Assembly (NCBI GenBank): GCA_028065725.1
Contig: JAPTVL010000187.1
Span: 1 to 53,039 of the forward strand
DNA length: 53,039 bases
DNA from: Betaproteobacteria bacterium
GTDB lineage: Bacteria > Pseudomonadota > Gammaproteobacteria > Burkholderiales > Rhodocyclaceae
Reading direction: 5' to 3'
Shown one piece after another: positions 1 to 53,039 of this stretch. A program made the position numbers and the translations under genes. The notes under the pieces were generated by a model. That model worked only from the letters and a program-made list of their open reading frames with translations. It was not told the origin of the DNA and ran no database searches. The number at the start of each line of letters is the position of its first letter. Position 1 is the stretch's first letter.

Positions 1-186
1 CAAGGTAAGGCCTTCTGGGCCGTATTGCCCAAGAACGAGAGTTTCCCGCCGGCCATTCAGTCGATAGTCGTATCGGAAGGAAACAACTCCTGACGGGGTA
101 ACCGCCACATAGAGGCCGTCACGATCGACCAGCTTGTACAACTTGCCGGTCGGCTTGAGGTTCTTCAGTTGGGTATCGGTAAGCAT
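1..186 (-). CDS. Tyrosine-type integrase, N-terminal fragment (cut by window edge)
   Basis: Leftward reading frame that starts with ATG at 186 and leaves the window at base 1 without a stop, giving the first 62 residues. They begin MLTDTQLKNLKPTGKLYKL and continue with DRDGLYVAV, SFRYDYRLNGRRETL and LGQYGPEGLTL. This is the pattern of the arm-type DNA-binding domain (DUF4102) at the N-terminus of P4/CP4-type tyrosine recombinases. The catalytic domain lies outside the window. The gene points away from guaA, with its promoter side facing the guaA 3' end. That geometry is usual when the integrase sits at the end of an island inserted into guaA. Family is clear from these motifs; whether the full gene is intact cannot be seen. 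Confidence 0.85.
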   Translation of the reverse strand, partial: MLTDTQLKNLKPTGKLYKLVDRDGLYVAVTPSGVVSFRYDYRLNGRRETLVLGQYGPEGLTL

Positions 187-207
187 GGTGGCCCTTTCCC
201 GGTCGCC

Positions 208-365
208 GATACCGTCAACGCAAAATCCCCTAATTTCGCCCGTAAACCCGCATGGCTACTGGGTTTTGCATTTCACGATACCGTCAACGCGTCCATTTGA
301 TGTTGACGGTATCGATGTTACGGAAGCTCCCAAGAAATGCCAATACCGTCACCGATACCGTCTCC
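208..365. repeat. Five copies of GATACCGTCAAC-type repeat beside the integrase
   Basis: Direct copies of GATACCGTCAACGC lie at 208-221 and 277-290. An inverted copy, GTTGACGGTATC, lies at 302-313. Two head-to-tail variants, AATACCGTCACC (342-353) and GATACCGTCTCC (354-365), abut each other. The set fills the stretch between the integrase start codon and the guaA 3' end. Repeated short sites in this position are typical of arm-type binding sites for the integrase N-terminal domain, or of an excisionase or repressor. The assignment to integrase is inference; the repeats are seen directly. Confidence 0.75.
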
Positions 366-399
366 AGAAGTGGGCTACCCTGAATAGTCAGGAATAGTA

Positions 400-436
400 A
401 AAAACAGAAAACCCCTTGTTTTACCAATGGGTTTTC
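400..436 (-). terminator. Probable rho-independent terminator after guaA
   Basis: Read leftward from guaA, GAAAACCC (436-429) pairs with GGGTTTTC (414-407) around a 14-base loop. The transcript then runs into TGTTTTTT (406-399). The opposite strand also has a T-rich run after the stem (437-446), so it may work in both directions. It lies on the island side of the guaA stop codon. Confidence 0.6.
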
Positions 437-450
437 GTGTTTTTTGGATA

Positions 451-479
451 GGTACGAATAGTACCGAAACCCTATGTAA

Positions 480-500
<21 letters not shown>
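451..500. other. Candidate attachment site at the guaA 3' end
   Basis: The dyad GGTACgaataGTACC (451-465) stands 15 bases from the guaA stop codon. GAATAGT also occurs at 382-388 and 392-398. The last codons of guaA (480-500, ending IEWE then stop) are a known target for integrases of guaA-associated genomic islands. The integrase fragment at 1-186 faces this point. The exact crossover cannot be fixed because the other end of the island is not in the window. Confidence 0.5.
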
Positions 501-2045
<1,545 letters not shown>

Positions 2046-2064
2046 GGCAGGCGCCTATGAAATG

Positions 2065-2090
2065 ACAAAGGCGGCCGCAGCCGCCTTTGT
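2065..2090 (-). terminator. Hairpin between guaB and guaA
   Basis: ACAAAGGCGGC (2065-2075) and GCCGCCTTTGT (2080-2090) form a perfect 11-base stem with a four-base loop. It sits between the guaB stop and the guaA start. Downstream, read leftward, there is only a weak T-rich stretch. It may therefore be a partial terminator, or a processing or stability element that sets the guaB to guaA ratio. Confidence 0.55.
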
Positions 2091-2104
2091 CGTCGGTAAT
2101 GAGA

Positions 2105-3610
<1,506 letters not shown>

Positions 3611-3652
3611 TCATCGCCCCGGATCATTGAGCGAAACCGGCGACCGGGGCGG

Positions 3653-3967
3653 CTATTCGCTCTCGCCACCGCCCTTTTTCATGACCTTGCCTTCGGCGGC
3701 CCGCTGCTTGCGCACTTCCTTGGGATCGGCGATCAGCGGCCGGTAGATTTCGACGCGATCGCGGTCACGCAAGACCGTGTCGGGCTTGGCCAGTTTGGCG
3801 TAGACGCCGAGCTTGTTCCTGGTCAGGTCGATTTCCGGAAATTTGGCCAGCAGGCCCGAAGCCTCGATCGCCTGGCCTGCGGTACTGCCCGTCGGCAGAT
3901 TGAGGCTGGCAATTTCCTGGCGTTCCGGCCGCGCATAGACAACTTCGACGTGGATGGTTTCAGCCAT
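3653..3967 (-). CDS. rnfH: RnfH/RatB family ubiquitin-like protein
   Basis: A 104-residue protein starting [19 protein letters not shown]. It has the compact beta-grasp pattern of the RnfH family (UPF0125), with RDRVEIYRPLIADPKEVRKQRA near the C-terminus and a basic tail. The family is also called RatB because it is co-transcribed with ratA; its biochemical role is not settled, and linkage to Rnf complexes holds only in some genomes. The start codon overlaps the end of ratA by 8 bases (3960-3967), so the two genes are translationally coupled. No rnf genes are nearby, so an electron-transport role is not supported here. Confidence 0.88.
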   Translation of the reverse strand: MAETIHVEVVYARPERQEIASLNLPTGSTAGQAIEASGLLAKFPEIDLTRNKLGVYAKLAKPDTVLRDRDRVEIYRPLIADPKEVRKQRAAEGKVMKKGGGESE

Positions 3968-4391
3968 AGACTTTCTGTGCCCTTTTGACGAAGGAGTCGA
4001 CGAAGGTGTCGGCAATGTGATTGAACACCGGGCCGAGCACCTTTTCCAGCAGATGGCTGGAAAATTCGTAGTGCAGACGGAATTCTACCTTGCAGGCGGT
4101 TTCGCCCAGCGGCGTGAAGCGCCAATGCCCGTCCATGTGGGCGAACGGCCCATCGGTCAGCCGGATGTCCATCAGCCGCGGTTCTTCCTTGATGTTTTCG
4201 GTGGAAAAGTGCGACTTGAGGCCATGGTAGTTGATGCGCACGGTCGCCGCGGTACGCGTTGGCGTGCGCTCGTGCAGTTCGGTACCGCCGCACCAGGGCA
4301 GGAATTGGGGATAATCCTCGACCCGATCCACCAGGGCGAACATCTGCGCCGGGGTGCGTTCGATCAGTACGAATTTTTCGACCAGAGCCAT
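3960..4391 (-). CDS. ratA: RatA / Coq10-like START-domain protein
   Basis: A 143-residue SRPBCC (START-like) protein with [35 protein letters not shown] and LRFHYEF-like segments, as in the RatA/YfjG family. In E. coli RatA has been reported to act on 70S ribosome association. The related Coq10 proteins bind ubiquinone. Which of the two applies here cannot be told from sequence. The start at 4391 (MALVEK) is chosen because longer readings add a non-conserved N-terminus. It is divergent from smpB with 55 bases between, an arrangement widely conserved in proteobacteria. Confidence 0.9.
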
Positions 4392-4446
4392 CGCAAAGCC
4401 GGGTAGACGGCGTGAAGTAGAATGCCGCATTTTATCGCGCCGCCCC

Positions 4447-4896
4447 ATGAGCATCGCCGACAACAAAAAGGCATTCCACGATTACTTCATCGAAGAGCGC
4501 TACGAGGCCGGTCTGGTGCTCGAAGGCTGGGAAGTGAAGGCGATTCGCGCCGGACGCGCCCAGATCAAGGAAGCCTACGTGGTGCTCAAGCGCGGCGAGG
4601 TATTCCTCATCGGTGCCCACATCACGCCGCTGCTCTCGGCCTCGACCCACATCCATCCCGATCCGGTGCGCACCCGCAAGCTGCTGCTGCATGCCACCGA
4701 AATCAGCAAGCTGATCGGCAAGGTGGAACGCGCCGGCTACACCCTGGTGCCGCTCGACCTGCATTACAGCAAGGGCCGCGTCAAGCTCGCGGTCGGCCTC
4801 GCCAAGGGCAAGAAGCAACACGACAAGCGCGATGCGGAGAAGGACCGCGACTGGGTCCGCGAGAAAGCGCGCGTAATGCGCGATAGGCGCGGCTGA
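4447..4896 (+). CDS. smpB: SsrA-binding protein SmpB
   Basis: Binds tmRNA and brings it to stalled ribosomes for trans-translation; the tmRNA itself is encoded at 32653-33015 in this same window. The 149 residues show the SmpB core: [39 protein letters not shown] and LIGAHITPL. The basic tail [17 protein letters not shown] folds into the ribosomal mRNA channel. The start MSIADNKK at 4447 agrees with the family; an upstream extension of the frame overlaps ratA on the other strand and is not plausible. Length is typical. Confidence 0.97.
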
Positions 4897-4914
4897 ACCG
4901 CCAAGCACTTCCCC

Positions 4915-6096
4915 ATGACGCCCACCACACTGCTCTGGCTGGTGACCGGCTGCCTGATGCTGCAGCCCTTGTCCACCGACCTTTACCTGGCTTCGTTGCC
5001 CAATCTGGCCAGCGACTTTGCCACCACACCGGCGGCCGTGCAGCACACCCTGTCGCTGTTCGTGATTGGCTTCGGCTCGGCGCAACTGGTCAGCGGTCCG
5101 CTGTCCGACCGCTATGGCCGGCGCCCCGTGCTGATTGGCGGCCTGACGCTTTACCTGGTCGCCAGCGTTGCCTGTGCCCTGGCGCCAAGCCTGGCCTGGC
5201 TGGTCGCGGCACGTTTCGCTCAGGCGATAGGCTGTTGTACCGGAGTGGTCGTGGCACGCGCCATCATCCGCGACGCCTACAGTCCCGCCGAAGGCGCACG
5301 TGTGCTGGCGAAAGCCAGCTCTCTGCTCTCGCTGGCCCCACTGCTGGGGCCGATACTCGGCGGCTATCTGCAAGTGGCTTTCGGCTGGCGCGCCGCCTTC
5401 ATCGCACTGACCATCGCCGGGCTCATCGTATGGATCGCGGCGCTGCGCCGAATGCGCGAATCGAACTCGCAACCCGACGGTGATGCCCTGCTTCCCGGCC
5501 GCCTGGGGCGCAGTTATTGCGACGTCGGGCGCAGCCCGGCCTTCTGGGCCTATGCCCTGCCCGGCACCTTGTCCTACGCTTCGATCTTCGCTTTCATCTC
5601 GGGCACCCCCTTCGTCCTGATCCGCGTGCTCGGGGTTCCGACTCAGCACTATGGTTACTACTTCGCCCTCGGCGTGTTCGGCTACCTCGGCGGCACCCTG
5701 CTTTGCCGCCGCATGATCGGCCGCATCGGTTTGCAGCGTTCGCTCGAAGTCGGGACGATCATCGGCCTGACGGGCGGGTTGGGATTCCTGGCCATGGTCC
5801 TTGGCGGATTCGGCAGCGCAGCACTGGTGGTCGGCGCGCAGTTCGTGATCATGGTGGCCCATGGCATCAATTTCCCCTGCGCCCAGGCCGGGTCGCTCGC
5901 ACCCTTCCCGGAGAAGGCCGGCGCGGCAGCGGGCCTGTTCGGTTTCATTTCCATGCTCGGCGCCTTTTTCACCGGCATGTGGGTAGGTTCCAGCCACGAT
6001 GGCACGCTGTTGCCGCTGGCATCGATCAGCGCCACTGTCGGCGTCATCCTCTTCGCCTCGGCTCGGATCCTGATGCGCTATGACAAAGCGGCATAG
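4915..6096 (+). CDS. Bcr/CflA family multidrug efflux transporter (MFS)
   Basis: A 393-residue inner-membrane protein with about 12 hydrophobic segments. The first-helix motif LQPLSTDLYLASLPNLA is typical of the Bcr/CflA (DHA1) group of drug:proton antiporters. The loop between helices 2 and 3 reads SGPLSDRYGRRPVLIGG, the MFS signature. APLLGPILGGYL, near residue 145, is the antiporter-type motif C. The substrate cannot be told; relatives export bicyclomycin, sulphonamides or chloramphenicol-like compounds. It begins 18 bases after smpB on the same strand and may share its transcript. It converges with the methyltransferase gene downstream. Confidence 0.9.
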   Translation: MTPTTLLWLVTGCLMLQPLSTDLYLASLPNLASDFATTPAAVQHTLSLFVIGFGSAQLVSGPLSDRYGRRPVLIGGLTLYLVASVACALAPSLAWLVAARFAQAIGCCTGVVVARAIIRDAYSPAEGARVLAKASSLLSLAPLLGPILGGYLQVAFGWRAAFIALTIAGLIVWIAALRRMRESNSQPDGDALLPGRLGRSYCDVGRSPAFWAYALPGTLSYASIFAFISGTPFVLIRVLGVPTQHYGYYFALGVFGYLGGTLLCRRMIGRIGLQRSLEVGTIIGLTGGLGFLAMVLGGFGSAALVVGAQFVIMVAHGINFPCAQAGSLAPFPEKAGAAAGLFGFISMLGAFFTGMWVGSSHDGTLLPLASISATVGVILFASARILMRYDKAA

Positions 6097-6132
6097 CGGC
6101 AATCGCCGTATCGCGGGCGCCGACTTTCCGAT

Positions 6133-6954
6133 TCAGTAATCGAAGCACGCCCGCAGCTCGTCGAGGTTCAACTCCTGAAGTATCTGCGTCAGCCGCTCGC
6201 GGGCGTTGCCGCGCGGCGCATCGCCGCGGCGGGCGATAATCAGTTCGTTCTTCAGCGAGTGCTCCCAGCCCACCAGCTCGGTGACCGTCAGCTGGTAACC
6301 GTGTGACTCAAGCAACAGGCAGCGCAGCACGTTGGTGATCTGGCTGCCGAATTCTCGGGTGTGGATCGGATGGCGCCAGATTTCCGCCAGCGGCGTCTGC
6401 GCCAGCGATTTGGCCTTGTGCCGGCGCAGCACCGCCGCGACTTCGGCCTGGCAGCAGGGGATCAGGACGATGAACTGCGCCCGCTTCGCCAGGGCGAAGC
6501 GGATCGCGTCGTCGGTGGCGGTGTCGCAGGCATGCAGCGCGGTGACGACATCCACCTGTGGAGGCAGCAGCGGCGATTCGATCGACTCGGCGACCGAGAG
6601 CTTGAGCAGGGACAGGCGCGCGAAGCCCAGGCGCTGTGCCAGTTCGCGGGATTTCTCGACCAGTTCGCTACGCGTTTCGATGCCGAACACCTGTCCCTGC
6701 TCGCGCGCCTTGAGGAACAGGTCGTAGAGGATGAAGCCGAGGTAGGACTTGCCCGCACCGTGGTCCACCAGCGTCAGGTCGCCGCGCGCGGCCATGACCT
6801 CGGCCAGCAGCGGCTCGATGAACTGGTAGAGGTGATAGACCTGCTTGAGCTTGCGCCGGCTGTCCTGGTTGAGCTTGCCGTCGCGGGTCAGGATGTGCAG
6901 TTCCTTGAGCAGTTCGAGCGACTGCTCCGGCCTGATCTCCGGAATCTTGTTCAC
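6133..6954 (-). CDS. SAM-dependent methyltransferase, Methyltransf_32 type
   Basis: A 273-residue protein with a class I methyltransferase core. The SAM-binding motif is VDHGAGKSYLGFILYD near residue 63. An acidic residue follows in GIETRSELVEKS, then TALHACDTATDDAI and LIPCCQAEV near 170. The HACDTATD and PCC motifs are those of the Methyltransf_32 group, whose eukaryotic relatives methylate RNA. The substrate here is unknown. A helical N-terminal region of about 50 residues precedes the catalytic core. It ends 9 bases downstream of the NYN/LOTUS gene on the same strand. This pairing of a predicted RNase and a methyltransferase suggests an RNA-related job, but that is inference. Confidence 0.8.
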   Translation of the reverse strand: MNKIPEIRPEQSLELLKELHILTRDGKLNQDSRRKLKQVYHLYQFIEPLLAEVMAARGDLTLVDHGAGKSYLGFILYDLFLKAREQGQVFGIETRSELVEKSRELAQRLGFARLSLLKLSVAESIESPLLPPQVDVVTALHACDTATDDAIRFALAKRAQFIVLIPCCQAEVAAVLRRHKAKSLAQTPLAEIWRHPIHTREFGSQITNVLRCLLLESHGYQLTVTELVGWEHSLKNELIIARRGDAPRGNARERLTQILQELNLDELRACFDY

Positions 6955-6963
6955 CAGCGAACC

Positions 6964-7794
6964 TCAGTCTTCGGCCGGCAGGCGAATGATGTGCTGGCCG
7001 GACTTTTCGTCGCGCTCGAGGATCAACAGCTTGTGTTTCATGGCGTCCTCCAGCAGCTCGCCGAAGGAACGGTAGCCATGGTAAGACTCGTTGAAGCCGG
7101 GCTTGCGCCGCTTCAGCGTCTGCTTGACCATCGAGCCCCAGATCTTTTCGTCCTCGCCGCGCTCGGTGACCAGAGCCTCGACGGTCTCGACCACCAGGTC
7201 GATGGCTTCCTGCCGCTTGCGGTCCTCGGGTTTTTCCTCCGGCTTGGGCTTGGCCGCGGCGCTGGCGGCCGGCTTGGACGCGGCTTTGCGTTCGCCGCGC
7301 GGCTTCTTGGCCGGCAGTTCGCGCACCAGGTCATCGTAGAAAATAAACTCGTCGCAGTTTGCGGCGAGCAGGTCGGAGGTGGCCGCCTTGACGCCGACGC
7401 CGATCACGCGCTTGTTGTTCTCGCGCAGCTTCGACACCAGCGGCGAAAAATCCGAGTCGCCGCTGATGATGACGAAGGTATCGACGTGCGACTTGGTGTA
7501 GCAGAGGTCCAGCGCATCGACCACCATGCGGATGTCGGCCGAATTCTTGCCCGACTGGCGCACATGCGGGATCTCGATCAGCTCGAAGGCGGCCTCGTGC
7601 ATCGGCGCCTTGAACTCCTTGTAGCGCGCCCAGTCGCAATAAGCCTTCTTGACCACGATGCTGCCCTTGAGCAGCAGGCGTTCGAGGACCTTCTTGATGT
7701 CGAACTGGGCGTATTTGGCGTCGCGCACGCCCAGCGCCACGTTCTCGAAGTCGCAGAACAGCGCCATGCTGGTGATTTCGGGGTTTCCGGCCAT
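6964..7794 (-). CDS. NYN (PIN-like) ribonuclease-fold protein with C-terminal OST-HTH/LOTUS domain
   Basis: A 276-residue protein. Residues about 9-150 form a NYN domain (LabA/DUF88 type) with acidic motifs ALFCDFENVALG, ADIRMVVDAL and IISGDSDFSPLV. The Asp residues match the metal-binding set of the PIN-like nuclease fold. A lysine/alanine/proline-rich linker (about 165-205) leads to a winged-helix OST-HTH (LOTUS) domain, with SMVKQTLKRRKPGFNESYHG and SFGELLEDAM. LOTUS domains bind RNA, and in recent work G-rich or quadruplex RNA. The combination is known in bacteria, but its target is not. The start at MAGNPEITSMALF is chosen by position; MALF ten codons on is an alternative. Next gene downstream is the methyltransferase. 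Confidence 0.88.
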   Translation of the reverse strand: MAGNPEITSMALFCDFENVALGVRDAKYAQFDIKKVLERLLLKGSIVVKKAYCDWARYKEFKAPMHEAAFELIEIPHVRQSGKNSADIRMVVDALDLCYTKSHVDTFVIISGDSDFSPLVSKLRENNKRVIGVGVKAATSDLLAANCDEFIFYDDLVRELPAKKPRGERKAASKPAASAAAKPKPEEKPEDRKRQEAIDLVVETVEALVTERGEDEKIWGSMVKQTLKRRKPGFNESYHGYRSFGELLEDAMKHKLLILERDEKSGQHIIRLPAED

Positions 7795-7904
7795 GATCGG
7801 ACTCCAATGAGTAGAGTTCGATGATATCAGCGTAGCGCCTGCGTTTTCCTGCCACCGGGCGTAGCGGGCATAATGCGGGCCCCTGACGGTACTCCAGCTT
7901 GCGC

Positions 7905-9713
<1,809 letters not shown>

Positions 9714-9802
9714 GGCCCAGCGAATTTTCCCTGTCGACAGCGCCAGAACGGCCTGTCGACAGGCGATAATATCGGGCTGCCAAAACAACGGAAAAGTTTG
9801 CA

Positions 9803-11047
9803 ATGAAGCGCGTCGATGATTTTCGCCTGCGGCTGGGCAAGCAGGAACTGGTACCGATCATGGTCGGCGGCATGGGCGTCGACATCTCGACCGCTGAACT
9901 TGCCCTCGAAGCCGCGCGGCTGGGCGGCATCGGCCACATCTCGGACGCCATGGTGCCGACGGTTTCCGACCGCCGCTTCAATACCAAGTACGTCAAGAAC
10001 AAGCTGCGGCAATACAAGTTCAACGTCGCCAATACCGAGAAGGCCGTGGTTCAGTTCGACCTCGGCCTGCTGGTGGAAGCCACCGCACTGCATGTCGGCC
10101 GCACCATGGAGGCCAAGCGCGGCGATGGGCTGGTCTTCATCAACTGCATGGAAAAGCTGACCATGAACGCGCCCAGGGAAACCCTGCGCGCACGGCTCAA
10201 GGCGGCGCTGGATCACGGCATCGACGGCATCACCCTGGCGGCGGGACTGCACCTCGGCTCGTTTGCGCTGATCGAGGATCATCCGCGCTTCCGCGACGCC
10301 AAGCTGGGCATCATCGTTTCGTCCCTGCGCGCGCTGCAGCTGTTCCTGAAAAAGAGTGCACGCACCGGTCGCCTGCCCGACTACGTGGTGATTGAGGGTC
10401 CGCTGGCCGGAGGGCATCTGGGCTTCGGCATGGACTGGGCGCAGTACAACCTGGCCAGCATCGTCGTTGAAATCCGCGACTGGATGAAAGAGCAGCAGCT
10501 CGACATTCCCCTGATTCCCGCCGGCGGCATTTTCACCGGTTCGGATGCCGTCGCCTTCATGGAAATGGGCGCCGCCGCCGTGCAGGTGGCGACGCGGTTC
10601 ACGGTGTCGGCGGAATGCGGCCTGCCGGAAAAGGTGCAACAGGAATACTTCAAGGCCGGCGAGACCGACATCGAGGTTAATACGATTTCCCCGACCGGTT
10701 ACCCGATGCGCATGCTGAAGAACAGTCCCGGCATCGGCGACGGCATCCGCCCCAATTGCGAGGCCTACGGCTACTTGCTCGATTCGCACGGAAGCTGCCA
10801 GTACATCGAGGCCTACAACCGGGAAGTGGCGCTGCATCCCGAAGCGAAAAAGGTCAAGGTGATGGACAAGACCTGCCTGTGCACCCACATGCGCAACTTC
10901 GAGATCTGGACCTGCGGTCACTACACCTACCGACTCAAGGACACCTCGCGCCGCAACGCGGACGGCAGCTACCAGCTGCTGTCGACGGAGCACATCTTCC
11001 GCGACTACCAGTTCAGCACCGACGGGAAGATCGCGCTGCCGGCCTGA
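9803..11047 (+). CDS. Nitronate monooxygenase-like flavoprotein (2-nitropropane dioxygenase family)
   Basis: A 414-residue TIM-barrel flavin enzyme. Visible motifs are PIMVGGMGVDISTAE, GPLAGGHLGFGMD, IPAGGIFTGSDA and MEMGAAAVQVATRF, as in the NMO/2-nitropropane dioxygenase and FabK-like group. The family oxidises nitronates or reduces quinones and enoyl thioesters with FMN; the true substrate is not evident. It carries a C-terminal extension with cysteines (KTCLCTH, WTCGHYTYRL) that could hold a metal or disulphide. Its stop codon is one base from the stop of cysM, so the two genes are tightly convergent. Confidence 0.82.
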   Translation: MKRVDDFRLRLGKQELVPIMVGGMGVDISTAELALEAARLGGIGHISDAMVPTVSDRRFNTKYVKNKLRQYKFNVANTEKAVVQFDLGLLVEATALHVGRTMEAKRGDGLVFINCMEKLTMNAPRETLRARLKAALDHGIDGITLAAGLHLGSFALIEDHPRFRDAKLGIIVSSLRALQLFLKKSARTGRLPDYVVIEGPLAGGHLGFGMDWAQYNLASIVVEIRDWMKEQQLDIPLIPAGGIFTGSDAVAFMEMGAAAVQVATRFTVSAECGLPEKVQQEYFKAGETDIEVNTISPTGYPMRMLKNSPGIGDGIRPNCEAYGYLLDSHGSCQYIEAYNREVALHPEAKKVKVMDKTCLCTHMRNFEIWTCGHYTYRLKDTSRRNADGSYQLLSTEHIFRDYQFSTDGKIALPA

Positions 11048-11048
11048 A

Positions 11049-11951
11049 TCAGGCGGGGAAGACACCCGTCGAAAGATAGCGGTCGCCGCGATCGCAAACG
11101 ATGCTGACGATCACCGCGTTCTCCACCTGACTGGCGATGCGCAGGGCCACAGCCAGCGAACCGCCGGAGGATATGCCGGCGAAGATGCCCTCCTCGCGCG
11201 CCAGGCGCCGCGTCATTTCCTCGGCCTGCCCCTGGCTCACGTTTTCCACCTGGTCGACCCGCGAGCGATCGAATATTTTCGGCAGGTAGGCTTCCGGCCA
11301 TTTGCGGATGCCGGGAATCTGCGAACCCTCCTCGGGCTGGCAGCCGATGATGCGGATCGCCGGATTCATTTCCTTGAAATAGCGCGAGCAGCCCATGATG
11401 GTGCCGGTGGTACCCATGCTGGAGACGAAGTGGGTGATGCGGCCCCCGGTGTCGCGCCAGATCTCGGGGCCGGTAGCTTCGTAATGCGCCAGCGGATTGT
11501 CGGGATTGGCGAACTGGTCGAGCACGATGCCCTTGCCGTCCCCCATCATTTTTTCCGCCAGGTCGCGCGCGGCCTCCATGCCGCCGGCCTTGGGCGTCAG
11601 CACCAGTTCGGCGCCGAAGGCGCGCATGGTCTGGCAGCGTTCGACGCTCTGGTTCTCCGGCATGATCAGGATCATGCGGTAGCCGCGCATCGCCGCTGCC
11701 ATCGCCAGCGCGATCCCGGTATTGCCCGAGGTGGCTTCGATCAGCGTATCGCCCGGCTTGATCCGCCCGCGCGCCTCGGCGTGGGTGATCATCGACAGGG
11801 CCGGCCGGTCCTTGACCGAACCCGCGGGATTGTTGCCTTCCAGCTTGGCCAGGATGACGTTGTTGCGCCGGGCAATTTCCGCACCGGGCAGGCGCTTCAA
11901 CTGAACCAGCGGCGTGTGGCCGACGAAATCCTCGAGGGTCTTCCAGTTCAT
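11049..11951 (-). CDS. cysM: Cysteine synthase B (O-acetylserine sulfhydrylase)
   Basis: PLP enzyme making cysteine from O-acetylserine and sulfide, or thiosulfate in the CysM type. The 300 residues include the PLP-lysine motif EGNNPAGSVKDRPALSMI near residue 47, the phosphate-binding TSGNTGIALA near 74 and ISSGGSLAVAL near 260. Length and the NNPAGSVKDRPA variant fit CysM better than CysK. It ends the leftward block that starts at hldE/hldD, 10 bases downstream of hldD, a linkage conserved in betaproteobacteria. Confidence 0.93.
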   Translation of the reverse strand: MNWKTLEDFVGHTPLVQLKRLPGAEIARRNNVILAKLEGNNPAGSVKDRPALSMITHAEARGRIKPGDTLIEATSGNTGIALAMAAAMRGYRMILIMPENQSVERCQTMRAFGAELVLTPKAGGMEAARDLAEKMMGDGKGIVLDQFANPDNPLAHYEATGPEIWRDTGGRITHFVSSMGTTGTIMGCSRYFKEMNPAIRIIGCQPEEGSQIPGIRKWPEAYLPKIFDRSRVDQVENVSQGQAEEMTRRLAREEGIFAGISSGGSLAVALRIASQVENAVIVSIVCDRGDRYLSTGVFPA

Positions 11952-11961
11952 GGGGTCTGCC

Positions 11962-12948
11962 TCAGCGGGCCAGCCATTGGACGTACTCGGCGACGCCTTG
12001 CTCGACCGTCGCGAAAGACTCCTGGTAGCCGGATGCGCGCAACTGCCCGAGGTCGGCCTCGGTAAAGCTCTGGTACTTGCCCTTCAATGCATCCGGAAAC
12101 GGAATGTACTCGATGATGCCTGCCGCCACCAGTTCCGCCACGGACTGGGCCGGTTTGCCTTCCAGCGCGCGGCAGGCATTGACGGTCGCCGCAGCGAGCT
12201 CGTTGAAGCTCTGGGCGCGGCCGGTGCCGAGGTTGTAGATTCCCGACGCCCGGCTTTCGAGAAAATCCATGTTGACCCTGACCACATCGCCGACATAGAC
12301 GAAATCGCGGCGTTGCTCGCCATTGCCATAGCCGCCGTAGCCTTCGAACAACCTGACCTTGCCGTCGGCGCGGTACTGGTTGAAATGATGGAAGGCGACC
12401 GAGGCCATGCGTCCCTTGTGCTGTTCGCGCGGGCCATAGACATTGAAATAGCGGAAGCCGGCAATCTGGGAGTCGGCGCTGGCGAGACGGCGCCTGACGA
12501 TCTGGTCGAACAGGAACTTGGAATAGCCATAGACATTGAGCGGCGATTCGAACTCGCGCTGTTCGCGGAACACCCCGCCACCGCCATAGACCGAGGCACT
12601 CGATGCGTACAGAAACGGGGTTTCCTGTTCGCCGCAAAAATCCAGCAAGGCCAGCGAGTAGCGGTAATTGTTGGCCATCATGTAACGGCCATCGGTTTCC
12701 ATGGTGTCCGAGCAGGCACCTTCATGCAGGACGGCCTCGATGCCGCCGTCGAGCTGGCCGTTCTCGACCATTTCGAGAAATTCACGCTTGTCCAGGTAGT
12801 CCGCGATCTCGCAGTCGGCAAGGTTCAGAAACTTGTCGGCGCGGGTCAGGTTGTCGACCGCAATGATGTCGGTGACGCCGCGCTCGTTGAGTGCCTTGAC
12901 CAGATTTGCGCCGATGAACCCGCAGGCGCCGGTGACGACGTAGTACAT
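11962..12948 (-). CDS. hldD: ADP-L-glycero-D-manno-heptose-6-epimerase
   Basis: Last step in making ADP-heptose for the LPS inner core. The 328-residue extended SDR protein starts [20 protein letters not shown] with the NAD(P)-binding GxxGFIG motif. SSASVYGG and [10 protein letters not shown] supply the Ser/Tyr/Lys catalytic set near 115-145. [13 protein letters not shown] is typical of HldD. The ATG at 12948 gives the family N-terminus; the frame is open further upstream but without conservation. It follows hldE by 8 bases, so the two heptose genes are one unit. Confidence 0.95.
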
Positions 12949-12956
12949 GGATTTTC

Positions 12957-13889
12957 CTAGTTGACCTGTTGCAATTCTTGCAGAGAGCACGTCGCCGTAC
13001 CCAGCTTGCCAACCACCACACCGGCGGCAAGATTGGCCTGGCGCATGGCCTGCGGCAGGGACAACCCGCTGCCGAGCATCACCGCCAGCGTCGCAATCAC
13101 CGTGTCTCCGGCACCACTGACATCATAAACCTCGCGCGCCACGGCCGGTTCATGCACCGCACCGGCGTCGGCAAACAGCGTCATGCCCTCCTCGCTGCGG
13201 GTTACCAGCAGAGCTTCCAGTTTCAATTCCTGGCGCAACTGCGTGGCCTTGCGCGCGAGCTCCGCATCGTCCTTCCAGCGCCCCACGACCTGACGCATCT
13301 CCGAGCGGTTCGGCGTCAGCAGCGTGGCACCGGCATAGCGGGTGTAGTCCTCGCCCTTGGGATCGACCAATACCTGTTTGCCGGCGGCGCGGGCCAGCGC
13401 AATCATTTCCGTGATGTGGGTCAGGCCGCCCTTGCCGTAATCGGACAGGATCACCACGTCGCAGTCGGCCAGCCGCGATTCGAAATCCGCCAGCTTGGCC
13501 TGCAGCACTTCGTGGTCCGGCGAGTTCTCGAAATCGATGCGCAGCAACTGCTGCTGGCGGCCGATCACGCGCAGCTTGACCGTGGTGCTGAGCTTGGCGT
13601 CCTCATGCAGGCTGCATTCGATGCCGGAATCGCGCATCAGCCGTGCCAGACTCTGCCCCGCTTCGTCGGCGCCGACCACCGACAACAGCGCCACGCGGGC
13701 GCCGAGTGCGGCGCAGTTGCGCGCCACGTTGGCGGCGCCGCCCGGGCGCTCCTCGCTGCGCTCGACCTTGACCACGGGCACCGGCGCTTCCGGCGAAATG
13801 CGCGACACCTCGCCGAACCAGTAGCGGTCCAGCATGACGTCGCCGACGATCAGGATGCGGGTGGCGGATGTATCCGGAAGGGCGTTCAT
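12957..13889 (-). CDS. rfaE1: D-glycero-beta-D-manno-heptose-7-phosphate 1-kinase (stand-alone HldE kinase domain, RfaE1/HldA type)
   Basis: PfkB-family sugar kinase that phosphorylates heptose-7-phosphate for LPS core synthesis. The 310 residues carry [37 protein letters not shown] and the catalytic [14 protein letters not shown] near 255. The protein ends soon after this motif, so the C-terminal nucleotidyltransferase domain of the two-domain HldE is missing. The adenylyltransferase (RfaE2/HldC) must be encoded elsewhere, as is usual in betaproteobacteria. The start at 13889 ([17 protein letters not shown]) is chosen because the upstream extension reads through low-complexity DNA. Confidence 0.92.
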
Positions 13890-13938
13890 GCTGTCTCCGC
13901 CGGGCCGCCCCAAGGGGGCAGCAAGTCAAAAAATCGGA

Positions 13939-13986
13939 GCGAGCAACGCTCGCGAACCATAGTCACCCCCTTCCTCGGGAAGGGGG
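13939..13986. repeat. Two GC-rich hairpins between ugd and hldE
   Basis: The 112-base gap holds GCGAGC-AAC-GCTCGC (13939-13953) and CCCCCTTCC-TCG-GGAAGGGGG (13966-13986). A GGGCCGCCCC/AAGGGGGCAG segment lies near 13905. Stacked C/G-rich dyads of this kind resemble dispersed intergenic repeats in betaproteobacteria. They could also fold in the transcript between ugd and hldE. There is no clear T-tract, so a terminator is not claimed. Confidence 0.5.
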
Positions 13987-14001
13987 ACGGGGGGAAGACA
14001 G

Positions 14002-15324
14002 TCATAGCCTGCCTATCGCGAAATACTCGATCCCCGCCTTGCGCGGCGTTGCCGGATCGTAGAGATTGCGGCCGTCGAATATGGCCGGCGTCTTCAGCCT
14101 GGCCTTGATCGCCGCGAAGTCGGGACTGCGGAATTCCTTCCACTCCGTGACGATGGCCAGCGCGTCCGCGCCGTCCAGCGCTGCCATCGGTGTCGCGGCA
14201 TAGGCGATGCGCGGGTTGTCGCCGAGGATGCGCTTGGCTTCATGCGCGGCGACCGGATCGTAGGCGCGGATCGAGGCGCCACGCGCCAGCAGGTCGGCAA
14301 TCAGCACCAGGCTTGGCGCCTCGCGCATGTCGTCGGTATTGGGCTTGAACGCCAGACCCCACAAGGCCAGGGTCTTGCCGGAGAGATCGGCACCCAGGCG
14401 GCGGGTAATCTTGCCCGCCAGCACGCCTTTCTGCGCTTCGTTGGCGGCTTCGACTGCCTGCAGCACCTGCAGGGCCTGACCAGCCTCCTGCGCGGTACGA
14501 ATCAGGGCCTGCACGTCCTTGGGAAAGCAGGAGCCGCCGTAGCCGACGCCGGGATACAGGAAATGAAAGCCGATGCGGGGATCGGAGCCGATGCCCTTGC
14601 GCACCAGTTCAATGTCGGCGCCGAGCTTTTCGGCGAGGTTCGCCAGTTCGTTCATGAAGCTGATGCGGGTCGCCAGCATGGCGTTGGCGGCGTACTTGGT
14701 CAGTTCGGCGCTCTTGACGTCCATCACGATCAGGCGTTCATGATTACGCTGGAAGGGCGCATAGAGCTCGCGCATGAGTTCCACGGCGCGCTCATCATCG
14801 GCACCGACGACGATGCGATCGGGCTTCATGAAGTCATCGACCGCGGCGCCCTCCTTGAGGAATTCGGGGTTGGAGACCACGCTGAATTCGATCGCGACGC
14901 CGCGCGCCTGCAACTCTTCGGCGATCGCCGCGCGTACCTTGTCGCCGGTACCGACCGGCACCGTGGATTTATCCACCACGACCTTGTAGCCGTCCATGTA
15001 GCGACCGACGTTGCGGGCCGCGGCGACGACATATTGCAGGTCGGCGGAACCGTCTTCGTCGGGCGGGGTGCCGACGGCGATGAACTGCAGCACGCCGTGG
15101 GCCACCGCGGCCTCGATGTCGGTGGTGAAGCGCAGACGCCCGGCGGCCTCGTTCTTGCGCACCATGGCCTCGAGGCCGGGTTCGTAGATCGGGATGCCGC
15201 CTTCGTTTAGGGTACGGATCTTGGCGGCGTCGAGATCGAGGCAGAGCACGTCGTTGCCGACGTCGGCGAGGCAGGTGCCGGAGACCAGACCGACGTAGCC
15301 GGTGCCGATGACGGTGATTTTCAT
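14002..15324 (-). CDS. ugd: UDP-glucose 6-dehydrogenase
   Basis: Oxidises UDP-glucose twice with NAD+ to UDP-glucuronate for surface polysaccharides or lipid A decoration. The 440 residues start [20 protein letters not shown], a Rossmann NAD site. The active-site cysteine motif [14 protein letters not shown] lies near residue 260. [17 protein letters not shown], near 322, starts the C-terminal UDP-binding domain. It is placed between lapB and hldE, 6 bases after lapB, so it is probably transcribed with the LPS genes. Length is normal for the bacterial enzyme. Confidence 0.96.
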
Positions 15325-15330
15325 GATTTT

Positions 15331-16518
15331 CTAGAGGGTGATATCGAATTCTTCGGTGCGTTTCGGTGGATAGGTTTCCCAGCCGCCGCAACCCGGGCAA
15401 CGCCAGTAGAACTGCCGTGCCTTGAAACCGCAGGCATCGCAACGATAGCGGGCGACGCGGCGGGTGTGATTGTGGATCAGGTTCTTGATCAGTTCCAGGT
15501 CGGCACGCCGTTCCACGGGAACCACCAGGATCTGCGCCTCGAGCAGCTTGTCGAGGCCGAGCAGCGTCGGATTGCGCCGCAGCTCGTCGCGCACCAGCGC
15601 GTAGGCGGCTTCGGCGCCGTCATGGTCGAGTTCGGCGCGAAACACCGCATCGAGCAGGTCGAGCGAGGGATGGCGCTCGAGCCAGCCACGCAGCAGTTGC
15701 TTGCCCTGCTCCAGGCGGCCGAGCTGGATGTGCGCGGCCATGAGTTTTTCCGCGGCAAGCGCAAGGTAGATCGGGTTCTGCTGTTCGATGCGCTTCCAGT
15801 AGTCGATCGCCGCTTCCTGGTCACCTCGGCCGGCGCCGACTTTTGCCGCCAGATCGCCGAGCAGCAATGTCGCGCGCACGCACTTGCGGTTGGCCTGCAG
15901 GGCGTCGTCGAGCAGACGCCGTGCCTCGTCGTGGCGGTCGTTGAGCATTTCATTGGCGGCCATTTCGCAACGAAACTCGGCAATTTCCTTTTGCCAGAGG
16001 TGGTCGGAATGATTCGGCATGGCTTCCGCAATGGTGATCGCCTTGGCCCATTCCTTTTCCTGCTGGTAGATTTCCAGCAGGTTTTTCAGCGCCTCTTCGT
16101 CACGGTCCGTACCGCGCAGCTTGACGAAAATTTCCTCGGCGCGATCGAGCAGACCGGCCTTGAGATAGTCCTGTCCGAGTTCGGACAGGGCGTGCAGGCG
16201 CTGGCTGGGCGAGAGGCCGTCGCGTTCGATCAGGTTCTGATGCACGCGAATTGCGCGGTCGGTTTCGCCGCGGCGGCGGAACAGGCTGCCCAGCGCGAAA
16301 TGCAGTTCGATGGTTTCCGGATCGACGCGGGCGGCTTCGATGAAGGCTTCGATGGCCTGGTCCGGCTGTTCGTTGAGCAGGAAATTCAGGCCCTTGAAGT
16401 AGGAGCGCGGCAAGGCGCGCGATTCCTGCACCAGATGCTTGATGTCGATGCGCGCCGCCACCCAGCCGAGAACGAAGAAAACCGGCAGCACCAGCAACCA
16501 CCACAGTTCGATTTCCAT
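15331..16518 (-). CDS. lapB: Lipopolysaccharide assembly protein LapB (YciM)
   Basis: Inner-membrane tetratricopeptide protein that presents LpxC to FtsH and so limits LPS synthesis. The 395 residues have one N-terminal transmembrane helix (WWLLVLPVFFVLGWVAARID, about 5-24). About nine TPR units follow (for example NEQPDQAIEAFIEAARVDPE). The C-terminal rubredoxin-like metal site has CDACGF and CPGCGGWETYPP near 360-385. All hallmarks of the family are present. It follows lapA by 4 bases, the normal pairing. Confidence 0.95.
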   Translation of the reverse strand: MEIELWWLLVLPVFFVLGWVAARIDIKHLVQESRALPRSYFKGLNFLLNEQPDQAIEAFIEAARVDPETIELHFALGSLFRRRGETDRAIRVHQNLIERDGLSPSQRLHALSELGQDYLKAGLLDRAEEIFVKLRGTDRDEEALKNLLEIYQQEKEWAKAITIAEAMPNHSDHLWQKEIAEFRCEMAANEMLNDRHDEARRLLDDALQANRKCVRATLLLGDLAAKVGAGRGDQEAAIDYWKRIEQQNPIYLALAAEKLMAAHIQLGRLEQGKQLLRGWLERHPSLDLLDAVFRAELDHDGAEAAYALVRDELRRNPTLLGLDKLLEAQILVVPVERRADLELIKNLIHNHTRRVARYRCDACGFKARQFYWRCPGCGGWETYPPKRTEEFDITL

Positions 16519-16522
16519 AAAA

Positions 16523-16765
16523 CTAGCGCGGCTCGCGCTCGGTGCTACGCTGGGGACGCAGGAATACGCCGAGCGCGGCGGTCAGGCCGACGGCCACGCC
16601 CACGGCGAACACGACAAGAATGACCAGCGAGACCGGCGCGGTCCACGACTGATCGAGGAAAAAGCGCAGTTCCATCGGGCCGCCGTTCTTGATCGCCAGG
16701 CCGAACAGGCCGACGAACACCACGATGCGCAACAGCCAGACCAGAAGCTTGAGCAGGGTAGTCAC
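16523..16765 (-). CDS. lapA: LapA family membrane protein (DUF1049)
   Basis: An 80-residue inner-membrane protein with two hydrophobic segments (LLVWLLRIVVFVGLFGLAIK and PVSLVILVVFAVGVAVGLTA). Between them lies the periplasmic stretch FFLDQSWTAPVSL typical of LapA/YciS. It works with LapB in control of lipopolysaccharide assembly. It lies directly upstream of lapB and downstream of ihfB, beyond a terminator-like hairpin. A promoter for lapAB between 16766 and 16785 was not recognised. Confidence 0.9.
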   Translation of the reverse strand: MTTLLKLLVWLLRIVVFVGLFGLAIKNGGPMELRFFLDQSWTAPVSLVILVVFAVGVAVGLTAALGVFLRPQRSTEREPR

Positions 16766-16786
16766 GATATGAATTCGGGGTTCAGC

Positions 16787-16811
16787 AAAACGGCACCCTT
16801 TCAGGGTGCCG
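16787..16811 (-). terminator. Rho-independent terminator after ihfB
   Basis: CGGCACCC (16791-16798) and GGGTGCCG (16804-16811) form an eight-base stem with loop TTTCA. Read leftward, the stem is followed by TTTT (16790-16787). It lies between the ihfB stop and lapA, so it should separate rpsA-ihfB from lapAB at least in part. Confidence 0.7.
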
Positions 16812-16841
16812 CCGCCTTGATGCCTGTTACCACAACGCGGC

Positions 16842-17126
16842 TCATGGCCGGTAATCGACCCGTTCCCGCAGTTCCTTGCCGGCCTTGAAATGGGGCACGT
16901 ACTTTTCCGGTACCTGCACCTTGTCGCCCGACTTCGGATTGCGACCGATTCGCGGCGGCCGGTAGTTCAGCGCAAAGCTGCCGAAGCCGCGAATCTCGAT
17001 GCGATCATTGCGGACGAGTGCCGCAGTGAGCGCATCGAGGATCATCTTGACGGCATAGTCGGCATCCTTCGCCACGAGCTGGGGAAAACGCTCCGCCAGC
17101 CGGGCGATCAGTTCCGATTTTGTCAT
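16842..17126 (-). CDS. ihfB: Integration host factor subunit beta
   Basis: DNA-bending protein of the HU/IHF fold that pairs with IhfA. The 94 residues start [20 protein letters not shown] and include [20 protein letters not shown] and [20 protein letters not shown], with the intercalating proline region. It matches IhfB rather than HU by the start and by position directly after rpsA (13 bases apart), a conserved arrangement. IHF is also the usual helper for sigma-54 promoters and phage-type integration, both of which occur in this window. Confidence 0.95.
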
Positions 17127-17139
17127 GAGATCAGTCTTG

Positions 17140-18858
17140 TTACTGTTGCGGGGTCTGGTTGAGTTTGGCCTTGAGCAGTGCGCCCAGATTGGTCGTGCCG
17201 CTGCTGGCGGAGCTGCTGTCGGATGCCAGCTTCTGCATCGCCTGGCTCTGTTCCACCTGATCCTTGGCCTTGATCGACAGGTTGATCGAGCGCGTCTTGC
17301 GATCGACATTGACGATCATGGTTTCGATCACGTCGCCGACCTTCAGATGCTGGGTCAGGTCTTCGATGCGCTCGCGGGAGAACTCGGAAACGCGCAGATA
17401 GCCTTCGACATCGTCACCGAGGTTGACCACCGCACCGCGCTGATCGACGCTGGTCACCGTGCCGGAAACCAGGCTGTTCTTGTCGTGAGTCGCGACGAAG
17501 CTGGTGAAGGGATCGCCATCCAGCTGCTTGACGCCGAGCGAAATGCGCTCCTTCTCGACATCGATGGACAGCACCACGGCCTCGACTTCATCGCCCTTCT
17601 TGAAGTTCTGCTTGGCTTCTTCGCCGGTGGCCGACCAGGACAGGTCGGACAGATGCACCAGGCCGTCGATGCCGCCGGGCAGGCCGATGAAGATGCCGAA
17701 GTCGGTAATCGACTTGATGGCGCCGCGGACCTTGTCGCCCTTCTTGTGGTTCATCGCGAAATCGTCCCACGGGTTCGCCATGCACTGCTTCATGCCGAGC
17801 GAAATGCGGCGGCGATCTTCGTCGATTTCGAGGATCATCACCTCGACTTCGTCGCCGAGCTGGACAACCTTGGTCGGGTGGATATTCTTGTTGGTCCAGT
17901 CCATTTCGGAAACGTGCACCAGGCCTTCGATGCCCTGCTCGATTTCGACGAACGAGCCGTAGTCGGTCAGGTTGGTGACCTTGCCGAACAGACGCGTGCC
18001 CTGCGGGTAACGGCGGGCGATTCCCACCCACGGATCTTCGCCCAGCTGCTTCATGCCGAGGCTGACGCGGTTCTTTTCCTGGTCGAACTTGAGCACCTTG
18101 GCGGTGACTTCGTCGCCGACGTTGAGCACTTCCGACGGGTGACGCACGCGACGCCAGGCCAGGTCGGTGATGTGCAGCAGGCCGTCGATGCCGCCGAGGT
18201 CGACGAATGCGCCGTAATCGGTGATGTTCTTGACGATGCCCTTGATGACGGTGCCTTCCTGCAGGTTTTCCAGCAGCTTCTGGCGCTCTTCACCCATGCT
18301 GGCCTCGAGCACGGCGCGGCGCGAAACCACCACGTTGTTGCGCTTGCGGTCGAGCTTGATGACCTTGAATTCGTATTCCTTGCCTTCGAAAGGCGTGGTG
18401 TCCTTGACCGGGCGGGTATCGACCAGCGAACCGGGGAGGAAGGCACGGTTGCCATTCACCATGACGGTCAAACCGCCCTTGACCTTGCCGGTGATCAGGC
18501 CCTTGATCAGGGCGCCATCGACCATGGCCTTGTCGAGATCGTTCCAGGCGGCGATGCGCTTGGCCTTCTCGCGCGACAGGCGCGTGGCGCCATAGCCGTC
18601 TTCGAGCATTTCGATCGCGACCAGGACGAAATCGCCCGGCTTGGTGTCGACTTCGCCACGCTCGTTCTGGAATTCTTCGACGGGGATCATGCTTTCGGAC
18701 TTGAGACCCGCATTGACGACCACGAAGTTCTGGTCGATGCGAACAACTTCGGCCGTGATTACTTCACCGGCACGCATTTCCTGGCGCTGGAGGCTTTCCT
18801 CGAACAGGGCGGCAAAGCTCTCCATGGGTGAAGTTTCGGCAATAGCAGCAGTAGACAT
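17140..18858 (-). CDS. rpsA: 30S ribosomal protein S1
   Basis: mRNA-binding ribosomal protein. The 572 residues contain six S1 (OB-fold) repeats, visible as recurring blocks such as [40 protein letters not shown] and [20 protein letters not shown]. The N-terminus reads [20 protein letters not shown]. Two adjacent ATG codons (18861 and 18858) are possible starts. An inverted repeat GTCACC-GG-GGTGAC (18887-18900) lies shortly upstream and could shape the leader, where S1 genes are often autoregulated. The 133 bases up to the aroA/cmk stop otherwise show nothing clear. Confidence 0.97.
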
Positions 18859-18991
18859 CATTGAGTTAGGGACCTTACGGATGTTTGTCACCGGGGTGAC
18901 GGGTTGGTTAAGTTTCGCCGCAGCGACCGGGCGGCCGTTGCGACACCGTTACTGTGTTGCGTTCCTGATATGACACTTCCTTATGTCGGGC

Positions 18992-20932
18992 TCACAGTCC
19001 CTGCCGCTTGACGATGGTCATCACGGCAACCACTGCGGCGTCGATGTTGAGTTCGGTGGTATCCACCAAGTCCGCATCGTCGCATTGCCTGAGCGGTGCC
19101 ACGCTGCGCTGGGCATCGCGTGCGTCCCGTTCCTGCAAATCCTGCAAAAGGGCGTGCATGTTAGCAGGCATCCCCTTTGCGATCAACTGTTTATAGCGTC
19201 TTTCTGCACGCGCCCCGGCCGAAGCCGTGAGAAACACCTTGGCGGCAGCGTCGGGAAACACCACGGAGGCCATGTCGCGACCGTCTGCCACCAGCCCCGG
19301 GAAGCGGCGATAAGCCCGCTGCCGGGCCAGCAGGGCGGCGCGCACGGCAGGCAAGGCGGCCACTTTCGAGGCGCCGACCGAGATTTCCTCGGTGCGGATC
19401 GCGTCGGTGACGTCGTCGCCCGCGAGCAGGATGCGCCCGCCCACGAAGCTGGCCGGCAGGCTGCCCGCCAGATCCGCCACGCCGGCTTCGTCGTCGAGCG
19501 CGATACCGGCGCGCAGGATCGCCAGCGCGGTCAGGCGGTACAGCGAACCGCTGTCGAGGTAGTGGTAGCCCAGCGCGGCAGCCACGCGCTCGGCCACCGT
19601 GCCCTTGCCCGAGGCCGAGGGACCGTCGATGGCGATCACCGGCGCGGTGATTTCGGCCAGGGCGTCGAAGTAATCGGGAAAGGTCTTGTTGACGCAAGCC
19701 GGATCGTTGATGCTCACCGGTACGCCGCCCAGCGCCGCCAATGAGAAGCACATGGCCATGCGGTGGTCGTCATAGGTGTCGATGGCCGTGTTGGGCGCAA
19801 GAGTCGGCGCTGGTGTGACGGCGATGAAATCAGCGCCCTCCTCCACGATCGCGCCAAGCTTGCGCAATTCGGTCGCCATGGCCGCGATGCGGTCGGTCTC
19901 CTTGACGCGCCAGGAGGCGATGTTGCGCAGCAGAGAGCGGCCGTCGGCGAACAGCGCGGCCACGGCCAGCGTCATCGCCGCATCGGGTATGTGGTTGAGA
20001 TCGAGGTCGAAAGCCTTGAGCTTCCCGGACGCAGGCGCTCGCGCTTCGATGTGCTGCGCGCCCCATTCGATGCGTGCGCCCATGGCCTCCAGCGCTTCGG
20101 CGAAGCGCACGTCGCCCTGGATGCTGGCGCGGCCGACGCCTTCGACCCGCACCGGACCGCCACCGATGGCGCCTGCGGCAAGGAAATACGAGGCCGCCGA
20201 AGCGTCGCCTTCGACGTGCAACACGCCCGGACTTTGGTAGCGCTGTCCCGCAGGAATCGTGAAACGCTGCCAGCCTTCGCGCTCGACCTTGGCGCCGAAG
20301 CGCGCCATCAGGTTCAGGGTGATTTCGATGTAGGGCCGCGAAATCAGTTCGGTGGTCATTTCGATCACCGCCGCCTCGCCCGTCAGCGGCAAGGCCATCA
20401 GCAGCGCGGTGAGGAACTGCGAGGAGACGTCGCCGCGCAGGCGAATCGGCGCGGCGAGTTTCACGCGCGCCGGGTGGATGGCGAGCGGCGGGAAGCCTGG
20501 AGTACCCGTATAGCGCACGTCGGCGCCGATCTGCAGCAGGCCATCGACCAGATCGCCGATCGGCCGCTCATGCATGCGCGGCACGCCAGAGAGGCGGTAG
20601 TGTCCGCCGGACAGCGCCAGCGCGGCGGTCAGCGGGCGGATCGCGGTGCCGGCATTGCCCATGAACAGATCGGCATCTTTCACCGGGAACACACCGTCGC
20701 AGCCCGCCACGCGCCAGGAGTTGCCGCCCAGCGCCATGACGCCAACGCCGACCTTTCCGAGCGCCGCCAGCATCACGCGCGTGTCGTCGGAATCGAGCAG
20801 GTCGCGGATTTCGGTGGTGCCCTGGGCCAGCGCCGCCAGCAACAGCATGCGGTTGGAAATGCTCTTCGAGCCGGGAAGCCGGACGCTGCCCGAGGCCTGG
20901 CTCAGCGGCGGCAGATGCAGGCTGGACATCAT
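18992..20932 (-). CDS. aroA-cmk: Fused 3-phosphoshikimate 1-carboxyvinyltransferase (AroA) / cytidylate kinase (Cmk)
   Basis: One 646-residue reading frame joins two enzymes. Residues about 1-430 are EPSP synthase (shikimate pathway): [49 protein letters not shown] and a normal AroA ending [11 protein letters not shown]. Residues about 431-646 are cytidylate kinase (CMP to CDP): [35 protein letters not shown] and [15 protein letters not shown]. There is essentially no linker. In most betaproteobacteria aroA and cmk are adjacent separate genes; the fusion is known in some Rhodocyclales. The ATG at 20932 overlaps the tyrA stop by four bases; an ATG at 20929 is equally possible. rpsA follows, as usual after cmk. 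Confidence 0.95.
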
Positions 20933-21822
20933 TCGCCCGGCGGCAACAGGGAATCGAGCCAGGCGTCGCGCCGCTTGCGCGCCGTGTTGAACATGGCTTC
21001 GAGGCCGGCCGCATCGGCACCGGCGAGCAGCACCCGGGTGCGCATCAGTTCGACCATATAGGCATCGAGTTCCGCCAGCAGGGCCTGGCGATTGGCGACG
21101 CAGATGTCGCGCCACATTTCCGGATGGCTGCTGGCGATGCGCGTGAAGTCGCGAAAGCCGCCGGCGGCGAAACCGAACAGCTGATCCGAGTTCGGTCGCT
21201 GCGCGAAGTCATGCACCAGGGCAAAGGCCAGCAGGTGCGGCAAGTGGCTGACCGCCGCGAAAACCCGGTCATGTTCGTCCGCGGTGAGTTGCGACACCTT
21301 GGCGCCGCAAAGCTCCCAGACCGCGCGCACGGCCTGTACATCGGCGGCGGAGTTTTCCGGCAGCGGCGTCAGCACCACGCGGCGGTCGACATAGAGGTCG
21401 GCCTGCGCCGCGGCCACGCCGCTCTTTTCGGCCCCGGCAATCGGATGGCCGGGCACGAACTGCCCGATCTTGTCGCCGAACGCAGCGCGCGCCGCCGCGA
21501 CCACATCCGACTTGGTGCTGCCGCCGTCGGTGACGATGGTATGCGGCTGCAAATGCGGCGCCAGCGCATTCATTACCGCCGGCATCTGGCCCACCGGCAT
21601 GCCCAGCAGCACCAGGTCGGCGCCATCCAGCGCTGCCGCCCAGTCGGTGGCGATCGTGTCGATCACGCCCAGCCGCAGCGCCTGCTCCAGCGGCGCCCGC
21701 GTGCGTCCCATGCCCACGACCTGCAAATCCCGCCGTAGTGCCAGCGCCGACTTCTTGAGTGCAAGCGCGAACGAGCCGCCGATCAGCCCGACGCCGCAGA
21801 TGACGATCTTGCTTTGCGCCAT
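20929..21822 (-). CDS. tyrA: Prephenate dehydrogenase
   Basis: Oxidative decarboxylation of prephenate (or arogenate) in tyrosine synthesis. The 297 residues begin [22 protein letters not shown] with the NAD(P)-binding Gx[17 protein letters not shown] and [18 protein letters not shown] are the family motifs, the latter with the catalytic histidine near 110-120. [21 protein letters not shown] and [19 protein letters not shown] follow. It lies in the aromatic block with a four-base overlap to aroA/cmk, and its start codon touches the hisC stop (1-base overlap). No regulatory ACT domain is present. Confidence 0.95.
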
Positions 21823-22910
21823 CAGAGCGAGGTTTCCAGCGCTTCGAGGAAGCGCGTGTTCTCGGTCTCAAGGCCAATCGTGACACGCAGATGATTGGGC
21901 ATGCCGTAGCCTCCGATGGGCCGCACGATCACGCCCTGCTTGAGCAGTTTGCCATTGACGGCGGCGGTATCGGCCACCTCGAAGGTGACGAAATTGCCGT
22001 GGGACGGAATGTGCGACAGGCCCAGTCGCTTCAGGCCGGCCACGATCTGCTCCATGCCGCGCCGGTTGGATTCATAGCTTTCGGCGAGGAAAGCGTGATC
22101 GTCGAGCGCCGCGATGGCGCCGGCCAGCGCCAGGTTGTTCACGTTGAAGGGCTGCCGCACGCGGTTCAGCAGGTCGATCAGCTCGGCCCGGCCGACGCCG
22201 TAACCGACGCGCAGACCCGCCAGGCCGTAGATCTTGGAGAAGGTGCGCACCACCAGCAGGTTGGGGAAATCCCTGATCCAAGCCACGGTGTCGGCGCGAT
22301 CGGCCGGCGCCAGATATTCCGTATAGGCTTCGTCCAGCACCACGGCGACGTGGGCCGGGATTTTTTCGATGAAGGCCCGGACTTCGGCCTGCGGCAGGAA
22401 GTTTCCGGTCGGATTGTTCGGATTGGCGATCCAGACCATGTGCGTGTCGGGACGGATGGCCGCGAGCATGGCTTCCGGATCGTGGCCGTAGTTCTTCGCC
22501 GCGGCGGCGATGCATTCGGCGCCGGCCGACATGGTCGCCAGGGGATAGACGGCGAAGGCATGCCTGGAGAACACGGCGGAGCGGCCTGGCGCCAGAAACA
22601 CGCGGGCGGCGAGGTCGAGCACGTCGTTCGAACCGTTACCCAGTACTACCTGTTCCTGCGCGACGCCATGGCGCTCAGCGACGGCCGCGATCAGATCGAA
22701 CTGGTCCGGATAGCGCTCGATCCCGGCCAGCGCGGCTTCAACCGCCTTGCGCGCCTTCGGACTCATGCCCAGCGGGTTCTCGTTCGACGCCAGCTTGACG
22801 ATCTTCTCCACGGGAATGCCCATCTGCCGAGCCAGTTCGGTGATCGGCTTGCCGGGGATATAGGGCGAGATGGCGCGTACGTAGGATGGTGCCTGCTCAA
22901 CAATGCTCAT
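21822..22910 (-). CDS. hisC: Histidinol-phosphate aminotransferase / aromatic aminotransferase
   Basis: PLP aminotransferase of 362 residues. Motifs are ASNENPLGMSPKA near 42, NGSNDVLDLAARVF, WIANPNNPTGNFLP, the ALDEAYTEY-like VVLDEAYTEYLAP, and the PLP-lysine VRTFSKIYGLAGLRVGYG near 230. Its position between pheA and tyrA suggests that it serves phenylalanine and tyrosine transamination as well as, or instead of, histidine synthesis; this placement is usual in betaproteobacteria. It starts 9 bases after pheA. Confidence 0.92.
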   Translation of the reverse strand: MSIVEQAPSYVRAISPYIPGKPITELARQMGIPVEKIVKLASNENPLGMSPKARKAVEAALAGIERYPDQFDLIAAVAERHGVAQEQVVLGNGSNDVLDLAARVFLAPGRSAVFSRHAFAVYPLATMSAGAECIAAAAKNYGHDPEAMLAAIRPDTHMVWIANPNNPTGNFLPQAEVRAFIEKIPAHVAVVLDEAYTEYLAPADRADTVAWIRDFPNLLVVRTFSKIYGLAGLRVGYGVGRAELIDLLNRVRQPFNVNNLALAGAIAALDDHAFLAESYESNRRGMEQIVAGLKRLGLSHIPSHGNFVTFEVADTAAVNGKLLKQGVIVRPIGGYGMPNHLRVTIGLETENTRFLEALETSL

Positions 22911-22919
22911 GGTCGACCC

Positions 22920-24005
22920 TCAGTAAACAGCTTTGGGATAGGAGCCCAGCTCTTTGACGAAGCCGGCGCGATGACGCAGTTCTTCCAGCGCACGGGCGAC
23001 TGCCGGTTCGCTGCGATGGCCTTCGATGTCGATGTAGAACACATATTCCCAGCGGCTGCCGCCGAAGCCGCGCGCCGGACGCGATTCGAGCCGGCTCATG
23101 GAGACGCCGTTGTCGGCGAACGGCGCCAGCAGCTGGTAGACGGCACCCGGCCGGTTCTGCGCCGAGCACACCAGCGACGTCCGGTCCGCGCCCGAAGGCC
23201 CGGCATCGTGATCGGCGATGATGACGAAGCGCGTGGTGTTGTTCGGGTCGTCCTCGATGTTGGCGGCAAGGATATTCAACGCATACAGCTCCGCCGCCGC
23301 ATCGCCGGCAATCGCCACGGCACCCGCTTCGGCGGCAGCCAGGCGGGCCGCCTCGGCATTGCTCGCCACCGGCACGCGCGGCACCTGCGGCAGGTTGCGG
23401 TTGAGCCATTCGTGGCACTGCGCCAGCGATTGCGCATGGGAATAGATTCGCGCCACGTCGCCTAGGGCGGCACATTTCCCCATCAGGTTGTGATGGATCG
23501 GCAGATTGATCTCGCCGCATACCTTGAGCGGCGACGACAGCAGCAGATCCAGCGAACGGCCGATGGCGCCTTCGGTCGAATTCTCGATCGGCACCACACC
23601 GTAATGGGCGTTGCCGGATTCGATGGTCCTGAATACGTCATCGATGGCCGGGCATGGCTGCAGGGTCGGTGCGCCGCCAAAATGCTTGCGCGCGGCGGCT
23701 TCGGAATAAGTGCCGGCCGGTCCCAGGTAGGCGATGGTCAGCGGCTGCTCCAGGGCCAGGCAGGCGGACATGACTTCGCGCACGATGCGCTGCGCCGCAA
23801 CGGCAGGAAGCGGGCCCGGATTGCGCTCGGCGACCCGGCGCAGCACCTGCGCTTCGCGTTCCGGCCGGTAGATGTTGCCCTGCTTGATCTCGCCGATCCG
23901 GTGCGCGAGCTTGGCCCGTTCGTTGACCAAGCGCAGCAGTTCGCCGTCGATCGCGTCGATTCCCTCGCGCAGCCTGCCCAGCTCCTGCGGATCGTCGGCG
24001 GCCAC
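22920..24005 (-). CDS. pheA: Bifunctional chorismate mutase / prephenate dehydratase (P-protein)
   Basis: Makes phenylpyruvate from chorismate. The 361 residues have a chorismate mutase domain first (LREGIDAIDGELLRLVNERA, about 10-90). The dehydratase domain follows (IAYLGPAGTYSEAAARKHFG near 93; PIENSTEGAIGRSLDLL near 147). A C-terminal ACT domain carries the phenylalanine-binding ESRPARGFGG near 305, so feedback inhibition by phenylalanine is expected. It starts 2 bases after the serA stop, so translation is probably coupled. Length is typical of the proteobacterial P-protein. Confidence 0.96.
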   Translation of the reverse strand: MAADDPQELGRLREGIDAIDGELLRLVNERAKLAHRIGEIKQGNIYRPEREAQVLRRVAERNPGPLPAVAAQRIVREVMSACLALEQPLTIAYLGPAGTYSEAAARKHFGGAPTLQPCPAIDDVFRTIESGNAHYGVVPIENSTEGAIGRSLDLLLSSPLKVCGEINLPIHHNLMGKCAALGDVARIYSHAQSLAQCHEWLNRNLPQVPRVPVASNAEAARLAAAEAGAVAIAGDAAAELYALNILAANIEDDPNNTTRFVIIADHDAGPSGADRTSLVCSAQNRPGAVYQLLAPFADNGVSMSRLESRPARGFGGSRWEYVFYIDIEGHRSEPAVARALEELRHRAGFVKELGSYPKAVY

Positions 24006-24007
24006 TG

Positions 24008-25192
24008 TCAGTTCTCCAGCGGCAGATACCGGACCGCCAGCACGCCGGCGATGCCGGCGATGGCGTCGATCGCCCCCTGCTTCACCTGGCTATCCACATC
24101 CAGCAGGGTATAGGCCATTTCGCCGCGCGACTTGTTCACCATGTTGTGGATGTTGAGGCCGGCACTGGCCATGGCGGTCGAAATCTGGCCGAGCATGTTG
24201 GGCACGTTGGAATTGGCCACGGCGATGCGGTAATTGGACTCGCGCGGCATGGTCACGTTCGGGAAGTTAACCGCGTTCTGCACGTTGCCGTGTTCCAGAT
24301 AGTCGCGCAACTGGTCGGCGACCATGATGGCGCAGTTCTCCTCCGCTTCGCGGGTCGAGGCACCCAGGTGCGGCAGGGCGATCACTCGCGGATGGCTATT
24401 GACGTGGGCGCTGGGGAAATCGCAGACATAGCAGCCCAGCTTCTTGTCCTCCAGCGCGGCCAGCACCGCAGCCTCGTCAACCACGCCCTCGCGGGAGAAG
24501 TTGAGCAGCACCGCGTCATGCTTGACGTGCGTCAGCATCTCGGCATTGATCATCCTGCGCGTGGCGTCGACCAGCGGTACGTGCAGGGTGATGAAATTGG
24601 AATGCTTGAGCACTTCGGCCACGCTGTTGGCCTTCTTCACCTGCGAAGGCAGGCTCCAGGCGGCATCGACGGTGATTTCCGGGTCGTAGCCGAGCACGTT
24701 CATGCCCAGCTTGATCGCCACATCCGCCACCAGGCAACCGATCTTGCCCAGGCCGATGACGCCCAACGTGTGCCCCGCCAGTTCGAAACCGGCGAAGTTC
24801 TTCTTGCCGTCCTCGACCTTCTTTTCCATTTCCGGGTCGTTGGCGTCGAGGGCGCCGACGAACTTCATCGCGCCGCCGATGTTGCGCGCCGACAGCAGCA
24901 TGCCGGCCACCACCAGTTCCTTGACCGCATTGGCATTGGCGCCGGGCGCGTTGAACACCGGCACGCCGCGCGCCGACATGGTCTTGACCGGGATGTTGTT
25001 GGTGCCGGCGCCGGCGCGACCGATGGCCTGCACCGATTGCGGGATGTCCATCGCATGCATGTCGGCCGAACGCACCATGATCGCGTCGGGATTCGCGATG
25101 TCCTTGCCGACGTTATAGCGTTCGGCCGGCAGGCGCTTGAGGCCGTTCTGCGAGATCTGGTTGAGGATCAGGACGTTGATCGGCTTAGCCAT
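24008..25192 (-). CDS. serA: D-3-phosphoglycerate dehydrogenase
   Basis: First step of serine synthesis. The 394 residues contain the substrate domain (VRSADMHAMDIP, GRAGAGTNNIPV), the NAD-binding HTLGVIGLGKIGCLVADVA near 145 and catalytic residues in PHLGASTREAEENCA near 275. A C-terminal ACT domain (IAVANSNVPNMLGQISTAMA) normally gives serine feedback. It overlaps serC by 8 bases. In many betaproteobacteria pheA follows serC directly; here serA is placed between, giving a serine pair in front of the aromatic genes. Confidence 0.94.
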   Translation of the reverse strand: MAKPINVLILNQISQNGLKRLPAERYNVGKDIANPDAIMVRSADMHAMDIPQSVQAIGRAGAGTNNIPVKTMSARGVPVFNAPGANANAVKELVVAGMLLSARNIGGAMKFVGALDANDPEMEKKVEDGKKNFAGFELAGHTLGVIGLGKIGCLVADVAIKLGMNVLGYDPEITVDAAWSLPSQVKKANSVAEVLKHSNFITLHVPLVDATRRMINAEMLTHVKHDAVLLNFSREGVVDEAAVLAALEDKKLGCYVCDFPSAHVNSHPRVIALPHLGASTREAEENCAIMVADQLRDYLEHGNVQNAVNFPNVTMPRESNYRIAVANSNVPNMLGQISTAMASAGLNIHNMVNKSRGEMAYTLLDVDSQVKQGAIDAIAGIAGVLAVRYLPLEN

Positions 25193-26267
25193 GCTTCGCC
25201 TCGAATTCCTTCATGTAGGCGACCAGTGCAGCAACGCCCGCGACGGACATGGCGTTGTAGATCGAAGCGCGCATGCCGCCGACCGAGCGATGCCCCTTGA
25301 GCTGGACCATGCCCGCGGCCTTGGCGCCCTTGAGGAATTCCTCGTCGAGCGCCGCATCCTTGAGCGTGAAGGGCACGTTCATGCGCGAGCGGTCTTCCTT
25401 GCACACCGGGTTGGCGTAGAAGTTCGACGCGTCGATGCAGTCGTAGAGCATTTTGGCCTTGGCGATGTTCTGCTTCTCGATCGCCGTCAGACCGCCCTGC
25501 TGCTTGAGCCACTGGAACACCAGGCCGGCGATGTAGATGCCATAAGTGGGCGGCGTGTTGTACATCGAGTCGTTTTCGGCGTGGGTCTTGTAGTCCATCA
25601 TGGTCTGCGGCGTCGGCACGCCCTTGCCGATCAGGTCGTCGCGGATGATGACGATGGTCAGGCCGGCCGGGCCGATGTTCTTCTGCGCGCCGGCGTAGAT
25701 CAGCCCGTACTTGCTGACGTCGATCGGCTTCGACAGGATGTTGGAGGACATGTCGCATACCAGCGGCACGTCGCCGGTTTCGGGCGTCCAGTGGAATTCG
25801 ACGCCGCCGATGGTCTCGTTGCCGGTGTAATGGACGAAGGCGGCATCCTTGTCCAGCTTCCAGTCCTTTTGTGCCGGTGCGTAAGTGAACTTGCCCTCCT
25901 CGCTGCTGGCGACGATATTCACCTTGCCGAAGGCCTTGGCCGCCTTGATGGCCTTCTTGGCCCATTCGCCGGTATGCACGAAGTCTGCGCTGGCCTTGCC
26001 GGCAAACAGGTTCATCGGGATCATTTCGAACTGCAGCGTGGCGCCGCCCTGCAGGAACAGTACCTTGTAGTTGGTGGGGATCCCCATCAGTTCGCGCAGA
26101 TCGGCTTCCGCCTGGGCGTGGATGCCCATGTATTCCTTGCCGCGATGGCTCATTTCCATGACCGACTGGCCGCTGCCATGCCAGTCGAGAAGTTCGTCGG
26201 CCGCTTGCTTGAGTACGGTTTCGGGTAGTGCCGCGGGTCCCGCGCTGAAATTGAAAATTCGTGCCAT
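25185..26267 (-). CDS. serC: Phosphoserine aminotransferase
   Basis: PLP enzyme converting 3-phosphohydroxypyruvate to phosphoserine, also used in pyridoxine synthesis. The 360 residues begin MARIFNFSAGPAALPETVL, a family signature. They include EMSHRGKEYMGI, FLQGGATLQFEMIPMNLF, DMSSNILSKPIDVSKYG and the PLP-lysine GLIYAGAQKNIGPAGLTIVI near 200. AGGxx-like RSVGGMRASIYNAM is near the end. The start at 26267 has a GGAGG-like site (AACCAGCCTCCGG read on the other strand) about 7 bases upstream. The 119 bases to gyrA show nothing definite. Confidence 0.96.
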   Translation of the reverse strand: MARIFNFSAGPAALPETVLKQAADELLDWHGSGQSVMEMSHRGKEYMGIHAQAEADLRELMGIPTNYKVLFLQGGATLQFEMIPMNLFAGKASADFVHTGEWAKKAIKAAKAFGKVNIVASSEEGKFTYAPAQKDWKLDKDAAFVHYTGNETIGGVEFHWTPETGDVPLVCDMSSNILSKPIDVSKYGLIYAGAQKNIGPAGLTIVIIRDDLIGKGVPTPQTMMDYKTHAENDSMYNTPPTYGIYIAGLVFQWLKQQGGLTAIEKQNIAKAKMLYDCIDASNFYANPVCKEDRSRMNVPFTLKDAALDEEFLKGAKAAGMVQLKGHRSVGGMRASIYNAMSVAGVAALVAYMKEFEAKHG

Positions 26268-26386
26268 AACCAGCCTCCGGAAGTGACTAAATCAAGTTGG
26301 AAAAATTCGGAAAATCAATAGAATACAGGATACCGTATACATTAATCGTTGGCTTGTCAGGTCCGCTCGCACCGGATATGCCCGGG

Positions 26387-28975
26387 TTATTGCGCTCCGT
26401 CTTCGCCAGCCAGGTCGGCAACCGGATCTTCTTCCTCGGTTTCGATGACCTTTTCCACGCCGGCGAGATAGGTGCCCTCGTCCAGATTGATCAGCGTGAC
26501 ACCCTGGGTCGAACGGCTCATGACGCGAATGTCGGTGACCCGGGTACGGATCAGCACGCCGCCGGTCGAAATCAGCATGATCTCCTCGCGGGTTTCGCCG
26601 AGGCCGGCGAGCACGGCGGCAACCACCTTGCCATTGCGCTCGGAGGTCTGGATCGCTATCATGCCCTTGGTGCCGCGCCCGTGCCGGGTGTACTCGGCAA
26701 TCGGGGTGCGTTTGCCGAAACCGTTTTCGGTCGCGGTCAGCACCGAATAGTCTTCGCTGTCGGCCACCAGCATGGAAATCACCTGCTGCTCCCCTTCCAG
26801 CATCATGCCGCGCACGCCGCGCGCTTCGCGACCCATGGGCCGCACATCGTCCTCGGCAAAGCGCACGGCCTTGCCCGCATCGGAGAACAGCATCACGTCG
26901 CACTGGCCGTTGGTGATGGCAACCCCGATCAAACGATCACCCTCGTCCAGTCCGACGGCGATGATGCCCGCCTTGCGCGGATTGGCAAAGTTGGTCAGTG
27001 GCGTCTTTTTCACCGTTCCCATGCCGGTCGCCATGAAGACGAAGTGCTCCTCGTCGAACTCCTTGACCGGCAGGATCGCGGTGATCTTCTCGCCCTCCTC
27101 GAGCGGGAACAGATTGACGATCGGCTTGCCGCGCGAGGCGCGCTGTCCTTCGGGTGCTTCATAGACCTTGAGCCAGTAGACCCGGCCACGACTGGAAAAG
27201 CACAGGATGTAGTCGTGGGTATTGGCCACGAACAGGCGATCGACGAAATCATCTTCCTTGATCGCCGCCGCCTGCTTGCCACGCCCGCCGCGGCGCTGGG
27301 ACCGATAATCGGCCAGCGGCTGGCGCTTGATGTAGCCGGTATGCGACAGCGTGACTACCATGTCTTCGCGGACAATCAGGTCTTCGAAATTGATGTCGGC
27401 GGTGCTGAGTACGATTTCGGAGCGCCGCGCATCGCCGAACTGCGCCTTCACTGCCGCAAGTTCGTCGCCAATGATGGTGGTGATGCGCTCCGGCTTGGCC
27501 AGTATGTCGAGCAGGTCGACGATCTGTTCCATCATCTCCTGGTATTCGGCGACGATCTTGTCCTGCTCCAGCCCGGTCAGGCGCTGCAGGCGCAGTTCGA
27601 GAATCGCCTGGGCCTGGGCATCCGACAGCAGGTAGCCGTTGGCCGACAGACCGAACTCCGGACCGAGCCCGTCGGGGCGCGAGGACTCGGCCGCGACGCG
27701 GGACAGCATGCCTTCCACCAGGGTGGAACGCCAGGTGCGTGCCATCAGGCCGCGTTTGGCTTCCACCGGGGTCTGCGCGGCCTTGATCAGGGCGATGATT
27801 TCATCGACATTCGACAGCGCGACGGCCAGGCCTTCGAGGATGTGGCCGCGCTCGCGCGCCTTGCGCAGTTCGAACACCGTGCGCCGCGTGATGACCTCGC
27901 GCCGATGGGCGAGGAAGCACTGCAGCATATCCTTCAGATTCAGCAGCTTGGGGCGGCCATCGACCAGCGCCACCATGTTCATGCCAAAGGTATCCTGCAA
28001 CTGCGTCTGCTTGTAGAGATGGTTCAGCACCACCTCCGGTACCTGGCCCTTTTTCAGTTCGATGACCAGGCGCATGCCCGACTTGTCCGACTCGTCCTGG
28101 ATGTGGGCGATGCCCTCGATCTTCTTCTCGTGCACCAGCTCGGCAATCTTTTCCTGCAGCGTCTTCTTGTTGACCTGGTAGGGCAGTTCATCGACCACGA
28201 TGGCCTGCCGCCCGCTACGCGGCAAGTCCTCGATGTGGGTGCGCGCGCGCATGATCACGCGGCCGCGGCCCGTGAGGTAGCCGTCGCGCACGCCGGACAC
28301 GCCATAGATCAGGCCGGCAGTGGGAAAGTCCGGCGCGGGAATGATGTTGATCAGTTCGTCAATCGTGGTTTCCGGCTTGGCCAGCAAAGCCTGGCAGGCA
28401 TCCACCACCTCGTTGAGATTGTGCGGCGGAATATTGGTCGCCATGCCGACGGCAATCCCCGAAGAGCCATTGATCAGCAGATTCGGGATGCGCGCCGGGA
28501 GAATCAGCGGCTCCTGCTCGGAACCGTCGTAGTTCGGTCCGAAATCGACGGTTTCCTTGTCGATGTCGAGCAGCAACTCGTGTCCGATGCGTGCCATGCG
28601 CACTTCGGTGTAGCGCATGGCCGCTGCGCTGTCGCCGTCCACCGAGCCGAAGTTGCCCTGGCCGTCGACCAGCATGTAGCGCAGCGAAAAGTCCTGCGCC
28701 ATGCGCACGATGGTGTCGTAGACCGCGGTGTCGCCGTGCGGGTGATACTTGCCGATGACGTCGCCGACGATGCGCGCCGACTTCTTGTAGGCCCGGTTCC
28801 AGTCGTTGTTGAGTTCGTGCATGGCGAACAGCACGCGGCGATGCACGGGCTTGAGGCCGTCCCGCACGTCCGGCAGAGCACGCCCGACGATTACGCTCAT
28901 GGCGTAATCCAGATAGGAGTGGCGCATCTCCTCTTCGAGGCTGATCGGGAGCGTTTCTTTGGCGAACGATGTCAT
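26387..28975 (-). CDS. gyrA: DNA gyrase subunit A
   Basis: Breakage-reunion subunit of gyrase, 862 residues. The catalytic tyrosine is at 122 ([11 protein letters not shown]), the same number as in E. coli. The quinolone region reads [17 protein letters not shown], with Thr at 83 and Asp at 87; Thr83 is a natural state in several proteobacteria, not by itself a resistance change. The GyrA box [11 protein letters not shown] lies near 565, followed by beta-propeller blades ([22 protein letters not shown]). The acidic C-terminal tail [16 protein letters not shown] is normal. It heads the leftward serC-rpsA block and is divergent to the deaminase gene. Confidence 0.98.
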
Positions 28976-29090
28976 TTAGGCTAGCCTCAGCCGACTTGCG
29001 ACTGGCGATGGCATAAAAGAGAGCAATTTTAGCATGCACGACTAGCCCGGGCGGGTTGTTCCAAGCATCCAAATCTGGTTGAATCGCGAC

Positions 29091-30434
29091 ATGAATCCCC
29101 CCGCCGCTCCGCGCAGCTTGCCCGCCGACGTGGATCTCCTGATCCGCCCCGAATGGATCATCCCGATCGAACCCGCCGGAGTGACGCTTTCCGGTCATGC
29201 GCTGGCGATAAGCGACGGCCGCATCGTCGCCCTGCTCCCGAATGATGAAGCACTGCAGCGCTTTCGGCCGCGACAAACGCTGGATCTGCCCGGCCAGGTA
29301 GTGCTGCCCGGACTGGTCAACCTGCACACCCACGCTGCGATGAACCTGCTGCGTGGCTATGCCGACGACCTGCCGCTGATGCGTTGGCTTTCCGAGCGCA
29401 TCTGGCCGGCCGAGGCGCGCCACGCCGGACCGGATTTCGTGCATGCAGGCAGTCTGCTGGCGTGCGCCGAAATGCTGCGCGGCGGCGTCACCACCTTCAA
29501 CGACATGTATTTCTTCCCGGAGGCAACCGCTTCCGCCGCAAAGCGGCTCGGCATGCGCGCCGTCCTGGGCATCATCACCATCGAGTTTCCCACCCGCTAC
29601 GCGGCAGATGCAGACGATTATCTGGCCAAGGGGCTGGCGATCCGTGACGAGTTGGGCGGCGATCCCCTGCTCAGCTTCTGCCTTGCTCCGCATGCACCCT
29701 ATACCGTTGCCGACAAGACGTTCAGGAAGATCGCCACGCTCGCCGCACAACTGGAACTGCCTGTGCATATGCATGTGCATGAAACCCGCCATGAGATAGA
29801 AGAAAGTCTCAAGCAGCATGGCGTGCGTCCCGTCGAGCGACTGCGGCGACTCGGATTGCTCGGGCCGCAACTGATCGCCGTGCATGCCGTCCATCTCGAC
29901 CCGGCAGAGATCGAGTTGCTGGCGCACGAGGGATGTCACCTGGCGCACTGCCCGACATCGAACATGAAACTTGGCAGCGGCATTCCGCCCATGGCGGCGA
30001 TTCAGTCGCGCGGCATGAATTTCGGACTCGGCACGGATGGCGCCGCGTCCAACAATCGCCTCGATCTGCTTCAGGAAATGCGCCATGCGGCACTGCTGGC
30101 CAAGGGCGCCAGCGAGAACGCAGAAGCGCTCGACGCGCACGCGGTGCTTTCCGCAGCTACGCTGGGAGGAGCGCGTGCGCTGGGACTGGACAGCGAGATC
30201 GGTTCGCTGCTTCCCGGCAAGGCCGCCGACTTGTGCGCAGTGCGTCTTGACGAGTGGTTGCTGCAACCCGGTTTTGATCCCGCCTCGCATCTGGTCTACG
30301 TTGCAGGCCGCGAGCAGGTCACCCATACCTGGGTTGCCGGCACCTTGGTAATGAGTGATGGTAAACTGGTAATAATTGGCATTTCCGAATTGCTTGACCT
30401 CGCGGGTTTGTGGCATACTCGTCTGACGTCCTGA
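29091..30434 (+). CDS. mtaD: TRZ/ATZ family amidohydrolase, probable 5-methylthioadenosine/S-adenosylhomocysteine deaminase
   Basis: Metal-dependent hydrolase of 447 residues. The metal site appears as LVNLHTHAAMNLLRGYADD near 75, with APHAPYTVADKTFRK, HMHVHETRHEIEESL, VHAVHLDPAEIE and FGLGTDGAASNNRLDLLQEM supplying the remaining His and Asp ligands. These motifs, with LPLMRWLSERIWPAEAR, are those of the MTA/SAH deaminase branch. A chlorohydrolase-type activity cannot be excluded. The ATG at 29091 is preferred over a TTG 12 bases upstream. It opens the rightward deaminase-ompA-ubiG-gph series; in this lineage SAH removal beside the UbiG methyltransferase makes sense, but that link is inference. 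Confidence 0.85.
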   Translation: MNPPAAPRSLPADVDLLIRPEWIIPIEPAGVTLSGHALAISDGRIVALLPNDEALQRFRPRQTLDLPGQVVLPGLVNLHTHAAMNLLRGYADDLPLMRWLSERIWPAEARHAGPDFVHAGSLLACAEMLRGGVTTFNDMYFFPEATASAAKRLGMRAVLGIITIEFPTRYAADADDYLAKGLAIRDELGGDPLLSFCLAPHAPYTVADKTFRKIATLAAQLELPVHMHVHETRHEIEESLKQHGVRPVERLRRLGLLGPQLIAVHAVHLDPAEIELLAHEGCHLAHCPTSNMKLGSGIPPMAAIQSRGMNFGLGTDGAASNNRLDLLQEMRHAALLAKGASENAEALDAHAVLSAATLGGARALGLDSEIGSLLPGKAADLCAVRLDEWLLQPGFDPASHLVYVAGREQVTHTWVAGTLVMSDGKLVIIGISELLDLAGLWHTRLTS

Positions 30435-30505
30435 CGCCAAGCCGTGATCAGGGAAAAATGAAACATGGAATTTCGTCACAAATTAACCCAACATAAGGGG
30501 GAACA

Positions 30506-31177
30506 ATGATCACTAGCGCCAAACATTCTCTGCTGCTCGCCACCTTGCTCGGCCTTTCCGCTTCTGCTTTTGCCCAGACGCCCGGAATCGATACCAAAGG
30601 CACCGTCGGCTATGCAATCGATCAACGCGGTTATGTCGTCAAAAGCGGTACCGGCCTGTGCTGGCGTACCGGCTACTGGACCCCGGCCATGGCCATCGAG
30701 GAATGCGATCCGGATCTGGTGAAGAAGGCTGCACCCGCCGCTGCGCCGGCTGCACCTCCCGCCGCTGCACCTGCTCCTGCCGCCGCGCCGAAGCCCGCCG
30801 CACAGAAAGTGACGCTGGCCGCCGACGCCCTGTTCGACTTCAACAAGGCCGTTCTGCGCCCCGAAGGCAAAGACAAGCTGGACAAGCTTTCCAACGACAT
30901 CAAGGGTATCAAGCTCGAGGTAATCATCGCCGTCGGTCACGCTGACCGCTTCGGTACCGATGCCTATAACCAGAAGCTCTCCGAGAAGCGCGCCGAAGCC
31001 GTCAAGGCTTATCTGGTCGGCAAGGGCGTCGAGCCGAATCGTGTCTACACCGAAGGCAAGGGTGAAAAGCAGCCAGTCACCAAGGCCGATCAGTGCAAGG
31101 GCCCGAAGAGCAAGAAGGTCATCGACTGCCTGCAGCCTGATCGTCGCGTCGAAATCGAAGTCATCGGCACTAGGTAA
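30506..31177 (+). CDS. OmpA family outer-membrane / peptidoglycan-binding protein
   Basis: A 223-residue secreted protein with a Sec signal peptide ([17 protein letters not shown], cleavage near residue 23). A short N-terminal domain with a possible disulphide ([16 protein letters not shown]) follows, then an Ala/Pro linker (about 75-108). The C-terminal OmpA domain binds peptidoglycan: [37 protein letters not shown] and [13 protein letters not shown]. There is no eight-strand beta-barrel, so it is of the short type common upstream of ubiG in betaproteobacteria. AAGGGGG lies 7 bases before the ATG. A strong terminator follows. Confidence 0.92.
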
Positions 31178-31193
31178 TTTCGCCTGACTCCGG

Positions 31194-31221
31194 AAAAAGC
31201 CCTGCCCTGCAGGGCTTTTTT
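31194..31221 (+). terminator. Rho-independent terminator after the ompA-like gene
   Basis: AAAAAGCCCTG (31194-31204) and CAGGGCTTTTT (31210-31220) form an 11-base stem with a five-base loop, ending in six T residues (31216-31221). It sits 16 bases after the stop codon and before ubiG. Confidence 0.9.
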
Positions 31222-31242
31222 GTTGCAACCCGGGAAACCAGC

Positions 31243-31950
31243 ATGAATACAAGTACCAATGCCGATTCAAGGGAAATAGACAAGTTCGGGGAAGTTGCCC
31301 ATCGCTGGTGGGACCCGAACTCCGAATTTCGCCCGTTGCACGACATCAACCCCGCGCGCCTGAGCTGGATCGACAGCCATGCGGAACTCAAGGGCAAACG
31401 GGTAATCGACGTCGGCTGCGGCGGCGGGCTGCTGAGCGAAGGCATGGCGGCGCTGGGCGCGCAGGTCACCGGAATCGACCTTTCCGAAAAGGCTTTGGGC
31501 GTTGCCCGCCTGCATCTCTACGAGAGCGGCCATGCCATCGACTATCGCCTGATTTCGGCGGAAGCCATGGCGGCGGAGGCCCCGGCAAGCTTTGACCATG
31601 TCACCTGCCTGGAAATGCTGGAACACGTGCCCGATCCGGCCAGCACGGTAGCGGCCTGCGCCGCGCTGGTAAAGCCCGGCGGCCAGGTTTTTCTCTCGAC
31701 GCTCAACCGCAATGCCAAGGCCTACCTGCTGGCGGTGGTCGGGGCAGAATACCTGTTCAATCTGCTGCCGCGCGGCACCCACGACTACTCACGCTTCCTC
31801 AAGCCGGCCGAACTCGCTCGCCTGTGCCGCGCTGTCGGTCTGGACGTACTCGAAGTCATCGGCCTGCGCTACAACCCCTTCAGCCGCGAAGGCATGCTGG
31901 GCGGCGACACCGACGTCAATTATTTGCTCAGGGCGCAGCGCAGTGCCTGA
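31243..31950 (+). CDS. ubiG: Ubiquinone biosynthesis O-methyltransferase
   Basis: SAM-dependent methyltransferase acting at both O-methylation steps of ubiquinone synthesis. The 235 residues include [19 protein letters not shown] near the N-terminus and motif [21 protein letters not shown] near 53. [13 protein letters not shown] and [20 protein letters not shown] follow. The last includes the hydrophobic segment reported to bind membrane lipid in UbiG. It overlaps the start of gph by 8 bases, so both are co-translated. The arrangement ubiG-gph is standard in betaproteobacteria and many gammaproteobacteria. Confidence 0.96.
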
Positions 31951-32602
31951 AGCCGTACTGTTCGACCTCGACGGTACGCTGGCCGACACCGCGCCCGACC
32001 TGGGCGCCGCCATGAATCAATTGCTGCAGGAGCGGGGACGCGACCCGCTGCCCCTGGAAATGCTGCGACCTCACGTGTCGTCAGGCGCCCGCGGCATGAT
32101 CGGCGCCAGCCTCGGCATCACGCCGGCGGATTCCGCCTATATCGCCCTTCAACAAAGGTTTCTGAGCATTTACCAGGACGCGCTGTGCGTCGGCACTCGG
32201 CTGTTCGACGGCATGGCCGAGCACCTCGACGAACTCGATGCCCGCACGATTCCCTGGGGCATCGTGACCAACAAGTCGCAACGCTTTGCCATCCCCCTCA
32301 TGGAAGGGCTGGGCCTGCGCCAGCGCTCTGCCTGCATCGTCTGCGGCGACAGCGCGCAACGTGCCAAGCCCCATGGCCATCCGATGCAACTGGCCAGCGC
32401 CGTGATCGGGGTTGTCGCATCCGGCATCATCTACGTCGGCGACGACGAACGGGATGTCATCTCCGGCCGTGCCGTCGGCATGCAGACCGTCATCGCCGCC
32501 TGGGGCTATCTGGGCGACGGCAAGCCGCCGGCGCATTGGGGCGCCGACGCCATCGCCGCGTCGCCCGGAGAAATTCTGGGCATCGCCGCGGCAAACCGCT
32601 AG
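31943..32602 (+). CDS. gph: Phosphoglycolate phosphatase-like HAD hydrolase
   Basis: A 219-residue HAD phosphatase with motif [21 protein letters not shown] at the N-terminus, motif [17 protein letters not shown] near 105 and motif [20 protein letters not shown] near 165. Homologues beside ubiG remove phosphoglycolate or act as MurNAc-6-phosphate phosphatase (MupP). The start is GTG at 31943, overlapping ubiG by 8 bases. The frame is open much further upstream inside ubiG, but the HAD motif begins right after this GTG. Motif III reads [12 protein letters not shown], which is normal. Confidence 0.9.
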
Positions 32603-32652
32603 AATCGCCCTTGCAATCCGCAGATCAGGCGCCATCTGATGTGCACCATGCA

Positions 32653-33015
32653 GGGGGCGACATGGCTTCGACATGGGTGACAAAGCATGCAGGGCATACC
32701 GAGGATCCGGGTACCTCGTAAATCCATCTGGAAAGCACTAACTGCCAACGACGAGCGTTTCGCTCTAGCCGCTTAATAACCGGCTGGCTTCCGAACTGGT
32801 TTGCTCCCGGACCAGGCAGCGCAAGCTGCATCGGAATCATAGACAGGAGATAAGGCCGTGCGGAGTCGCGATGCACGGTTCGAAAACCCAGCGAATCGCC
32901 AGCAACCAGCCTGTCCGTCGGCGTGTTGCGGGTTAAATCAAATGACGCGGCTAAGTATGTAGAACTGTATGTGGCGCACTTATGGACGCGGGTTCAATTC
33001 CCGCCGCCTCCACCA
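32653..33015 (+). ncRNA. ssrA: Transfer-messenger RNA (tmRNA)
   Basis: The 5' end GGGGGCGACATGGCTTCGACA pairs with the 3' end CGCCTCC (33005-33011), discriminator A and encoded CCA (33013-33015). Together they form the tRNA-like acceptor stem. GGTTCAATTCCCGCC gives the T arm. The tag frame starts GCC at 32744 and reads ANDERFALAA followed by TAA TAA (stop at 32774-32779), a betaproteobacterial tag. Length is 363 bases, a one-piece tmRNA. Its partner SmpB is at 4447-4896. The 3' end is a well-known integrase target, and an accessory island begins directly after it. Confidence 0.97.
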
Positions 33016-33020
33016 TTAAC

Positions 33021-33041
33021 AACTAATTAAATCAATTAGTT
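33021..33041. repeat. AT-rich dyad just after ssrA
   Basis: AACTAATT (33021-33028) and AATTAGTT (33034-33041) form a perfect eight-base inverted repeat with a five-base spacer, six bases after the tmRNA CCA end. Its position at the junction between tmRNA and island fits a core-type recombinase site. That role is inference. Confidence 0.5.
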
Positions 33042-33044
33042 ACG

Positions 33045-33077
33045 AATAGCCAGCAAGCAATTGCTGGCTATTTTTTT
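33045..33077 (+). terminator. Rho-independent terminator after ssrA
   Basis: AATAGCCAGCAA (33045-33056) pairs with TTGCTGGCTATT (33061-33072) around a GCAA tetraloop and is followed by a run of seven T residues (33071-33077). It ends transcription of the tmRNA. Confidence 0.92.
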
Positions 33078-33096
33078 GGGCTTTTTAGGGTAGGTT

Positions 33097-33120
33097 GGTC
33101 AGCATTTTGGTCAGCATTTT
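33097..33120. repeat. Perfect tandem repeat GGTCAGCATTTT x2
   Basis: Two identical 12-base units abut at 33097-33108 and 33109-33120. On the minus strand they read ATG CTG ACC AAA ATG CTG ACC and then AAC CTA CCC TAA, a ten-residue frame with a stop just upstream. It lies where a tyrosine integrase gene usually ends beside ssrA, so it could be a leftover of such a gene end. This is inference only. Confidence 0.5.
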
Positions 33121-33223
33121 TTAGAAGATATTACCGGTGGCGGAATATGGAACTCCGTCGCCATGCCTACGTACGGACAGGGAATACAACGCGTACGGTC
33201 CATATTCGAAATCGTCGGCATAC

Positions 33224-33264
33224 CATGCTACTTATTGGCATGTTCATGCTATTATTTGGCTATG
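33224..33264 (+). promoter_or_regulatory. 21-base direct repeats overlapping the HTH-MNT start codon
   Basis: CATGCTAcTTATTGGCATG (33224-33242) and CATGCTATTATTTGGCTATG (33245-33264) are near-identical and spaced 21 bases, about two helical turns. The second copy ends on the ATG at 33262. No Shine-Dalgarno is visible, since the repeat occupies that position. This looks like an operator for autoregulation by the HTH of the gene it precedes. Confidence 0.5.
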
Positions 33265-33852
33265 TCGATCGCCACTTCTCTTTTTACCGACAGCCAATCC
33301 CGTGTCTTTCAGTGGCTTTTTGGCCAGCCTGAACGTGGTTATCACCTGAGCGAATTGCGTCGCCTCACGGGCTTGGGAAGTGCCTCCCTGCAGAGGGAAT
33401 TGAATCGACTGGCTGATGCGGGTCTGGTCCGTTCCGAGCGAGTCGGCAACCTGAGACGATTCCAGGCCAATCCGCAAAGCCCGGTTTTTAGCGAGTTGGT
33501 CGGACTGACGCGAAAAACGCTGGGGGTGGAACCCCTGTTGCGCGAAGCGCTGCTACCTCTGGCCCCCAATCTGCAAGGGGCATGGGTTTACGGCTCCGTG
33601 GCGAAACAAACCGACACGGCGCAGAGCGACATAGACGTGATGCTTGTCGGCGAAAATCTGTTGCTGAGTAGCGTCCTTGAGCTACTGGTCCCGCTGGAAG
33701 CGCAATTGGGACGAAAAATCAATCCAACCTGCTACACCCCGGCCGAATTTGAGCGCCGTCGTGCCGAACGCGATTCATTTGTGAATCGCGTCCTGGCGCA
33801 GCCCATTCTTCCATTGATTGGAGATGCCCATGAGCCTGCCCGCGCTCGATAA
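33262..33852 (+). CDS. HTH domain fused to MNT-type nucleotidyltransferase (probable antitoxin)
   Basis: A 196-residue protein. Residues about 8-70 form a winged HTH of ArsR type (FQWLFGQPERGYHLSELRRL, GSASLQRELNRLADAGLVRS). Residues about 100-195 form a minimal nucleotidyltransferase with YGSVAKQTDTAQSDIDVML: Gly111-Ser112 and the metal-binding Asp123/Asp125. MNT proteins paired with HEPN genes act as antitoxins, in MntA/HepT by adding AMP to the toxin. Here the HTH fusion suggests the same protein also controls its own promoter. The start at 33262 gives a clean HTH N-terminus; longer readings from 33163 lack conservation. Its 3' end overlaps the HEPN gene by 23 bases. Confidence 0.85.
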   Translation: MSIATSLFTDSQSRVFQWLFGQPERGYHLSELRRLTGLGSASLQRELNRLADAGLVRSERVGNLRRFQANPQSPVFSELVGLTRKTLGVEPLLREALLPLAPNLQGAWVYGSVAKQTDTAQSDIDVMLVGENLLLSSVLELLVPLEAQLGRKINPTCYTPAEFERRRAERDSFVNRVLAQPILPLIGDAHEPARAR

Positions 33853-34246
33853 TCTGGTCCGCATCGGCCAACTCAAGGCGGAACCGCGCAACGAAGCCGA
33901 GGCCAGGCGGATGTTGGCCATGGCGAGAACCCGCCTCGAAGATGCTCGACTGGCAAATCTCTCCATTGAAGGTCGCTTCACCAGCGCCTACAACGCCGCC
34001 CACGCTGCTGCCCTTGTAGCCCTTCGCTGGCATGGCTATCGTAGCGAAAACCGATACACCGTGTTCCAGTGCCTCACGCATACCTTGAATTGGCCTGCGC
34101 CCCGCTGGCGAGTGCTGGATGCCGCTCATCAGAAGCGGAATCTCGCCGAGTACGAGGGATTTCTGGAAGTAGATGAAGCCGCCATCACGGAGTTATGCGA
34201 TCTGGCAGGCTCCCTGATAGCGGAAGTATCGAAAATGCTTGAATAG
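33830..34246 (+). CDS. HEPN domain protein (probable toxin partner)
   Basis: A 138-residue all-helical protein of the HEPN class (SAV_6107-like). AEARRMLAMARTRLEDARLA, FTSAYNAAHAAALVALRWHG and HQKRNLAEYEGF are the recognisable blocks. The canonical RNase motif R-x4-6-H is not seen. The equivalent place reads KRNLAEYEG, with Tyr rather than His, so catalytic RNase activity is uncertain. GGAG sits 6 bases before the ATG at 33830. Overlap with the nucleotidyltransferase gene and the shared strand support a toxin-antitoxin style pair. No other gene follows on this strand for 9 kb. Confidence 0.78.
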   Translation: MSLPALDNLVRIGQLKAEPRNEAEARRMLAMARTRLEDARLANLSIEGRFTSAYNAAHAAALVALRWHGYRSENRYTVFQCLTHTLNWPAPRWRVLDAAHQKRNLAEYEGFLEVDEAAITELCDLAGSLIAEVSKMLE

Positions 34247-34293
34247 CCAGGCCCAGACTCCGATTGCGCGATTGGTCCGTAGCAATAAAGCCG

Positions 34294-34698
34294 TTAATCA
34301 AACTGTCTCTCAAGCACTTTCCCGGCTTGCTCCAGGTCCATCCCTTCTGTCGGCGGGCTGCCATCCCGACAAAGGTTCAAACCGTAATCCATCCCGAAGT
34401 CGGCAGTCCTGCCTGCTGAGGTCGCAACCCCGCTTTGAGTAAGGCGCACGTTGAGGCGCTTGCAGCCTTCCTGTTTGAAACTCTTGATCGTGGATACCTC
34501 GGCCAGGATTGGCGCCGTTGATCCGGTCGTTCTCTTGAACTTTTCGGCGATCTGGCCAAGGATGAAACCACTCGTCCGGCCGTCGGAGGCATCTATCGCT
34601 GCGAGAAGCAACTGCTTGATGCTGGAGTACTCCGCTGCTGAAGTGCTGGCCGAAAGCACCATGACAATCAAGAAGGCCGGGGCTCTGAATATCCTCAT
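34294..34698 (-). CDS. Small secreted protein of the conjugation cluster, unknown function
   Basis: A 134-residue protein with a Sec signal peptide (MRIFRAPAFLIVMVLSASTSAAE, cleavage near 22). I do not recognise the family. The mature part contains SDGRTSGFILGQIAEKFKRT and two cysteines (QEGCKRLNV, GLNLCRDG) that could form a disulphide. It ends GKVLERQFD. It begins 2 bases after the traN stop, with AGAGG five bases before the ATG; a GTG at 34704 would overlap traN by four bases as the genes upstream do. It is the last gene of the leftward transfer operon, so a role in the periplasm with TraN is likely but unproven. Confidence 0.65.
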   Translation of the reverse strand: MRIFRAPAFLIVMVLSASTSAAEYSSIKQLLLAAIDASDGRTSGFILGQIAEKFKRTTGSTAPILAEVSTIKSFKQEGCKRLNVRLTQSGVATSAGRTADFGMDYGLNLCRDGSPPTEGMDLEQAGKVLERQFD

Positions 34699-34700
34699 AC

Positions 34701-36308
34701 TCACCTCTGGTAGTAGTTCTGGACTTTCTGCTGAACCGAGGTCTGAACTTGTTGGCTTGAGGCGCCGACGTTTGGCATCTTGATGTTCGCCATTATTTCG
34801 GCTGTGAATTCGGACAGATCAATACTGGAAAAGTCGATGGAAGCAAATTCTGTCTGCGTGAAACCGGAGCAATTCGGGCTTTCCGCGCCACCCCATCCCT
34901 TGCCAATCTGCCCCCGCCCCTGTTCATTGAGAATTCTCGCCAGCCGACTGTTGTAGCAGCAATATGACTTGGTATGCTCAATGCAAATCTTGATGGACAG
35001 GAGCTTGATCTTGCTGGAGCAATAGGTCCCTATTTCGTGGCAGAGATTCTGACCGGAGCGCATGGCGAGGATCTGCTCCTGCTGCTCGCACGACAAGAGG
35101 TCCTGAAGAATCATCACCCCAATCTGAATTGCCAATGTGGTTGGATCAAATCCCGTGAAGATGAATCCCTGGCTGGGTAAAAATTGAAACGAAAACCCAT
35201 AGAAGCTGAAGGATGGATTGAACAGGCCATCTGCGCCGAGCACACCCAATGCAGCGCCCAACCCCTGCTGCAATGTGGATCCATCATAAAGGGCGTCATA
35301 AACGTAGGATGACCCGACATCCAGCACTTGACCGCCGGCACTCAGCGCCGAGCCCAGCAGATTGAAATTGGAAAATCCTCCCCCACCACTGCTCTTCTTG
35401 CAGCAATTGGCCAGGCCGAACAGTTTGATCCGGCATCGTGAGTCAAAGCCTTTGAAGATTTCTGTTTCAGCACCATAGACGCCCGCCTCCCGTGCGGCTT
35501 CCATCAAGGCCACGGATCGAGCAAAGTCGGTGTCTCCGGTATAGCCCTTGTCGAAGCAGTTGCCGTTCTGGCAGAAAAGTTGCCCCGAGCAATCCGTGAT
35601 GGTGCTGGTCTGACCAGGTTGAGACATGCAACGGAAGGTCTTCTGCTCGAAGGTACATTGCCCATTTATCTTGTCGGCGGGATTGCAGGATGACGATTCC
35701 AGAGTGCAGTTCGGGTTTGATGCGTAGCCGTCACACTCGGAGGTATCCGAACGTCCCGTGAAGCAGGCGTACACGTTCTGCTTCTGATAGCAGCCGTCAG
35801 GAGCGACCTGGGACGTGGTTATGCCTGATGGCAGGGATGGAGGGGTAGTCGAGATGCACGTGCTCTCGGCAATCTGGCAACTTGGGTTACTGGCCAGAGA
35901 CGCGCATGGCCCGGGGTCGAAATCACTCGACAGCAGCGTATAGGTATCGTCAAGCCGGATCGTATTGACTGGCGTTGGCATTGTCTGATCGTTGCACCGC
36001 CACGTTTGTGTGAATTTCATGCACCCGGAGTTGAACAAGGTGTCCATCTGCGCGCACTGGGAGTATGTTTGCCAGCACTGAGGCTGTGCGTTGACGAATG
36101 GCTGGCAGTAATTGACGGCGTTTGGTTTGATGCAGGTGTAGGTATCCTCATACTCCCAGCATCCGCCGACTTCCGCCAACGTGACGGGAACGCCGGAAAT
36201 GTTCTTGCTCGGCGACGTGTCGACACAAACGGATCCCGACAACTGGCACTCTGCTGCGAAGACGTTATTGATGACGCCCAGGACCAGCAGGAGGGCAAGC
36301 GTTTTCAT
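34701..36308 (-). CDS. traN: TraN-like mating-pair stabilisation protein, C-terminal part
   Basis: A 535-residue cysteine-rich exported protein with its own signal peptide (MKTLALLLVLGVINNVFAAE). Repeated cysteine-bearing units follow (PFVNAQPQCWQTYSQC, CYQKQNVYACFTGRSDTSEC, TFEQKTFRCMSQPGQ). The C-terminal region with AIQIGVMILQDLLSCEQQEQ, CCYNSRLARILNEQGRGQIG and ESPNCSGFTQTEFASIDF is characteristic of TraN of F-type systems. TraN sits in the outer membrane and stabilises mating pairs. Its start codon overlaps the previous gene by four bases (36305-36308). With that gene it totals about 900 residues, the size of one TraN in SXT/R391-like elements. Confidence 0.82.
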   Translation of the reverse strand: MKTLALLLVLGVINNVFAAECQLSGSVCVDTSPSKNISGVPVTLAEVGGCWEYEDTYTCIKPNAVNYCQPFVNAQPQCWQTYSQCAQMDTLFNSGCMKFTQTWRCNDQTMPTPVNTIRLDDTYTLLSSDFDPGPCASLASNPSCQIAESTCISTTPPSLPSGITTSQVAPDGCYQKQNVYACFTGRSDTSECDGYASNPNCTLESSSCNPADKINGQCTFEQKTFRCMSQPGQTSTITDCSGQLFCQNGNCFDKGYTGDTDFARSVALMEAAREAGVYGAETEIFKGFDSRCRIKLFGLANCCKKSSGGGGFSNFNLLGSALSAGGQVLDVGSSYVYDALYDGSTLQQGLGAALGVLGADGLFNPSFSFYGFSFQFLPSQGFIFTGFDPTTLAIQIGVMILQDLLSCEQQEQILAMRSGQNLCHEIGTYCSSKIKLLSIKICIEHTKSYCCYNSRLARILNEQGRGQIGKGWGGAESPNCSGFTQTEFASIDFSSIDLSEFTAEIMANIKMPNVGASSQQVQTSVQQKVQNYYQR

Positions 36309-37414
36309 TGAGCGCGCAATTTCAATGCGACGCACTGATCCGATGTCCAGTTGCTGACCGTCCTGGTGATCGGCAGTGCCAGCGGGGAACCAACGCCCGT
36401 TCCACCCGAGGAATTGCAGCCGGAACTCACGTTGCGCATGGAAGGAGTACACGTGGTCCCGCTGCAACTCACGCTGTAGTACACGTACAGGTTGCAGCCG
36501 AACCCCAGATTGCTGACGTAGTAATCGGTGACCGACTGACCGGGCGCTACGGAAACATGAAACAGCCCGTAGCTCCCATTCCAGGGGTATCCAATCCAGT
36601 TGTAGTCGTAACGATTCACCCCGTCGTAGGATCGGTAAGGCTCCACGTCATAGGAGCGGCCATCGCTGCCACAAAAGATATTCATGGCCATATAGGGATC
36701 GATGCACCAGCTGCAATCCACGTAGGCAGCCCGGCCCAGCCATGCACCCGGCGTACATTGGCCGAATCCGATTGTTACGGTACTTCCCCGCCGACACTGC
36801 AGGCTTTCATAGGCGTTCATCGTCTGATCGCATTGAAAGTTCGCATCTGTGTCGAGGTTGATGATGCGCCCCGTCGTGCATTGCTCTGTCCCAATTTCTC
36901 TCGGGGATGAGCAGGTCTCGCTGGTGAACTGTGCCGGCGTTGTTTCCGTTCTGGTCTGGCAGTGGGTGCTACTGCCCGTGCCTCCAGCAATGCCAAGCGA
37001 CTGGAATGCGCTCTCCGCATTGGCTCGGACGTTCTTCGCCCCCAAGATCATGGAGTCGTTTCCGGTGATGGAGAATTGAGGGCGAATATCAGGGTTGCGC
37101 GCAAGGAAGTTGACGGCCTCGCATTCCTGGCGCTTGATGGGATCGATTTCAGGCGTCACCGACGAACAGGTTGATACTCTGGCCACTCCAGGTCCGACCG
37201 TATCCCCCCTCCCCCCCTGAAAATACATTGCCTCTGCAGCCGACTGCCCATACGCGGGAATCTTGTGCTCGATGTTTCCGGCAGTGATGGCATCTCGATT
37301 TTGTTGATTGAGCGAAGTGCCCAGCGATTTCCCGTCGTTGAACGCACCGTTTTGATCGGCCATTGCCAGCCACGGCGCCAGCAACAACACTGCGAGGGCA
37401 ATTCCCCATCTCAC
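36305..37414 (-). CDS. traN: TraN-like N-terminal part, separate reading frame
   Basis: A 369-residue exported protein with signal peptide (VRWGIALAVLLLAPWLAMAD, GTG start). A TraN-like N-terminus follows: NDGKSLGTSLNQQNRDAI, NIEHKIPAYGQSAAEAMY. Cysteine-rich stretches include TCSSVTPEIDPIKRQECEAV and AYESLQCRRGSTVTIGFGQC. The GTG at 37414 overlaps the trbC stop by four bases. The gene ends in an orderly stop that overlaps the next start by four bases, and the next gene has its own signal peptide. The split therefore looks stable rather than a fresh frameshift. Whether the two products form one complex is unknown. Confidence 0.75.
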   Translation of the reverse strand: MRWGIALAVLLLAPWLAMADQNGAFNDGKSLGTSLNQQNRDAITAGNIEHKIPAYGQSAAEAMYFQGGRGDTVGPGVARVSTCSSVTPEIDPIKRQECEAVNFLARNPDIRPQFSITGNDSMILGAKNVRANAESAFQSLGIAGGTGSSTHCQTRTETTPAQFTSETCSSPREIGTEQCTTGRIINLDTDANFQCDQTMNAYESLQCRRGSTVTIGFGQCTPGAWLGRAAYVDCSWCIDPYMAMNIFCGSDGRSYDVEPYRSYDGVNRYDYNWIGYPWNGSYGLFHVSVAPGQSVTDYYVSNLGFGCNLYVYYSVSCSGTTCTPSMRNVSSGCNSSGGTGVGSPLALPITRTVSNWTSDQCVALKLRAQ

Positions 37415-38154
37415 TGGAATGCCGCTCCACTGAGACGTGCCCGAAAGCTTCGCGCTATCGCCGCCCAGTCCAGGCTTTTGCGCTCGATATAGTCCAGGGC
37501 GTAATCCAGCGTGACATCCCCGGTGACCTTGACGAAGGTATCCGGTTTTGAGCACCCATCCTCCATGACACTGCCCGCTTCCGGCCGAGCGATCACCACC
37601 ACCGGAACCCGAGTGATGGTGAATTGCTGGAATGCCGGCGGATGAATCGCGGCGGACACCGTGCGATTGCCGATGAGCCCGCTGATCTCCTCGCCCATCC
37701 GGGTCATCGAGTCCCCTTTCAAGCCCCGAAACACCAGTGTCGCTCCCGTGCGCTCGGACTGATCGATGATGCGAGCCAGCGCATCCCTGGGCATGGAGAG
37801 CGAGACGAACACCATCAGATCGGGCGCTGCCCCTTTCTGCGATGCGTGTCCTCGGCCCAGGCTCTTGAATTTCTCGGCAATGCTCGCGATGTCCGGGGCC
37901 GGCGTTGCCGGGCGCGGCATCGCTTCGACTCTGGGGGTCACACCGCCAAACTGCTGCCGGATCACTGGCGCATCGGGCAAGCGATTCAGTGCTTCCTGTG
38001 TTTTCTGGCGGGCGTGCTCAATCTCACTTTGCGTCGGCAATCGATTCGATTCGTCTCGTTCCAAAAAAGTGCCCTGCGCCAGCGACAGGGATGCCGCCAG
38101 CAGCAGGGCCAAGGGGAGGAGCGTTGTTGAAATCGACATCAAGGGGCTGCGCAT
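37411..38154 (-). CDS. trbC: F-type conjugal transfer protein TrbC
   Basis: A 247-residue exported protein with signal peptide (TTLLPLALLLAASLSLAQG). Its thioredoxin-like domain has LMVFVSLSMPRDALARIIDQ, GATLVFRGLKGDSM and FTITRVPVVVIARPEAG, the TrbC_Ftype signature. It acts in the periplasm in pilus assembly with TraW and TraU. The start is uncertain between 38154 and 38139. It follows traU by 2 bases and overlaps traN by four bases, all part of one operon. Confidence 0.9.
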   Translation of the reverse strand: MRSPLMSISTTLLPLALLLAASLSLAQGTFLERDESNRLPTQSEIEHARQKTQEALNRLPDAPVIRQQFGGVTPRVEAMPRPATPAPDIASIAEKFKSLGRGHASQKGAAPDLMVFVSLSMPRDALARIIDQSERTGATLVFRGLKGDSMTRMGEEISGLIGNRTVSAAIHPPAFQQFTITRVPVVVIARPEAGSVMEDGCSKPDTFVKVTGDVTLDYALDYIERKSLDWAAIARSFRARLSGAAFQ

Positions 38155-38156
38155 CT

Positions 38157-39167
38157 TCAATTCAGCGTCGCCGCCCCCTGACAACAATTGCGCTTGCGAA
38201 ATATCTGATAGGAGAAGTCTTCCCCTTCATAGGGAAACTCCTTGCCCGCCCCCCACAGCATCGTACTGCGCCCCAGCGGCTGACAGCACTTCCCGGCGAT
38301 CTTCGATGTCTGTGGAACCGGATAGAGCATGTGGTACTTGTAGCCCGTCTTGTCCATCACCGGCTGCGGGTAATAGCCGCACAGGCCGTCCTCGCCCGAG
38401 GCGGCCCACATCAACCCCTCACGGTGCATCTTGGCGATGATCCGGTAGACCTCCAGACTGGATGCCTGAACGCCCCCCACATGGGCCTGGACATTGCCGT
38501 TAAGCGGATAGAGATTTCCCTGACATCCGGCACACCAGAAGAAGGTGTTATTGGGAAACCCGGCGGTTGCGGTGACGCAATCGGATGCGCACGCGGCACG
38601 GGCAGGAAGATTGCCAAACAGATAGACATCAGGATTCAGAAGCCGGGTGAGTTCATCGTCCTTCCACAGTGGGTCGAGCTCGGTCAGGTAGGCAACATCA
38701 AAGCCTTGCTGCTCCAGGCAGCTATTGTCCAGAACAGCCTGCAGGTAATAGATGATCGGGTCGACATACCAATGCACCTGATAGAACGAGGACTGGTCCT
38801 GCCCGTCACGCCGATATCGGCTGGCCACCGGGGCATCGAAACCCGGATCGATATCGACACCGCCAAGACTCACCATGCAAAACGGTTTCCGGACCACATC
38901 CACCCGACGTACCGGTTCCCAGAAACTGACCTTCAAGCCGAGCTTGGGGGGATTGCCGCAGAAGCACGCCGGGTTTCCTCCTGGATTGGGGGTGTCTTCC
39001 TGATCCAGCGCTGCCAGCGTGATACCGGCGATTCGCAAGGGGAACATGCAGGACCAGCAGATATCCGTGATCGGGTTGGCAAACTTTCCCGTGCAGGTTG
39101 CCGCGTGGGACGGAAGACTCACTAGCAGAGTCGCCAGCAGCACGAGGATGCTATGGATGAATTTCAT
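38157..39167 (-). CDS. traU: Conjugal transfer protein TraU
   Basis: A 336-residue periplasmic protein of F-type secretion systems. It has a signal peptide (SILVLLATLLVSLPSHAATC). The TraU hallmarks are FANPITDICWSCMFPLRIAG, PACFCGNPPKLGLKVSFWEP, YRRDGQDQSSFYQVHWYVDP and the C-terminal GKCCQPLGRSTMLWGAGKEF. Many paired cysteines suggest disulphide folding. It overlaps the end of traW by 17 bases. Function is DNA transfer and pilus formation. Confidence 0.95.
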   Translation of the reverse strand: MKFIHSILVLLATLLVSLPSHAATCTGKFANPITDICWSCMFPLRIAGITLAALDQEDTPNPGGNPACFCGNPPKLGLKVSFWEPVRRVDVVRKPFCMVSLGGVDIDPGFDAPVASRYRRDGQDQSSFYQVHWYVDPIIYYLQAVLDNSCLEQQGFDVAYLTELDPLWKDDELTRLLNPDVYLFGNLPARAACASDCVTATAGFPNNTFFWCAGCQGNLYPLNGNVQAHVGGVQASSLEVYRIIAKMHREGLMWAASGEDGLCGYYPQPVMDKTGYKYHMLYPVPQTSKIAGKCCQPLGRSTMLWGAGKEFPYEGEDFSYQIFRKRNCCQGAATLN

Positions 39168-39774
39168 CGATGCGCAACCTATTGCCTTCCTGACTGACGA
39201 TCGCCGGAGATTGCTTCAGCAGGAATTTCCGGCTGAGCACCCCGCCCTGGTCGTAAAACACCTCTCGCTTCCATTGGCGCATCAGCTTGAGCGGCTCGCC
39301 CCCGACGAGAATGGGTTTCACCCTTGCCTTTGACTGCTCAATAAATCGCCTGGCGAAAGCGACCTGAGCCTTTTCCCGCTGATCGAAGAACAGCAGGTAT
39401 TGGGTGAGCGGTCCATAGTCGAGCGGATTGACTTTCGTTCCGGCCGGGAACAGCAGCTTGCCTTGCTCATCTACGACATTTCTGTCCAGCGTCCACGTGG
39501 GATCGACGTAGAACGTGCGGACCGTTTCCGTGCTGCTGACTCCGTGGACGGGCCTGGGTTTTTCAACGGCATCGATGACCTTCTGCTTGTAGTTCTCCTG
39601 CACCCTGGCCAGTTCCCCGCTCTTCTCCATCCGGCGAAATCTGTTCTTCATGACTTCGATGAGATCCCGCTCCGCAATCTCGTAGGTCGGGCCGACGACA
39701 CCCAGGTCATTCGCCAGGGCGCAACCGAAGATGAGCAGCAGGCAAGGCAGGGTCGCCAGGAACGCATATCGCAT
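39151..39774 (-). CDS. traW: Conjugal transfer protein TraW
   Basis: A 207-residue exported protein with signal peptide (AFLATLPCLLLIFGCALA). The typical TraW start of the mature part is DLGVVGPTYEIAERDLIEVM. Later RTFYVDPTWTLDRNVVDEQG, AGTKVNPLDYGPLTQYLLFF and LVGGEPLKLMRQWKREVFYD match the family. It works with TrbC and TraU in F-pilus assembly. It follows traI by 68 bases. Confidence 0.92.
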   Translation of the reverse strand: MRYAFLATLPCLLLIFGCALANDLGVVGPTYEIAERDLIEVMKNRFRRMEKSGELARVQENYKQKVIDAVEKPRPVHGVSSTETVRTFYVDPTWTLDRNVVDEQGKLLFPAGTKVNPLDYGPLTQYLLFFDQREKAQVAFARRFIEQSKARVKPILVGGEPLKLMRQWKREVFYDQGGVLSRKFLLKQSPAIVSQEGNRLRIDEIHP

Positions 39775-39842
39775 CCGTCGATGATGGCAGTTACGTTTTC
39801 GGAATCAGCCGCCAAAAGCACACACTCCGTGCGCTTTTCGAA

Positions 39843-42044
39843 TCAAGGCTTGAATCTGATCTTGTCTTCCATCAGTTCCAGCAAACCCGACTTGAGCTCG
39901 TCGAATTTCCAGAGCAGGCGATGATTAACTTTCAGGCCGTGGCGCTTGAACGCTCTCATGGCCTCCATCTTGGTAATCTGACAGAAGCCGTCTTGCTGGG
40001 ACGCACTATCAAGGGATCGAAGGACGGCCAACAGGGCCTCGATCGTCGGAGTACCCTGGGCGGATTTCGTGGTGTCGTTTGCTGGCTGACCCTCTCTGGT
40101 ACTCCCGGAAGGGTTCGCGCCGTTGGTTGATGGCGCAAGCGCCGGGCTCGGCTTCACGGGTTTCTTCGCCCCTGCTTTCGGGATGTCTGGCGCTTTCCGC
40201 GCTGTTACTGACTTTGCAGGCGGCGTAGTCTGCGTATGCGACTGGATTTCTGGCGCCTGGCTGACTTCGTGGCCATCGCTCATTCCCGATTCGAGAAGAA
40301 AAACCTGGCTGATCTCAAGGCCCAGGCGAATGGCGTTATGAGCACCATCCCCGAATTCCTTGGGGATGGTTCGTTTCAACGGACTCATGGGGTCGATTAC
40401 CAACCAGCCCCGGTCGGCCAATTGGTCGAGCACCGTTTTTGGAGTCAGCCCATACCCGGCAAAGGCGTCGGGCCATCGGAGGTAAACATGTCCATCCTGG
40501 TCAGAAATGGCATCAATGCCCCATTTCTTGTCTCTTGCCTTGACGTCCTGTGCCAGGGCCTTGAGGGCTTCACCAATGGCGCCGTCGAGCTTGATCGCTT
40601 CCATCTGCTCGGTACCCGGCCCCGGCTCAGGTCGAGCCTCCTGGTTGCGGGTGATTGCCGATGGGGGTTTCGATGGATTGACAGGCCGTGAAGAATCTGG
40701 AGATGGATCCGAGTCGCGAGAGGTCGTCGCTGATTCGGTGAAACCGGAGGATGACGTGTCACGCTGAATCTTCTCGCCAGCGTGCTGCCCCTCGGCCACA
40801 GTCGACGCCGGCAGACTGCTGGCATCCGTTTCCGCGTTGATGATGCACCCTGCAGCCGACGAAAGAGGTACGGAAGACACCATGGCCTCGTCACGCAATC
40901 GGATGGCCGTCAGCCGGATGTCCGGAATTTTCTCTGCAAGAACCTTTGGGGCGATCTTCCAGTAGCGATCCTCGGATCGGGCATCTATCCGAACCAGTGC
41001 CATTCCACGATCAGTCAGCATGTCCAGAATACCTTCCGGCGTTCGCGGCATTCCCGGCATGCCATCCTCCTTGATCTGGCGAGCCAGCTCTTCACCGGCA
41101 GCGGGCCACACCAGGTAGACATGTCCCTCCATGTTCCACAGTCTTGCCCCAGGTTGATTGACAAGCCACACTCCCTCCCGGACAAACCTGCGCATGATGT
41201 CGATCAGATGGCGTTCTACGGGAACACCCAGGTCGTACCCGGCCATGGCTACCCCGAGCGTCTTGAGATCGCGTTCAACGCTCGTTTGATCGGCCTTGAT
41301 GACCAGGTCGTAGATGAGGTTGGTCGGACCGGGATTGCAGGCCATGGATTCCATCAGCCAGACCACCAGTTCGGTTTCGCCTTCCGCGATCCATGCCAGA
41401 GACTCAACCCCGATGATTCGTTCGGCGATGAGGCTGGACAGCGCGGTGTGCTGGCGCCCTCGCCCCTCACGCCACTCCAGAAAGTAGGCGTTAATGCATT
41501 GCCTTGTTGCCCAGACGTGGAGGTCATCCGTGATCGGATGCCAGGTCGACGTGCGATCCTTGTCTGTCACCGTCAAATCGGTGACAGGTTTGCCCGCGTC
41601 GTGGCACAGGGCAGCGAGGAAGACCGCCAGTTGCCAGCGCGGCTCCATTTCGCGTCGATGTTTTGGTGAAATGGCCGATTGCAAAAGAACACGATCCGCG
41701 GATTGAAGCGCCCACAAGCCCACCTCGATGGCATGTCGCAGCAAGCCCCCTGCCCCTCGATGATGGTGCGACTGCGACGCTGGCAGCAGATGCGAAAACG
41801 AAGCGAAGCGCTTTATCGCCGACAGGTAATGCTTCTGAAAAATCTCAGGGGTGGCGATGGCCGAGTTGGAAATCCTGTCCAGCAGTTCCTTTTGGGTATC
41901 GAGCAGCTTTTCGGGGGAAACGACGGGCAGCCCTTTCATGAAGGGCGGATAACGGGGAATTTCGTCATCGCCCCAGCGGTAGATAGACTCGCCGGCGCGC
42001 AACGGCTCAGACAGAGGTGCTGATTTCCTTTTTCGCCAGAACAT
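39843..42044 (-). CDS. traI: MOBH-family conjugative relaxase TraI
   Basis: A 733-residue protein. The N-terminal TraI_2 domain (about 25-330) has the HHH and HD motifs of MOBH relaxases: QSHHHRGAGGLLRHAIEVGL (His93-95, His104) and ALCHDAGKPVTDL (His148-Asp149). These bind metal for nicking at oriT. A variable Ser/Pro-rich region follows (about 400-480), with two winged-helix-like modules (GHVYLVWPAAGEELARQIKE and GHVYLRWPDAFAGYGLTPKT). The C-terminal TraI_2_C region ends near ENKIRFKP-like EDKIRFKP. It resembles TraI of SXT/R391 and similar integrative elements. In those, traD follows; here traW follows and traD is absent. Confidence 0.92.
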   Translation of the reverse strand: MFWRKRKSAPLSEPLRAGESIYRWGDDEIPRYPPFMKGLPVVSPEKLLDTQKELLDRISNSAIATPEIFQKHYLSAIKRFASFSHLLPASQSHHHRGAGGLLRHAIEVGLWALQSADRVLLQSAISPKHRREMEPRWQLAVFLAALCHDAGKPVTDLTVTDKDRTSTWHPITDDLHVWATRQCINAYFLEWREGRGRQHTALSSLIAERIIGVESLAWIAEGETELVVWLMESMACNPGPTNLIYDLVIKADQTSVERDLKTLGVAMAGYDLGVPVERHLIDIMRRFVREGVWLVNQPGARLWNMEGHVYLVWPAAGEELARQIKEDGMPGMPRTPEGILDMLTDRGMALVRIDARSEDRYWKIAPKVLAEKIPDIRLTAIRLRDEAMVSSVPLSSAAGCIINAETDASSLPASTVAEGQHAGEKIQRDTSSSGFTESATTSRDSDPSPDSSRPVNPSKPPSAITRNQEARPEPGPGTEQMEAIKLDGAIGEALKALAQDVKARDKKWGIDAISDQDGHVYLRWPDAFAGYGLTPKTVLDQLADRGWLVIDPMSPLKRTIPKEFGDGAHNAIRLGLEISQVFLLESGMSDGHEVSQAPEIQSHTQTTPPAKSVTARKAPDIPKAGAKKPVKPSPALAPSTNGANPSGSTREGQPANDTTKSAQGTPTIEALLAVLRSLDSASQQDGFCQITKMEAMRAFKRHGLKVNHRLLWKFDELKSGLLELMEDKIRFKP

Positions 42045-42116
42045 CAGCAGGCATTCAGGCCATTGCTGCGGCTTCGATTGCTACGGAGGCTTCAGCGCAA
42101 GGGCTCGCGGGGAACC

Positions 42117-42614
42117 TCAAAGAATCTGGAAAGCGCGGCCGATGACGTGCTCGTCATCGACCCAACCGACGAGCGCATATCTAGAATCCAGGCTATCCGG
42201 ATGCGGTGCGGCCATGTAGTAGTGCCTCGGGGGAATTGTTCCCGTGGGTCCGGGCATCAGGGGAATACCCGACTTCGCTTTCTGTTTTGCCCGTCCAACG
42301 GATTTTCCGTCAACGAAAAATTCAACGTATCCAGATCCCAGATCGACACTACTCACGTTCGCCCCGGCGATGCCCGTGACTCGCTTGAGGAACCACGCTC
42401 CAGGCGCATAGGGACCCCCGCCCTGGTAACGGAACGCCGCAATATCTCCCAGTTCAGGCTTGACTCCCTTTTGAATGAGATAAACCTTGCCTGACAGGGA
42501 GTCCGAGACGTTGATCGATACGGCGAGGTACCGTCCAGCCAGGACACCTATGACCAGTAGCCAAAGATAACCGGGTGCGTTTTTGGCAAGGTGCCGATAG
42601 ATGAGGTTGAGCAT
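42117..42614 (-). CDS. S26-type signal peptidase of the conjugation system (TraF/TrhF/TrsF type)
   Basis: A 165-residue membrane protein. One N-terminal helix (YLWLLVIGVLAGRYLAV) leads to the serine/lysine peptidase site: Ser39 in INVSDSLSGKVYLI and Lys77 in APGAWFLKRVTGIAG. IPPRHYYMAAPHPDSLDSRY with the SRY box follows. This is the plasmid peptidase family that matures pilin. No pilin gene is present in the window. In SXT-like elements the peptidase stands directly before traW; here traI lies in between. Confidence 0.88.
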   Translation of the reverse strand: MLNLIYRHLAKNAPGYLWLLVIGVLAGRYLAVSINVSDSLSGKVYLIQKGVKPELGDIAAFRYQGGGPYAPGAWFLKRVTGIAGANVSSVDLGSGYVEFFVDGKSVGRAKQKAKSGIPLMPGPTGTIPPRHYYMAAPHPDSLDSRYALVGWVDDEHVIGRAFQIL

Positions 42615-42722
42615 CAGAGGATGCTAGCCATCGCCCCAGCCAATTTCAGCCCGATAAACGCACTTCTCGGCAGCTTTTCAAAAAATGTCGATCACAGCCT
42701 GGCGTCGTTTGCTCCGAGACCC

Positions 42723-43325
42723 TTAGTCGGCGACAACCACGCTGGTTTCGCAAAACGGGCAGTGATCGGTATGTTTGCTGCCGGCGTCGTAGATGAACGC
42801 CGCATTGCACACCTGGCACTGCACGAGCATGACGATTTTTACCCGCACGTCACGAGCGGCAAAGTAGGCGGCGTTGATGTCCAGGGGACCGCAAATCCGC
42901 TGATATTCCCGCCATGTCGTCATCAGACTGGTCGTCGTCAAGTCTGAGGCAAAGATGCGTTGATGGAGTGCGGCAAATGCCGACAGTCGGGCCGCAGAGT
43001 CACGATCCTTGATGAAGGAGAGTACGGTCTCCGGCAATTTCCCGTTCGAGGGTTTTACGCCGTGAACATCTTTCCACCATTGCCGCAATGTTCGCGTCCC
43101 GATGCGTGTCATGCCTCGAATGATGGACAGTCTCAGCCCGGCGCGAATGAGCTCGTGGGCCTGTTGAAGATTTTCTAGTTCAGCTAAGGCGACCACCACC
43201 GAACTCCCTATCGCCTTGGTTCGATAAACGGGAAGACTTGCCGCTTCTGCGGAAATGCCCGGCGCGCCCTGAGCAGTACATCCTGCTTTGATGTGAAAGA
43301 CACGTAGCCGTTTGGCGTAGTCCAT
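42723..43325 (-). CDS. FlhC-like transcriptional activator (SetC type)
   Basis: A 200-residue protein aligning by eye with FlhC: ENLQQAHELIRAGLRLSIIR, KDVHGVKPSNGKLPET, then MTTWREYQRICG and the zinc site CQVCNAAFIYDAGSKHTDHC followed by PFC. SXT/R391 elements use such FlhC/FlhD relatives (SetC/SetD) as master activators of transfer genes. The N-terminal 45 residues are not conserved, so the true start may be downstream, near residue 48. It lies between the FlhD-like gene and the transfer operon it would control. No flagellar genes are near. Confidence 0.85.
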   Translation of the reverse strand: MDYAKRLRVFHIKAGCTAQGAPGISAEAASLPVYRTKAIGSSVVVALAELENLQQAHELIRAGLRLSIIRGMTRIGTRTLRQWWKDVHGVKPSNGKLPETVLSFIKDRDSAARLSAFAALHQRIFASDLTTTSLMTTWREYQRICGPLDINAAYFAARDVRVKIVMLVQCQVCNAAFIYDAGSKHTDHCPFCETSVVVAD

Positions 43326-43427
43326 GGCTGCTGACCGCCAAGGAAGCCATCAAACGCGAAGCTCGCCTCTCGGAACAAAGCGTCATGGGTGTGAGCCTGA
43401 CAAGTCCTCACGCTGACATCCCTGGCC

Positions 43428-43751
43428 TCATGCTTCAGTTGCCTGTCGGGATGTCGGGAAGGAACCTATCCCTCCCCGTGGTCTGGCAGATGCCGCAATA
43501 GAGATCGAGTAAGCCGCTTTCTGTAAGCCCTGGAGCGACAGAAGACGATCCATTTCGGTTTCCGTCAGCCTGATGCTGATGACGCTGATGCCTATGTCTC
43601 GCGCCATCGCATCGATCTCATCCAGAGTCATCTGGGCGATGCGGTCCAGAGCGGTTCGGGATAGCCCCGTCATGATCTCTCCGGACCTGGACTTCGACGC
43701 TTCTCTGGCCATTATGAGAAACTGGCGGTTAATCGAAATGATGTCATTCAT
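43428..43751 (-). CDS. FlhD-like transcriptional activator (SetD type)
   Basis: A 107-residue protein with the FlhD helix pattern MNDIISINRQFLIMAREASK, then RTALDRIAQMTLDEIDAMAR. FlhD partners FlhC as a hetero-oligomer; here the pair would activate the transfer genes to the left. It is divergent to the Xre repressor across a 90-base gap with an operator-like dyad on its -10 region. The C-terminal part is short and rich in Arg/Ser/Gly. Confidence 0.82.
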   Translation of the reverse strand: MNDIISINRQFLIMAREASKSRSGEIMTGLSRTALDRIAQMTLDEIDAMARDIGISVISIRLTETEMDRLLSLQGLQKAAYSISIAASARPRGGIGSFPTSRQATEA

Positions 43752-43789
43752 GTCGCTTTTCCAAAATTGGACTACTATCCACGGTGACT

Positions 43790-43834
43790 AACGATATACA
43801 TCGTTCGGTTTGTTGTCAATTGTAAAAGAAACCG
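43790..43834. promoter_or_regulatory. Divergent promoter/operator between setD-like gene and repressor
   Basis: AACGAT-ATAC-ATCGTT (43790-43805) is a perfect 16-base dyad. CGGTTT (43806-43811) and AAACCG (43829-43834) form a second inverted pair. Reading leftward, TTGACA (43819-43814) is a consensus -35 for the setD-like gene. The -10 region TATATC/TATCGT falls inside the first dyad. A repressor bound there would block the activator promoter. Confidence 0.6.
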
Positions 43835-43841
43835 AAAGAGG

Positions 43842-44282
43842 ATGCTTTTGAATTCGACACCCGAAAACGACATCGCAGATCGGCTTCGCCTCTGGCGGAA
43901 AGACGTACTTGAAATGACACAGGCGAGGTTCGCCGAGGCCACCGGGGTTCATCTCAGCGCGATCCGAAAGTACGAGGGCCGCCATAGCGTGCCCAGCGGT
44001 GAATCATTACTCGCCATTGCGGGTACGGGGATCGACCTGCACTGGCTGCTCACCGGTAAAGGGGATATGCGCGCACCCTCGAATACAGGCGATAACGATG
44101 CCAAGACCGAGGCGGACGCTGAACTCGTTCGTCGTCTGATGGCGATCGAGGGACTTCTGAGTGGCATCCAGGACGACAAGCGATCCGCCGTCCTGGAAGA
44201 GATTTTTTCTCGCGTTCAGGAAGCGAAACGAGTAGCCGACCTGGAGTTGCTGGTTGGCAAGTTGGCGCGGAAACGGGCGTAG
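43842..44282 (+). CDS. Xre/Cro-CI family repressor, short form
   Basis: A 146-residue protein with an N-terminal HTH (DIADRLRLWRKDVLEMTQAR, GVHLSAIRKYEGRHSVPSGE, then GIDLHWLLTGKGDM, the Xre/CI tail motif). A C-terminal helix region follows (VLEEIFSRVQEAKRVADLEL) and could dimerise. By position it corresponds to SetR of SXT/R391 elements, but it lacks the S24 self-cleaving peptidase domain. SOS-type induction through RecA is therefore not expected from this protein alone. AAAGAGG lies just before the ATG. Confidence 0.82.
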   Translation: MLLNSTPENDIADRLRLWRKDVLEMTQARFAEATGVHLSAIRKYEGRHSVPSGESLLAIAGTGIDLHWLLTGKGDMRAPSNTGDNDAKTEADAELVRRLMAIEGLLSGIQDDKRSAVLEEIFSRVQEAKRVADLELLVGKLARKRA

Positions 44283-44406
44283 CTCTTCCGCTTTCATACT
44301 ACGTTGGTACTGGCAATATCCACTTGAAGAATGCATATTCCGAGGAAAGGCGACACCAGACCCGATATCAGATTGCTCCCGGCAGCCAGTTTCCCAGATT
44401 GCTGTG

Positions 44407-44709
44407 ATGAGCATTCGCGTGCTTGAACCCAATGACGCAAGCGACGACCGGAGCGAAAATGCGGCGCAACCTATCCTCAGCTATACCGCCAAGCAGGGGC
44501 AGTACGTCGCCTTCATCTACTATTACTCGAAGATCCACCTGTGTTCGCCGTCGGAAGCAGACATGCAGCGGTATTTCTGCGTGTCGCCGTCAGCGGTCCA
44601 TCAGATGGTCCTGAGTCTGGAGAAGCTGGGATTCATCGAGAGGACACCTGGTCAGGGCCGCTCGGTCAAGCTGCTGGTGCCCCGCGATCAGCTGCCGGAT
44701 TTGATGTGA
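44407..44709 (+). CDS. LexA/MarR-like winged-helix DNA-binding protein
   Basis: A 100-residue protein. Residues about 25-95 form a winged helix: LSYTAKQGQYVAFIYYYSKI, PSEADMQRYFCVSPSAVHQM, VLSLEKLGFIERTPGQGRSV. The pattern is that of the LexA N-terminal DNA-binding domain used as a free-standing regulator. There is no peptidase domain. It starts 124 bases after the Xre repressor on the same strand. The longer open frame upstream (from 44254) overlaps the repressor and is not supported. Role unknown; it may tune the same switch. Confidence 0.72.
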   Translation: MSIRVLEPNDASDDRSENAAQPILSYTAKQGQYVAFIYYYSKIHLCSPSEADMQRYFCVSPSAVHQMVLSLEKLGFIERTPGQGRSVKLLVPRDQLPDLM

Positions 44710-44902
44710 GAGCCTGAGCACTTGCCTCATGCACAACAACGATGAAGCTTGGTTTCACACCGATTGATCTGCATAACTGCGTAATCGAGTTTCCGACAAT
44801 GACGTTGTCAATTGACTTGCGCAACGGTGCTGCCCCCCAGTCATCCCACTGCGTAGTGGTGGTAGATGAGGTAGGTCGGTTCAACTCTAGGCGTGACACG
44901 TG

Positions 44903-45364
44903 ATGGGAATTTCATGCCGAATGTTTTTGCTCGACCAGGATGACGGTCTGTATCGCCTGCCGAGTACAAAGTTCAACCAGATGCTCCGGGATCCGACGAG
45001 TTGCCGCGTAACCCGTTTTGCCGGGGCTCGAGTGCGTATGACTGACATCGCCGTAGAACTGTTGAACCGCCAGCCGATTTGCGTCGTTTGGAACACGTTT
45101 GGTTTTCTCGCCTTTGATGACGCTGGATACTTTGACGCTGGCACATTCGCCCAACATCAACGGGCCCGTGCCGAAGGCGATCTCACCCTACCATCCAAGT
45201 ACCGCCAGTCAGGCAACCTTGAATCTGACTGGTGGATGTCCGGACTAGGAATCTTCTCCAGTCAGTCAGTTACTGAATGTGGCATCCAATACAGATTCGA
45301 GAAAATTTTCAGCCGTCCGCCATTTCCAGCTTGCGCATTTTTTCCCAGAGGTTCTTGCGGCTGA
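44903..45364 (+). CDS. Conserved hypothetical protein, C-terminus probably truncated
   Basis: A 153-residue reading frame starting MGISCRMFLLDQDDGLYRLP and continuing RDPTSCRVTRFAGARVRMTD and ELLNRQPICVVWNTFGFLAF, then FDAGTFAQHQRARAE. I recognise this as a small conserved protein of unknown function common in beta- and gammaproteobacteria. From about residue 100 (NLESDWWMSGLGIFSSQSVT) the sequence no longer resembles it. The last 56 bases overlap the 3' end of the response regulator on the other strand. The original end was probably lost and replaced by chance sequence at the island boundary near 45,200-45,300. Confidence 0.6.
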   Translation: MGISCRMFLLDQDDGLYRLPSTKFNQMLRDPTSCRVTRFAGARVRMTDIAVELLNRQPICVVWNTFGFLAFDDAGYFDAGTFAQHQRARAEGDLTLPSKYRQSGNLESDWWMSGLGIFSSQSVTECGIQYRFEKIFSRPPFPACAFFPRGSCG

Positions 45365-46628
45365 TGCCGAGCAGTGCAGCGGTTTCAGCGATACGACCGC
45401 CGCACTCGTTCAGTGCGCGCCGGATGTAGGCACGCTCGCAATCCTGCAGATGGTCGCTGAGTGGTTGTCGCAATGCATCGAATGCATTTGCAGGTGCGCC
45501 GCCAGCGCCAAATAGACTTTCGATATTCAGGTGCGCACTTAGCGACAGAACACTCGCGCGTTCCAGGCAATGCTGCAGCTCTCGCACATTTCCCGGCCAC
45601 AGATATCGGGTCAGGGCGTGCTCGGCTTCGGCAGTCAATGTGCGACGGGCTTCGCCTTTGCTGGCGCGTCCATCGAGAAAGCGGCCCGCGAGCCAGAGTA
45701 TGTCTTCCTGCCGCTCGCGTAATGGAGGTACGTGCAGATGGATGACGTGGATTCGGTAATAGAGGTCCTCGCGGAAGCTGCCTTGCTCCACCATAGACTT
45801 GAGATCGTGATGCGTAGCGCAGACCAGGCGGATATCCACTTTGCGCTGCGTGGCACCGCCGACGCGAACCACAGCCCGATCCTGTATTGCGCGCAGCAGC
45901 TTGACTTGCATCGAGGGCGGCATTTCGCCGATTTCGTCGAGGAACAATGAGCCTCCATCTGCTTGCTCGAAAACTCCTTGCCGGTCCCGATCGGCGCCGG
46001 TATATGCACCCTTGTCATGGCCAAACAATTCAGTTTCGATCAGGGTCTCCGGAATCGCTCCGCAATTCACTGCAACGAAGGGGGTCTTGCCCTCTGGGTC
46101 GCCGGCACGATGCAGCGCGCGCGCCACTTCTTCCTTGCCGACTCCCGACTCGCCCGAGATGAGAACTGCGCTGCGGCTGGCAGAGATGCGCGGCAGCAGT
46201 GCCTCGATCTGTCGCATGGCAGGCGAAATGCCCAACTGCGCGGCATCATTGACCGCTGGTTGCTGACGTTCGCAAAGCCCGCGGATCTTGGTGATCAGTT
46301 CGCCGACATTGAATGGTTTGGTAACGTAGTCTTGTGCGCCAAGCTTGAGCAAGCGAACCGCTTGGTCGATAGCGCCATAACCGGTAATGAAGATAAATGG
46401 CGGCACTCCCTGCTCGCTGGCGAGTAGGTCGCAAAACAACTTTTCGCCGCTGATGTCGGGTAGATTGATATCGCTGACCACCACACTGTAGCGACGTTGT
46501 CCAAGCCCACGCTGAGCAGACTTGCCATCACGGTACCAGTCGCAAGTGAAGCCTTCAAAGTCAAGCCGCTCGGACAGCGCCTCGCCGATGATGGGATCGT
46601 CCTCGATCAGGCCGATACGGTGCTGCAT
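45309..46628 (-). CDS. arxR: Sigma-54-dependent response regulator, ArxR-like
   Basis: A 439-residue NtrC-type regulator. The receiver domain (1-120) has Asp10-Asp11 and phosphoacceptor Asp53 (VVVSDINLPD). The AAA+ domain has Walker A ISGESGVGKEE, the sigma-54 contact loop GAYTGA and FLDEIGEMPPSMQVKLLRAI. The C-terminal Fis-type HTH is RIAETAALLGISRKNLWEKM. It should activate a -24/-12 promoter after phosphorylation by the kinase encoded upstream, whose gene it overlaps by 22 bases. Place and partners match ArxR of arx clusters (for example in Alkalilimnicola). The name rests on that context, not on sequence search. Confidence 0.85.
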   Translation of the reverse strand: MQHRIGLIEDDPIIGEALSERLDFEGFTCDWYRDGKSAQRGLGQRRYSVVVSDINLPDISGEKLFCDLLASEQGVPPFIFITGYGAIDQAVRLLKLGAQDYVTKPFNVGELITKIRGLCERQQPAVNDAAQLGISPAMRQIEALLPRISASRSAVLISGESGVGKEEVARALHRAGDPEGKTPFVAVNCGAIPETLIETELFGHDKGAYTGADRDRQGVFEQADGGSLFLDEIGEMPPSMQVKLLRAIQDRAVVRVGGATQRKVDIRLVCATHHDLKSMVEQGSFREDLYYRIHVIHLHVPPLRERQEDILWLAGRFLDGRASKGEARRTLTAEAEHALTRYLWPGNVRELQHCLERASVLSLSAHLNIESLFGAGGAPANAFDALRQPLSDHLQDCERAYIRRALNECGGRIAETAALLGISRKNLWEKMRKLEMADG

Positions 46629-48088
46629 GTGGAATCTCCAAGCGGTAGATTAACGACGAACTCGACCTCGCCGTCGATATTCTTGGCAGTAATGCGACCG
46701 TCGAGCTGCGACACAATCTGGTAAGTTACCCAGAGCCCGAGGCCGTGGCCGCCGACGCGCGTCGAAGCAAAAGGCTCGAACAGATGGGCCAGCTGTTCCT
46801 CGCCCAACTGCGCGCCGTCGTTACGTACCACGATAGTCAAACAGGATCCTGAGTCGTCTTTTCTGCCTAGCCACAGGTTGACATGACCGCCTTCAGCCGC
46901 CGCCTGAACGGCATTGAGCAGCAGGTTGATCAGAATCTGGCGCACCAAGCTGGCCGGGGCCGGCAACTCCGTCGGCATGGTTGCCGACCATTCGAGATTG
47001 ATCTGGCGCTTGGCAACCTGGGGCTGGATCAGCGTGTGGATATCTTCGAGGTCATGCGGGTTCAGCGGCCTAGCCTGGACTCTGGTTTGCACCAGCAGAG
47101 CCGCGACGGTATCGCGAATCTGCATAAGGCCGCGGTCGATCAGCTCCAGGTTGCGCAACACGCGCGGATCGAGATCGCGGCGTAGTTTGAGAGTGTCGAC
47201 TACAGTTATCAGTCCAGCCAGCGGATTGTTGATCTCGTGTGCGATGCCAGCCGTCAGCTGGCCGATGGCGGCCAGGCGTTCCGATTTGACCATCTCGCTT
47301 TCCAACGCTGCTTTGTCGCGCAGCGCCAGAACCATGCGGTCGTAGGCTTGGAATAGCTGACCGAGTTCGTCGGCATAAGGGTAGAGATCAGGCGGCAGCG
47401 GTTCAGGAGCCTTTTTGAGCATCTGACCCATGCGCTGCGCAAGATCGACCAGCGGTGTAGCCATGCGGCTGCCCCAGTACCAGTTGATTGGAATAAGCAC
47501 AGCCAGCACCAGCAAGCCCAGGCCAAGCCCCTGCCAGATAGTGTCGATAAACCAAGGATGAAACACCGACTTCGCATAGCGCAGCACAAGGTGTCCCAGC
47601 TTTGCGTCTTTGTCGGTCACTGGTAGCGCTATGTAGAGATAGCTGGATCCGGTGGGTTCCAGCACCAGCGGCCATTTGGGCTCGTTCGGAGCAATGAGGT
47701 GTTCGCCCAAATGCTGCCAGTCGGCGCCGAGCGTTGTCGTTTCACTAAGCATGGGCAGCGTATCTGGATCGCTGGAAACAAATACCTTGTGATCGCGCCC
47801 GAGCACTACCACGGCATCGACCTGGACCGGCGTCTGCGCCGACTCGCCGCGTATCGGCGACCGCACGATCTCGAAGGCGCGCCATACGTCGTCGTGCAGT
47901 AGCGTCGGCGCCACGGTGTTCGCCAGCGTGTGACCTAGATTGTCGGCGCTGATCACTACCGCGCTCTTCATGTCTTCATAGGCGCGTGTCATCAGTGCGG
48001 CACCAACGACGAAGATCGAAAAACTGATCAGAAACGAAGTCCACAAGGGAATCTTGTGGCGGAAAGAGAGGTTGAACAGCCAGCGCAT
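46607..48088 (-). CDS. arxS: Membrane histidine kinase, ArxS-like
   Basis: A 493-residue sensor kinase. Two membrane helices (about 15-35 and 186-205) flank a periplasmic or extracytoplasmic domain of about 150 residues. A HAMP-like segment follows, then the phosphorylated His284 in GIAHEINNPLAGLITVVDTL. The ATP-binding boxes are RQILINLLLNAVQAA, FEPFASTRVGGHGLGLWV. It is of the NtrB/TtrS-like class. With the periplasmic binding protein gene next to it (8 bases upstream), it probably forms a three-part sensor that passes the signal to the sigma-54 regulator. Confidence 0.87.
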   Translation of the reverse strand: MRWLFNLSFRHKIPLWTSFLISFSIFVVGAALMTRAYEDMKSAVVISADNLGHTLANTVAPTLLHDDVWRAFEIVRSPIRGESAQTPVQVDAVVVLGRDHKVFVSSDPDTLPMLSETTTLGADWQHLGEHLIAPNEPKWPLVLEPTGSSYLYIALPVTDKDAKLGHLVLRYAKSVFHPWFIDTIWQGLGLGLLVLAVLIPINWYWGSRMATPLVDLAQRMGQMLKKAPEPLPPDLYPYADELGQLFQAYDRMVLALRDKAALESEMVKSERLAAIGQLTAGIAHEINNPLAGLITVVDTLKLRRDLDPRVLRNLELIDRGLMQIRDTVAALLVQTRVQARPLNPHDLEDIHTLIQPQVAKRQINLEWSATMPTELPAPASLVRQILINLLLNAVQAAAEGGHVNLWLGRKDDSGSCLTIVVRNDGAQLGEEQLAHLFEPFASTRVGGHGLGLWVTYQIVSQLDGRITAKNIDGEVEFVVNLPLGDSTCSTVSA

Positions 48089-48096
48089 CGGAATTC

Positions 48097-48990
48097 TTAC
48101 GCTTCGCCGAAGGCGCGCATCATCCGAGCAACGCCTTCATAGAGTGCAGGGCTTCCTGTAGTGAAGCCATCCAGATGCAGGTGTTCGAGCAGGCGACGTC
48201 CGGCACCGGTCTTGGCCATATCAAGCAGATGGCGCTGCATGAGTTGAAAGTCGGCAGCATTAACCGAGCGATGGCTAACGAAGGGAGGGAAACCGTATTC
48301 CGGTGAGCGCCAGACCACGCGAGTGCGTGCCGCCAGTGCCGGTTCGACATGTGCCAGCGTATCCCAGATGTAGCTGTCCACCGCGCCGCCGCGTGCCAAG
48401 CCGCTCGCCACCGCCTCGACCACCTTGCGGTGCGACCAGGTAAAGAATGTCTTGCGAAAATACGTTGCTGGGTCGCGCCCCAACTGACGGATTTCAAACC
48501 GTGGCGACAAATAACCGGTATTTGAATACGGGTCGGCATAGGCAAACACGCTTCCGGCCAGATCAGCTATCGATCTGACCTCGGCATTGTCCTTGCGCAC
48601 GATCAGGTAGGAGCGGTAATGCGGGCGTCCTTGGTAGAGCGGTACCGCCAGAAGGCGTACCTCCTGCTTTAGATGCAGGTAGGGATAGTCGCAGATCCAA
48701 GCGAATTCCAGTTTCTCAAGCCGCAGTAAGTCCATGGTCTCGCGATAGCTGTCGCGCTGCACGAATTCCACCGGCCGCTGCAGCGAGGCCGCCATGAATT
48801 CGCGCCACTCGGCGAGTAAGCTGTGCTGGTCATGGAGGAAGGCCGGCGTCATTCCGACACGCACTTTGCCGCCCGCAGCTTGTGATTTGCGCGTGAGCCC
48901 GATCAGCCCAACCCCGACGAGACAGCCGCTGACAATCAGCCTGCGACGCCGGTTACGACTTGGTAACGCGATTGCAGTCTCCAGATGCAT
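48097..48990 (-). CDS. arxX: Periplasmic PhnD-like substrate-binding protein, ArxX-like
   Basis: A 297-residue exported protein of the phosphate/phosphonate (PhnD) binding-protein family: KVRVGMTPAFLHDQHSLLAE, ICDYPYLHLKQEVRLLAVPL, RSIADLAGSVFAYADPYSNT, GAVDSYIWDTLAHVEPALAA. The N-terminus NRRRRLIVSGCLVGVGLIGL looks like a TAT or Sec signal. No ABC transporter genes are near, so a sensory role with the kinase is more likely than uptake. An oxyanion such as arsenite or arsenate would be the logical ligand, by analogy with ArxX; this is inference. TGGAG stands 5 bases before the ATG. Confidence 0.83.
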   Translation of the reverse strand: MHLETAIALPSRNRRRRLIVSGCLVGVGLIGLTRKSQAAGGKVRVGMTPAFLHDQHSLLAEWREFMAASLQRPVEFVQRDSYRETMDLLRLEKLEFAWICDYPYLHLKQEVRLLAVPLYQGRPHYRSYLIVRKDNAEVRSIADLAGSVFAYADPYSNTGYLSPRFEIRQLGRDPATYFRKTFFTWSHRKVVEAVASGLARGGAVDSYIWDTLAHVEPALAARTRVVWRSPEYGFPPFVSHRSVNAADFQLMQRHLLDMAKTGAGRRLLEHLHLDGFTTGSPALYEGVARMMRAFGEA

Positions 48991-49003
48991 GATTCTCCAG
49001 CCT

Positions 49004-49019
49004 GTTACGGTGCGGTAAC
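49004..49019. promoter_or_regulatory. Dyad GTTAC-N6-GTAAC, copy 1 (candidate enhancer)
   Basis: GTTAC (49004-49008) and GTAAC (49015-49019) flank GGTGCG, 14 bases from the arxX start codon. Its centre is about 109 bases upstream of the -12 element at 49117-49121, the usual spacing for an NtrC-type enhancer. Confidence 0.5.
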
Positions 49020-49105
49020 TATATTACTCCAATTTATTCCCTTTGAGCCATCGACCGCTGCGACGTCTGATCGCAATCCACTGAAAGCACAGTGTTTAAT
49101 TACAT

Positions 49106-49121
49106 TGGCACGATTCTCGCG
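49106..49121 (+). promoter_or_regulatory. Candidate sigma-54 promoter (-24/-12)
   Basis: TGGCACG-ATTC-TCGCG keeps the full -24 box and the exact GG-N10-GC spacing. The -12 box TCGC differs from TTGC at one base. It points towards arxA, with a start near 49132. The sigma-54 regulator gene of the same cluster makes this site meaningful. Confidence 0.5.
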
Positions 49122-49313
49122 AATGGAAAGACAACCTGATGCGCAGATAACAAACGTGAAACTCCTGTCTCCCAACCAGATTCACCCGCTTAACGCTTAC
49201 AACGCGGCGCAAACCCTGCTGCACGCTGCCCTGCGCCGCAAGCTCCGGCTCCAGTCCATGCGATCTGTCGACGCAGCTATTGCGAGGGAAATCTTGGGGA
49301 CCATCGACTACAG

Positions 49314-49329
49314 GTTACCGAAAGGTAAC
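49314..49329. promoter_or_regulatory. Perfect dyad GTTACC-GAAA-GGTAAC, copy 2
   Basis: A perfect 16-base palindrome with the same half-site and spacing as the dyad at 49004-49019. It lies about 145 bases upstream of the start predicted for the FNR-type promoter. Candidate binding site for the cluster's response regulator. Confidence 0.5.
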
Positions 49330-49411
49330 TTTACGACGCCAGTTGATGCGAGATATTCGGCAGGGCCAGTAGGCCAGCAATCAAGACATTTGTCATGTTA
49401 TGTGCTGAGCA

Positions 49412-49425
49412 TTGATGCAGATCAA
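49412..49425 (+). promoter_or_regulatory. FNR/Anr box upstream of arxA
   Basis: TTGAT-GCAG-ATCAA matches the FNR/Anr consensus without a mismatch. A -10-like TACAGT at 49447-49452 would give a start near 49459-49460, placing the box centre at about -41, as in class II activation. This predicts induction without oxygen, in keeping with an anaerobic enzyme. Confidence 0.7.
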
Positions 49426-49617
49426 GAGACGGATCCGGAAGCTAATTACAGTGCCGCGACCAAGCGAAGTGGTAGCAAAAGACAAGTTGCACAGACCCTG
49501 GCCGGTGCGGCAAACCGCGCGCTCAAATGCGTGGTGGAGTAGGGCAAGACCATGCTGACGCTGACGATCCGGCAACGAGTTTCTCAAATTGATTGAATTT
49601 CGATACAGGAGGTAGTC

Positions 49618-52173
49618 ATGAAATTGACCAGACGTGAATTTATCAGGGCGTCCGCTGCGTCCGCTGCCTGGATGCTCGGTGGCAGTGCAATGGCGGCGGC
49701 CCAGGAGAAGGCCAAGGCCAAGCCCATGCCGTTCAAGAATGCGCTGATCCCGCGTAAGGCCCGGCCCAGTACGCCGGCCAAGGGCGAATGGGTGGCCAGC
49801 ACCTGCCAGGGCTGCACCCAGTGGTGCGCGATCCAGCTGTTCGTCAGCGGAGGCCGCGTCACGCGCGTGCGCGGCAACGAGATTTCGAAGAGCAACCACG
49901 GTTACGTCTGCCCGCGCGGCCATATGATCACGCAGCAGACCTACGATCCGGACCGCGTCAAGGTGCCCATGAAGCGCACCAACCCTCTCAAGGGGCGCGG
50001 CATCGATCCGAAGTTCGTGCCGATCTCCTGGGACGAGGCCATGAACATCGTCGCCGACAAGATGATGGAACTGCGCCAGGCCGGCGAACCGGAAAAGCTG
50101 ATGTACCTGCGCGGCCGTTACGGACCGATTTCGCAGGAACTGCTTTATGGCACGCTGCCGAAGGTTTTCGGCACCGGCAACTACTTCTCGCACAGCGCGA
50201 TCTGCGCCGAGGCCGAGAAGATGGGTCCGCGCCTGACGCAGGGTTTTGCCGGCTACCGCGACTACGACCTGGAGAAGACCAACTGCCTGGTGGTCTGGGG
50301 CTGCGATCCGCTGGCCTCGAATCGTCAAGTACCGAATACCATCCACCGCTTCCATGAAATCGTTGCCCGCGGCACCGTGATTACGGTTGACCCGCGTCTG
50401 TCAAATTCCGCCGCCAAGTCCCACGAATGGCTGCCGGTGCTGCCTGGCACCGACGGCGCGCTGGCTGGTGCGATCGCCCATGTGATCCTAACCGAAGCTA
50501 CCTGGAGCCGCGAATTTGTTGGCGACTTCAAGGATGGCAAGAACCTCTTCATCGCCGGTGCAACAGTTGCCGAAGACGCCTTCGTCGAGAAAGAAACCTC
50601 GGGCCTAGTCAAGTGGTGGAACTTGGAACTGAAGGACCGCACTCCGGCCTTCGCCGCCAAGGAAACCGGCATTCCCGCCGACCAGATCGTCCGCGTCGCC
50701 CGCGCCATGGCCAAGTCAGGACCCAACACCGCCGTCTGGATGGGCCCCGGCGCGGCGATGTGGCCGCGCGGCACCTACGCCGCCATGGCCGTATATGCGC
50801 TGAACGGCCTGCTCGGCTCGATCGACATCGTCGTTCAGGAAGGTGGCAGCGGACCCAAGCTGAACAAGTTCCCCAGCACCGAGAAGTTCATCGACGAAGT
50901 GGCCAAAAAGGGCTACAAGAACCATGACACCAACCGCAGGGGCAGCAAGGAGTTGCCAGCCTTCCAGACCGCGGCCGTCAATGACGTGCCCAACATGTTG
51001 CTGAAGAACCCCGGTGCGACCAAGGTTCTGCTGGCCTCGTGGAACAACTTCAACCACTCCTGCACCGGCGCTGACCGCTGGAACCAGGTGCTGGCCAAAG
51101 TTCCGTTCTTCGCCCACATGGTCACCAACCCGTCAGAAATGACACAGTTTGCCGACATCGTGCTGCCCTCGACCTTCAATTCGTCCGAGGGATGGAATAT
51201 CGTCACCAACGGCAGCAACGGCTATACCTATGCCTCGATCCAGCAAAGCCCGATCAAGCGCGTGTTCGATGTCAAGCAGGAAGAAACCGAAGTCATGTGG
51301 CTGCTGGGGCAGAAGCTGAAGGCCAAGGGCTTCCCCAATCTGGCCGACTACTACGACACGATCAAGGACCCGGAGACAGGAAAGTCGGCGAGTAGCGAGT
51401 TGGAGTTCGCCGAACTCGTCACCAAGTTCATCAGCGCGCCGATCTGGGATGGCAAGGAAGAACAGAAGGGCGATGCGCCGATCAAGGGCTGGGCCGCGTT
51501 CAAGGCCAAGGGCATGTTCCACGGCCCGCGCTACACGCTGAAGAAGGGCTGGGGTGGCAAGTTCAAGAGCGAGACCAAGAAGTTCGAGTTCTACAGCGCG
51601 ACGCTGAAGAAACTACTGGACGCCCACGCCAAGAAGCACGAGACCACAGTCGACGACATCCTCGCCGTCAGCGGTTACACCGCCAAGGGCGAACTGGCCT
51701 TCGTGCCGCACTACGAGGTGCCCAAGCGTCATGGCAGCGTGGAAGACTACCCCTTCACCTTCATCGATTACAAGTCGCGCCTGAACCGCGAAGGCCGCTC
51801 GCAAAACCTGCCTTGGTACCACGAGTTCAAGAAGGTCGACCCGGGTGACGTGTCATGGGGCGACGTGGTCAAGATGAATCCGGCTGATGGCGCCAAGTTG
51901 GGGCTGAAGACCGGCGACATGGTGAAAGTGGCGTCGCAGGCGGGGACCATCACTGTCGAACTCAAGCTCTGGGAAGGTGTGCGTCCCGGCACCGTGGCCA
52001 AGTGCTACGGTCAGGGCCACTGGGCCTACGGTCGTATCGCCACCAAGGACTACGCCAAGGCAGTTCCTTTGGGTGGTAACAACAACGAGATCCTGGTCGA
52101 TGACTATGACCGCCTGAGCGGCGCCACGGCGCGCAACGGTGGCTTCACCGGCGTGCGGATCACCAAGGCCTGA
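49618..52173 (+). CDS. arxA: Molybdopterin oxidoreductase of the ArrA/ArxA clade, probable anaerobic arsenite oxidase ArxA
   Basis: A catalytic subunit of 851 residues. It starts with a TAT signal (LTRREFIRASAASAAWMLGG), so it is exported folded to the periplasm. The [4Fe-4S] ligands are Cys63, 66, 70 and 98, spaced C-x2-C-x3-C-x27-C as in ArrA and ArxA. The probable molybdenum ligand is Cys196 in SHSAICAEAEKMG; MYLRGRYGPISQELLYG precedes it. The C-terminal cofactor-binding domain includes KCYGQGHWAYG. ArrA (arsenate reductase) and ArxA (arsenite oxidase) are close relatives. The arxXSR-type regulators favour ArxA, but a polysulfide-like or antimony substrate remains possible. AGGAGG lies 6 bases before the ATG. 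arxB follows by 23 bases. Confidence 0.8.
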   Translation: MKLTRREFIRASAASAAWMLGGSAMAAAQEKAKAKPMPFKNALIPRKARPSTPAKGEWVASTCQGCTQWCAIQLFVSGGRVTRVRGNEISKSNHGYVCPRGHMITQQTYDPDRVKVPMKRTNPLKGRGIDPKFVPISWDEAMNIVADKMMELRQAGEPEKLMYLRGRYGPISQELLYGTLPKVFGTGNYFSHSAICAEAEKMGPRLTQGFAGYRDYDLEKTNCLVVWGCDPLASNRQVPNTIHRFHEIVARGTVITVDPRLSNSAAKSHEWLPVLPGTDGALAGAIAHVILTEATWSREFVGDFKDGKNLFIAGATVAEDAFVEKETSGLVKWWNLELKDRTPAFAAKETGIPADQIVRVARAMAKSGPNTAVWMGPGAAMWPRGTYAAMAVYALNGLLGSIDIVVQEGGSGPKLNKFPSTEKFIDEVAKKGYKNHDTNRRGSKELPAFQTAAVNDVPNMLLKNPGATKVLLASWNNFNHSCTGADRWNQVLAKVPFFAHMVTNPSEMTQFADIVLPSTFNSSEGWNIVTNGSNGYTYASIQQSPIKRVFDVKQEETEVMWLLGQKLKAKGFPNLADYYDTIKDPETGKSASSELEFAELVTKFISAPIWDGKEEQKGDAPIKGWAAFKAKGMFHGPRYTLKKGWGGKFKSETKKFEFYSATLKKLLDAHAKKHETTVDDILAVSGYTAKGELAFVPHYEVPKRHGSVEDYPFTFIDYKSRLNREGRSQNLPWYHEFKKVDPGDVSWGDVVKMNPADGAKLGLKTGDMVKVASQAGTITVELKLWEGVRPGTVAKCYGQGHWAYGRIATKDYAKAVPLGGNNNEILVDDYDRLSGATARNGGFTGVRITKA

Positions 52174-52196
52174 GCGCCGACGATAAGGAGAATATG

Positions 52197-52997
52197 ATGA
52201 AACTCGGAATGGTTATCGATCTGTCGAGGTGTGTAGGCTGCGGCGCTTGTGCTTTTGCCTGTAAGACCGAAAACAACACGCGCAACCGCGCCAACGGCCA
52301 AAGCCATAACTGGGCCGACTTCCTGATGCACAGCGAGGGCACGTTCCCGAACACCAAGCACTTCGTGATCCCGGTGCTGTGCAACCACTGCGACGAGCCG
52401 CCCTGCATCAAGATCTGCCCGGGCAATCCGGAAAAGGCCGGCAAGGGCAAGCCCTACAAGGCCTTGTTCAAGACGCCGGAAGGCATCACGATGCACAATC
52501 CTGAACTATGCGTCGGTTGCGGTGACTGCCAGACCAAGAACGGCTGCCCCTACAGCCACGAGAAGCTCGACGCGAAGAGCCTCAATGGCGAGACCTACAG
52601 CGTGATCAGCCTGAATGCCGCGGAAGACGAGCCGCAACCCTTCTGGGCGGACAAGTCTTCGGCGATTCCGGGATGCACGTCTTCCGGCGCCGAGGTGTCG
52701 GCCAGGGCCGGCGCCCGGATTCCGGCTTTGAACGCATGGGTGGGTGGCGAAACGCAGGCGATTCGTTCGGATGACGTGGTCGAGAAGTGCACCTTCTGCT
52801 ATCACCGCGTGAGCAACGGTCTGCAGCCGGCCTGCGTTGAGGTCTGCCCGTCCCAGGCGCGCATCTTCGGCGACCAGCAGGATCCGAACAGCCAGATATC
52901 GCAGATCCTGAAGAAGGAAAAGTCCTTCCGCCTGCAGGAAGAAAAAGGGACCAAGCCCAATGTGCACTACGTCGGCAAGTACAGCCCGCGCGCCTGA
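52197..52997 (+). CDS. arxB: Four-cluster ferredoxin subunit, ArxB/ArrB-like
   Basis: A 266-residue iron-sulfur protein of the DmsB/NrfC type. It has four cysteine clusters: CVGCGACAFAC near 11, LCNHCDEPPCIKIC near 62, CVGCGDCQTKNGC near 102, and VEKCTFCYHRVSNGLQPAC near 197. It takes electrons from, or gives them to, the molybdenum subunit. The ATG at 52197 is preferred to 52194 because GGAG then sits 6 bases upstream. A membrane anchor (arxC) and chaperone (arxD) would be expected next but lie beyond the window end, if present. An upstream arxB' as in some arx operons is absent. Confidence 0.87.
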   Translation: MKLGMVIDLSRCVGCGACAFACKTENNTRNRANGQSHNWADFLMHSEGTFPNTKHFVIPVLCNHCDEPPCIKICPGNPEKAGKGKPYKALFKTPEGITMHNPELCVGCGDCQTKNGCPYSHEKLDAKSLNGETYSVISLNAAEDEPQPFWADKSSAIPGCTSSGAEVSARAGARIPALNAWVGGETQAIRSDDVVEKCTFCYHRVSNGLQPACVEVCPSQARIFGDQQDPNSQISQILKKEKSFRLQEEKGTKPNVHYVGKYSPRA

Positions 52998-53008
52998 AAT
53001 AGAATCGG

Positions 53009-53030
53009 GGGCCGGCTCATGCCGGCCCTT
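53009..53030 (+). terminator. GC-rich hairpin after arxB at the contig end
   Basis: GGGCCGGC (53009-53016) and GCCGGCCC (53021-53028) form a perfect eight-base stem with loop TCAT, 11 bases after the arxB stop. Only two T residues follow before the sequence changes to an adapter-like end. It could be a terminator whose T-tract was lost, or a processing hairpin before arxC. Confidence 0.5.
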
Positions 53031-53039
53031 AGATCGGAA
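53031..53039. other. Adapter-like sequence at the contig end
   Basis: The last nine bases, AGATCGGAA, equal the first nine bases of the Illumina TruSeq adapter (which continues GAGC). They directly follow a strong hairpin. This is probably untrimmed adapter and not genomic DNA. Confidence 0.75.

Follow-up and report, generated by a model that had tools for sequence, protein, structure and literature searches.

The window, the whole stretch of 53,039 nucleotides analysed in the present study, ends in a group of five genes (Table 1): a response regulator (R), a sensor histidine kinase (S) and a PhnD-like periplasmic protein (X) are read leftward, and a molybdenum enzyme (A) and a ferredoxin (B) rightward. 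All five frames reported in a preliminary description of this DNA are present where it placed them, and the Pfam matches of their products agree with the arrangement. The same description had assigned the DNA to a betaproteobacterium, which is borne out by the host GyrA, 84-96% identical to those of the eight genomes searched, and had noted an export signal and a cluster motif in the molybdenum enzyme, both of which were recovered: the N terminus of A carries a leader of the twin-arginine type (TRREFIRAS), and Cys63, 66, 70 and 98 form C-x2-C-x3-C-x27-C. B has 17 Cys, enough for four 4Fe-4S clusters. The 627 bases between X and A are without any ferredoxin gene. The window stops 42 bases after the end of B, so that genes past B are invisible here; its final nine bases are AGATCGGAA, which we take to resemble the start of an Illumina adapter.

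Table 1. Genes, conjugation functions and candidate control sites in the window
Feature	Position	Strand	Basis
ssrA (tmRNA), next to the element's left end	32653..33015	+	ARAGORN; Rfam RF00023
F-type conjugative element backbone, common to three other genomes	33224..45174	.	ends where the arr cassette begins
TraN	34701..36467	-	Pfam F_T4SS_TraN
TrbC	37411..38187	-	Pfam TrbC_Ftype
TraU	38157..39167	-	Pfam TraU
TraW-like protein	39151..39774	-	Pfam TraW_N, slightly under gathering score
MobH-type relaxase	39843..42044	-	Pfam TraI_2; plasmid matches annotated MobH family relaxase
Signal peptidase S26	42117..42614	-	Pfam Peptidase_S26
R (here arrR), sigma-54 dependent response regulator, ArxR/AioR type	45309..46628	-	439 aa; Pfam Response_reg + Sigma54_activat + HTH_8; tree
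S (here arrS), membrane sensor histidine kinase	46607..48088	-	493 aa; Pfam HisKA + HATPase_c
X (here arrX), PhnD-like periplasmic sensor, predicted to bind an arsenic oxyanion, AioX/ArxX/ArrX subfamily	48097..48990	-	297 aa; Pfam Phosphonate-bd; trees; pocket and loop columns
Operator 1 (candidate) GTTACGACTTGGTAAC	48952..48967	.	within 5' end of X; exact GTTAC-N6-GTAAC
Operator 2 (candidate) GTTACGGTGCGGTAAC	49004..49019	.	half-sites invariant in 9/9 aligned intergenic regions
Sigma-54 promoter-like box TGGCACGATTCTCGCG	49106..49121	+	toward arrA; position conserved in 9-row alignment
Operator 3 (candidate) GTTACCGAAAGGTAAC	49314..49329	.	half-sites invariant in 9/9 aligned intergenic regions
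A (arrA), probable respiratory arsenate reductase, molybdopterin subunit	49618..52173	+	851 aa; Pfam Molybdop_Fe4S4 + Molybdopterin + Molydop_binding
B (arrB), four-cluster ferredoxin subunit	52194..52997	+	267 aa; several Pfam Fer4 models

The enzyme had been placed in the ArrA/ArxA lineage, and a tree had been proposed for it; in the tree inferred here, which included both ArrA and ArxA, the lineage is confirmed and A falls with ArrA. It groups with the characterised ArrA of PDB 6cz7 (from Shewanella), to which it aligns over 796 residues with 840 bits, and with that of Sulfuritalea hydrogenivorans, on a 100/100 branch against 11 ArxA, its place on the ArrA side being near L001 and S. hydrogenivorans. 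The outgroup rows of this 33-row tree are long and its root is unsure, but the split between ArrA and ArxA holds whatever the root. At residues 165-168 A carries RGRY, as does 6cz7, and not GRGWG. RGRY is present in 20/20 ArrA and 0/11 ArxA of the tree and in 118 of the 120 proteins nearest to A (the remaining two are fragments), while the matches of the ArxA search have RGRY in 0/120 and GR[GA]WG in 115/120; an R/KGRY motif setting ArrA apart from ArxA is described in the available text of PMC11283718. When compared with the ArrA profile NF041714, A scores 943.5 bits, and two ArxA score 431 and 435. The NCBIfam naming cut-off of 1600 lies above A and likewise above the ArrA of S. hydrogenivorans (967.3 bits), a close relative reported as an arsenate respirer (PMC6397845, as far as its available text goes), and therefore does not span this subfamily. 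With NF041715 (cut-off 450), B and its S. hydrogenivorans copy, 94% identical to each other, score 218.9 and 222.6 bits, respectively. The enzyme belongs to the ArrA clade, not to ArxA.

The arr locus of S. hydrogenivorans sk43H (L152) has the same divergent order, R-S-X against A-B, with products 87, 85, 82, 85 and 94% identical to those of the window. Its three operators are spaced almost as they are here, although its gap between X and arrA is 412 bases and not 627. The absence of arxB' ahead of the enzyme, earlier regarded as a departure from the usual arx operon, is therefore the plain arr layout; arxB2 appears specific to arx in the portion of PMC6549141 available. No arxB2 stands before A, and the sequence after B ends with the contig; arrB lies directly downstream of arrA, and the position of arrD would lie past the contig end. 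Plasmid pSCD of Sulfuricella denitrificans skB26 carries an arx cluster (L081) in which XSR is likewise divergent from the enzyme operon and one exact operator is present (at 6733), but the enzyme is an ArxA with GRGWG, about 31% identical to A, arxB2 precedes arxA, and an NrfD-type arxC, arxD and moaA follow it. Among 80 ArrA loci, a set that includes many short ones, arxB2-like ferredoxins were found in 5 and an arxC-like NrfD in one, which also bears an arx cluster (both by similarity to the Sulfuricella genes), whereas arrD-like genes were found in 65. Thus, that the locus is an arx arsenite oxidase operon which lost arxB', a reading with which the arx-type, divergent XSR agrees, is scarcely credible in view of the ArrA clade, the RGRY motif, the profile scores and these counts of partner genes. 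The clade, the motif and the layout also set aside the preliminary identification of the set as arxRSX/arxAB of arsenite oxidation. The direction of the reaction, which had been considered undecided by sequence, is largely settled by it toward arsenate reduction, as predicted from the ArrA clade, RGRY, the arr layout shared with S. hydrogenivorans and the reported restriction of arxB2 to arx, although proof remains with an assay.

The sensor module has other affinities. X matches AioX with 195 bits and ArrX with 133 bits, these two being its best solved relatives, and X, S and R are 59, 51 and 59% identical to the Sulfuricella arx module and 37, 29 and 46% identical to the aio module of Rhizobium NT-26. 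A single X clade (100/100) holds 26/29 ArrA-linked and 7/12 ArxA-linked X, with the ArrX of Chrysiogenes outside, in a tree of 60 rows from which 18 of the 77 module entries (near copies, fragments and five distant X) had been dropped and to which the PDB ArrX had been added; 54 rows were kept for R. The mixed clade was supported at 100/99.9 in a reduced tree. An arrangement with the ArrA-linked X as a clade of their own was rejected on the reduced tree (p-AU 0.028). The regulators had been called arx-type, and this stands.

Of the pocket residues listed in the available text of PMC5908839 (Tyr88, Cys106, Tyr131, Ser161, Ser163, His192 and Asp210), six of the seven are identical in X, Ser163 being replaced conservatively by Thr as in the Sulfuricella arx X. 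The AioX loop GLTPVFLSND, reported there to be shorter in ArrX, is retained in X (GMTPAFLHDQ), whose loop and pocket letters recur in ArxA-linked members of its clade. In the Chrysiogenes arsenatis ArrX (PDB 6x6b) the AioX-type loop is missing, but the alignment starts after the loop. The fold of ArrX is common to X, and a fold match does not decide between arsenite and arsenate. The loop and the clade favour the arsenite-sensing type (AioX/ArxX) over ArrX, and the ligand is predicted to be an arsenic oxyanion, most likely arsenite. That X instead senses arsenate like Chrysiogenes ArrX within the same arr operon, its resemblance to ArxX reflecting ancestry and not ligand, is a less likely possibility: X is linked to ArrA here, and, in the text available of PMC5908839, pocket residues alone do not fix specificity and AioX, ArxX and ArrX each bound the substrate of their own enzyme, while the retained loop and its sharing with ArxA-linked X argue against it. 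An arsenite-type sensor would also suit an enzyme working in both directions in the cell, by need, and one contig (L029) does bear both arr and arx; such bidirectionality is nevertheless very unlikely, as none of the examined sequence features of A points to oxidation and an arxC-like NrfD accompanies ArrA at the single locus noted above. Arsenate respiration frees arsenic from solids into water, and if the arr operons of these bacteria answer to an arsenite-type sensor, their induction in nature may require that some arsenite be there beforehand.

The palindrome GTTAC-N6-GTAAC occurs three times in the window, all beside arrA and none elsewhere. It fits the published AioR consensus GTTN10AAC (footprint GTTCGGATTTCCGAAC; PMC5335332, available text); no paper describing AioR sites with GTTAC was found in the open-licence literature. 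In 1.91 Mb of loci, counted with L083-L116, L140, L141 and L157 set aside as repeats of other loci or element sequence, 118 exact copies were found, as against at most 9 for each of the other 59 half-site orderings and 0 or 1 for other spacers. An operator precedes arrA in 29/33 loci with X and in 1/23 without it (Fisher p 1.4e-10), with 3 of the 80 loci skipped because the match begins after residue 15 and 21 with short upstream sequence counted apart (operator in 3/21). Paired palindromes are likewise described as present only where aioXSR is, within the available text of PMC3834237. The aioXSR-aioBA locus of NT-26 (L135), with the AioR regulon, shares with the window the three-part sensing, the sigma-54 activator and the GTTN10AAC consensus, but its enzyme is unrelated at this level and it has no exact GTTAC-N6-GTAAC. 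The score of the sigma-54 box taken alone is weak, being equalled or bettered in 83/500 random 450-base pieces. The shared operator offers a simple search pattern for arsenic operons under such control, and warns that regulators alone are insufficient for naming an operon arx.

In the mechanism proposed, the periplasmic X would bind an arsenic oxyanion (arsenite being the likeliest), S would hand phosphate to R, and R would bind the GTTAC-N6-GTAAC operators and fire the putative sigma-54 promoter before arrAB, which is divergent from arrXSR. ArrAB would then serve anaerobic respiration by the extracytoplasmic reduction of arsenate to arsenite, under a control module of the arx/aio kind and not of the Chrysiogenes ArrX kind.

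The two halves of the operon differ in their nearest kin. The arrAB genes of the window pair with those of L001 (100/99) in a tree in which the two outgroup rows are not kept together (L015 beside L011). The same pairing for XSR was rejected (p-AU 2e-6). Sensor module and enzyme have thus probably been re-paired through recombination, an exchange that a common operator would facilitate. Host and cargo also disagree, since the host GyrA is nearer to G009 (96%, and 91% to G001) while ArrA is nearer to G001 (93%, and 80% to G009).

To the left of arrR lies the backbone of an F-type conjugative element, 93.2% identical to G009, 87.9% to G943 and 94.6% to G969, and every match ends at 45174 or 45175, about 130 bases from the end of arrR. 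The conjugation genes present, for TraN, TrbC, TraU, the TraW-like protein, the MobH relaxase and the S26 peptidase, are those of one system; the right part of the element lies outside the window, and in G009 TraG, TraH and TraF are found further right. Past the breakpoint, the slot in G009 is occupied by Lamassu and Gabija genes. No match to arr was found in the slot of the three other elements and none of these transfer genes in the flanks of the 80 ArrA loci. The ssrA 3' end does not recur as an att repeat in 98 kb of G943 or in 94 kb of G009, and no integrase was found among the frames scanned, the right end of the element being outside the window. The arr operon appears to fill the slot in which this F-type (MobH) conjugative element, lying next to ssrA, carries variable cargo, and the element may still be mobile. 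The junction could alternatively be an assembly artefact joining two unrelated pieces at 45175, as the shared backbone stops at exactly this point, at which an assembler would encounter a branch, adapter-like letters stand at the end of the contig, and the join is seen in this contig only. This is rather unlikely, since the junction is naturally variable in the three other elements and the last shared base is separated from the end of arrR.

Taken with this junction, the locus is probably the arr operon of a Sulfuritalea-like Rhodocyclales bacterium, under arx/aio-type control, re-paired by recombination and carried as apparent cargo of a conjugative element. A broader and more speculative reading would be that in the Betaproteobacteria one interchangeable unit of XSR and GTTAC-N6-GTAAC serves Aio, Arx, Arr and a fourth, unassigned molybdoenzyme and is re-paired by recombination, that arsenite, the product of ArrA, here induces arr by positive feedback, and that the whole unit is moved about by a conjugative element whose cargo slot is occupied by phage defence elsewhere. 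If arr can ride a conjugative element, the trait may spread sideways, and the suggestion that arrA in Sulfuritalea is possibly vertically transmitted (available text of PMC11283718) would have to be qualified. In S. hydrogenivorans sk43H, unlike in the window, the nearest relaxase match (57% identical) lies about 1.5 Mb from arr.

The analysis supports a reading, from sequence, of the genes at the window end as an arsenate reductase operon under a sensor and operator of the arsenite-oxidiser type, which is probably mobile; the enzyme is already known and this pairing is the new combination. The five genes, comprising an arx/aio-type response regulator (R), histidine kinase (S) and periplasmic sensor (X) together with arrA (A) and arrB (B), were correctly seen in the preliminary description, with whose account the domain content agrees. 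In translation, A carries a twin-arginine type leader and the motif Cys63-x2-Cys66-x3-Cys70-x27-Cys98, and B has 17 Cys residues. The window ends 42 bases past B, and thus arrC, arrD, arxC and arxD would fall outside it. Its last nine bases (53031-53039, AGATCGGAA) resemble an Illumina adapter start, the contig end being probably untrimmed adapter.

Features of the arr region
Feature	Position	Direction or location	Basis
R, S, X	45309-48990	leftward (-)	reading frames
A, B	49618-52997	rightward (+)	reading frames
Operator copies (GTTAC-N6-GTAAC)	48952, 49004, 49314	all beside arrA	exact matches

By its sequence, the window enzyme is an ArrA. Its best solved relative is ArrA (PDB 6cz7, 840 bits), thiosulfate reductase being second (147 bits); the nearest isolate-named protein among the matches listed, from Sulfuritalea hydrogenivorans, is 85% identical, and a betaproteobacterial ArxA (Sulfuricella plasmid) about 31%. 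Placement in a tree with ArrA and ArxA, as proposed in the preliminary description, put A on the ArrA side, a 100/100 branch separating ArrA from 11 ArxA (maximum likelihood, 33 rows; the outgroup has long branches and support for the root is low, 60/41, the split being independent of the root). The R/KGRY motif is reported to discriminate Arr from Arx (extract of PMC11283718). The window protein has RGRY, as do 118 of the 120 proteins nearest to it (the two exceptions are fragments of 773 and 784 residues), and none of 120 ArxA-search matches, 115 of which carry GR[GA]WG; the others are three full-length proteins and two fragments. The NCBIfam ArrA model gave A 943.5 bits and two ArxA 431 and 435; its cut-off of 1600 is not usable as a test here because the S. 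hydrogenivorans ArrA also scores below it (967.3). The earlier assignment of the whole set to arx fails, the enzyme being Arr, and that of the sensor to the arsenite-oxidiser type holds.

The arr locus of S. hydrogenivorans sk43H has an identical five-gene order with 82-94% identity to the window genes, and arsenate respiration of this strain is stated as demonstrated, with arrAB present (extract of PMC6397845). The Sulfuricella plasmid arx layout differs from that of the window (arxXSR, arxB2, arxA, arxB, NrfD, TorD, moaA). Of 80 related loci, a good many of which are short, 65 have arrD-like genes, five have arxB2-like genes and one (L029) has an arxC-like NrfD; L029 also bears an arx cluster, and on its single contig arr and arx run in opposite directions. 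A multihaem protein or cytochrome c lies among the frames past arrD in three loci (L003, L011, L031), that of L003 including a b561-like part and having relatives in 12 of the 80; such proteins are candidates for an electron path replacing the NrfD subunit. Two metagenome-assembled records (L060, L064) carry ArrA 69-71% identical to that of the window, and their titles (Bordetella parapertussis, Chitinophaga pinensis) are probably wrong.

When the X-A gaps of nine loci were aligned, palindromes and a sigma-54-like box stood out as conserved. The three operator copies are the only ones in the 53-kb window. In 1,909,703 bases of fetched loci the operator occurs 118 times, the other 59 half-site orderings at most 9 times each and other spacers of 0 to 12 bases once or never. 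With the window included, 103 of 121 sites lie less than 2 kb from an X; of the remaining 18, 15 precede ArrA with X farther away or off the contig, and the rest are in L124 and L147. The operator stands upstream of ArrA in 29 of 33 loci with X within 8 kb versus 1 of 23 without (3 of 21 with short flanks), with p 1.4e-10, too small a value because the loci share ancestry; the co-occurrence of operator and X is plain. It also adjoins sensor modules (XSR) linked to ArxA (8/13), AioA (4/8) and a fourth molybdoenzyme type (5/6). The motif itself varies an operator that has already been described: for AioR, a consensus of GTTN10AAC and the footprint GTTCGGATTTCCGAAC have been published (extract of PMC5335332), and palindromes are reported in 12 of 12 aio operons with aioXSR and as absent from others (extract of PMC3834237). 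No report of arr using this operator turned up among the open-licence papers searched. Scans of eight genomes gave 0 to 9 sites per genome versus 1 to 6 for a reversed control, so that a lone site remote from arr does not indicate a regulon; one genome (G010) has none despite an XSR beside ArrA.

An open frame (49122-49542, +) directly follows the sigma-54-like box, within the leader before arrA, and 10 of 12 further intergenic regions have such a frame with an RRL stretch at a similar place; the frame may represent a small gene or a leader peptide, or else only conserved DNA. In L003 (4122-9868) the operator trio occurs twice, beside X and beside arrA some 5 kb off, with chemoreceptor-like and GGDEF/EAL-like frames predicted from translations in between. 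AioR is reported to link arsenic sensing to chemotaxis via mcp in Agrobacterium (PMC5335332, same extract), and the double trio may, by analogy, do likewise.

The two halves of the operon appear from their trees to have separate histories. In 13 loci, identical for both halves, arrAB pairs the window with L001 (100/99), whereas XSR rejects this pairing (p-AU 2e-6); arrAB rejects pairing with L002, which has the most similar XSR (p 7e-4), the tested pairs having been picked after identities were seen and the XSR tree not fixing the exact place of the window.

To the left of arr lie genes of an F-type (MobH) conjugative element, namely TraN, TrbC, TraU, a TraW-like protein, MobH relaxase and signal peptidase, with ssrA nearby. 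The relaxase has matches at E <= 1e-100 in 19 of 297 genomes (family of G001), at 91-92% identity in three. The elements of these three (G009, G943 and G969) share 88-95% DNA identity with the window as far as 45174 or 45175, beyond which they diverge, and arr relatives begin to match at 45308-45319. Less probably, the contig is falsely joined at 45175. In G009 the slot holds genes matching Lamassu (LmuA, LmuB) and Gabija (GajA, GajB) profiles, then TraG, TraH and TraF, its own arr operon being on a different contig. No att repeats were found, the ssrA 3' end having no second copy in 98 kb of G943 or 94 kb of G009, and no integrase was seen among the frames scanned. The window GyrA is 96% identical to that of G009 and 91% to that of G001, versus 80% and 93% for ArrA, a disagreement as expected if arr arrived from outside. 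In G001 (L093, about 7049; window 34297), 1.3 kb after ssrA is shared with the window, without conjugation genes and followed by tRNA-Thr; in G969 the common block begins only at window 33224.

The fourth molybdoenzyme type, about 26% identical to ArrA, was observed in L136 (Azoarcus sp. KH32C plasmid, 3403-6042), where its neighbours include NrfD and ferredoxin genes, and in L119, L127, L128, L129 and L035, with arx-type XSR modules adjacent. In L147 (15809-18663) a second molybdoenzyme, 26% identical to ArrA, lies downstream of an arx cluster and is preceded by two exact operators.
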